Assembly: GCA_016928395.1 (NCBI GenBank)
Contig: JAFGKV010000050.1
Coordinates: 1 to 36,504, forward strand
Length of the DNA stretch: 36,504 nt
DNA from: Candidatus Fermentibacterota bacterium
GTDB taxonomy: Bacteria; JAFGKV01
Reading direction: 5' to 3'
Of the stretch, positions 1 to 36,504 are shown piece by piece. The position numbers were made by a program, and so were the translations under genes. Positions within the stretch are counted from its first letter, which is position 1, and each line of letters opens with the position of its first letter. The notes beneath the pieces were generated by a model that saw only the letters and a list, made by a program, of their open reading frames with translations, was not told where the DNA came from and made no database searches.

Positions 1-1707
1 CACAGGCCATCCGTCTACGGCCGTGCCATCGCCCCTCACGGCCCAGAGAAGTCCATCGATGGTGCCCGCAACCATTTCAGGGATGGAATCATCGTCGAAA
101 TCCGCAAGCATCACGGTACCCACAATGCCCGCATCCACATCATGCAGCAAGAGTGGCTCCCCGCTCAACCGATAGGCGGCCAGAGTGTTGTTGCGGGAGC
201 CTACAATGATCTCGGGGAGACCGTCGCCGTCTACATCGCCCACTGCCGGGGCGGACCTAATGGCGTCTCCCACCTGAGCCGGCCACCCGGGGAGGGTGAC
301 CCCGTCGGGCCCCAGCAGATAGAGACCTCCCCACCGATCTGCAACGGCAATGTGCATCGAATTGTCCCAGGTAAAGCACGCGGGGCCGGCGTAGAATTGC
401 CCGGAGGTTAGCACGGGCCAGCCTGCCTGATCCAGCGAAGGTTCAACAACAATGGGCACAATCTTCTGGTAGGGAGAAGGGGACGCTTCAGCGGAAAGCA
501 CCGTAAGGTCAAGGGGTATCTGCCCCACCGGACAGGCCTCGTCCAAAGCTACCGTAAGCATATCAGAACACAGCAGGCTGTCGCCCGGAAGCAGGGTCTG
601 AGCAAAGGACGCCATTCCCTGGGTGACAGTGATCGGGGTGCCGGACCCATTCTCCGCCAACGTGAGAGTGACGCCCTCAGCGGCGTTCCAGAACGGGCTG
701 TTCACCACCCAGAATGAAAGGCTGGCGATCTCCCCGGGGTTGGCCACACCGTCGCCGTCGCCTTCCATCTCCACCAGAGAAACCGGCGAGACAGAGAGGT
801 TTGGATACTCGGGAATCTTGACGGAGAGCCAGATGCTCCAGTCCTCCATCATGCATTGCCCATACTTGATCCGGAAATATCCGTCCTCGCCCCAATTGCC
901 CCAGGAGTTCTTGCAGATCCAACACTCCAGGTCGTCGTCCCAGCCCACGATGGCCACGGCGTGCCCGCCTTCTTCTTCGCCCCATACATGCTCGTAGACC
1001 CCGCCATTGTAAGCCTGGAAGTCGCTGTATACGGTGAATGCTACATAGACGGGGCCATCCAGAACGCGGGTCTTGATCGCATCACGGTTGGGGCCGATCC
1101 AGCCCCAGTTTTGCACATAAACCAGTTCCAATGCGCCGTGAGGGCAGTGACTGCTGCACGGGACGTAGTCGGTTGCCTGATATCCCATGCAGCCTTCGGT
1201 AAGGGTTCCCTGCGTTCTGAGGAACTCGCAGGTTCCTGAAATGCTGTAGCCATTGCACGAGCCGGGACTACAGGACACAAGGTACTGCTCTGAGAGATCC
1301 ACCGTGGGATCCGGCACGAAGGCATCGATGGCCATGCGGGACTCCATGCATGCCAGGGCGCCAAAAGCCCAACATGATCCACATTGGGCCTGGTCACGGA
1401 TGGGTGTAACGTAGTTGTCACCTTCGGCGCTGCGCCAATCCCAGGCCGGAGGAAGCCCATCCATTGAGCCCCGCTCGTGGATCGTTCCCGGCTGCCGGGT
1501 CTCCATGGAACGGTCCCACCCTAGTAGCGCCCGACGATCCTCGGGAGCGCGGTCCCATATATGGTTGGGGCCGGCGGACCATTGCGCGCCCTTGGCCTCG
1601 ATGGCCTGGCGAATCAGGTCGAGGTTGTCGGCGCCGGCGGAACGGGGAACAGCAACGACCAGCAGAGCGCCGGCCAGCAACAGCCCATGGAATCGACATG
1701 TCTTCAC
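1..1707 (-). CDS. Secreted papain-family (C1A) cysteine protease with FG-GAP-like C-terminal repeats, partial
   Basis: This gene encodes an exported cysteine protease; 569 codons are visible and the C-terminus runs off the left edge. It starts at a GTG (1705-1707) preceded by GGAGG at 1713-1717 with a 5-base spacer. A signal peptide (about residues 1-25, ending SAGA) is followed by a short pro-region and the C1A domain. The catalytic residues are readable: Cys112 in QCGSCWAFG, His249 in GGHAVAIVGW and Asn267 in CKNSWGNWGEDGYF. An Ig-like stretch with DGDGVANPGE follows. Two FG-GAP/VCBS-like units come next, around residues 489-515 (DVDGDGLPEIIVG) and 535-558 (DFDDDSIPEMVAG). Proteases of this shape are secreted or displayed on the cell surface. 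The pro-region is shorter than the classical inhibitor domain, so control by propeptide may differ. A promoter-like sequence lies upstream at 1760-1786. Family assignment is firm; the substrate is unknown. Confidence 0.93.
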   Translation of the reverse strand, partial: MKTCRFHGLLLAGALLVVAVPRSAGADNLDLIRQAIEAKGAQWSAGPNHIWDRAPEDRRALLGWDRSMETRQPGTIHERGSMDGLPPAWDWRSAEGDNYVTPIRDQAQCGSCWAFGALACMESRMAIDAFVPDPTVDLSEQYLVSCSPGSCNGYSISGTCEFLRTQGTLTEGCMGYQATDYVPCSSHCPHGALELVYVQNWGWIGPNRDAIKTRVLDGPVYVAFTVYSDFQAYNGGVYEHVWGEEEGGHAVAIVGWDDDLECWICKNSWGNWGEDGYFRIKYGQCMMEDWSIWLSVKIPEYPNLSVSPVSLVEMEGDGDGVANPGEIASLSFWVVNSPFWNAAEGVTLTLAENGSGTPITVTQGMASFAQTLLPGDSLLCSDMLTVALDEACPVGQIPLDLTVLSAEASPSPYQKIVPIVVEPSLDQAGWPVLTSGQFYAGPACFTWDNSMHIAVADRWGGLYLLGPDGVTLPGWPAQVGDAIRSAPAVGDVDGDGLPEIIVGSRNNTLAAYRLSGEPLLLHDVDAGIVGTVMLADFDDDSIPEMVAGTIDGLLWAVRGDGTAVDGWPV

Positions 1708-1759
1708 GAATGCCTCCGGATGATCAACTCAGGAATTCCTACTATCTACATGCGGAGTA

Positions 1760-1786
1760 ACTATAGATCCTGGTCGTGCAAGTCAA
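1760..1786 (-). promoter_or_regulatory. Candidate sigma70 promoter of the papain-family protease gene
   Basis: On the minus strand there is TTGACT (1781-1786) and TATAGT (1760-1765), separated by 15 bases. Each hexamer matches consensus at five of six positions, but the spacing is two bases short of optimal. It lies about 50 bases upstream of the GTG start at 1707. A perfect 10-base palindrome AGGAATTCCT (1731-1740) lies in the presumed 5' leader and could be an operator or chance. Confidence 0.4.
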
Positions 1787-2231
1787 GGCGGGTCGATCGT
1801 CTGTCGTGATTTCATCAGATCCGCACGGTTGTGCTCGCCGAGAAGACGGCTCTAGACCTGCCTATGCTGCGGCCTCATCCTCGAAATGCTGATGCCTGCC
1901 ATTCTGCGAGAGTGGTCGCAGGGAAGATCGAGATCTGTATTCCGGATGGCCATCCGCCTGATCCGGGTCGCTGGCAGCGAATTGACTCGGTGCATTGCAG
2001 CGGGAAGACGGCGAGTCGACGGGTTCTCGCCCTGATGACACACCGACACGAGGAAGCCCCTGCATTTCTTTCGCACACTCCATAGGCAAGGACCCCTGCC
2101 GAGGCGCGGATACGGCGGGCGAATCTGCCATGGCAAGGCTGCGTGAATGCCGATGTGGGTCATCCATCACACTGGGCCGGGTCTGCCGCCTGGTGCTCAG
2201 GGAGATGTGGGTCTTGCCGAGAGTGTCTTCA
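1787..2231. other. Intergenic stretch without a convincing gene
   Basis: Between the protease promoter region and the tRNA pair I see no reading frame with a credible start, ribosome site or recognisable protein. Short open frames here have Arg/Pro/Ser-rich shadow composition. The only structure noted is a perfect 14-base palindrome (CGGATGGCCATCCG, 1943-1956). No hairpin followed by a T-run, in either direction, marks the end of the tRNA transcript. Confidence 0.5.
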
Positions 2232-2306
2232 TGGAGGCGGCACCCGGATTCGAACCGGGGGATAAAGGATTTGCAGTCCTCTGCCTTACCACTTGGCTAT
2301 GCCGCC
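2232..2306 (-). tRNA. tRNA-Cys (GCA)
   Basis: The reverse complement folds as a 75-nt tRNA with acceptor stem GGCGGCA/TGCCGCC, T-loop GGTTCGAATCC and an anticodon loop centred on GCA (CTGCAAA). The CCA end is encoded (2232-2234). It lies 4 bases downstream of tRNA-Gly and is presumably co-transcribed with it. Confidence 0.97.
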
Positions 2307-2310
2307 GGAT

Positions 2311-2386
2311 TGGAGCGGGAGACGGGACTTGAACCCGCGACAGTCACGTTGGCAACGTGAAGCTCTACCAACTGAGCTACTCCCGC
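2311..2386 (-). tRNA. tRNA-Gly (GCC)
   Basis: The reverse complement folds as a 76-nt tRNA: acceptor stem GCGGGAG, D-arm AGCTCAGTTGGTAGAGC, anticodon loop TTGCCAA (GCC, glycine), T-loop GGTTCAAGTCC and encoded CCA (2311-2313). It is the first gene of the Gly-Cys tRNA pair and has a near-consensus promoter directly upstream. Confidence 0.97.
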
Positions 2387-2407
2387 TTGGTGAACAGACA
2401 GCGCAAT

Positions 2408-2436
2408 AGTATAGAGCCCTGAGCGTGCCCGGTCAA
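2408..2436 (-). promoter_or_regulatory. Sigma70-type promoter of the tRNA-Gly/tRNA-Cys unit
   Basis: On the minus strand TTGACC (2431-2436) and TATACT (2408-2413) are separated by exactly 17 bases, a near-consensus housekeeping promoter. The -10 box ends 21 bases before the mature tRNA-Gly 5' end. The TGA stop codon of the comEC-like gene (2433-2435) lies inside the -35 hexamer, so the promoter is embedded in the end of the preceding gene. Confidence 0.8.
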
Positions 2437-4652
2437 GACCGCCCATTTTGCCTCCACCATATCGTGCCTCCACTGCGTTCCACGGTGACTGCTCCTCGGC
2501 TTGTCGCGACCGCATGGAACCCAGCATGGGAGATGTCGCGAAGGAGGTCGCGCTCTCCTGCGGTTCCGCCGCCGATTACCACCAGCCGGGGTTTCGCACG
2601 ACGAAGCAGCAAGTGAGAGGGCGCCAGATCCCGCCATGGTCCCATGTAGAGTACATCCGTCGACTCCACGGCCGCGTGCGTCGCGCACTGGGCATCCGCT
2701 TGCCACCCGCCGTCTCCCGCGATCAGGACCCGGAGTCCGCCGGCGGAGTTGATGAGTAGCCCATCCAACCTGTCAGCGCCGCCGCCCAGCGGCGTCAGCC
2801 TGAATCCCCGCGCGAGTTCAACAGGTCGATCGCCGAACCAGCTCTCCACGTGGTCCGTCCAGTTCCGATCCATACCTGCCGCAGGCAGCACGACCCGGGC
2901 TGCACTATGATCATGAACCAAGGTATCAACCGATCCGTGTCGGGCAGGCCTTCCGCTGGTGGCAGCCACCAGATCGACGTGGTCAATGCAGCGGAAACGG
3001 AGATGGTCGTTGACAACTCGGGCAGCCCATTCGGGCTGGCCGACCGCACCGGGATCGATCACTCCGAAGGCCCCCGCTGCCTCGATGGCGACGCAATTGC
3101 CGAGTGGCACATGGAGAAAAGAGATCCTCTCCACCTTTGCCTGCCACGGATCAAGGGTTCCCCACACAAGCCACGCCGCGACCATGCAGGACGCTCCGAC
3201 CATTGCCGAAGCTGCAGGCCGGCCCCACTGCCAGCCCACACGCGCACCAACTGCCGCACCCCAGGCAACGGTCAGGGCCCAAAGCCGCACGTCTCCGAAG
3301 TTCAGAACGGAGAAAGGCAGCTTCGAAACGAATGCCGCCAGCCACAGCAAGATCCGCGCGGTGCATTCGGTGAGACGCCCGCTCCACGCCGCAAGATCCG
3401 CCCAGACTAGCTGGGCGAGCGAGGTCACCGCAGATGCGGCGATGAGCACCGTGGCGAGAATCACTGCCGGTATGTTGGCCAGGAGACTGTAGGTTGGCCA
3501 TTGCCGAAACCACGCCAGCAGAAGGGGAAGAACACCAAGCTGAGCCGACAGCGACGTGAGAACCGAGCCTATGCACCATCGGGCTACCCGTCTCCATCGA
3601 CAAAACGGTGCCAGCAAAGGCGGCGTGAACACCAGAATCCCCAGTGTCGCGCCGAAAGACAGCTGGAATCCCGGCTCCCAGATCCATCGTGGCTGTGCGA
3701 TCAGCAGAACAAGCCCGGCCAATCCGAGGCTGTTGATGCCCTCGGCTCGACGCCCCAGCATCAACCCCAGCAACACCACCACACTCATGACACCGGCCCG
3801 CATGACGGGTGCGAACAAGCCGACAAGTCCTACGTAGCCGGCAACGCCGATGAGCGCGACTAGCGCAGGGTACCGGAAACCGGGAAGCAGCACCCTGCCT
3901 ACGGCCCAGATCAGAGCGGCTACGATACCCACGTGGAAGCCGGAGATGGAGAGAATATGTACGATGCCGGAGTTCCTGAAGCGCGCCATGGTCTCTTGGT
4001 CAAGGAGATCACGTATGCCGATGAGCATGGCCAGGGCCAAAGCCCCCTCCTCTCCAGCTGCTCGAGTGGAGAGTGTCGCCTCGACATGAGAGCGGGCCGC
4101 ATCCCGCGCCGAAGGCGATTTTGCATTGGGGAGTACATCACCCAGTTGGCGTACCCTGAGTCGCCCGATGATACCTCGTTGTCGAAGGAGTCGACTCCAG
4201 TCAGTCTCGCCGGGATTCGCCGGGGGCTCCAACGGGCGGACTGAGCCCGACGCCGAAAGCGTATCTCCCCGGCCCAGCCGCAGGGTGGTGTCCGGGATGG
4301 AAACCCGGAGGCGGAGACGGCTGTTCTGGCCACGGGAGTCCAGGAGCGACAGATCCGCGGTAACGGAACGGTCGGATCGGCGGGGAAGTGACGCGACAAC
4401 GCCCCTCACCGAGCCATCGGTCTGCAAAAGCGACCGTGCAACGCGCTCAGTGCCCCTGGTCGAGAGTTGCATCATGATGCCGGCCGCCGACAGCGCCACC
4501 GCGAGCATCTTGTCCTTCCGCTGCCAGGGGAGCAGCGGAAGGATGAGCACGGCCCCGGCTGCCAGCAGGAGCCACCAAGGAAAGGGCACGCGGGTCGCCA
4601 CCATGGCGCCCGCGACCAGGAGGAAGGCGGAAAATGCAGGCCGCCGTACCAT
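2433..4652 (-). CDS. comEC: ComEC/Rec2-family DNA-uptake channel-like membrane protein
   Basis: ComEC forms the inner-membrane channel for single-stranded DNA during natural transformation. The 739-residue protein shows N-terminal membrane segments (about 8-60), a soluble DUF4131/OB-like part (about 80-175), and the polytopic Competence domain (about 200-470) with the signature ILSISGFHVG (233-242) and GFQLSFGATLGIL (328-340). A C-terminal metallo-beta-lactamase-like domain occupies about 508-739. The metal-binding HxHxDH motif expected near residues 563-570 is absent (the segment reads VAATSGRPARHG), so this domain looks catalytically dead. I chose ATG 4652 because the longer open frame back to 4853 would overlap the small gene at 4684-4920; a GTG near 4697 is an alternative. 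No strong ribosome site is visible. No other competence gene is nearby, so a role in transformation is inferred from family only. Confidence 0.88.
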   Translation of the reverse strand: MVRRPAFSAFLLVAGAMVATRVPFPWWLLLAAGAVLILPLLPWQRKDKMLAVALSAAGIMMQLSTRGTERVARSLLQTDGSVRGVVASLPRRSDRSVTADLSLLDSRGQNSRLRLRVSIPDTTLRLGRGDTLSASGSVRPLEPPANPGETDWSRLLRQRGIIGRLRVRQLGDVLPNAKSPSARDAARSHVEATLSTRAAGEEGALALAMLIGIRDLLDQETMARFRNSGIVHILSISGFHVGIVAALIWAVGRVLLPGFRYPALVALIGVAGYVGLVGLFAPVMRAGVMSVVVLLGLMLGRRAEGINSLGLAGLVLLIAQPRWIWEPGFQLSFGATLGILVFTPPLLAPFCRWRRVARWCIGSVLTSLSAQLGVLPLLLAWFRQWPTYSLLANIPAVILATVLIAASAVTSLAQLVWADLAAWSGRLTECTARILLWLAAFVSKLPFSVLNFGDVRLWALTVAWGAAVGARVGWQWGRPAASAMVGASCMVAAWLVWGTLDPWQAKVERISFLHVPLGNCVAIEAAGAFGVIDPGAVGQPEWAARVVNDHLRFRCIDHVDLVAATSGRPARHGSVDTLVHDHSAARVVLPAAGMDRNWTDHVESWFGDRPVELARGFRLTPLGGGADRLDGLLINSAGGLRVLIAGDGGWQADAQCATHAAVESTDVLYMGPWRDLAPSHLLLRRAKPRLVVIGGGTAGERDLLRDISHAGFHAVATSRGAVTVERSGGTIWWRQNGRS

Positions 4653-4683
4653 TTTGCGGGTACGGTTAGGCGCTAGAACCGGC

Positions 4684-4920
4684 CTATCGCTCACTCTCCA
4701 TGCGGCCGGCTCGGGGATCGAACGGCCGCCGGCATCGCGTCCGTGGGATGCCCAAAGACACAAGGATACCTGCGACAAGGAGGACGGCCGCACCGCGGAG
4801 CAGACTGACTCCCAGGTCCGGTCTTTGGAGGCGTAGCGTGACCAAGGCCGCAATCAACGCAGCGGCAAAAGCCGTCAGCGTCAAGAGGCGGCGCAACTTG
4901 CGAAGCATGGATGCCGTCAC
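4684..4920 (-). CDS. Small hydrophobic membrane protein, unknown function
   Basis: This 78-residue protein starts at GTG 4920 with AGGA about 10 bases upstream; ATG 4908 is an alternative. It has two hydrophobic stretches, about residues 13-30 (LTLTAFAAALIAALVTL) and 39-58 (SLLRGAAVLLVAGILVSLGI), and a basic C-terminus. I recognise no family. It lies 24 bases after the slipin gene and ends 31 bases before the comEC start, so it is probably co-transcribed with both. The hydrophobic pattern and tight spacing favour a real gene. Confidence 0.6.
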   Translation of the reverse strand: MTASMLRKLRRLLTLTAFAAALIAALVTLRLQRPDLGVSLLRGAAVLLVAGILVSLGIPRTRCRRPFDPRAGRMESER

Positions 4921-4944
4921 GCCCGCAGTCCTCAGGGGTGGGTA

Positions 4945-5712
4945 TCAGGCCTCTTCGGAGGTCTTCCGTCCCGCCATCGACTTCACAAAGGGCGCGAACA
5001 GATCGATGGGGATCGGGAACAATGTCGTCGAGTTGTTTTCCGCTGCCACTTCACGCAAGGTCTGGAGATACCGAAGCTGAAGAGCTTCAGGATGGGCGCT
5101 GATGATGCCTGCGGCCTGCGCCAGTTTTTCTGATGCCTGGAACTCGCCTTCAGCATTGATAATCTTAGCTCTCCGGTCTCTCTCCGCCTCAGCCTGCCTG
5201 GCCATGGCGCGCTGCATCTCAGTCGGCAGATCCACGTGCTTCACTTCCACCGTGGACACCTTGATCCCCCAGGTGTCGGTGTGACGATCGAGGATGTCTT
5301 GCAGGTCGCTGTTGATCTTATCCCGCTCGGAGAGGAGGTCGTCCAATTCCGCCTGGCCCAGCACGCTTCGAAGCGTTGTTTGCGCAAGCTGGCTGGTGGC
5401 GTAGAGGTAGTCTTCCACGGCAATGATGGCCTTATCGGGTTCCATGACCCGGAAGTAGATCACCGCATTGACTTTGACCGAGACATTGTCGCGGGTGATC
5501 ACGTCCTGCGGTGGCACATCCATCGCCACGGTCCGAAGGCTGACCTTCACCATTTTGTCGACGATGGGAATCAGAAGTATGAGCCCGGGGCCCTTTGCGC
5601 CGACGTATCTACCGAGGCGGAACACGACGCCGCGTTCATACTCCCTGAGGATGCGGACAGCGTTCCCGAGGATAAAGAAGACCAGGAGAATGAGGATGGT
5701 CAAGGGATACAT
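4945..5712 (-). CDS. Slipin / stomatin-like SPFH-domain membrane protein
   Basis: Slipins are prokaryotic stomatin homologues that assemble oligomeric scaffolds on the inner membrane and usually pair with an NfeD-type partner. The 255-residue protein has one N-terminal membrane helix (about 3-19). The SPFH/band-7 domain follows ([39 protein letters not shown] written in two parts of the same stretch; [18 protein letters not shown]), then a charged helical region ([21 protein letters not shown]) and the typical tail (LFPIPIDLF). Length matches the family. The ATG start is preceded by AAGGAG 9 bases upstream. It lies 24 bases downstream of the NfeD-family protease gene, and PH1510-type NfeD proteases cleave the tail of the cognate stomatin. 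A membrane quality-control function is inferred from family and context. Confidence 0.95.
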
Positions 5713-5736
5713 GAGCTACACTCCTTGGTGAGTAGC

Positions 5737-7011
5737 CTACGCTTCAAGGCTCCGTGGCGTGACCGCCACCGTGAGCCGCATACCGTCAACACCAGTCACC
5801 ACTACATCGGCGCCCTCTTCTATCTGCTCCTGTGCGGTGGCAAACCATATCTCACCGTTGACAAACACCTTGCCGCTGGGTGCCAATGTCCCGACCACGG
5901 TGCCACGGGCGCCCAGCAGGCCCGATGCACCGGTGACGGGGCGCCGCCGTTGTGCCCTGACCCCCATGCCCACCGCGAAGAGGAAAAACGCCACCGTCAC
6001 CGCCACGACGGGGATGATCACAGATAATGACACGCGGTACACCTCCTCTGTAGTATCGAACAGCATGAGACTTCCCAAGACGAGCGCTACGATTCCGCCT
6101 AAGGTCAAAAGCCCGTAGCTGGTGATCTTGATCTCAGCCAGGAACAACAGCATGGCAAAGGCGATCAGCAGTACGCCCACGTAATTCACCGGCATCATTT
6201 GCATGGCGAAGATTCCCAGCAGAAGGAGGATTCCCCCCACCACGCCCGGGAAGATGCTGCCTGGATTCGACAGTTCGAAGTAGAGACCGTAGAACCCGAG
6301 AATCAGGAAGATATATGCGAGATTCGGGTTGGCGATCTGATGCAGCAGACGGAAGCGGAGGCTCATCCGGAAGTCTTTCACTACCGCATCCTTGGTAGAG
6401 AGCACCCTTTGGGTATCATTGATGGTGACGGTACGGCCATCCAGCAGCTGGAGCAACTCCGTGCGGTCGCGGGCCAGCAGATCGATGACGCCCAAGTCCA
6501 AAGCTTCCTTGGCGGTGGCGGAGAGACTCTCACGGACCGAGTTTTCATACCACGAGGCGTTCCTCCCTCGCTGCGTCGCCAGCGAACGTATCTGTGCAGC
6601 GGCGTCACTCTCGGCCTTACCGGACATGATACTATCCATGGCACCGCCCATGCCCACGGGATGGGCAGCCCCCAGATGAGTCCCTGGCGACATGGCGGCG
6701 ATGTGGGAGGCGGCACAGATGAATGCGCCCGCGCTGGCGGCCCTTGCTCCCGCGGGCGCGACGTGAACCACGACAGGTATCGACGCGTTTAGCATCGCGC
6801 CCGTGATGCTCCGCATGGATTCCATGAGGCCACCCGGCGTGTCGATCTCGAGTATGAGAACATGGGCATTGCTTTGTTGCGCTTCCTCAATGGCGCGCAC
6901 CGCATACCCCGCCGTAGCGGGGTTGATTGCGCCGTCGATCCGGGCGACCATGACAACGCCTGCTGAGGCATACGAGCACAAGATGGACAGGATGGTCGCA
7001 AGTCGGTACAT
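5737..7011 (-). CDS. NfeD-family membrane-bound ClpP-class serine protease (long NfeD1b type)
   Basis: This is the full-length type of NfeD: signal peptide (about 1-17), ClpP-like protease domain (about 18-225), membrane region of four or five helices (about 235-375) and a C-terminal OB-fold domain (about 385-424). The likely catalytic Ser is Ser93 in GARAASAGAF. Lys132 in MSGKAESD sits where the general-base Lys lies in characterised archaeal homologues, giving a Ser-Lys dyad. The oxyanion-type segment EIDTPGG is at 55-61. The start ATG lies 2 bases after the stop of the 83-residue gene, within an AAAGG context. It is followed by the slipin gene, the usual substrate or partner. Length (424) fits NfeD1b. 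Confidence in family is high; the physiological target is inferred. Confidence 0.95.
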   Translation of the reverse strand: MYRLATILSILCSYASAGVVMVARIDGAINPATAGYAVRAIEEAQQSNAHVLILEIDTPGGLMESMRSITGAMLNASIPVVVHVAPAGARAASAGAFICAASHIAAMSPGTHLGAAHPVGMGGAMDSIMSGKAESDAAAQIRSLATQRGRNASWYENSVRESLSATAKEALDLGVIDLLARDRTELLQLLDGRTVTINDTQRVLSTKDAVVKDFRMSLRFRLLHQIANPNLAYIFLILGFYGLYFELSNPGSIFPGVVGGILLLLGIFAMQMMPVNYVGVLLIAFAMLLFLAEIKITSYGLLTLGGIVALVLGSLMLFDTTEEVYRVSLSVIIPVVAVTVAFFLFAVGMGVRAQRRRPVTGASGLLGARGTVVGTLAPSGKVFVNGEIWFATAQEQIEEGADVVVTGVDGMRLTVAVTPRSLEA

Positions 7012-7013
7012 AC

Positions 7014-7265
7014 CTAGAATACCTTTCGCCCCCCGGCCACAATCTCGTTCATTGCTTCCTTGAAGTAGTCGGTTTCGCTCAGGATGTCTTCAGGAAGAGA
7101 CTCGCGGTATCTGTTGTACGCTTCCAGTACCTGGACTCCTATCCGTGCCGGTAGGTTTCCCTCCGCAAGACCAACCGCGATTCGGTCTTCGTGAGCGCTG
7201 ACCAGCTCAAGAGCCAACCAGCGAGCCAGGAGCCTCGCTCCCTGATCTATGAGTTTGTCAGCCAT
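7014..7265 (-). CDS. Small conserved-looking protein upstream of NfeD, unknown function
   Basis: This 83-residue soluble, mostly helical protein starts at ATG 7265, preceded by AAGGAG with an 8-base spacer. It carries no signal peptide, membrane helix or Cys motif. It opens MADKLIDQGARLLARWLALE and ends with an acidic helix and VAGGRKVF. The stop is 2 bases before the NfeD protease start, so it is translationally close to that gene and probably belongs to the NfeD-slipin operon. I do not recognise a family; an adaptor or regulator of the protease is only a guess from position. Confidence 0.75.
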   Translation of the reverse strand: MADKLIDQGARLLARWLALELVSAHEDRIAVGLAEGNLPARIGVQVLEAYNRYRESLPEDILSETDYFKEAMNEIVAGGRKVF

Positions 7266-7416
7266 GGCAGGACTCCTTGGTGTCGTGCTGTGGGTACGCC
7301 GTCTCCGGGGGCACGCGCATGAGTACCACACGAGGGAACCAGCCAATGACCTTGCCATCGGACGCGCTTCGGCCCCGAGAAGGGATGTGAGGGGTGTTAA
7401 AACTCATGGAATGCAT
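7258..7416 (-). CDS. Possible 52-residue leader ORF overlapping the 83-residue gene
   Basis: An open frame starts at ATG 7416 or 7407, after a strong GGGGAGG at 7420-7426 (3 or 12 bases away), and ends in CATGGCTGA, overlapping the next start by 8 bases. Its product would be short, basic and proline-containing (MSFNTPHIPSRGRSASDGK). The arrangement fits a translated leader that couples to the downstream gene. The composition is also compatible with a chance frame in the 213-base gap between accC and the NfeD operon. Confidence 0.3.
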   Translation of the reverse strand: MHSMSFNTPHIPSRGRSASDGKVIGWFPRVVLMRVPPETAYPQHDTKESCHG

Positions 7417-7478
7417 CGTCCTCCCCGACACATGCCGTCGTACGACTCCACGCTTCTCGTTTGGACCTTTGTCATGCC

Positions 7479-8816
7479 TCACACGACCATTCCGTCGATG
7501 AACCCCGTATGCAGCGAGCCGCTTCGGAAACGCTCGTCCGCAAGGACTCTAAGATGGAAGGGGATGGTAGTTTTCACTCCCTCGATGACCATCTCTTCCA
7601 GGGTGCGCACCATCCGAACCCTGGCTTCTTCCCGGTCGGTACCGTAGGCGATCACCTTGGCCAAAAGGCTGTCGTAGTTCGGTGACACGGTGTATCCCGC
7701 ATAGAGATGGGTGTCGATCCTGATGCCGGGCCCACCCGGCTGGTGGAATGCGCCGATGACGCCCGGGCACGGAGCGAAACTATTGTCAGGATCTTCGGCA
7801 TTGATGCGACATTCCAGGGCATGCCCGCGTAGGTGAACATCGTTCTTCGACAGGGGGAGCCGATCCCCCGCGGCCAGCCGGATCTGCAGTTTCACCAGGT
7901 CGATGTCGCAGACCAACTCTGTGACCGGATGCTCAACCTGGATGCGGGTATTCATCTCAATGAAGAAGTAGGAGCCCGCGGAATCGAGCAAAAACTCCAT
8001 GGTGCCAAGACCCAAGTAGTCGACCGCAAGGGCGCCCCTGACCGCCACCGCGCCCATTTCATCCCTCAGGCCCGGAGTTACCGCGGTGGATGGTGACTCT
8101 TCAATGAGTTTCTGATGCCGACGCTGGATGGAGCATTCTCGTTCGCCGAAGTGCACGCACTGAACGCCATCCCCAGCCACCTGGAACTCGATGTGGCGAG
8201 GGTGATCAATGTAGTGCTCCAGGTAGAGCCTCCCATCCCCGAAAGCCGATTCGGCCTCACGGTGCGCCGCACTGAACGCGCGTTCCATGTCGGCCTCGCC
8301 GTGAACCACCCGCATCCCCCGCCCTCCGCCTCCGGCCACGGCCTTGATCAGGACCGGATAGCCGATCTCGTCAGCCACCGAACAGGCGATCCGTACTTCG
8401 GACACAGGTCCCGGGCTCCCCGGGATCACCGGCACACCCGCGGCTCGCATTGTCTCCCGGGCCAGCGCTTTGTCTCCCATGATCCTCATCGTTTCGGCCG
8501 TAGGGCCTATGAGCGTGAGATTACATGACGCCAGCACCTCGGCAAACGCGGGGCTTTCAGCCAGAAACCCATAGCCCGGGTGCACGGCATCGACGTTGGC
8601 GATTTCCGCGGCGCTTACGATTCGAGGTATGTTGAGATAGCTTTCAGCACTGGATGCGGCACCGATGCAGACTGCTTCGTCAGCGAACTTGACCGCCAGA
8701 CTGTCAGCGTCTGCCTGAGAGTACACCACTACCGTCTCGATGCCCAACTCGCGGCAAGCCCTAAGCACCCGGAGAGCGATTTCTCCTCTGTTGGCGATCA
8801 GAATCTTTTTGAACAC
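7479..8816 (-). CDS. accC: Biotin carboxylase subunit of acetyl-CoA carboxylase
   Basis: AccC carboxylates the biotin on AccB using ATP and bicarbonate, the first step of malonyl-CoA formation for fatty acids. The 445-residue protein has the N-terminal FKKILIANRGEIALRVLRA fold, the ATP-grasp glycine loop (IKAVAGGGGRGMRVV), EMNTRIQVEHPVTE with catalytic and metal-binding residues, and the C-terminal domain (HALECRINAEDP, SPNYDSLLAKVIAYG). Length matches stand-alone bacterial AccC. It starts 8 bases after the accB stop, so the two subunits are co-translated. Downstream, a 213-base gap separates it from the NfeD operon. Confidence 0.98.
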   Translation of the reverse strand: MFKKILIANRGEIALRVLRACRELGIETVVVYSQADADSLAVKFADEAVCIGAASSAESYLNIPRIVSAAEIANVDAVHPGYGFLAESPAFAEVLASCNLTLIGPTAETMRIMGDKALARETMRAAGVPVIPGSPGPVSEVRIACSVADEIGYPVLIKAVAGGGGRGMRVVHGEADMERAFSAAHREAESAFGDGRLYLEHYIDHPRHIEFQVAGDGVQCVHFGERECSIQRRHQKLIEESPSTAVTPGLRDEMGAVAVRGALAVDYLGLGTMEFLLDSAGSYFFIEMNTRIQVEHPVTELVCDIDLVKLQIRLAAGDRLPLSKNDVHLRGHALECRINAEDPDNSFAPCPGVIGAFHQPGGPGIRIDTHLYAGYTVSPNYDSLLAKVIAYGTDREEARVRMVRTLEEMVIEGVKTTIPFHLRVLADERFRSGSLHTGFIDGMVV

Positions 8817-8824
8817 AGCGGGCT

Positions 8825-9298
8825 TCAGACGTGAGTGTCGAGTTCGATGAGCGTCTGGCCGAATTCGACCGGCTGGGCATTCCCCACCGGTATCGACACA
8901 ACGCGACCCCGGACATCCGAGTGAATCTCATTCATGATCTTCATGGCCTCAATGATGCACACGGTCTGACCGATTTCCACAATTCGTCCTATTTCAGCAT
9001 ACGGTGGGGCGTCGGGAGAAGGCGCCCGGTAGAAGGTTCCCACCAGTGGCGCCTTTATGGTCGCCAGATTCTCCACGGGCGAGGGTTGTTCATACGACGA
9101 TATCTCTTCCTTCGGAGGAGGTATGGCTGGTTCCGGTGGCGCCGCGACGAAGGGAAATGAGGGTGTCAGTACGGTGGGATGATCCGGTGATGAGCGCCGC
9201 ACGATCCGCACTCGTTCACCGAGCCGCCTTACCTCGATCTCAGAGAGGTCAAGTTCAGCAACCAGTCTCGCCAGTCGTTCCAATGCACGAAGGTCCAT
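8825..9298 (-). CDS. accB: Biotin carboxyl carrier protein of acetyl-CoA carboxylase
   Basis: AccB carries the biotin that is carboxylated by AccC. The 157-residue product has an N-terminal helical segment, a Pro/Ala/Glu linker (about 50-75) and the biotinyl domain (about 80-157). Lys120 in EAMKIMNEI is the biotinylation site. I chose ATG 9298 because GAGG lies 5 bases upstream of it; a GTG two codons earlier (9304) would sit directly on that ribosome site. It follows the EF-P gene by 29 bases and precedes accC by 8, the common efp-accB-accC order. Confidence 0.97.
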   Translation of the reverse strand: MDLRALERLARLVAELDLSEIEVRRLGERVRIVRRSSPDHPTVLTPSFPFVAAPPEPAIPPPKEEISSYEQPSPVENLATIKAPLVGTFYRAPSPDAPPYAEIGRIVEIGQTVCIIEAMKIMNEIHSDVRGRVVSIPVGNAQPVEFGQTLIELDTHV

Positions 9299-9327
9299 CG
9301 CCACCTCACTCTCTCTGCGATATCGGG

Positions 9328-9897
9328 CTAGGTTTTCCTTGACACGCGCTCCACGTAGCGCCCGTCTCGAGTGTCGATCTTCAGGATATCCCCCTTCTCC
9401 AAGAAGAGTGGAACCTGCACGACGAGACCTGTTTCCATGGTCGCATTCTTCGTCGCGCCCGTCGCGGTGTCGCCTCGCACTCCAGGCTCCGTTTCCGCAA
9501 TGGCCAGCTCTACGAACATGGGTGGTTCGACGATGTAGACTCGATCCCCTGACATGGCGACATAGATCTCCTCGTTTTCGCGCAAGTACCGGGCCGCGTC
9601 ACCTATAACCTCTGCGCCAACAGTGATCTGATCATACGTTCCCATGTCCATCATGTGAAAGATATCACCGGCCCGGTAAAGGAACTGCATCTTACGTCGT
9701 TCGACTCGGATCTCTTCTATCTTCTCGCCCGAACGGAACGTCACGTCCTGAACCCGGCCGCTGGTGAGGTTTTTGATCCGTGTCCGAACGAAGGCATTAC
9801 CCTTTCCCGGCTTCACGTGCTGGAACTCGACCACGAGCCAGGGCTCGCCGCTGAACACCATGACCATTCCGTTGCGTATGTCGGATGTCGTTGCCAC
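9328..9897 (-). CDS. efp: Translation elongation factor P
   Basis: EF-P binds stalled ribosomes between the P and E sites and helps peptide-bond formation at proline runs. The 189-residue protein has the KOW-like domain I with the tip loop KPGKGNAF (Lys32 at the position that is modified in several lineages), and the two OB domains ending DGRYVERV. It starts at GTG 9897 with GGAG about 7 bases upstream. No lysylation (epmA/epmB), rhamnosylation (earP) or other modification gene is present in the window, so the modification state is unknown. It heads the efp-accB-accC group. Confidence 0.97.
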   Translation of the reverse strand: MATTSDIRNGMVMVFSGEPWLVVEFQHVKPGKGNAFVRTRIKNLTSGRVQDVTFRSGEKIEEIRVERRKMQFLYRAGDIFHMMDMGTYDQITVGAEVIGDAARYLRENEEIYVAMSGDRVYIVEPPMFVELAIAETEPGVRGDTATGATKNATMETGLVVQVPLFLEKGDILKIDTRDGRYVERVSRKT

Positions 9898-9921
9898 CGC
9901 GTACTCCGTCTTCCTCTGAGA

Positions 9922-10956
9922 TTAGTGCATGCCGTAGTTCGCCCCAGGCGCGTTGGCGCCTGGCGGGGAGACTACGAATGTTTCCGCAACCATGTCAAGC
10001 TGTGTCATAACATAGAACTTCGGTCGGTCCGGCGCAAAGGTTACCAAGTCGATGAGGTAGAAACGCTGTTGTTCCTCAACCACGAAACAGATCGTACGAA
10101 AAGGGCCGCCGGCGGTGTACTTCTGGTTCGTCCATGCACCGCGTATCTCGATGGCGGGGTACCCCAGGAACTCAACCGGGGAGTAGTGGGTTCGGGAATC
10201 GTCGATCTCATCTTCGTCATAGTGGCGCCAGGCCAGGTCTCGCCTGGTGCGCACGCAGAATTCGGGGCTCACCGAATCCTCGGCCCAGTCCTCCCAGTAA
10301 ACCGACACGTGACGGTCGGGATCAGTCTTCACGAAATGGACCCAGCGCTCCTCAGGTTTCTCCTCCATGCCCCACGGGCGAGGAACTCGGATGGACCATC
10401 CATACCGAGATGTCAGCTCGCGAACGAGGCGGTTGTCCTCTCCTCGAACATAGAGCCGTTCACGCACAACTGTTCGGTACCGATCAAAGAAGTCATCGTA
10501 CAGCATTCCGACCACCGTGGAGGCCAGACTATCCAGCTCGCTTGCGGTGTGTGCCACCAGCACGTAGGCGACTTGATGGGAGGCCCATGGTTCGAGAAGA
10601 CGGGTGAACGGAGCCTCCTCTGCGAGAACCGAAAGGTCCTTGCCGGTGAGGGCCGATACCATGTCTGTCACCGGACCCCTGCCATCCAAGGTGGCAAGGA
10701 ACACAAGGAGAGGCCTGCGTCGGATTGTCTCAATGGCATCCACAGAGAGATGGTGGACCCAGAACACTGATTCCTCGTCCAGGAGCAGCACCTTTCGCTC
10801 CAACCCCTCCACCAAAGCAGACTCGGCGGCGACCCAGGCCCGTTCATCGGCCATGACCGTCACCTCGCGGAAATCGCCACCGGCTCGCGGCTTGCTGCAC
10901 CCTGTAAGGGACAGTGCCACGAAGAGGATGCACAGCACGAAATCACGCATCGCCAT
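9922..10956 (-). CDS. DUF4837-like lipoprotein
   Basis: The 344-residue protein begins with a lipoprotein signal peptide whose lipobox LTGC places the lipidated Cys at residue 20, so the mature protein should be anchored to the outer or inner membrane. The rest (DFREVTVMADERAWV, IETIRRRPLLVF, WSIRVPRPW, GYPAIEIRGAW) resembles DUF4837, known mainly from Bacteroidota and relatives, with no assigned function. It overlaps the rhomboid gene end by 14 bases, and AAGGG lies upstream of the start; ATG 10950 is an alternative. The C-terminal tail (GANAPGANYG) is low complexity. DUF assignment is from memory of family pattern, so moderate. Confidence 0.85.
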   Translation of the reverse strand: MAMRDFVLCILFVALSLTGCSKPRAGGDFREVTVMADERAWVAAESALVEGLERKVLLLDEESVFWVHHLSVDAIETIRRRPLLVFLATLDGRGPVTDMVSALTGKDLSVLAEEAPFTRLLEPWASHQVAYVLVAHTASELDSLASTVVGMLYDDFFDRYRTVVRERLYVRGEDNRLVRELTSRYGWSIRVPRPWGMEEKPEERWVHFVKTDPDRHVSVYWEDWAEDSVSPEFCVRTRRDLAWRHYDEDEIDDSRTHYSPVEFLGYPAIEIRGAWTNQKYTAGGPFRTICFVVEEQQRFYLIDLVTFAPDRPKFYVMTQLDMVAETFVVSPPGANAPGANYGMH

Positions 10957-11773
10957 TTTCCCTTCGTTCCAGCACCTTGCTGGCCTGCTCGAGGATAGAC
11001 CGCTCTCGGTCAGTGAGTGACGATATGCCTATATCGGATATCTTGTCCAGAATACGATCCACTTCACCGGGTTCCGCACCAACTCCACCGCGCGCACCTG
11101 GGTCCCGTGGAGACGGTACCACCGATAGCCGTGGTCGAACAGGCCATTTGCGATGTCGCGGGCCGGCGAAAAGCACCCTCCGATAGGCCACGGCAAGCCA
11201 GATTGCTCCTGTGAACAGCCCCGCAAGGTGCGCCACGTAGGCGACACCTCCCTGGCCCTCCGCGAACAGCACCAGTTGCAGTCCCGCCAGCACGATCATG
11301 AAGTACTTGGCCTTCATGGGAAAGATGAGCATGAACGCAACCCTTCGTTCCGGGAAGAGCACGGCAAAGGCGAGTAGAATACCGAAGATTGCGCCCGACG
11401 CCCCGACGGTGACCGTCTGGCTGCTCGGGGACATAAGCACCGTGCCGACCGCAGCACCGAAGGCGCAGGTCACGTAGTACGCCACAAGCCTTCCTGAGCC
11501 CCACATGATCTCGATCTCGGTGCCGAACATCCATAGTACGAGCATGTTCCACAACAGATGCATGGGTCCCGCGTGCTGCAGCGCATAGGTGACCAGTTGC
11601 CAGAGTGCGCCGCCGGATACCACCATAGCCGGCACGAGGCCGAAGACCCCATCCCACCTATGTCCCGTAAGCACTTGGAACAGGTACACCGTCGCGGTGG
11701 CCAGGATAAGGCGCCGGACCATAGGCGGAAAGGATACGGCCAATCTGATTTGGTATCTCTTCATCGCCGTCAC
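10943..11773 (-). CDS. Rhomboid-family intramembrane serine protease
   Basis: Rhomboids cleave transmembrane substrates inside the membrane with a Ser-His dyad. The 276-residue protein has six or more helices. Asn76 (HLLWNMLVLWMFG), Ser126 (GASGAIFG) and His182 (AHLAGLFTGA) form the expected active site. A C-terminal cytosolic tail (VDRILDKISDIGISSLTDRE) matches the short domain often attached to bacterial rhomboids. The start is GTG 11773, whose GTGA overlaps the TGA of the upstream flippase-like gene, with GGAGG 7-8 bases upstream; ATG 11764 is the internal alternative. Its partner genes are a lipoprotein and a membrane flippase-like protein; the substrate is not predictable. Confidence 0.95.
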   Translation of the reverse strand: MTAMKRYQIRLAVSFPPMVRRLILATATVYLFQVLTGHRWDGVFGLVPAMVVSGGALWQLVTYALQHAGPMHLLWNMLVLWMFGTEIEIMWGSGRLVAYYVTCAFGAAVGTVLMSPSSQTVTVGASGAIFGILLAFAVLFPERRVAFMLIFPMKAKYFMIVLAGLQLVLFAEGQGGVAYVAHLAGLFTGAIWLAVAYRRVLFAGPRHRKWPVRPRLSVVPSPRDPGARGGVGAEPGEVDRILDKISDIGISSLTDRERSILEQASKVLERRENGDA

Positions 11774-12762
11774 GATGCGCCTCCCTCCTCGGCGGCAATC
11801 GAAGCGGATCGTTTCATTGCATGACGAAGTGGGAAGAGAAACACCCCACCGACCGCCACGGCGTACCACAGAGTAGCCGCCCGAACCACCAGGGTTGCCG
11901 CCACCGCTTCGCTTCGGGGCACACCCGATGCACTCAGCAGGCCGGCCACCGTGAGCTCGGTCGCACCAAGGCCGCCAGGAAGCATGCTCACTGCCCCAAT
12001 GACCGCGGCCAGTGCGTAGATGCCCGTGAGTTTGCCCAGGCCCAACGCACCGTAGCCCAGACCCGCCACTATGAGCCAGAAACCAACGCACTCACAGAAC
12101 CATGCAGGCACGGAAAGGAGGCTGGTGAGCAGCAGTGGTCTCGGTTTCACCAGTGCTCGAGCCGCCTTCAGACTCTGGTCGAGCTTGAGCGCCCCGGGAG
12201 CGAGCCGTTTGAACCTGGTAATCTGGCGAACGAGCAAGCTGCTCAAACGATCGATGCTCAGAATGCTCACGATTCCGGCCACCAACCCCACGCCGATTGC
12301 CAATGCAGCGGTGGCGCCCGTAAGCGCGTAGCCACCTGCGGCGGCCAATACCATGAGCGCCACCAGATCTGTAAGACGCTCGACCACAACGGCAGGCGCC
12401 GTCATGCTGACGGGAGCACCGTAGAGCCGCTTGAGCAAGAACGATTTGAGCACTTCTCCCATCTTACCTGGCGTGATCGACATCACCAAGCCTGCCATGA
12501 AGACGAGCAGGCTGCCCTTTCGTGGTACCCGAAACCCGAGATGCCTTAAGAAGTAGTGCCACTTCTCGAAGCGGATGAGATAGTTGAGAGATGCCAGACC
12601 CAATACCGCCGGCACAATGTGCCATGAAAGGCCGTAGAGTGCACCCCGAAGCCTGCCGTAGTCTGCCACGAAGGCAAGGGCCGCGTATACCAGCGCACCG
12701 AACACGACCCCCACAACCGCGCGCCCTAGGAAGTTGGGTGGGTGACGGATCGCGTCAGCCAT
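11770..12762 (-). CDS. YbhN/MprF N-terminal-type flippase-like membrane protein
   Basis: This 330-residue integral membrane protein belongs to the UPF0104 / lysylphosphatidylglycerol synthase membrane-region family. The marks are EKWHYFLRHLGF, MAGLVMSITPGKMGEVLKSFLLK, VVVERLTDLVALMVLA and a late SMLPGGLGATELTVAGLL. The family includes the lipid flippase half of MprF and proteins in glycolipid or polysaccharide loci. The aminoacyl-transferase half is absent, as in YbhN. I chose ATG 12762, which overlaps the stop of the TPR lipoprotein gene by 8 bases (CATGGCTGA). An MGDG-synthase-like glycosyltransferase lies three genes upstream, so glycolipid translocation is a reasonable inference. Confidence 0.92.
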   Translation of the reverse strand: MADAIRHPPNFLGRAVVGVVFGALVYAALAFVADYGRLRGALYGLSWHIVPAVLGLASLNYLIRFEKWHYFLRHLGFRVPRKGSLLVFMAGLVMSITPGKMGEVLKSFLLKRLYGAPVSMTAPAVVVERLTDLVALMVLAAAGGYALTGATAALAIGVGLVAGIVSILSIDRLSSLLVRQITRFKRLAPGALKLDQSLKAARALVKPRPLLLTSLLSVPAWFCECVGFWLIVAGLGYGALGLGKLTGIYALAAVIGAVSMLPGGLGATELTVAGLLSASGVPRSEAVAATLVVRAATLWYAVAVGGVFLFPLRHAMKRSASIAAEEGGAS

Positions 12763-13219
12763 GCGAGGGGACAAGGCCTCGTTTTTCGATAAACTCGAGC
12801 TCTTCCAGGGCCAATACCTTGCAGTTGGATCGTTTGGCGTCATCACCGAACGCCGTCATGACACGCCTGAACCCCTCGCGAGCTTCCAGGATATCCCCCT
12901 TACGGTACCGGACCCGAGCCAGGTAGTACTCGGCGTCATCGGCCCACTCACCCCCCGGCACGGCCTCTCGCGCAGCCTCCAAGGTTCGTTCCGCATCCTC
13001 GAGGCGGTTCTGTTTGAATTCGACACAACCCCTGAGCATGAGGGCCTTCTGGCACCACGGGGAGCGAGCATGCGACTGGGCGATGCCATGAAGCAGGCTC
13101 TCGGCTTCCGCCCACTTGCCTTTCGACATAAGCTTCTCTGCTCTGTAGAGACCCACACGGGGAGCGCATCCTGCAATCATGGACACTCCGATGACGCACA
13201 CGATAGTCTTTCGTACCAT
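12755..13219 (-). CDS. TPR-repeat lipoprotein, BamD/YfiO-like
   Basis: The 154-residue protein starts at ATG 13219 with GAGG 6 bases upstream. A short lipoprotein signal (IAGC, Cys18) is followed by three or so tetratricopeptide units: AEKLMSKGKWAEAESLLHG, GCVEFKQNRLEDAERTLEAA and YLARVRYRKGDILEAREGF. It resembles the TPR part of BamD-type lipoproteins but is shorter than BamD (about 240 residues), so I do not call it bamD. It is probably a periplasmic scaffold. It starts one base after the GNAT stop and overlaps the flippase-like start. Confidence 0.88.
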   Translation of the reverse strand: MVRKTIVCVIGVSMIAGCAPRVGLYRAEKLMSKGKWAEAESLLHGIAQSHARSPWCQKALMLRGCVEFKQNRLEDAERTLEAAREAVPGGEWADDAEYYLARVRYRKGDILEAREGFRRVMTAFGDDAKRSNCKVLALEELEFIEKRGLVPSHG

Positions 13220-13220
13220 T

Positions 13221-13976
13221 TCATGCCTCGCTTGGTGGTAGGCTACAACTAATGGTTGGCTCCTTTCGGCGCAAGGTTCCCCGCCGGCGCATGTGTACCG
13301 ATTCCATCGGACGAAGAGAGCCCTTCGCAAGATCCATGGTCAGCACCAGCCAGAAGGCCTGATTGCGCTTAGGGTCTGGACGAGCGGCCCCATGGGATGA
13401 GTCAACCTTGAAGCCCAATCGCTCGTACTTTTCGAGCATCCGCGCTCGCGAGGTCATTACCACCCCGTGGATTCGAAAGACCCCATGCGAAGCGAAATGG
13501 TCAAAGGCCCTGTGCATCAGTGCACGAGAGAGGGTGGTGCGACCTCGACAGGCCGGGGCAGTGTTGATGTGTACGTGGCCTGGATATCGGCGCCACGGCA
13601 CCTTGAGGCAACCGCTTCGGACATAGGAGATGCCAAGGTTCATAAGGCGTGGGAGGCCTTTCCACGGCAGGGCATACCTTCCCGTCACGATTCCCCCCAG
13701 AGCCGGCAGCACGACGTGCCGACGCCACACTCGTCGATAGCGCGCGGTATTGAGACACGCGAAGACATAGCCGAGCACCTCGTCTTTGTCGCGCGCGACG
13801 AACACCGATGAGGGCTCGAAGTCGGTGTAGTAACGGGTGAATAGATCGGCGAACAGCTCACGATCCAGATCGATCCACCTCTCCAGCGGTTGTCCGGCAT
13901 AGGCGACATCGCAGCAGAGTCGACGGATCTGCTCACGGTCGCCGGATCGATAGGGTGATACGTCTATGGCTCGCAT
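13221..13976 (-). CDS. GNAT-family N-acetyltransferase
   Basis: The 251-residue protein shows the GNAT layout. An N-terminal strand-helix (RAIDVSPYRSGDREQIRRL) leads into a strand region SVFVARDKDEVLGYVFACL. The acetyl-CoA segment HINTAPACRGRTTLSRALMH follows, and a late MLEKYERLGFKV closes the fold. The acetyl-CoA binding loop is a weak version of Q/RxxGxG/A (CRGRTTL). I chose ATG 13976 (MRAIDVSP); it overlaps the preceding gene by 13 bases. The acceptor is unknown; the neighbouring lipid glycosyltransferase makes a cell-envelope role possible. A basic tail (about residues 217-251) extends past the fold. Confidence 0.85.
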   Translation of the reverse strand: MRAIDVSPYRSGDREQIRRLCCDVAYAGQPLERWIDLDRELFADLFTRYYTDFEPSSVFVARDKDEVLGYVFACLNTARYRRVWRRHVVLPALGGIVTGRYALPWKGLPRLMNLGISYVRSGCLKVPWRRYPGHVHINTAPACRGRTTLSRALMHRAFDHFASHGVFRIHGVVMTSRARMLEKYERLGFKVDSSHGAARPDPKRNQAFWLVLTMDLAKGSLRPMESVHMRRRGTLRRKEPTISCSLPPSEA

Positions 13977-15121
13977 ACCGAGAACCTGGCCATCCACATT
14001 CCCTCGAGAATATCCGCCACATCGCGTGCTGCCTGAGGCCTGCCGTGACGTCGGATTCGCCGACCCATGCGTCTCACGAGTCGAGGCCTTTTCGCCAGTT
14101 CCGCAACAATATCAGCGACGTGTGCGGCATCGGAAACCCGGAAGGCCGAGCCCTCACGAACCAGCACTTCCTGATTTGCCTCTTCGTGTCCTGGAAGGGG
14201 ATCGACCAGAAGCGTCGGAAGGCCCACGCTGGCCGTCTCCGCCAGAGTCAGACCCCCGGGTTTGGTTATGCATATGTCGCTGGCGGTCATCAGATCGTGG
14301 ATCCTTTCGGTGAATCCAAACACCGCAATCCGCTCGTCCAGGGATGACAGGCGAGACAAGAGCCTGCGGTTCGAGCCCGCGACTACCACCGTGTGAATGG
14401 CGGCATCCACGCCGCGCAAGCCAGCTACGACCTCTTCGATGGGACCGATACCCAAACCGCCACCCATGAGCAGAGCCCGAAACGGCGCCGCCGGAAGACC
14501 AAGGCGGTGCTCTGCATCCTCCCGGCTCGCCGTTTCGCCGAACCGGGGATCGATGGGTATGCCAGTGAGATCCACGGCACTCCGCGATACACCCCTGGCG
14601 ATCAGAGCTTTACGCATCTCCGGGCGTCCCACGAAATACCGGTCGGTACCCGGCATGCACCAGAATGGATGGAAGTGATGGTCGGTCACAAGAATGGAAA
14701 GCAGGGCGTCCGACATCCCCGCGGCCCGACACAGGACGCTGGTGAGCGGATGCGTCGAGACCCAGACACCGGCGGTCTCCCCAAGGAATCGTGCGAGTCG
14801 TTGGCCGCCCAGCTTGGCGCAGGTGACGGCAACTGCCAACCCGCGATCGCTGACGCCTGGCCTCTTCCCCCTTGCGTAAGCGAAACGAAAGGCCCATGGC
14901 GCCTTGGTGATGAGCGCGAGGTAGCCGTTCACGAGGGTTGTGACGAGGCGAGGAGGCAGATAGTCACCCAATCCTACCACGCGCAAGGGGGCGGCCCTGG
15001 CACGAGTGCTCCACGCATGGGTGATGGCTTCAGCGGTGCGGGTGTGTGCCGCCCCGAAGGGCACGGTCAACACCACGACTGGACGTGACTGCGGCATCGT
15101 GCTCACGGTGGAGACGAACAC
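13964..15121 (-). CDS. MGDG-synthase-like family 28 glycosyltransferase
   Basis: The product (385 residues from GTG 15121, or 377 from ATG 15097) looks like the MGDG synthase / processive diacylglycerol glycosyltransferase group. The N-terminal half carries THPLTSVLCRAAG, LVTDHHFHPFW, DRYFVGRPEMRKAL and LTGIPIDPRF. The C-terminal nucleotide-sugar half carries LLMGGGLGIGPIEEVV, ITKPGGLTLAETASVGLPTL and PLPGHEEANQ. These enzymes add sugars to diacylglycerol or similar lipids at the inner membrane. The start is uncertain because neither candidate has a strong ribosome site. It sits 100 bases after the GT2 gene and overlaps the GNAT gene. Confidence 0.9.
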   Translation of the reverse strand: MFVSTVSTMPQSRPVVVLTVPFGAAHTRTAEAITHAWSTRARAAPLRVVGLGDYLPPRLVTTLVNGYLALITKAPWAFRFAYARGKRPGVSDRGLAVAVTCAKLGGQRLARFLGETAGVWVSTHPLTSVLCRAAGMSDALLSILVTDHHFHPFWCMPGTDRYFVGRPEMRKALIARGVSRSAVDLTGIPIDPRFGETASREDAEHRLGLPAAPFRALLMGGGLGIGPIEEVVAGLRGVDAAIHTVVVAGSNRRLLSRLSSLDERIAVFGFTERIHDLMTASDICITKPGGLTLAETASVGLPTLLVDPLPGHEEANQEVLVREGSAFRVSDAAHVADIVAELAKRPRLVRRMGRRIRRHGRPQAARDVADILEGMWMARFSVCEP

Positions 15122-15221
15122 GCGCCTGCCGTGTCGAGCCGAGGCGCGAAGTTCCCTGCGGCGGCCGCTCTAACCTGGAATGACTCTCCCCATCGACTCA
15201 CGACGGGGTTCGCTGCCCGCC

Positions 15222-16370
15222 TCACCCGCGGGATGACTCGGGTTTGTTCCAGATGGGATGCACCTTCCCCGTGAGGGACTTGACCCATCCGACCAGTGCC
15301 GCCGCATTGACGAGGAGGAAGTAGAAGGGAAGGCTGAAGACGCGGCTTCGTTTGCCTGCCCGCTGGAGCAGCCCCCCTAGCAGGCCCGCGGCGAGGAATG
15401 CCGCCACGACAATACCCAGGCCCACGTATCGACCTCGCATGACCAACACCGTCAGCGAGAAGCCGAATGTCAGAAGGAAGAAAGGCACCATCCACCGTAT
15501 GACCTTGTGACTCATGATGCGCCATGCCATGAGTCCGGAACGGAACGGGTTGAGCAGGTGGAGGTGGCGGGTCAGAGTTCTCAGTGCGGTAGCCACGATT
15601 CTGTTTTTCCGACGGAACTCCTCGGACGCCACCGTCGTTGTGCTCTCGAATGCCAGCGCGTGCGGCTCCGAGACGATTCTGTACCCTTGGGAATGGACGT
15701 TCAAGCTGATGAGAAAATCGTCACTCAGTTCATCTTGGACGGGAACGAAGAGCCGTGTCCGAATCGCATAGATGGCCCCGTCTGCTCCCGCCACCGAGCC
15801 CGAGAGGCTCTCACATCGCTTCAGATACTCCTCCAGCGTCCAGTAGAGGCGTTCGCCCCGGGCGGTGGCGGCGGGACAGCTGTTTCGGTAGATCTTCCTC
15901 CCACACACACACCCGACCTCGGGGTCAGCGAAGTTGCTGACCAGCTCGCTGATGGCATTGGGCGCGAACATCACGTTGGCATCGCAGAGGACCACAACCT
16001 CCGTGGCAACATGGGGCACCACCGAATTCAGTGCGCGGGTCTTACCTCCCCGCCGGGAAAGTCGCTCAAGAACGACGCCGCGGGACGCATAGTCTCCCAC
16101 GATGGTGTCGGTTGCATCGGTGCTGGCATCGGAGACGACCATCACGTGGAGTCTTTCGTGGGGATAGGTCAGGGAGAGGGAGTTCTCGATCTTCTCGCGA
16201 ATCACCTTTTCTTCATTGTGCGCAGGGATGACAAGAGTGACCTCCGGTTCAAAGCCAGTGTCCTTGTGAACCCGTCTATTGCGAAGCAATCCCAGGGCGG
16301 TAATACAGAGGGGATAGCCCGCATATGCATACACCGTAAGCAGTAGACTCGCGAGCAGAAGCGTTTCCAT
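15222..16370 (-). CDS. Membrane-bound family 2 glycosyltransferase
   Basis: The 382-residue protein has an N-terminal membrane helix (about 3-28) and a GT2 catalytic domain: VTLVIPAHNEEKVIREKI, VVVSDASTDATD-like nucleotide site, VVLCDANVMFAPNAI (the DxD-like position reads DAN), LSDDFLISLNVHSQG and RRKNRIVATALRTL (a QxxRW-like variant). Three hydrophobic C-terminal helices lie at about 285-365. This shape is shared by processive and single-addition GT2s that extrude or assemble glycans. ATG 16370 has AGGAAA about 10 bases upstream. An 89-base gap separates it from the GT9 gene, possibly a transcription break. The sugar and acceptor are not predictable. Confidence 0.92.
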   Translation of the reverse strand: METLLLASLLLTVYAYAGYPLCITALGLLRNRRVHKDTGFEPEVTLVIPAHNEEKVIREKIENSLSLTYPHERLHVMVVSDASTDATDTIVGDYASRGVVLERLSRRGGKTRALNSVVPHVATEVVVLCDANVMFAPNAISELVSNFADPEVGCVCGRKIYRNSCPAATARGERLYWTLEEYLKRCESLSGSVAGADGAIYAIRTRLFVPVQDELSDDFLISLNVHSQGYRIVSEPHALAFESTTTVASEEFRRKNRIVATALRTLTRHLHLLNPFRSGLMAWRIMSHKVIRWMVPFFLLTFGFSLTVLVMRGRYVGLGIVVAAFLAAGLLGGLLQRAGKRSRVFSLPFYFLLVNAAALVGWVKSLTGKVHPIWNKPESSRG

Positions 16371-16459
16371 GCGGCGTGTGTTTCCTGATCAGTAGCGATT
16401 CTGAATGTATTCGCGTGGGACGAAGGAGTGTACACCGGTTGGCGAGGCGGGTTTCCCCA

Positions 16460-17533
16460 CTACCGAGGCGGTACGGCACACTCATCACTCTGCAGAGAGG
16501 CCAGCCCCGGCGGTCGTATCGGCCTACAGGTGATGAAAGGCTCCAGACGCTCCACGATCTCGTCTACCTCGATGCCCATGAGGCAGTGTCGTTCAGGGCA
16601 TCCCCGCGGGAGTCTCCTGTCGCACGGCGAGCAGGAAAGGCTCCTTTTCACCACGATGCTGTGGGGTCCAACGGGCGCGTACAGCTCGGGATCCGAAGGT
16701 CCAAAGATGGCGATCGTCGGGGTCCCCACCGCTGCAGCAAGATGCAGCAGCATCCCGTCGTTTCCCACTGCGATCCGGCATCGGGAGAGCACTGCCGCCG
16801 CAGTTCCAACATCCGTAGCACCGATCAAGTCAGTAATGCCGTCATCCCCAGTTTGTGTGGTGAGCTGTCTGCCCATGTCCCCCTCGTCCGGACCACCCAG
16901 CAACACGATCTGTGCGCCTCGCCCTCGCAACCGGAGGACAAGCTCGGCAAACCTGTTCAGGGGCCAGCGTTTGTGGGCGATGTGCCTGTTGCTGCCCGGA
17001 CTGAGAGCGATCCAGCATCCGTCGGAGCCCAGCAAGTCACGGGCGTGTTCCAGTTCCATCTCGTAGGGCACAATGCGTGGAGTGACTCCTGAATTGACCC
17101 CTGCGGCCCGGCCCAGTGCCTGATTTCGTTTCACCGCGTGAGTCCGCGGGGTCACCGCGATCATGTCGGTCCATGCCCATCTCATCCAGCCGCGCCCTTC
17201 ACCTATCCGTAGAGGGGCGCGGCTGGCCATGGCCATGAGTGCCGAGTAGTAGGGGTTCATGCCGGTGGTGGTGAGCACCAGGCTGAATCGCTGGCGCATG
17301 ATCCATGGGGCAAGAGCGGCTCCCCGCGTAAGCCTGTGTGGCCATCGGGGCACATAGTCAACCACCGTGTCGGCAAGACGAAACCGGCGCGCCAAATCCG
17401 CCGGGGATCCGGCCCGCGCCAGCACCACCAGGCGGTCACTGCGGGCCCGCCGAAGCGCCTCGAGCAACGGCTGGGCCAGGAGGATGTCTCCCACACCCAA
17501 CGTGCTCATGACCAAGACCCCCGACCGCGTCAC
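16460..17533 (-). CDS. Family 9 (heptosyltransferase-like) glycosyltransferase
   Basis: The 357-residue protein is a GT9, the family of LPS heptosyltransferases. The N-terminal domain begins SGVLVMSTLGVGDILLAQPL. The C-terminal donor domain carries ALSPGSNRHIAHKRWPLNRF, IVLLGGPDEGD, GNDGMLLHLAAAVGTPT and IFGPSDPELYAPVGP. The usual DTG in the NDTG..H motif reads NDGML, a mild variation. A GTG start at 17533 overlaps the CapK-like stop (GTGA); ATG 17509 is an alternative. It is the last gene of the overlapping glycan cluster. Transfer of a heptose or another sugar to a lipid core is inferred from family. Confidence 0.92.
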   Translation of the reverse strand: MTRSGVLVMSTLGVGDILLAQPLLEALRRARSDRLVVLARAGSPADLARRFRLADTVVDYVPRWPHRLTRGAALAPWIMRQRFSLVLTTTGMNPYYSALMAMASRAPLRIGEGRGWMRWAWTDMIAVTPRTHAVKRNQALGRAAGVNSGVTPRIVPYEMELEHARDLLGSDGCWIALSPGSNRHIAHKRWPLNRFAELVLRLRGRGAQIVLLGGPDEGDMGRQLTTQTGDDGITDLIGATDVGTAAAVLSRCRIAVGNDGMLLHLAAAVGTPTIAIFGPSDPELYAPVGPHSIVVKRSLSCSPCDRRLPRGCPERHCLMGIEVDEIVERLEPFITCRPIRPPGLASLQSDECAVPPR

Positions 17534-18876
17534 GGCCTGTACTCGCTTCGATCCACCAGGACCGCTTTGCCACCGGGGCCTGCGTGAAGGCGGTCGACCC
17601 GCACCAGGCGGTAGTCGATGGCATCGCCAGTTCTGATGCGCAGCGAATCCAGCAGGTTTGATGGCGCAGCCGCGCCAGCGCGGCATACGTATCGGATCTC
17701 CGCCACGCCGGGCGCGCGCGGGAAGAAGCGTAGCTCCTCAATTCCCCCTAGCTCAGCCGACCCCAGCCCGAAGCGGAGAGCAACGCGCGTACCGTCATGG
17801 GCGATGAGGTACTCGGGAGGCCTACCCTCCAGGATACTCAGGACCCGGAACGCCCGTCCGCATGCACAGCCATCGGGAGAGAATGCGGCGTGGTCTCCGG
17901 TGCGGTATCGTATGAAGGGCATGGCCCGGTTGTGAAAACCGGTGGCTACGATTTCCCCCACAGCACCCGGAAGCACCGGCTCCCCCGCCGCATCCAGAAT
18001 CTCCGCATACCCGTAGTCTTCGAAAACGTGGTAGCTCCCGTGCTCACACTGCGCCGCGGCCACTGCACGTTCGGCGTGACCGTAGAAATCCGTCGCTGTT
18101 GCTCCCAGAGTCTCCTCGATGATGGCACGGTCCTCGGGCAAGAGACTCTCGGAGCTGGTCACGATCGCGCGGAGGGGGGGAAGACTCAGTCCCCGTTCCC
18201 GCACCAAGCGCGCGAACTTGGCGGCGGCAGATGGATATGCCAATAGCGCGTGGGGTTGGAATCGAGCCATGGCGCGGACATAGGGTTCGATCGTGGCATG
18301 GGAGAGTTGAAACACCGAGAGCACCAAGGCGCGATGCTGGGGCACGACCTGCCACCATCGCGACTCAGGACCACGGGGACCATGCACGAGGCCGCCACGG
18401 AGGATGACCCTGCGGAACCCCTTCGGTAGGCCAGCCCAACGGAATAGTCGCCGGTGGAAGGCGTGTTCCCACCAGAGCGCACCCGGCCAGTCCCAGCGCA
18501 CCCCCAGCGGCACCCCCGAACGACCGGTGGTGGCGCCCCCCCGTGTTCTCCACTTCGGGAGACAATCCGACCGAAACTCATCGATTCGTTCCGAAATGGT
18601 GGACCTGTCTACGACGGGCCAGTGTTGAAGGTCTTCGACTGTGCGAAGGGGGAGCCCCCCCGGCGCATGCTCCCGATAGAACGCGACATGACGGACAGCC
18701 CGGGATAGCACGCGGTTGAGACGCTGCACCCTCTCGGCGCGAATACGCTCCCGTGTCCAGGTCTCGGCCTGCAGGACCGCGCGGCTCCGCCGCCAGAGCC
18801 CCATGGGCTCCCGCAGTGCTGAAGGAACCAGGGCGAGGGTATGCTTGGCTCCCTGCGTGACGTACCACTCTAGCAC
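17530..18876 (-). CDS. CapK/PaaK-like adenylate-forming enzyme (coenzyme F390 synthetase-related)
   Basis: The 448-residue protein belongs to the phenylacetate-CoA ligase-like family in which CapK proteins of capsule loci are found. Visible marks are YREHAPGG near the N-terminus, the phosphate loop GGATTGRSGVPLGV, VTSSESLLPEDRAIIE, FYGHAERAVAAAQCEH and FIRYRTGDHAAF, with a lysine-containing end GPGGKAVLVDRS. Family members activate carboxylates as AMP esters; CapK homologues are thought to activate an organic acid for glycan decoration. It starts at GTG 18876, overlapping the preceding GT4 gene by 7 bases (GTGCTAG). The substrate is unknown. Confidence 0.9.
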   Translation of the reverse strand: MLEWYVTQGAKHTLALVPSALREPMGLWRRSRAVLQAETWTRERIRAERVQRLNRVLSRAVRHVAFYREHAPGGLPLRTVEDLQHWPVVDRSTISERIDEFRSDCLPKWRTRGGATTGRSGVPLGVRWDWPGALWWEHAFHRRLFRWAGLPKGFRRVILRGGLVHGPRGPESRWWQVVPQHRALVLSVFQLSHATIEPYVRAMARFQPHALLAYPSAAAKFARLVRERGLSLPPLRAIVTSSESLLPEDRAIIEETLGATATDFYGHAERAVAAAQCEHGSYHVFEDYGYAEILDAAGEPVLPGAVGEIVATGFHNRAMPFIRYRTGDHAAFSPDGCACGRAFRVLSILEGRPPEYLIAHDGTRVALRFGLGSAELGGIEELRFFPRAPGVAEIRYVCRAGAAAPSNLLDSLRIRTGDAIDYRLVRVDRLHAGPGGKAVLVDRSEYRP

Positions 18877-20003
18877 GTCCGTGCTCCCAGCACAGCCTCA
18901 TAGCAGGCAAGAATCCGGTCGACAACGGTCTCACCGGCGTCACCCAAGGGTTCGCGGTGCAGCGAGCGCGCGGTACGGATGGCCTCCGCGAGGGACTCGG
19001 GGTCTTCGTTTCGGCACATCACGACGCCATCCGGCCGCGGCACCACGTCGCTGGCGACCGCAGGCGTGCCCAAAGCCAGGGCTTCGTGAATGCTCAGACT
19101 GTCGCCATCGGCTCTGGTGGGGCGGGCCAGAACATCTGCCGCTTGAATGGCGCCCAACACAATGGCCCGGGGAAGGTCATGGCATGTCCGCATTTCGACA
19201 CGGTCTCCCGCAGCACCAAGTGCTCTCTCCAGTGCGGCCTCCGCATCGGGATCAGCCCTGCCGGATACGATGGCGAGAATCCTTGGGGTACAGCCGCTGC
19301 CACCAAGAAGGGTGCAGGCCTGTATCAGCAGATCGAACCCATACACCGTGCGCAGAGATCCGACGGCGACGATGGATGGATCGCCACCGTGCAAGAACTG
19401 CGCAAGATCGGGATCCGTCTGTGGCGGCACGCCCAAGGGCAGCCTGCATCCCACGACTCTCACCATGACCTGCGACAGCAGGGGCAGTCCCCGCACGTGT
19501 TCGGCCATGGCCTGATTGGACACTAAGATCACAGCTGCCCGGCGTAGCGCGAAACACAAGAGAAGTCGATGGGCGGGGGCGTAGCCGGCCACCCTGTCAC
19601 CGAACCGGCCGGCCAGAATATTGTAGATGAAGGGCGTGTGCCGGATGGCAGAGGCCAGGGCCACGATGACCTCGAAACCGAGGACTCGCGAGTCGCTCGC
19701 TGTGAGATGGAACGCTGAAAAGCGTCGTGTCAGCAGCACACGCATCAGAGTCGTTCGTGTGAGGGCCGCACCTGCGGACCCTCGTGGCCGCGCCGCCACG
19801 TCAACGGCTACAACTCCTACGCCACGAGAGGCCAGTTCATCACTAAGCCGTCTATTGTAGATCGCTTGTCCTCCCGAAGGCGGAGGGAACGCCCCAATCA
19901 ACGCGATCGGAATCACGGTCTTTGCTGAACTCGGCGCATTGCTGGACCGGAGTATTGAGGTGTGGGCACGCCGAGATTCACCAGGGGCGCTCGTGCGACC
20001 CAT
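18870..20003 (-). CDS. Family 4 glycosyltransferase
   Basis: The product (377 residues from ATG 20003) has the GT-B fold of GT4. The N-terminal donor-independent half opens PIALIGAFPPPSGGQAIYNRRL. The C-terminal half has IVAVGSLRTVYGFDLLIQA, a DVLARPTRADGDSLSIHEAL segment (the family EX7E region) and LGTPAVASDV. The first 29 residues are hydrophilic and not typical of the family; a GTG at 19916 would begin exactly at the fold (VIPIALIG), so the start is uncertain. It lies 3 bases after the radical SAM gene stop and overlaps the CapK-like gene. Confidence 0.88.
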   Translation of the reverse strand: MGRTSAPGESRRAHTSILRSSNAPSSAKTVIPIALIGAFPPPSGGQAIYNRRLSDELASRGVGVVAVDVAARPRGSAGAALTRTTLMRVLLTRRFSAFHLTASDSRVLGFEVIVALASAIRHTPFIYNILAGRFGDRVAGYAPAHRLLLCFALRRAAVILVSNQAMAEHVRGLPLLSQVMVRVVGCRLPLGVPPQTDPDLAQFLHGGDPSIVAVGSLRTVYGFDLLIQACTLLGGSGCTPRILAIVSGRADPDAEAALERALGAAGDRVEMRTCHDLPRAIVLGAIQAADVLARPTRADGDSLSIHEALALGTPAVASDVVPRPDGVVMCRNEDPESLAEAIRTARSLHREPLGDAGETVVDRILACYEAVLGARTC

Positions 20004-20006
20004 GGA

Positions 20007-21002
20007 TCAGCCGTAGTACTGGCGGTGGCAGCAGCGCAGGCATCCCGGCAGCATCGAGCCGCGTCGTCTGGCAGCCCGGAACTTTCGCCAGCGCGGCGAG
20101 TTCCAGATCTGCGGCAGAGGCTGCTCACGCAGAGTCCCCATGTACAGATCGAGACATGGCGCAACCTCCGCACCGGGGTACACCCGGGCCACGACCCACG
20201 GCACCACGCAGAGGGTGCCAAACGGATAGTCGAGATCGCGGTAGTACGGATTGATGTCTCCCTCCCTAATAGGCGGAAACACGTTCAGTCGCATGCCGAA
20301 GCTTCGACCGCGAATACTCTGAAGCTGCCTGCCTATCTCCTCTGGGTTCATGGCCCGGGCGAGGTCGATTGTGGAGCGATCGAAGACCAGATGCTGCAAA
20401 GTGAGGGAATCGGCGCCCCACGCTGCCAGGTCGGTAACGGTCTCCTGGAGCCGGGCCTGATTGTCGGGACTGATCGTGCAGTTCAGCGCGATGCTCGGGG
20501 TCTTCTTCCGGGCCTGGAGCACACGGCTCACCCCCTCCCGTGCGGCCTGATAGCTGCCAGTGACCCCTCGAATGTGGTCATGGAGACCCTCGGGGCCGTC
20601 GACACTCACCGTGATATGGTTGACGCCCCAGGCCGCCAGGTCCTTGGCGTAGCGGGGAAGGAAATACCCGTTCGTGGTGATACTGGTGGCGAATCCCTGG
20701 CGACACGCCTGGCGGACCAGTTCCGCGAAGGCGACATGCACCATGGGTTCTCCCCCGATGAAGTGCACTACAGGCTTGCGCCACCACCATCGCCGGGCGA
20801 GGTCATCGAGGGTTCGCGAGACAAGATCGGCATCCAGATGAATCCCCGACGTGCTTCTGGTAGAACACATGGCACAGCGGAGATTGCACGCCCCGGTGAG
20901 CGTAAAGCTGACCATAAACGGCTGATATGACCAGCCACCCTGAAGACGTACCATCCCGCTTACACGATGGTGCTGCCAGGAGAGAATTCGTTTTAGGTTC
21001 AC
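20007..21002 (-). CDS. Radical SAM protein with SPASM-like C-terminal cysteines
   Basis: The 331-residue protein binds a radical-SAM [4Fe-4S] cluster through Cys39, Cys43 and Cys46 (TLTGACNLRCAMCSTR). FIGGEPMVH supplies the GGEP SAM-contacting motif and ITTNGYFLPR the next strand. C-terminal cysteines at 265, 283, 321, 324 and 325 (ending PGCLRCCHRQYYG) look like a SPASM/twitch auxiliary-cluster site. Such proteins modify peptides or sugars or act in cofactor pathways. Its start ATGA overlaps the stop of the upstream GT4, so it is translated with the glycan enzymes. A role in making an unusual sugar or acid is inferred from context. Confidence 0.93.
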   Translation of the reverse strand: MNLKRILSWQHHRVSGMVRLQGGWSYQPFMVSFTLTGACNLRCAMCSTRSTSGIHLDADLVSRTLDDLARRWWWRKPVVHFIGGEPMVHVAFAELVRQACRQGFATSITTNGYFLPRYAKDLAAWGVNHITVSVDGPEGLHDHIRGVTGSYQAAREGVSRVLQARKKTPSIALNCTISPDNQARLQETVTDLAAWGADSLTLQHLVFDRSTIDLARAMNPEEIGRQLQSIRGRSFGMRLNVFPPIREGDINPYYRDLDYPFGTLCVVPWVVARVYPGAEVAPCLDLYMGTLREQPLPQIWNSPRWRKFRAARRRGSMLPGCLRCCHRQYYG

Positions 21003-22144
21003 GATGTGATTCCCTCGCGTCGTATGGGACTTCGCACATTGAGGGCCGCGTCATAGACTTCGCGGGTCTGCACTGCCATGCGATGGGGTGTAAACTGGGC
21101 CACGGTCTGCGCCGCCGCATCAACCATGTGTTGTCGGAGCTCATCATCTGTCAGCAATTCGTTCAGCCGCCCTCGGAGAAGCTCATCGTCCTCGTAGGGC
21201 ACAAGAAAGCCGTCTTTCCCGTCGTGGATCAACTCGCCTGCGCCACCATCGGATGGGCCTACCACCGCACACCCCGCGGCCATAGCCTCCATAAAGACCA
21301 GGCCGAAGGCCTCGGTCACTCCCGGCAAGGCCACAACCTTGGCCTTGCGGTAGAGAGATGCCAGGGCATCACCGTGAACCAGGCCGAAGCGCTTGATTCG
21401 CGGCCAGAGGCCGTTTTTGATGGCCAGCGATGCCATGGGGGAAGGTATCCTGGTGCCTGCAACCCACAGTTCGGCATCGGGTACGGCGAGGTAGGGCAGA
21501 CAGGCCACAAGGCGGTCAAGCCCCTTGCGGTAAGGGTTCCCGCCCACAAAGAGGATGCTGTCGTTCCGGCCGGCGGCGTCTCCCTTATCGATAGCAAGAT
21601 CCAGCCCGATGTGAATCGTCGTCATGCATCCGCCTGGGTGGTACGCGTGGAGGACCCTGGTCTTGGTCGCATCGGAATTGGCGATGAGCGCGTGAACCTT
21701 CCCGTAGGCGACTCGTTCCAGGGCTCGGGCAATGGTCGCATAGGCGAGGCGGGTGGGCCAGTCCGGATACCGGGAGCGATGCCGCCAGTAGTACCCTGGA
21801 TCGACGAAGTAGTAGTCATGCACCGTGCCCACCGAGGCGATGTCCCGCGTCCTGAACCACAAGGCCTCACGGGCGTCGATGAAGTGTACGAGGTCAACAT
21901 CGCGCAACGGGCGCAGACGTCGCGAGAATGCCCATGCATGGCCCATCCATCGGGCATGATTGGGCAGTCGGCGAAATGGGACCGGGAGGAAATCCAGGCC
22001 CGGCACGGAAGCGCATTGGCTCGGCGGACACGCCACGACTACCTGGATCCCCAAGCGGAGCAAGCCCGCTGCCAGGGCCCGCGCATAGGTTCCGACACCG
22101 CTATACGGCAAGGCATACTGCCCGGTGGCAAGGCAGACCCTCAC
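20999..22144 (-). CDS. Family 4 glycosyltransferase
   Basis: A 381-residue GT4 starts at GTG 22144, whose GTGA overlaps the preceding stop, with GGAG 5 bases upstream. The N-terminal domain opens VCLATGQYALPYSGVGTYAR. The acceptor-side segment DLVHFIDAREALW and HDYYFVDPGYYWR precede the donor domain. That domain holds SILFVGGNPYRKGLDRLVAC, VVALPGVTEAFGLVFMEAMA (E-x7-E) and GCAVVGPSDGGAGELI. It lies between another GT4 and the radical SAM gene, each with 4-base overlaps. Donor and acceptor are unknown. Confidence 0.93.
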   Translation of the reverse strand: MRVCLATGQYALPYSGVGTYARALAAGLLRLGIQVVVACPPSQCASVPGLDFLPVPFRRLPNHARWMGHAWAFSRRLRPLRDVDLVHFIDAREALWFRTRDIASVGTVHDYYFVDPGYYWRHRSRYPDWPTRLAYATIARALERVAYGKVHALIANSDATKTRVLHAYHPGGCMTTIHIGLDLAIDKGDAAGRNDSILFVGGNPYRKGLDRLVACLPYLAVPDAELWVAGTRIPSPMASLAIKNGLWPRIKRFGLVHGDALASLYRKAKVVALPGVTEAFGLVFMEAMAAGCAVVGPSDGGAGELIHDGKDGFLVPYEDDELLRGRLNELLTDDELRQHMVDAAAQTVAQFTPHRMAVQTREVYDAALNVRSPIRREGITS

Positions 22145-23301
22145 GCCATCTCCGCCAGAGTCGCCCTCACCCACCGCGCGAAGCGAGGGCCGATGACGTT
22201 CCAGTCATACTGAGCCGCGGTCTCCCTCCCTCTGAGAGACATTCCCGTTCTTCGATCCGCAGCATCGAGCAGTTCCGTCAGGCACGCAGCCACTGCCGAG
22301 GGTTCGGGCCGCGTCACTACACCCGCACCGCTCTCTCTGGCTATCCGGGCGCCGTCGCCTACCGGTGTCGTGACAAAAGGAAGCCCCGCCGCCATATACT
22401 CCAGGATCTTCAAATGGAAGGCATACCGGTTCCAACGGGTCGGCGGGAGGATTGCCAGGCCGACCCACGCTGCGGCCATCAGAGGAGGCGTAGCGTTACT
22501 CGATATGCTGCCGTGCCATGTAACAAACGACGCCAGACCAAGGCGTTGGGCAAGGGAGGCAAGCGGTCTTCGAGCCGGGCCGTCTCCTGCTACCACAATG
22601 CGTATTTCGCGCTTCATCAATGGAAACGCCCTGAGCACGACATCGAGGCCGCAATCGCGCTCCAGGCCACCCACGTAGAGAATGGTTGGCTCCGGAGATT
22701 CTGCGCGGGGAAGCCCAAAAAGGCGCGTGTGCACGCCATTTGGGTAGAGGTGGGTTGACTTTGCGCCGGTCTCAGCAGCGTGACGCTGCAGGGAGAACCC
22801 AGCACATGAGACGGATGTCGCACCGCGCAGGGCACATTCCTGCCACCTGTTGAGGATCCAGCGATGGGGTCCATCAACTCGGCCTCCGCCATAGTCATCC
22901 GCATGATCATAGATGAAGCGGATCCCTCTATCACGGCAGGCCATGGCGGGTACAGGGCCCTGAACCAACGCTACCTTCTCCACGGGCGCCACCGCACGCA
23001 GAGCCGTGCGCAGCATCACGCGATTGATTACCGGTCCCAGCAAGCTGGGCAAAGGGCTGCGTCTCACCGCGGTGGTAGTCCCCGCCAGCCAGATGAGCGG
23101 GCATCCCTCGCCGACAACCCGGCGGGGCCACCCGCGCAAGGGGGATCCGGGCGGCGCCTGGTCACCGCTGATGCCGATCCCCGGAGGGACGAGACTCACC
23201 TTGCGCAAAGGAGCCAGGGACTCGAGGAATGCGGCAAGGTGCCGTATGCGGTGCTCGTGATGGTGGAACAAGTCATTGGCAACCAGGAGCAGGGAATCCA
23301 T
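22141..23301 (-). CDS. Family 4-like glycosyltransferase
   Basis: The 386-residue protein starts at ATG 23301, with GAGG about 11 bases upstream. It begins MDSLLLVANDLFHHHEHRIR, the type of N-terminus seen in glycosyltransferases with an HxxxR-rich first loop. Donor-domain marks are ILYVGGLERDCGLDVVLRAF, IVVAGDGPARRPLASLA, FHLKILEYMAAGLPFVTTPVG and GAGVVTRPEPSAV. The region FIYDHADDYGGGR (about 128-140) and the arginine-rich middle are less conserved. It is the first gene after the small basic protein gene and a short hairpin. Confidence 0.9.
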   Translation of the reverse strand: MDSLLLVANDLFHHHEHRIRHLAAFLESLAPLRKVSLVPPGIGISGDQAPPGSPLRGWPRRVVGEGCPLIWLAGTTTAVRRSPLPSLLGPVINRVMLRTALRAVAPVEKVALVQGPVPAMACRDRGIRFIYDHADDYGGGRVDGPHRWILNRWQECALRGATSVSCAGFSLQRHAAETGAKSTHLYPNGVHTRLFGLPRAESPEPTILYVGGLERDCGLDVVLRAFPLMKREIRIVVAGDGPARRPLASLAQRLGLASFVTWHGSISSNATPPLMAAAWVGLAILPPTRWNRYAFHLKILEYMAAGLPFVTTPVGDGARIARESGAGVVTRPEPSAVAACLTELLDAADRRTGMSLRGRETAAQYDWNVIGPRFARWVRATLAEMA

Positions 23302-23382
23302 GTCGTTACCGCCTCAGCCGAACCGCGGCCCGGGGCCCGGCGGGTCGACAGGGCTCGATGGCTATGGTACGATGCGAGCCGG

Positions 23383-23398
23383 CCGCCGTCAGCGGCGG
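23383..23398 (-). terminator. Short GC hairpin after the small basic protein gene
   Basis: The sequence CCGCCGTCAGCGGCGG forms a 6-bp stem with a 4-base loop, 32 bases downstream of the 42-residue gene stop and 81 bases upstream of the next start. There is no T-run, so it could be a weak or Rho-assisted terminator or an RNA-processing hairpin rather than a true intrinsic terminator. Confidence 0.3.
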
Positions 23399-23430
23399 AG
23401 GGTCTTGGTGTGCGATATAGAAACGAGGTG

Positions 23431-23559
23431 TCAGCCTGTCTGCGGGGCTCGAACCTCTTTCGTTCGGTTCTCGCGCTGGGCCTTGCGTTGGGCGCGTTTG
23501 CGCTTCAGTTGGCGGACTCGCCTGCGGTGAATCTCCGTACGCCTCACTATTCTGCTCAT
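23431..23559 (-). CDS. 42-residue very basic protein, unknown (possible ribosome-associated or RNA-binding)
   Basis: The start ATG (23557-23559) is preceded by a complete AAGGAGGT ribosome site with a 4-5-base spacer, the best in the window. The product begins MSRIVRRTEIHRRRVRQLKR and continues KRAQRKAQRENRTKEVRAPQ; about 40 % of residues are Arg or Lys and the middle should be one amphipathic helix. It has no membrane segment. The length and charge resemble small ribosomal or RNA-chaperone proteins, but I cannot match a family. It sits between two GT4 genes with promoter-like hexamers upstream (23616-23644), so it seems to be an independent unit inside the glycan locus. Confidence 0.8.
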   Translation of the reverse strand: MSRIVRRTEIHRRRVRQLKRKRAQRKAQRENRTKEVRAPQTG

Positions 23560-23615
23560 GGAACCTCCTTGTCTGCATGTCAAGAGCTCATTGTCGCGAA
23601 CTGCTGCAATCGAGC

Positions 23616-23644
23616 ATTCTAAGGTCTGGGCGGGCTGGGAGCAA
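23616..23644 (-). promoter_or_regulatory. Candidate promoter of the 42-residue basic protein gene
   Basis: TTGCTC (23639-23644) and TAGAAT (23616-23621) lie on the minus strand with exactly 17 bases between them. The -10 hexamer matches consensus at five positions; the -35 is weak. The TAG of the -10 box is also the stop codon of the preceding GT4 gene, so the promoter is embedded in its 3' end. It would give a leader of about 50 bases before the start at 23559. Confidence 0.45.
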
Positions 23645-24920
23645 GCCCATGGCCCGATAGCTCGCCCAGCCGGCGGGAAAGATCCCTGCACCGGGCCTGT
23701 ACACTCCAGGCCCTCTCCACCCTCCGCCGCCCCCGGGCGCTGAGCCTCAGGCGAAGCTCGGGCTCATCCATGAGCCGCGCCATGGCCGCGGCCATGGCCT
23801 GCGGGTCGCCGGGCGGCACCAGCAGGCCGGCACCGGCGCCGACAAGTTCGGGAATACCGCTCACCGTGGTGGACACGGTGGGAATTCCCGTGGCCAATGC
23901 CTCAGTGAGCACCGACGGAAGACCATCCATGTTTCCCGCGTCATCCCTCCGTGCGGCGAGCACGAAGAGATCTGTCTTCGCCAGCAGATCCCTCACCGCT
24001 TCCTGCACCAGCGGGCCTTCGAAGCGCACACGATGGGAGATCCCCAGCTCCGTGGCGAGCCCCTTCAGAGAGTGCTCCAGAGGACCGGCGCCGACGATGG
24101 AAAGAAACCACGGCCTCGCGCTGAGCAGAGCCACGGCCTTGAGGAGCACATCAAAGCCTTTGATTGCGACCAGCCGGCCCACCGAGGCGATCCTGCACAC
24201 GGCCGGCTGGGGATCCGGAGGCCGGTACGCATAGGAGGACAGGTCGATGCCGACTCGAATGACCTGTACTCTGCGCGGAGAGATGCCTAAGGCCATGCCG
24301 CGGAGGAGACGGCGGTTGAACCGGCTGATAGTCCTTACCCAGGCGGCTTGGGTGATGCGACGGCCCAGCTCATCGGGATCGGAGAGGTAGATGTCGTGTG
24401 CGTGAGCCGTGGCGCTGAAGGTGGTCCCGTGAAGAATGGCCATAGTACGCGCGGCTGCTGCTGGAGACGAAAGGTAGTGCGCATGGAAGTGCTCGGGTGC
24501 GTGGGGGATCGCCTCCCGTGCGAGATAGAGTGCGCCCAGAGACGCGTGGAATGCTTCGGGGCCTCCGGCCCCGCGCAGGGCCCTCGTCAAGGTGCGGGGT
24601 GCGTGAGTTCCCCAGAACAAGAATGCCCGGGCGATATGCGCCCTGCGCCGCTCTTCGGGCAGGATGACCACAGGGGCATCCAGGGCCTGCACCATGGGAT
24701 GGGCCAGATTGTCAGGATTGGATCCGAAGGCGAAGATGGACACCTGGATGCCGAGTCTGTGCATCTCGTAGAGCTCGCGGAGGATGAATGTCTCGGAGAG
24801 CACGGGATATCGTGCCAAGACGAAACCGACGCGGGGCGCAGTGGCCGTGTAACCCGGGGATTCCCTGTCAATGCTGACTGCCCGTCTGGCCAGAATGGCA
24901 GAACCGCATGGCCCGTTCAT
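23619..24920 (-). CDS. Family 4 glycosyltransferase, WcaL/colanic-acid-type
   Basis: The 433-residue GT4 resembles exopolysaccharide glycosyltransferases of the WcaL/AmsK type. The N-terminal half has the motif VLARYPVLSETFILRELYEM and the DPxxFHAHYLSSPAAAA-like region EHFHAHYLSSPAA. The donor half has RIASVGRLVAIKGFDVLLKA, SIVGAGPLEHSLKGLA and DGLPSVLTEALATGIPTVST (E-x7-E region). Its ATGA start overlaps the DUF2723 stop. The first 29 residues are a less conserved extension. It ends the first overlapping glycan block. Confidence 0.93.
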   Translation of the reverse strand: MNGPCGSAILARRAVSIDRESPGYTATAPRVGFVLARYPVLSETFILRELYEMHRLGIQVSIFAFGSNPDNLAHPMVQALDAPVVILPEERRRAHIARAFLFWGTHAPRTLTRALRGAGGPEAFHASLGALYLAREAIPHAPEHFHAHYLSSPAAAARTMAILHGTTFSATAHAHDIYLSDPDELGRRITQAAWVRTISRFNRRLLRGMALGISPRRVQVIRVGIDLSSYAYRPPDPQPAVCRIASVGRLVAIKGFDVLLKAVALLSARPWFLSIVGAGPLEHSLKGLATELGISHRVRFEGPLVQEAVRDLLAKTDLFVLAARRDDAGNMDGLPSVLTEALATGIPTVSTTVSGIPELVGAGAGLLVPPGDPQAMAAAMARLMDEPELRLRLSARGRRRVERAWSVQARCRDLSRRLGELSGHGLAPSPPRP

Positions 24921-27004
24921 GGCGAGCGGCCCCGGACAGGATGTGATGCCAGCAGCGAATCGGCTTCGGCATGTCGGCCCAAGCGGCGGAGGCAGAGAGC
25001 CATGTTGGCTGCCACGAGAGGGCGCATCGAAGGGTCACCTCGCGTCATGGCTTGGGCGAATCTGGTGAGAGCCTGGTCAAAGGCGCCTGTCAACATGAGG
25101 GAAACTCCTCGAAGGTTCAGGATTTCGGTGCTGGACTGGCCCTTGTGAGACGCAAGTATACGCAGAGCTCGGCCGGGGTCACCATCGGCGAGGGCGCGCC
25201 GGGTCGCATGAGCTGTCAGCGAGACACTGGAGGGGAACGAGGTGGCCAACGACTCCGATAGCGCAGTGACGGTAGGGCAGGGGCCTCGGAGGCTCTCCAC
25301 GGCTGAGGCCAACAGCTCAGCACTCACCACCGGCAAGGGGCCGCAACGGATGAACGATCGAGCGCCCCGGCCCAGATCCTCGCAACGGCCCATCTTCGCC
25401 AAGGAGACAACCAGCGAGTACCAGATGGCCCGATTGCCCGAATCGGTCTGGAGTGCCCACGCGAAGCGCTGCACGGCACTCTGGTGCTGTGAGACTGCCG
25501 CCAAGAGCTGAGCGCCTTGCGCCATGCGGAGTGCTCGATGACGGCCTCCCTGGGAGCCCGGACGCCCGTGGTCGGCCCACCGCGCCAGAGCGGCTCGATC
25601 CTCGTCGTGGTCATACGAGCCCTGAAAGGACAGCCACCCTTCAGGAATCAGGAGGCCTCGCGTTTCATCCGGCAGCTGCGAGAAGGTGAATACGGGCTGC
25701 AGGCCGGCGGCCTCCGCGGCGCGGGAGATCGAAGCATAGGGAGGATCCGGCTGGGCCGGTAGAGCCGCAGAAAGCCTCGGATCCAAGGTTGAACGGTACC
25801 ATGCTAATCCCAGATACGGCGTGTATACCACGCGAGGTCGGGTGTGCTGAGACCACGCATGGTGCAGCATGAGGAAGAGGTCGGTGCTGCTGTCGGTGAA
25901 CAAGACCCGACCCTCCAACTGAGAGGCCAACGCATCCCTGTAGTCACACGCCGACAGGTCGGTGGAACGGTCAAGCCGAGGGAGAAGCGGAGCCACGAGC
26001 AGCGCAGTCCCCGAACAGATGGCGATGGCGGCAGCCATCCTGGGGAACCTTAGCACACCGACCGCTAGGATTGCCGAGCCTATTATCAAGGGGCACAGGG
26101 GCAGCAGATAGCCGATGACATCGGGCCCCCCGCCTGTGGTTACCGCCACGGCAGCCAGAAGACCACCCGATAGCACCACCAACGGCATGCGGCGAATCAG
26201 TACCGGCAGTGCCAGGGCGGAAAGTCCCAGCGTGACCGGTGGCAGGGATGCGTTGAGGAAACCCTTGAGGGTGCCGAACGTCCCGGCCAGGGACCCACCG
26301 GCCAGCAGGCGCCCCGAAAGCGCGTCGGAGCGGAATTCCTGGAGCGTCACGATCCACAGGAATCCTCGGATCGTCCGGCTGCTGCCCCAGTCAATGCAGG
26401 GAGCGTCGAGAGATCTCAGTGGCAGTATCGCAAAGATCGATAGTGCCAGCGCGGTACCCGCCGCCAGAGGCTTGAGACGCGCACGCACAAGAGGGAACAG
26501 CACCGGGGCGAATGCGACGGCGGATGGGTGATTCCCCAGCGCAAGCCCGAACACATAGCCTGCCCCAAGCGCTGCCCTGGGTGAGGACATCGCGGTGGCA
26601 AGCGCGATGAGAATCATGGTCAGCAGGACCTGTAGCGTATAGACCTCGCCGTGGGTTCCCTGCATCCATACCACCGGCGAGGCGCCGAGTGCGAATCCTC
26701 CGGCCAGACCCAGTGCTACGCCTGCTCGGGCGGCCAGGATCCCCGCTAGCACTGCCGCGGCACTCGCGCCGCTCACTGCGGCGACCCACGAAGCCGCCCG
26801 TGCCCCCGAGACACCGGAGAGGACCTTCACCGCGCGACTCAGCAGGACGAAGAGCGGGAAGCCGGGTGAGTGAGGAATTCCGTGGCACTCCGCCGCCAGG
26901 GCCAACTCGGGCGTGTCATCCCACCCCACATCAGGGAGCATCGTGGCCGCGTAGGCCGTCAGGACCAGGATGCCTGCTGCCAGCGCGGTCAGGATCGGTT
27001 TCAC
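24917..27004 (-). CDS. DUF2723 GT-C-like membrane glycosyltransferase with TPR tail
   Basis: The 695-residue protein starts at GTG 27004, overlapping the previous stop (GTGA). The N-terminal 380 residues are a polytopic membrane domain of the DUF2723 family, related to protein O-mannosyltransferase and ArnT-type GT-C enzymes. The first periplasmic loop has the expected acidic and glycine motifs: LPDVGWDDTPELALAA and HGIPHSPGFPLF. These enzymes take sugars from polyprenyl-phosphate donors on the periplasmic side. The soluble C-terminal half, about residues 490-695, is alpha-helical with TPR-like units (ILNLRGVSLMLTGAFDQALT, AANMALCLRRLGRHAEAD). The gene context (ArnC-like and ArnD-like partners) suits a polyprenyl-phosphate-sugar acceptor reaction. 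Confidence 0.9.
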   Translation of the reverse strand: MKPILTALAAGILVLTAYAATMLPDVGWDDTPELALAAECHGIPHSPGFPLFVLLSRAVKVLSGVSGARAASWVAAVSGASAAAVLAGILAARAGVALGLAGGFALGASPVVWMQGTHGEVYTLQVLLTMILIALATAMSSPRAALGAGYVFGLALGNHPSAVAFAPVLFPLVRARLKPLAAGTALALSIFAILPLRSLDAPCIDWGSSRTIRGFLWIVTLQEFRSDALSGRLLAGGSLAGTFGTLKGFLNASLPPVTLGLSALALPVLIRRMPLVVLSGGLLAAVAVTTGGGPDVIGYLLPLCPLIIGSAILAVGVLRFPRMAAAIAICSGTALLVAPLLPRLDRSTDLSACDYRDALASQLEGRVLFTDSSTDLFLMLHHAWSQHTRPRVVYTPYLGLAWYRSTLDPRLSAALPAQPDPPYASISRAAEAAGLQPVFTFSQLPDETRGLLIPEGWLSFQGSYDHDEDRAALARWADHGRPGSQGGRHRALRMAQGAQLLAAVSQHQSAVQRFAWALQTDSGNRAIWYSLVVSLAKMGRCEDLGRGARSFIRCGPLPVVSAELLASAVESLRGPCPTVTALSESLATSFPSSVSLTAHATRRALADGDPGRALRILASHKGQSSTEILNLRGVSLMLTGAFDQALTRFAQAMTRGDPSMRPLVAANMALCLRRLGRHAEADSLLASHPVRGRSP

Positions 27005-28395
27005 GGCATTCTCAAGAGAGTCTTGAGCAGAAACCATGCGGCATTGGCATTGAGTGCCCGCTGGGTGAAGGTCTTGTGCCGGGTGAGAGAGCTCAGGGCC
27101 TTCGGTCTCCGGTAGAACGCCAGGACCGCGGATCGTCGTGCGCGCCACACATCGCGGGGCGGCAGTCCCTCACTACGGTGAACCGGGGGTGTGTGAATGC
27201 CCCAGTCCGACCATCGGGGGGAGAGAATCGCCTTGCGTGCGATCAGCTCATCGTAGAGCCTCGTGCCCGGATAGGGCTTGAATATTTCAAACTTGGCGAC
27301 ATCGAGACCCAAGGATCTGGAGAAGTGAGCCGTCTGTACCAGAGTGTTAGCCGATTCGCCCGGTAGACCAAGCATGAAGAACCCCCACACGGTCATGCCC
27401 AAGCGATGGGCGGCATCAATTACCGGGGTCGCGCGGTCGAGGCTCTGATGCTTGCCCGCCCGAACCGCGACGGCATCGTTGGAGGTTTCAATGCCCATGC
27501 CGAAGCTATGGACCCCCATGGTCCGCATCGCGGACAGCAGGCCATCATCCAGCATGTCGCACCGGAGACCATTACCGAAGGCATAGGGTATGCGGGGGCC
27601 TCGACTTGCGAAGGCTTCCATGATTGCCATGGCGCGGTCTCGATCCGCGGTGAAGCAATCATCCATGATATGGATCTCCCGGGCCCCGATGGTTTGACGA
27701 ACATGCCAGGCATGCTCCACCGCCCGTTCCGGCGTCAGATATCGTACCTTTGCACCGAAGAGGCTGGTTGACTGACAGAAGCCGCAGCGCCCCGGGCATC
27801 CTCGGCTAAGCATGATCGTACCGACAGGAAGTGCCCGGGCATCCGGGGGGCGATAGCCGGACGGCCTTCTGACCAGGTGCCATGCCGGTAAGGGGAGATC
27901 ATTCAACTCCCCCTCAGTGAGCAGGGTGCGGGGCACGGCTGGTTCGTCAGGCCGCACCACGCCCGATACTGAAAGGTCTGGCTCTTGCCTCACCAGGAGA
28001 GCGCAGTACTCGGTGATCGCGTTCTCAGCTTCACCCTGGAACACGGCATCGAAGCAGCCAGTAGCCAGCACCTCACCCGGGAGGGCACTGGCGTGGGGTC
28101 CGCCGATGAGCACCGGGCACCCAACAGCGGATCTCATCCGCGCAGCCCATCTCCGCGCAGCAGGAAATGCCGGCGTCGTAGCGGTGAATCCCACGATGTC
28201 GGGCTGCCACCGGCGGGCCCACACCCTCACGCCATGACTATCTGCCCCCTCCCCATCAGCATCCACCACCCGGACACTGTGGCCCTCGGACTCCAGGCAC
28301 GCCGCGATCTGAAGCAACCCCATCGGCGGGTACACCGGTCTCATCGGGCTGCCATAGGCCGCCCATTGCGGAGGCGCGATAAGCAGGACCTTCAT
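27001..28395 (-). CDS. B12-binding-domain radical SAM protein
   Basis: The 464-residue protein has an N-terminal B12-binding-like Rossmann domain (about 1-150; KVLLIAPPQ, FTATTPAFPAARRWA, LIGGPHASALPGEV). A radical SAM domain follows, with Cys200, Cys204 and Cys207 in SRGCPGRCGFCQS. Further marks are IMDDCFTADRDRA, FGNGLRCDMLDDGLL, SFGMGIETSND and GFFMLGLPGESANT. The classical DxHxxG cobalamin motif is not visible, as in many members of this class. The family catalyses methylations and other difficult reactions on sugars and lipids. Its ATG (ATGA) overlaps the deacetylase stop, and its stop overlaps the DUF2723 start. The substrate is not predictable. Confidence 0.93.
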   Translation of the reverse strand: MKVLLIAPPQWAAYGSPMRPVYPPMGLLQIAACLESEGHSVRVVDADGEGADSHGVRVWARRWQPDIVGFTATTPAFPAARRWAARMRSAVGCPVLIGGPHASALPGEVLATGCFDAVFQGEAENAITEYCALLVRQEPDLSVSGVVRPDEPAVPRTLLTEGELNDLPLPAWHLVRRPSGYRPPDARALPVGTIMLSRGCPGRCGFCQSTSLFGAKVRYLTPERAVEHAWHVRQTIGAREIHIMDDCFTADRDRAMAIMEAFASRGPRIPYAFGNGLRCDMLDDGLLSAMRTMGVHSFGMGIETSNDAVAVRAGKHQSLDRATPVIDAAHRLGMTVWGFFMLGLPGESANTLVQTAHFSRSLGLDVAKFEIFKPYPGTRLYDELIARKAILSPRWSDWGIHTPPVHRSEGLPPRDVWRARRSAVLAFYRRPKALSSLTRHKTFTQRALNANAAWFLLKTLLRMP

Positions 28396-29264
28396 GCGAC
28401 ACCTTGTGATGCGACCGTGTCGAAGCGGCCGGCGAGAGGGATCTGCACGACTGGGCAGACCGGGAGGCTCGCCTGAAGAGCCATGGCATCGCTCAGGGTT
28501 CCAACCCTGGCGACGGCTTGTACGATGTCAAGAAGCCGGGACAGAAGATCGGGGAAACGCAGGCCCTCGACCTCTGCGTGGGCACAGTAGCACGAGTACT
28601 CCCGGCAGGTCACCTCGCGTGCCACTCGGTTGGTGAGGATCTTCAACGATTGACCGGCGCGCACCGTCTCTTCGGCGGTGGGCAAGGTGACGGGCAGTTG
28701 AGGAGTGTGCATGCCGTCTGGCAGAAAGGGCGTGGAGCCTCGACAATCTGATGCATAGAGAAACCCCGCCTTGTCCACGGCTGCAAGGGTCTCTGGGGTC
28801 ACGATCCATCCGGGTGCGGCGAATGCCTTGGCCCGCTCTCCCAAAGCGGCGGCGAACGCGGCTTGGCCTCGGCGCACTTCCAGGTCTACTCGTTCCAGAG
28901 GCCATGCCCGGCAGCGGTGAATCCACAGCCAGTGATCATGCCCGTGCAGTGCCAGCTCATGCCCGAAGACCATGGGCCGCGCCACCCGCGCCGCAGCCGC
29001 CATGGAGCGGACGGGCACCGCGATACCCGCCATGAACGCGCTGACAATGCTGGCGCCGGCGGGTCGAAGCCGGAGCATCTGGCGTAGCCGATGGGGCTTT
29101 CCGATGATGCGTGCCAAAGCTAAGCCGGATCGATCCGGACCCATGGGCATCATCACCGTTGCCCGCACACCCCGCGATGCAAGAATGCGAAGCATGCTCG
29201 GGAGTCCAAGCATGAGACCGGTTGCCGTTTCCACGTCGATGCGCAGGGCGAAGTATGGTATCAC
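28392..29264 (-). CDS. ArnD-like polysaccharide deacetylase / deformylase
   Basis: The 290-residue protein belongs to the NodB/polysaccharide-deacetylase superfamily and looks most like ArnD, which removes the formyl group from undecaprenyl-phosphate 4-formamido-arabinose. Evidence is YFALRIDVETATGLMLGLPS at the start, VMMPMGPDRSGLALAR and VFGHELALHGHDHWLW (His107 and His111 as the metal pair). The first motif reads IDVE where ArnD reads IDVD, so a metal ligand is Glu12 rather than Asp. The start is GTG 29264, overlapping the methyltransferase stop (GTGA). It follows the ArnC-like GT2 and methyltransferase. Confidence 0.9.
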   Translation of the reverse strand: MIPYFALRIDVETATGLMLGLPSMLRILASRGVRATVMMPMGPDRSGLALARIIGKPHRLRQMLRLRPAGASIVSAFMAGIAVPVRSMAAAARVARPMVFGHELALHGHDHWLWIHRCRAWPLERVDLEVRRGQAAFAAALGERAKAFAAPGWIVTPETLAAVDKAGFLYASDCRGSTPFLPDGMHTPQLPVTLPTAEETVRAGQSLKILTNRVAREVTCREYSCYCAHAEVEGLRFPDLLSRLLDIVQAVARVGTLSDAMALQASLPVCPVVQIPLAGRFDTVASQGVA

Positions 29265-29974
29265 TTCTGGAACCACCCGGCAGCGTACCATGCCCGGTGC
29301 CGGAGTGCAGGCACAGTGCCCATCAGTCTGGCGTCAAGATTCTGCAGCCATCGAACGGCAGGCGTCATCCGCCGCGAGAGGAGCACGACAAGAGGTGAGA
29401 GTAGGAAGAACCACGCCATCTCTTTTCGCATGAAGCCGCTTCCCAACGAATCCAGCTCTCGCGCGCTCAGGAAGCGAGGCCGCACATGCCGCCCCGGAAG
29501 CGCCCGCCTGGCCAAGGAGACCAGCGGGTGCCCGGCCAGTGGTTCCACCACGGCGAACACGCCTCCGGGCATGAGGACCCGATACACCTCCTCAACCACC
29601 GTGCGGGGCTCCACATGCATCAGCATTGTCTGTTCCCAGACTGCGGCCATCATACCGGTGCGGAGCGGAAGAACCTGCGCATCGGCCAGGACAAGCTGCA
29701 GGGTAGCCGGCCGACAGTTCACGATGTCCATGGCGTACGCCGCCGGATTCTGTTCGTCGGCACAGGTCGATTCCATGCCGCTGCCAAGCTCCAGAATCGA
29801 ACCCGGCGGTGCGCGACGGAGCCCGTCAAAGGCCCAGGACCTACATGGCCGAAGAAACCACTGATACCCGTAGGCCCTTCGTCCCGCCGCAGAATCGCCC
29901 CAGTACTCCCGAAAGAACTGGCGCTCCAGGGGTCTGACCCCTGACGATGTTGCCTCTGACAGTCCGCTGCTCAT
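29261..29974 (-). CDS. SAM-dependent methyltransferase (class I)
   Basis: The 237-residue protein has the class I fold: motif I GSILELGSGMESTC (about 58-71), an acidic AMDIVNC strand, LVLADAQVLPLRTGMMAAVW and a VVEEVYRVLMPGGVFAVVEPL motif typical of Methyltransf_11. The stretch around 170-210 (EMAWFFLLSPLVVLLSRRM) is hydrophobic and may touch the membrane. ATG 29974 overlaps the GT2 stop (ATGA). It probably methylates a sugar or lipid intermediate of the locus; that is inferred from neighbours. Confidence 0.88.
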   Translation of the reverse strand: MSSGLSEATSSGVRPLERQFFREYWGDSAAGRRAYGYQWFLRPCRSWAFDGLRRAPPGSILELGSGMESTCADEQNPAAYAMDIVNCRPATLQLVLADAQVLPLRTGMMAAVWEQTMLMHVEPRTVVEEVYRVLMPGGVFAVVEPLAGHPLVSLARRALPGRHVRPRFLSARELDSLGSGFMRKEMAWFFLLSPLVVLLSRRMTPAVRWLQNLDARLMGTVPALRHRAWYAAGWFQK

Positions 29975-30717
29975 CGCCGGTCCTGCTGCGCCAAGAGAGG
30001 CGTAGAACGAAGCCTGACCCGGGCGCACAGGGTCAGCATGTCCAGCCCGACCCGCCCTATCCTGCCGGGTGAATAGCGCGATGCCCGACATGAGCCACCG
30101 CCGCATACGGGCACCTCCACAGGGTTCCTCGCCGACAGAAGACCGAGCCCTGGCAGACACGGGCCGAGTTCGCTCAAGTGGACACAGCGAGCGGCTGTTT
30201 CGTGGGCATAGAGTCTGAACATAGAGCCATGGTCTCGGATTGGGCTCGGGCGCAGCAGGTTGCAGCACATCCGCAAGACCAGCGACACCGCTAACCGGGT
30301 CACGGAGCGTCGGCGTCCCATGCGGTATCCCACGACAAGGTCAGCATGTCCAATCAGGGGAATCAGGAGGGCCAGTTGGTCGGGCGGGGGATCCATGTCG
30401 GCATCCATGGTGGCTACCATCGCAATGTCCGGCATCCGCAACGCGTGGGCCATTCCCCGCAGCACGGCGCGGTGTTGCCCTGATGGTAAGGGGCATCTGA
30501 CATGCGCAAACAGTCTCGTATCCAGCCCAGACAGGAGTATCGGAGTGGCATCGGAGGAGGCGTCGTCCGCGAACACGATACGAACCGGCCGGTCAGAGGC
30601 AGCGGTGAAGGCGCGCAGACTCGCCGCCAGGTCCGGCAACACGGCCTCCTCATTGCGAACGGGTATCACGACGGCAAGGGCACCACGCCCGCGTGCTTCG
30701 TCAGGAAGAGCAGTCAA
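29971..30717 (-). CDS. ArnC-like family 2 glycosyltransferase (undecaprenyl-phosphate type)
   Basis: The 248-residue protein carries the GT2 fold: LAVVIPVRNEEAVLPDLAAS, FADDASSDATPILL, a DxD region MDADMDPPPDQL (104-115) and the ArnC/DPM-type SPIRDHGSMFRLY (158-170). It ends in SRYSPGRIGRVGLDMLTL, the segment that precedes the membrane helices in ArnC, but the two helices themselves are missing. I chose TTG 30717 with GAAGG 9 bases upstream, because the longer frame to GTG 30798 would place the start inside a strong hairpin (30786-30818). It heads the glycan operon; the start is uncertain. Confidence 0.85.
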   Translation of the reverse strand: MTALPDEARGRGALAVVIPVRNEEAVLPDLAASLRAFTAASDRPVRIVFADDASSDATPILLSGLDTRLFAHVRCPLPSGQHRAVLRGMAHALRMPDIAMVATMDADMDPPPDQLALLIPLIGHADLVVGYRMGRRRSVTRLAVSLVLRMCCNLLRPSPIRDHGSMFRLYAHETAARCVHLSELGPCLPGLGLLSARNPVEVPVCGGGSCRASRYSPGRIGRVGLDMLTLCARVRLRSTPLLAQQDRR

Positions 30718-30785
30718 GGAACGTGACCTTCGCCCAGCGACCGGGTGAAAACAGGGCTTCCTGGCGGATCTGCGATGCCACAATG

Positions 30786-30818
30786 CCGCCCGCCCCACCT
30801 GAGACGGGGGGCGGGCGG
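30786..30818 (-). terminator. Strong 11-bp GC hairpin between the PorV-family gene and the glycan locus
   Basis: CCGCCCGCCCC (30786-30796) and GGGGCGGGCGG (30808-30818) are perfect inverted complements around an 11-base loop. On the minus strand it begins 22 bases after the PorV-family stop at 30840. No T-run follows, so it is not a classical intrinsic terminator, but its stability and position suggest transcription attenuation or RNA protection at the boundary. Confidence 0.5.
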
Positions 30819-30839
30819 AGGAGGGGCCGGGACGCGTCG

Positions 30840-31760
30840 CTAAAAGCCTATGCCTAAGGAGAGGCGGTGCGTGTCCTGAAGCTTTGCGTACGGTACGTAG
30901 GCGTAGTCAATGGCCGCTGCCATCGAACCCAGAGAGGTCCTTAGCCCACCACCAAAGCTCAGGTCCTCGTCATCGTAGCGGATCTTATAGCCCGTGCGCA
31001 ATGCCACCATTTCCGAGTACCAGTACTCCATGCCCATGGTGTACCTTTCCTGGTTGTCGCTGGGATGGCTACCGGCAAAGGCGACAGTCAGACGGTGAGG
31101 CCCGCTATGCAGCGGGTCTATGGCGAACCCCAGATTGAAGTTGATGGGGAGGGGAAAACTCTCAGTGATGAAGGTCAGGTCCGGCCCGAAGTTCGTGACC
31201 GCCATCGCGATTCTCAGCGACTTGAAGCCTGTCTCATAGTTCGTACCGACATCCGCGGACCATCCGGTGGCATCCACATCGTGGGCATACAGCTGAATGT
31301 ATTTCGCCGTGATGCCAAAACTGAATTTGTCCGTGAGAAAGCGCGAATAGGAAAGGCCCACGGCCATATTGTGGGTGCTGAAGGTTTGCCCCGTTCCATT
31401 GGGGTAGAACGGCGTGGTGACCTCCATGTCGTCCATGTGAAGCAGGGTCGCCGACACCCCAACTACTCCGGCGTCTCCGGGCACAGGCATGGCGAATGCG
31501 AGGAATTCACACTTGATGTCCGCAGGCCACTCCGTATGGCTCAACAGGAGTTGCCGTTGGTCCACCAGGCTCAAAGCGCCCGGATTGTAGTAGATGGCCG
31601 CCGCATCGTCCGCCACGGCCAGGAATGCCTCCCCCATACCCACGGCCCGAGGCGAGACACCGATCTGAAGGAAATTGGCCCCAGTAGTTCCAACCTTTAC
31701 CTGGGCGCTGAGAGTCCCCGGTATGACGAGCAGGGCGGCCAGGATGGCGATCTTCTTCAT
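30840..31760 (-). CDS. PorV/PorQ-family outer-membrane barrel protein
   Basis: The 306-residue protein belongs to the PorV/PorQ (UPF0164) family, outer-membrane barrels of which PorV is the shuttle component of the type IX secretion system. A signal peptide (about 1-19, cleaved after SA) is followed by the hallmark FLQIGVSPRAVGMGEAFLAV and ADDAAAIYYNPGALS. Alternating barrel strands end at a C-terminal phenylalanine (LSLGIGF). ATG 31760 has GGGAGG 6 bases upstream. It is the third gene of the receptor/secreted-protein cassette. Family is firm; participation in type IX secretion is inference because no other Por component is seen here. Confidence 0.93.
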   Translation of the reverse strand: MKKIAILAALLVIPGTLSAQVKVGTTGANFLQIGVSPRAVGMGEAFLAVADDAAAIYYNPGALSLVDQRQLLLSHTEWPADIKCEFLAFAMPVPGDAGVVGVSATLLHMDDMEVTTPFYPNGTGQTFSTHNMAVGLSYSRFLTDKFSFGITAKYIQLYAHDVDATGWSADVGTNYETGFKSLRIAMAVTNFGPDLTFITESFPLPINFNLGFAIDPLHSGPHRLTVAFAGSHPSDNQERYTMGMEYWYSEMVALRTGYKIRYDDEDLSFGGGLRTSLGSMAAAIDYAYVPYAKLQDTHRLSLGIGF

Positions 31761-31774
31761 TGCAGTCCTCCCGG

Positions 31775-33886
31775 CTACTTCAGCACCACGAACTTGCCCA
31801 CCTCGATGGATCCCTTCTTGGGGCCTGAGGTGTATTCCACGCTGAAGAGGTAGATGTCACTCACGATGCTTTGATTGTTCCGGTTAATCATGTCCCAGGG
31901 TTCTCGGGGGCTTGACTCGTCAGCATGATAGACGGTGTCAACCAAGTCTCCGTCCAATGTGTAGATCCTGATGGTCGCGGTTCCCGGCGCCAGATTGATG
32001 AAGTCTATTCTGCGAGTATGCTCGCTCCACCGGACCTTCGGATCGTAGGCCTCCCACTGGAGACCTTCGTAGTCAGCGTCGATTCGGTATGGGTTGGGCA
32101 CGACCCGTACCGCAAGGTCAGAGTCCGTACCGAATTCATTGGCACCAGGAAAGATAGGGCCCAGTTCCAGGTAGTGCTTGAGAACCGAGCTCTCCAGGGG
32201 GCCGAGCCCCGAGCGTTCATCCCCCATGTCGAAGGCCACCACGGAGTAGTAGTACGGGTAGAGCGCAGTCAATCCTTCGTCTACATAGGTATAGGCGTAG
32301 GCGTCACCCGGAGAGCCCTGGTAGGGGGGAGGGGGCCATTCCGGCTCATAGTCTACCACATCGGGGTTCTGCGCCCACTCGTACAGGAGGGTGGAGCTTT
32401 CCAAGGTGCCGTAGCGGCTCCGGTAGATACGGTACCCTGCGAAGTCCTCCAACTGGGTGAACGGATCGATGCTTAGCTCCGAGTCACTGGACCAGTGGAG
32501 GGTGACTCTATTCTTGCCGGGAACGGCCATGACCTTGGGCGCAGACGGTGGAGGCGGGCCTCGGAAATCCGGTATGCCGTCACCTTCGACCCAGATAGTG
32601 TCTTCATTCACTATGCGGAACTCGCCGCGATACCCGTCGCCGTCTGTATCGATGCCCGGGATATCGTATACCCGGGCCGCCCACACGGCATTGGCGGCAA
32701 CGTCCAGGAAGTTGAAGACGCCCGGTGAGCGTACGAAGTTGGCGCCGCAGACATAGGCCAAGGTCACCGGGAGCGTGTCACCCGGATCGATATCGAACGG
32801 CCCGAATGACAACAGGTATCTCGTGTCTTCATAGGGCGTTCCCGCGGGGATCTGATCCGCAACTTCGACCTGATTCGGATCGAAATACCCGTTGGACATG
32901 ATGCGGTACTTGGCGGCATCGCCGTCGGGGGTGCCACCCACATCGGTCGGATCAGTCACAACCCTGGGGCCCCAGTCGCGCTGGGTATTGGTGTCGGAGA
33001 GCCACCAGTTGTAGCTCACGCGAAGGTCTGGATTCGGGGTGCGCACAATGCGCACGCCACTGACGCCGCTCGTGTTGTCGGAACCGTAGTAGTCGGAGAT
33101 CCAGGCGAGGTTGATGGTGATGGAGTCGCCGAAGACATCCACCGTCTTCTCGGCGAAGCCCGTGACGTCGTCCTGGGCCCCGTCGTGGATATCGGTGTTG
33201 GGACCGACGCAGTCGGCGTCGATATAGACGCCCAAATAGACATCGCGGATAGTCTTGTTATCATTCCGGATGTTCTTCACACTGAAGTCGAACAGGACGA
33301 AGTCCTCCGCGTAGGAATAACTCCATGAGTAGCTCCGCTGGGTCACCTCGATACCCATAGGCATGTGAGACGTCGGCACCTTGTCATACGTTTCCGAGGT
33401 AAAGGTGTCGGCGTACACCGCGACGTAGTCCTGCTCAGAGACGGCCCGGACGGCGATGAGCGAATCACTGCTGGAGATTGAGAGCGAATCGATGAGGCAG
33501 GGAATCGCCTTGTAGGTACAGGGAAACATCTCATTCTCATGCTGCCACCCATCGGCGCCAACGGACACCAGCGTATCATTGTCGACCACGCCGCCGATCC
33601 ACATGGCGCCCTGGAACAGATAGTCGATCCCTGAGCCCCCGGGGAACTCGCACTTGGGCAGCCATTGCTCCGTGCCCCGAACATCGGTCTGCTCGTCATT
33701 TCCGAAGAATCCAAAGTTGGAAATGGTGAGCCAGATATTGCCCACCATGTGGGTCTTCTGTTCTCGGGCCGGGTCATCGGCGCTGGGCGCCCGCTGGCCT
33801 GCTCCGCCGGGTACGGTGGCAGCCATGCGGGCCACGGCCGGCGTCGAAAGGAGCGCCAGGATCGCGGCAACTGTGCGCGGCTTCAT
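31775..33886 (-). CDS. Large secreted protein with Fn3-like region and Por-type C-terminal domain
   Basis: The 703-residue protein has a signal peptide (about 1-20) and a long beta-rich ectodomain. Around 455-560 an Fn3-like segment occurs (PPPPSAPKVMAVPGKNRVTL, DFAGYRIYRSRYGTLES). The last 110 residues resemble the immunoglobulin-like C-terminal sorting or FlgD-like domain: LAVRVVPNPYRIDADYEG, TATIRIYTLDGDLVDTVYHA and IYLFSVEY, ending IEVGKFVVLK. One calcium-loop-like DTDGDG occurs at about 423. GGGAGG lies 8 bases before the ATG. It follows the receptor gene by 13 bases and precedes the PorV-family gene by 14. Function of the ectodomain is unknown. Confidence 0.88.
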   Translation of the reverse strand: MKPRTVAAILALLSTPAVARMAATVPGGAGQRAPSADDPAREQKTHMVGNIWLTISNFGFFGNDEQTDVRGTEQWLPKCEFPGGSGIDYLFQGAMWIGGVVDNDTLVSVGADGWQHENEMFPCTYKAIPCLIDSLSISSSDSLIAVRAVSEQDYVAVYADTFTSETYDKVPTSHMPMGIEVTQRSYSWSYSYAEDFVLFDFSVKNIRNDNKTIRDVYLGVYIDADCVGPNTDIHDGAQDDVTGFAEKTVDVFGDSITINLAWISDYYGSDNTSGVSGVRIVRTPNPDLRVSYNWWLSDTNTQRDWGPRVVTDPTDVGGTPDGDAAKYRIMSNGYFDPNQVEVADQIPAGTPYEDTRYLLSFGPFDIDPGDTLPVTLAYVCGANFVRSPGVFNFLDVAANAVWAARVYDIPGIDTDGDGYRGEFRIVNEDTIWVEGDGIPDFRGPPPPSAPKVMAVPGKNRVTLHWSSDSELSIDPFTQLEDFAGYRIYRSRYGTLESSTLLYEWAQNPDVVDYEPEWPPPPYQGSPGDAYAYTYVDEGLTALYPYYYSVVAFDMGDERSGLGPLESSVLKHYLELGPIFPGANEFGTDSDLAVRVVPNPYRIDADYEGLQWEAYDPKVRWSEHTRRIDFINLAPGTATIRIYTLDGDLVDTVYHADESSPREPWDMINRNNQSIVSDIYLFSVEYTSGPKKGSIEVGKFVVLK

Positions 33887-33899
33887 CGGTCACGCCTCC

Positions 33900-36504
33900 C
33901 TAGAAGGTGGTTCTGATGCCGACCCGGATATTGCGGCCGGCCAGGTAGTTATAGGGGTCGCGCAGATAGAGCCTGCCGTCGCCCCAGGGCGTACCCCAGC
34001 GTGCGTAGACCTCTCGGACATTGGAACGGTCAAACACATTGCGGACATCGAGAACCAGATCGAGCCCGATCCCGGCAACCTGGAATCCCTTGTTCATTTT
34101 GATGTCCAGTTCGCTGGTATAAGGCTTTCGCACATTGTTTGCCACATTGTCCCCTTCGACTTTTCTGCCACTGGATTCATCCTCGAGTGTGTAGGGCAGC
34201 CCGCTCCCATACTTCCAGAGCACATTAACGCCCCAGTTGGAGGGAAGTCTCTGGCCGAAGAGCCGGACTTCGTCACCGGGGAAGAATCGGAAGTCCACGC
34301 TGGTCGTGAGGGAGTTGCGTTCATCCCAGTCAAGATAGTTGTCGGTCAGCGGCAGGTTCTCACCGGCGAAGCCCGAGTCGTACACGCTGCGGTCCGAGGA
34401 GCTCTTACCCGTGGCGATCATGTATGCGTATGACGCATTCCCGCTGATATGGTTGGAGTAGCGCTTCTCGAAGTTCAGCTCGAAGCCTCTGATGCGCCCA
34501 TAGTCTACATTGCCGTACACGTAGAACCGGTCAAACCGGTCCCCGAGAACCCATTGATTCACCAAATCAAACACATCCTTGAAGAACCCTGTGACATCAA
34601 CCTTGAAGTTCTCGTTGAACGCATGATTGATGCCGAACTCGTAGGCCACGGTGCGCTCGGGCAGTAAGTTGGGATTTCCAAACAGGTTATAGGCCGAAGG
34701 GCCCTGCGTATCCCTGGCATATACCTTGTCGAACTCGGGCCACTGGACGAAGTGGCCGTAATTGAAATAGAGCACGTCATGGTCGGTGATGGGATGGCTG
34801 ATGCCAAGGCGCGGGCTCATGTAGAACTTCCACATGTCCAGCGGGATGAGCGCGCCGCTTTGATCATACACTTCACGGCCTTCGAGGTTCGTGCCGAGGT
34901 AGCGGAAGTCCAGCCGGAGCCCGGCGTTCACGATGAGCCCCTCGAACTCCATCTTGTCTTGCGCGTACACCGCGCCGTCTACCGGTTGGCGGGAGTAGAA
35001 ATCACGGAAGGTCCCGCGGTCTGGATACCCGCCCAGGCTGTCCGCCTCAACGTCTTCGTAGGGATACTCATGCTGCGGGTACTGCACCTCTTTGTGGGTG
35101 AAATCATTGAAGCTGAGCGAGAAGCCGGTCTTGGCCTGGTGGTGCTTGCCGAGTTGGGTCGTCAGGTCGAACTTGACGGTGCCGATGGTCTCCTTGCGCT
35201 CGTGATACTGTGCCCACTGATCGTAGGTGCCTTCACGGCCCCGGTTCCATGAGCCGCTCCAGTTGGCGTCTTCATACGGCTCGCCGAAGAGATCGCACAC
35301 CCCGTTGTTGTTGTAGTCGACCCACTCACTGTCTTGGTCATCGGCCCGACCGGAGCCATCGGCCACGCCATTGCCGTTCCAGTCATCCCAACGGCTGCGC
35401 CACTCAGGCGGGTCATACTTGCTATTGCCTTCGCTTCCATAGGGGTTGAGGGTGGCGTGGTAGTTGTCGCCGTTGGGATCGGGGTTGGTGACCGGGTCAA
35501 AGCCGGGCTCCTGCGCATCGGGCACGCCGTCTATGCCCACGTCATAGAACGGTTCAGCGTCGAATCCGGGGTCGGCAAAGCCGTCGTAGGGATCCCACAG
35601 GCCATTACCGTTCCAGTCGGTGAAGCGTTCGCCGGGATCGTACACGCCGTTGGGCTCAACGTAGGCAAACGAGCGGATCCCATTGGCGGTGACGACCCAG
35701 AGGTCGTCGACCCGCATATCGCCTTCACCAGGCTGCCACACTCCATCGCCGTTCAGGTCGTTCCACGGGTCATACACGCCGTTGAACTGATAATCAATAT
35801 AGGCGACTTCGCCTGAGTCCCAGAGACCGTTGCCGTTGCGGTCTACGAAGCTCCATCCATCCTGGAAGGGCTCGCCCTCGTCCCATCGGCCGTTGACGTT
35901 CAGATCCCCGAATGCCTCCGCGTAGTCAAACTGGCTGTTGGGAAGATCGTATACGCCGTTGCCGTTGAGGTCTTCATACGGTTCGCCGGGGTCCCACGCG
36001 CCGTTTCCCTCTCCGGCCGAGCGATCGCCGGTGAGCGGCAATCCATCGGCGCCGCAGTCCAGGAACGGTTCGCCATCGCACCAGGGTTCGTGGTAGTCGG
36101 GCACGGACCTTCGATAGCTGCCCCAGAAGTAGCTCCACGGCAAGATTACAAGGTTGTCGAGATCCGCCAGTAAGTCGTAGAAGGAGCGATAATCGCCCCA
36201 GGATCCCCAGGTCGAGACCGGCACGATCTTGGGGAACCAGTCGGGACGGTTCCCCCCGGGAAGCAACTCGTAGTGGGTCGTAAACAGACCGGCGTTCACG
36301 GTATAAAACGTGTTGTTGCTGAGCGTATGCGTCAAATTGAGATTGTAGTGATTCGAGGTTCGCAATGTCTGATGGTTTGTCGAAGGCGTAAAGATCTTGG
36401 CCCAGTCAGATCCCTCATTGCGGTCATAGGACCCTCGATAGCTCAGCGTCATCTTCATCTGAGGCTTGAAGCGATAGCTCAGCTTTGCGGAGGCAGAGTA
36501 GCTG
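33900..36504 (-). CDS. TonB-dependent receptor barrel with calcium-loop-like repeat insertion, N-terminus beyond window
   Basis: The frame is open through the right edge, so the signal peptide, TonB box and plug are missing. Visible parts start in barrel strands (SYRGSYDRNEG, NLNLTHTLSNNTFYTV), then a roughly 280-residue repeat insertion (35229-36080). The barrel resumes (TVKFDLTTQLGKHHQAKTGF, PRLGISHPITDHDVLYFNYG, NPNLLPERTVAYEFGI, FDLVLDV-type LDLVLDVRNVFDRSN) and ends IRVGIRTTF with the usual final Phe. These receptors take up chelated metals, vitamins or glycans by TonB energy. An ATG at 36458 is internal and not the true start. The next gene starts 13 bases downstream. The ligand is unknown. 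Confidence 0.92.
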   Translation of the reverse strand, partial: SYSASAKLSYRFKPQMKMTLSYRGSYDRNEGSDWAKIFTPSTNHQTLRTSNHYNLNLTHTLSNNTFYTVNAGLFTTHYELLPGGNRPDWFPKIVPVSTWGSWGDYRSFYDLLADLDNLVILPWSYFWGSYRRSVPDYHEPWCDGEPFLDCGADGLPLTGDRSAGEGNGAWDPGEPYEDLNGNGVYDLPNSQFDYAEAFGDLNVNGRWDEGEPFQDGWSFVDRNGNGLWDSGEVAYIDYQFNGVYDPWNDLNGDGVWQPGEGDMRVDDLWVVTANGIRSFAYVEPNGVYDPGERFTDWNGNGLWDPYDGFADPGFDAEPFYDVGIDGVPDAQEPGFDPVTNPDPNGDNYHATLNPYGSEGNSKYDPPEWRSRWDDWNGNGVADGSGRADDQDSEWVDYNNNGVCDLFGEPYEDANWSGSWNRGREGTYDQWAQYHERKETIGTVKFDLTTQLGKHHQAKTGFSLSFNDFTHKEVQYPQHEYPYEDVEADSLGGYPDRGTFRDFYSRQPVDGAVYAQDKMEFEGLIVNAGLRLDFRYLGTNLEGREVYDQSGALIPLDMWKFYMSPRLGISHPITDHDVLYFNYGHFVQWPEFDKVYARDTQGPSAYNLFGNPNLLPERTVAYEFGINHAFNENFKVDVTGFFKDVFDLVNQWVLGDRFDRFYVYGNVDYGRIRGFELNFEKRYSNHISGNASYAYMIATGKSSSDRSVYDSGFAGENLPLTDNYLDWDERNSLTTSVDFRFFPGDEVRLFGQRLPSNWGVNVLWKYGSGLPYTLEDESSGRKVEGDNVANNVRKPYTSELDIKMNKGFQVAGIGLDLVLDVRNVFDRSNVREVYARWGTPWGDGRLYLRDPYNYLAGRNIRVGIRTTF
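35229..36080 (-). repeat. About 12 Asp/Asn/Gly-rich calcium-loop-like protein repeats inside the receptor gene
   Basis: Translated from the ATG at 36458, residues about 127-410 repeat a unit of roughly 15-30 residues of the form D-x-N-G-N-G-x-x-D-x-G-E-x-F-x-D. Readable copies include EGNGAWDPGEPYED, DLNGNGVYD, DLNVNGRWDEGEPFQD, DRNGNGLWDSGE, DLNGDGVWQPGE, DWNGNGLWDP, DWNGNGVADG and DYNNNGVCDLFGEPYED. Such loops resemble dockerin, thrombospondin type-3 and EF-hand-like calcium sites. The insertion lies between two barrel strands and so should project outside the cell. The copies are diverged, so it is not a recent tandem duplication of DNA. Confidence 0.85.

Follow-up and report, generated by a model that had tools for sequence, protein, structure and literature searches.

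The window analysed here, 36,504 nucleotides of a contig from a Candidatus Fermentibacterota bacterium (source genome 4.8 Mb, fragmented, 94% complete), carries six minus-strand genes between 23619 and 30798 that encode, in order of transcription, a GT2 glycosyltransferase, a methyltransferase (MT), an ArnD-like N-deacylase, a B12-domain radical SAM enzyme (rSAM), a GT-C glycosyltransferase and a GT4 glycosyltransferase (Table 1). Their junctions are five four-nucleotide stop/start overlaps, a layout that suggests one translationally coupled unit, and the overlaps were used to place the starts of the deacylase and the GT-C. The initial annotation had described the first five proteins as a single overlapping block; all are present, in that order and on that strand, with every junction overlapping. 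The GT-C/GT4 overlap places the GT4 in the same operon, just beyond the range first read. No cobalamin riboswitch turned up near the operon in an Rfam search, whose sole matches were two tRNAs.

Table 1. Operon genes and associated features of the window, with the overlap each operon gene shares with the next.
Feature	Position	Strand	Family evidence	Overlap with next gene	Remarks
ArnC-like GT2, soluble form	29971-30798	minus	PF00535	ATGA, 29971-29974	Lacks C-terminal membrane helices; exact start uncertain
Class I SAM-dependent MT	29261-29974	minus	PF08241	GTGA, 29261-29264	237 aa; start within GT2 stop (ATGA)
ArnD-like N-deacylase	28392-29264	minus	NF011923; PDB 8t0j	ATGA, 28392-28395	290 aa from GTG 29264
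B12-domain rSAM enzyme	27001-28395	minus	PF02310, PF04055	GTGA, 27001-27004	Distinct orthologue family
GT-C glycosyltransferase, TMEM260/DUF2723 type	24917-27004	minus	PF11028	ATGA, 24917-24920	Start 27004; C-terminal TPR region
GT4 glycosyltransferase, EpsE/WcaL-like	23619-24920	minus	PF00534; NF041876 162 bits, below cut-off		Sixth operon gene
PorV/PorQ-family outer-membrane protein	30840-31760	minus	NF033709 224 bits (cut-off 90)		Conserved upstream neighbour
Candidate flippase, LPG_synthase_TM (AglD/GpgF-like)	11770-12846	minus	PF03706		11 kb downstream of operon

The GT2 possesses a DxD motif (DADMDPPP) and the ArnC-type signature G[CS]M[LF][RK]xY (as GSMFRLY), the latter common to arn-operon ArnC, the window protein and its module relatives, while GtrB-type paralogues read GCTLK or similar. 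Its best PDB match is ArnC (E = 2.7e-17; 65 bits, against 20 for DPMS). Control searches with GtrB-like paralogues, one from the same genome, also returned ArnC first, so this match was dropped as proof of identity and the assignment rests on motif and tree. Against the ArnC profile (NF007986, curated cut-off 529) the window GT2 scores 57.3 bits and its homologue in TA06 SM23_40 301 bits. A tree with GtrB-like paralogues, built without DPMS reference sequences, puts the window GT2 on the ArnC side (98/92), where the long-branched E. coli GtrB also lies. It is a GT2 of the polyprenyl-phosphate type, and its motif and tree position are in keeping with the ArnC relationship first proposed. Hydropathy reveals none of the two C-terminal membrane helices of ArnC in the window GT2 or that of the same-family genome G002; both helices are present in the TA06 and E. 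coli proteins, and on this measure the window and G002 enzymes have lost them. Homologues of the MT come after the GT2 in G002, TA06 and G125.

Deacylase identity is supported from several directions. The ArnD profile (NF011923) gives 145.6 bits (E = 1.8e-42), short of the curated cut-off of 382, so that by score the protein is an ArnD-family homologue and not an equivalog; the PDB search yields 8t0j (ArnD) as its sole match (E = 3.3e-35). An alignment of 12 sequences (the window and 11 ArnD homologues) keeps D19, H116, H120, R184, H238, E240 and others invariant, with the near-invariant D21 (second aspartate of LRIDVDT) replaced by glutamate in the window protein alone. In a tree of ArnD homologues, sequences from arn operons form a group (83/85); those associated with the rSAM fall outside it, without making up one clade. 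Profile, PDB search, alignment and tree thus agree on the ArnD family, and an identity as a peptidoglycan or chitin deacetylase, the outcome that would have spoken against the original proposal, is out.

The rSAM protein combines a CxxxCxxC cluster motif (RGCPGRCGFC) with a B12-binding domain (PF02310, 64.5 bits), and is predicted to bind cobalamin. Its orthologues are set apart by a gap in profile score, 384 versus 301 bits across 386 sampled genomes and 559 versus 367 bits in a second wide sample built around G125; the borderline matches at about 300 bits (G089, G340, G257, G189, G079 and G074) have no ArnD neighbours. Membership of the HpnJ family was rejected, since the two form separate clades (90/91 for this family, 100/99 for HpnJ) and the HpnJ profile (TIGR03471) gives 94.6 bits with a cut-off of 577.6. 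A structure model (pLDDT 88.5) is closest to AprD4 among solved structures (Z 36.0, RMSD 2.4 over 410 aligned residues, 22% identity), with three methylases next, MgmA, which C-methylates glutamine (Z 32.0), and CysS and TsrM (about 29). AprD4 is a radical SAM 1,2-diol dehydratase of apramycin biosynthesis that acts on an amino sugar; its substrate, unlike that proposed here, is a soluble aminoglycoside precursor. The resemblance is structural (89.1 bits to NF033070, cut-off 500) and leaves the reaction unfixed, with methylation one candidate, as yet unproven.

At the end of the block first described, the GT-C scores 54.7 bits against PF11028 (gathering cut-off 24.2) and has no PMT_2-type domain of the kind seen in G044 and G094, whose arn-type operons end with PF13231 enzymes. 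Searching the PDB with a profile of its family brought up TMEM260 (89.6 bits) as the only GT-C structure among the best 60 matches, ArnT being absent from these. Conserved W-[DE]-D and H-x-P-G motifs mark the family; the structure model is weak (pLDDT 69, pTM 0.54). Enzymes of the GT-C class use polyprenyl-phosphate sugars, and TMEM260 is a protein O-mannosyltransferase, from which the window enzyme differs in being bacterial and in carrying a TPR tail. A WOR-3 genome (G032, L155 5664-8330) encodes an ArnC-like GT2 (245 aa) directly before a second TMEM260-like GT-C, an adjacency that suggests a general pairing of donor enzyme and transferase.

G002 (MT at L033 11491-12279) and TA06 SM23_40 (L043) share the order GT2-MT-ArnD-rSAM-GT-C with the window, and the same-genus genome G001 shows ArnD-rSAM-GT-C-GT4 from its contig edge on; GT4 follows GT-C in both G001 and G002. 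Three WOR-3 genomes retain ArnD-rSAM-GT-C alone among unrelated flanking genes, with GT2 and MT absent nearby; in G032 the ArnC-like GT2 noted above sits elsewhere in the genome. Recurrence in other phyla makes the block more than a chance neighbourhood. The genomes that bear it are fragmented draft assemblies: in G247 the rSAM gene does not adjoin a GT-C, while G125 has ArnD and rSAM on separate contigs. Phylum-wide searches around G125 and G247 (two genomes each) gave no further members, nor did the second sample around G125, which covers largely the same genomes. One contig filed under Desulfuromonas sp. SDB (L045 1-11096) has the WOR-3 arrangement of rSAM, GT-C and flanks, likely a binning error in that MAG.

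We examined the fate of the formyl group that defines the Arn route. The window's own genome (94% complete) and its two relatives show no ArnA-type formyltransferase, only PurN and Fmt, which makes a formylated substrate doubtful in this lineage. An early claim that the module goes without any formyltransferase was dropped once fusions with ArnC were seen in G125, G247 and TA06. In G247 (L192 421-2382) and G125 (L194 1051-3039; followed by the module MT), ArnC is fused to an ArnA-type formyltransferase with its N-H-D residues intact; the same fusion in TA06 (L043 6688-8235) carries a degenerate domain that has lost N and D. We found no earlier description of such a fusion. This series from intact through degenerate to absent suggests descent of the module from an Arn-type pathway with formylation, a step that then decayed in TA06 and disappeared from the lineage of the window. 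The acyl group was thus probably formyl in the ancestor, on the evidence of the fusions, and may be acetyl (an N-acetyl sugar) in the window's lineage. WOR-3 genomes also contain a third, stand-alone formyltransferase of 217 aa with intact catalytic residues beside a hexapeptide-type acyltransferase (L068 1348-2001, minus strand; L154 8590-9704), possibly a sugar N-acylation pair.

The gene set, families, linkage and co-occurrence are observed; what follows on the carrier, the sequence of steps, the radical chemistry and the acceptor is inferred from them. By analogy with Arn, the ArnC-like GT2 would load polyprenyl phosphate, on the cytoplasmic side of the membrane, with an N-acylated amino sugar taken from a nucleotide donor. 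Removal of the N-acyl group by the ArnD-like enzyme would pull this step forward and leave a free amine. On the model of HpnI/HpnK/HpnJ, the rSAM would next act on the deacylated sugar, altering its carbon skeleton or a C-H/C-OH position through C-methylation, dehydration or an HpnJ-like rearrangement, and the MT would add a methyl group. A flippase from outside the block, for which the AglD-type protein downstream is a candidate, would turn the lipid over, and the TMEM260-like GT-C would hand the sugar on to a protein or glycan outside the cytoplasm. We put at roughly 60% the probability that this is an Arn-derived module that builds an amino sugar on polyprenyl phosphate, remodels it by radical chemistry and delivers it, with a TMEM260-like GT-C in ArnT's place. 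A more specific version, to which we would give somewhat less than even odds, has the rSAM remodel the polyprenyl-phosphate sugar by C-methylation, deoxygenation or carbocycle rearrangement and the GT-C place the product on a protein or glycan of the outer surface, perhaps PorV-linked. Upstream of the module (30840-36458) lie the PorV/PorQ-family protein, a protein of 703 aa that matches no family, and a TonB-dependent receptor; all three types are also upstream in G002 and G125, and PorV in TA06. This gene set is a possible lead to an outer-surface acceptor and to type IX-like surface attachment. An LPG_synthase_TM (AglD-type) protein related to the candidate flippase is encoded in an arn-type operon of G240 (L147 4503-5414), flanked there by ArnT and ArnC, and perhaps replaces ArnE/ArnF as flippase.

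Set beside the Arn (Pmr) pathway for L-Ara4N (E. coli arnBCADTEF), the module shares an operon that joins ArnC-like transfer to ArnD-like deacylation, a GT-C as end enzyme and, in G125 and G247, a formyltransferase, there fused to ArnC. It differs in always including an rSAM and usually an MT, in the type of its GT-C, and in a block without ArnA, ArnB or ArnE/F. The initial annotation had proposed an undescribed Arn-like route to a methylated or otherwise rearranged lipid-linked sugar. Its Arn comparison is sound, given the ArnC motif and tree, the ArnD identity, the conservation of the block in other genomes and the fusions, and none of the three outcomes named as refuting it came about. The formylated sugar of the Arn pathway suits the ancestor suggested by the fusions in G125 and G247 and is doubtful in the window's lineage. 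Its DUF2723 GT-C is there as described, and is TMEM260-like, not ArnT-like, by PF11028 and PDB profile search. Its core idea of an Arn-like route to a remodelled lipid-linked sugar is supported, while radical methylation is unproven, with a diol dehydratase as the nearest structure. The claim is best restricted to a module of Arn descent for a lipid-linked amino sugar, with rSAM chemistry and a TMEM260-like transferase.

The best-surviving alternative, itself unlikely, is that a glycerolipid or other membrane lipid, in place of polyprenyl phosphate, is the substrate of the GT2 and deacylase, giving a free glucosamine-type lipid, with the GT-C separate. There are two models for such a route. 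In the HpnI-HpnK-HpnJ pathway to bacteriohopanetetrol cyclitol ether, lipid-linked glucosamine is first deacetylated and then taken over by a radical SAM enzyme (PMC12583986), so that glycosyltransferase, N-deacetylase and radical SAM enzyme work in turn on a lipid-linked amino sugar, as we propose for the module. The GpgSDF system for glucosaminyl phosphatidylglycerol uses a glycosyltransferase, a deacetylase and an AglD-type predicted flippase (PMC12713373); there GlcNAc is loaded on the lipid and deacetylated, and the window likewise has GT4s and an AglD-type candidate flippase. Its GT2 is soluble. Against both stand the enzymes themselves. GpgSDF employs a GT4 and a different deacetylase family, whereas the window GT2 is of ArnC type and its deacylase scores 19.3 bits against GpgD (NF053788, cut-off 280) versus 146 against ArnD; the rSAM lies outside the HpnJ clade. 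Neither an rSAM nor a GT-C belongs to GpgSDF, and in the module a transferring GT-C comes after the rSAM, with this class of polyprenyl-phosphate sugar users linked in nearly all loci.

An improbable explanation, ranked next, is that the genes belong to separate pathways within a general surface-polysaccharide cluster, the ArnC- and ArnD-like enzymes making one sugar and the rSAM and GT-C serving others. The window is indeed rich in glycosyltransferases, and the genes are split over contigs in G125 and G247. Co-occurrence speaks for a common function instead: rSAM orthologues are found in 9 of the 386 sampled genomes (5 families), and all nine are among the 23 with ArnD-family proteins, the overlap having a hypergeometric probability of 1.7e-12 by genome and about 5e-7 by family, where the family figure takes at least 257 families and neither value is fully free of shared ancestry. 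The association holds in G125 and G247 even with the genes on different contigs. The other 14 ArnD genomes have arn-type operons with a formyltransferase (on a different contig in G314). Identical gene order in distant genomes, and the WOR-3 trio standing alone among unrelated genes, argue in the same direction.

Less probable again is that the target of the rSAM and MT is a protein or small molecule, such as a RiPP or lipid, which the neighbouring glycan genes only export or decorate. In its favour, the best NCBIfam scores of the rSAM are to ApyD (RiPP), BchE and HpnR, all far under cut-off. It is countered by the overlap coupling of the rSAM gene to ArnD and GT-C with no small conserved gene between them, and by a nearest solved structure, AprD4, that binds an amino sugar. 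An ordinary Arn pathway decorating lipid A with 4-amino-4-deoxy-L-arabinose is strongly disfavoured, for despite the ArnC- and ArnD-like enzymes and the fusions in relatives, the block has no ArnT-type GT-C, its genome no ArnA-type formyltransferase, and the arn-operon genomes of the sample no orthologue of this rSAM.

If the Arn-derived remodelling module is real, radical chemistry would join the short list of known reactions on polyprenyl-phosphate sugars, a bacterial TMEM260-like transferase would gain a donor-side pathway, and uncultured phyla (Eisenbacteria-type, TA06 and WOR-3) would offer a previously unnoticed envelope sugar for testing. No paper joining radical SAM enzymes to undecaprenyl-phosphate amino sugars was found in searches that covered the open literature and few subscription papers. 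Elsewhere in the window, a second cluster (16460-22174) encodes GT4s, a radical SAM/SPASM protein (20007-21002), a PaaK-like adenylate-forming enzyme (17530-18876) and a GT9, and its gene order is kept in G001 (L035).
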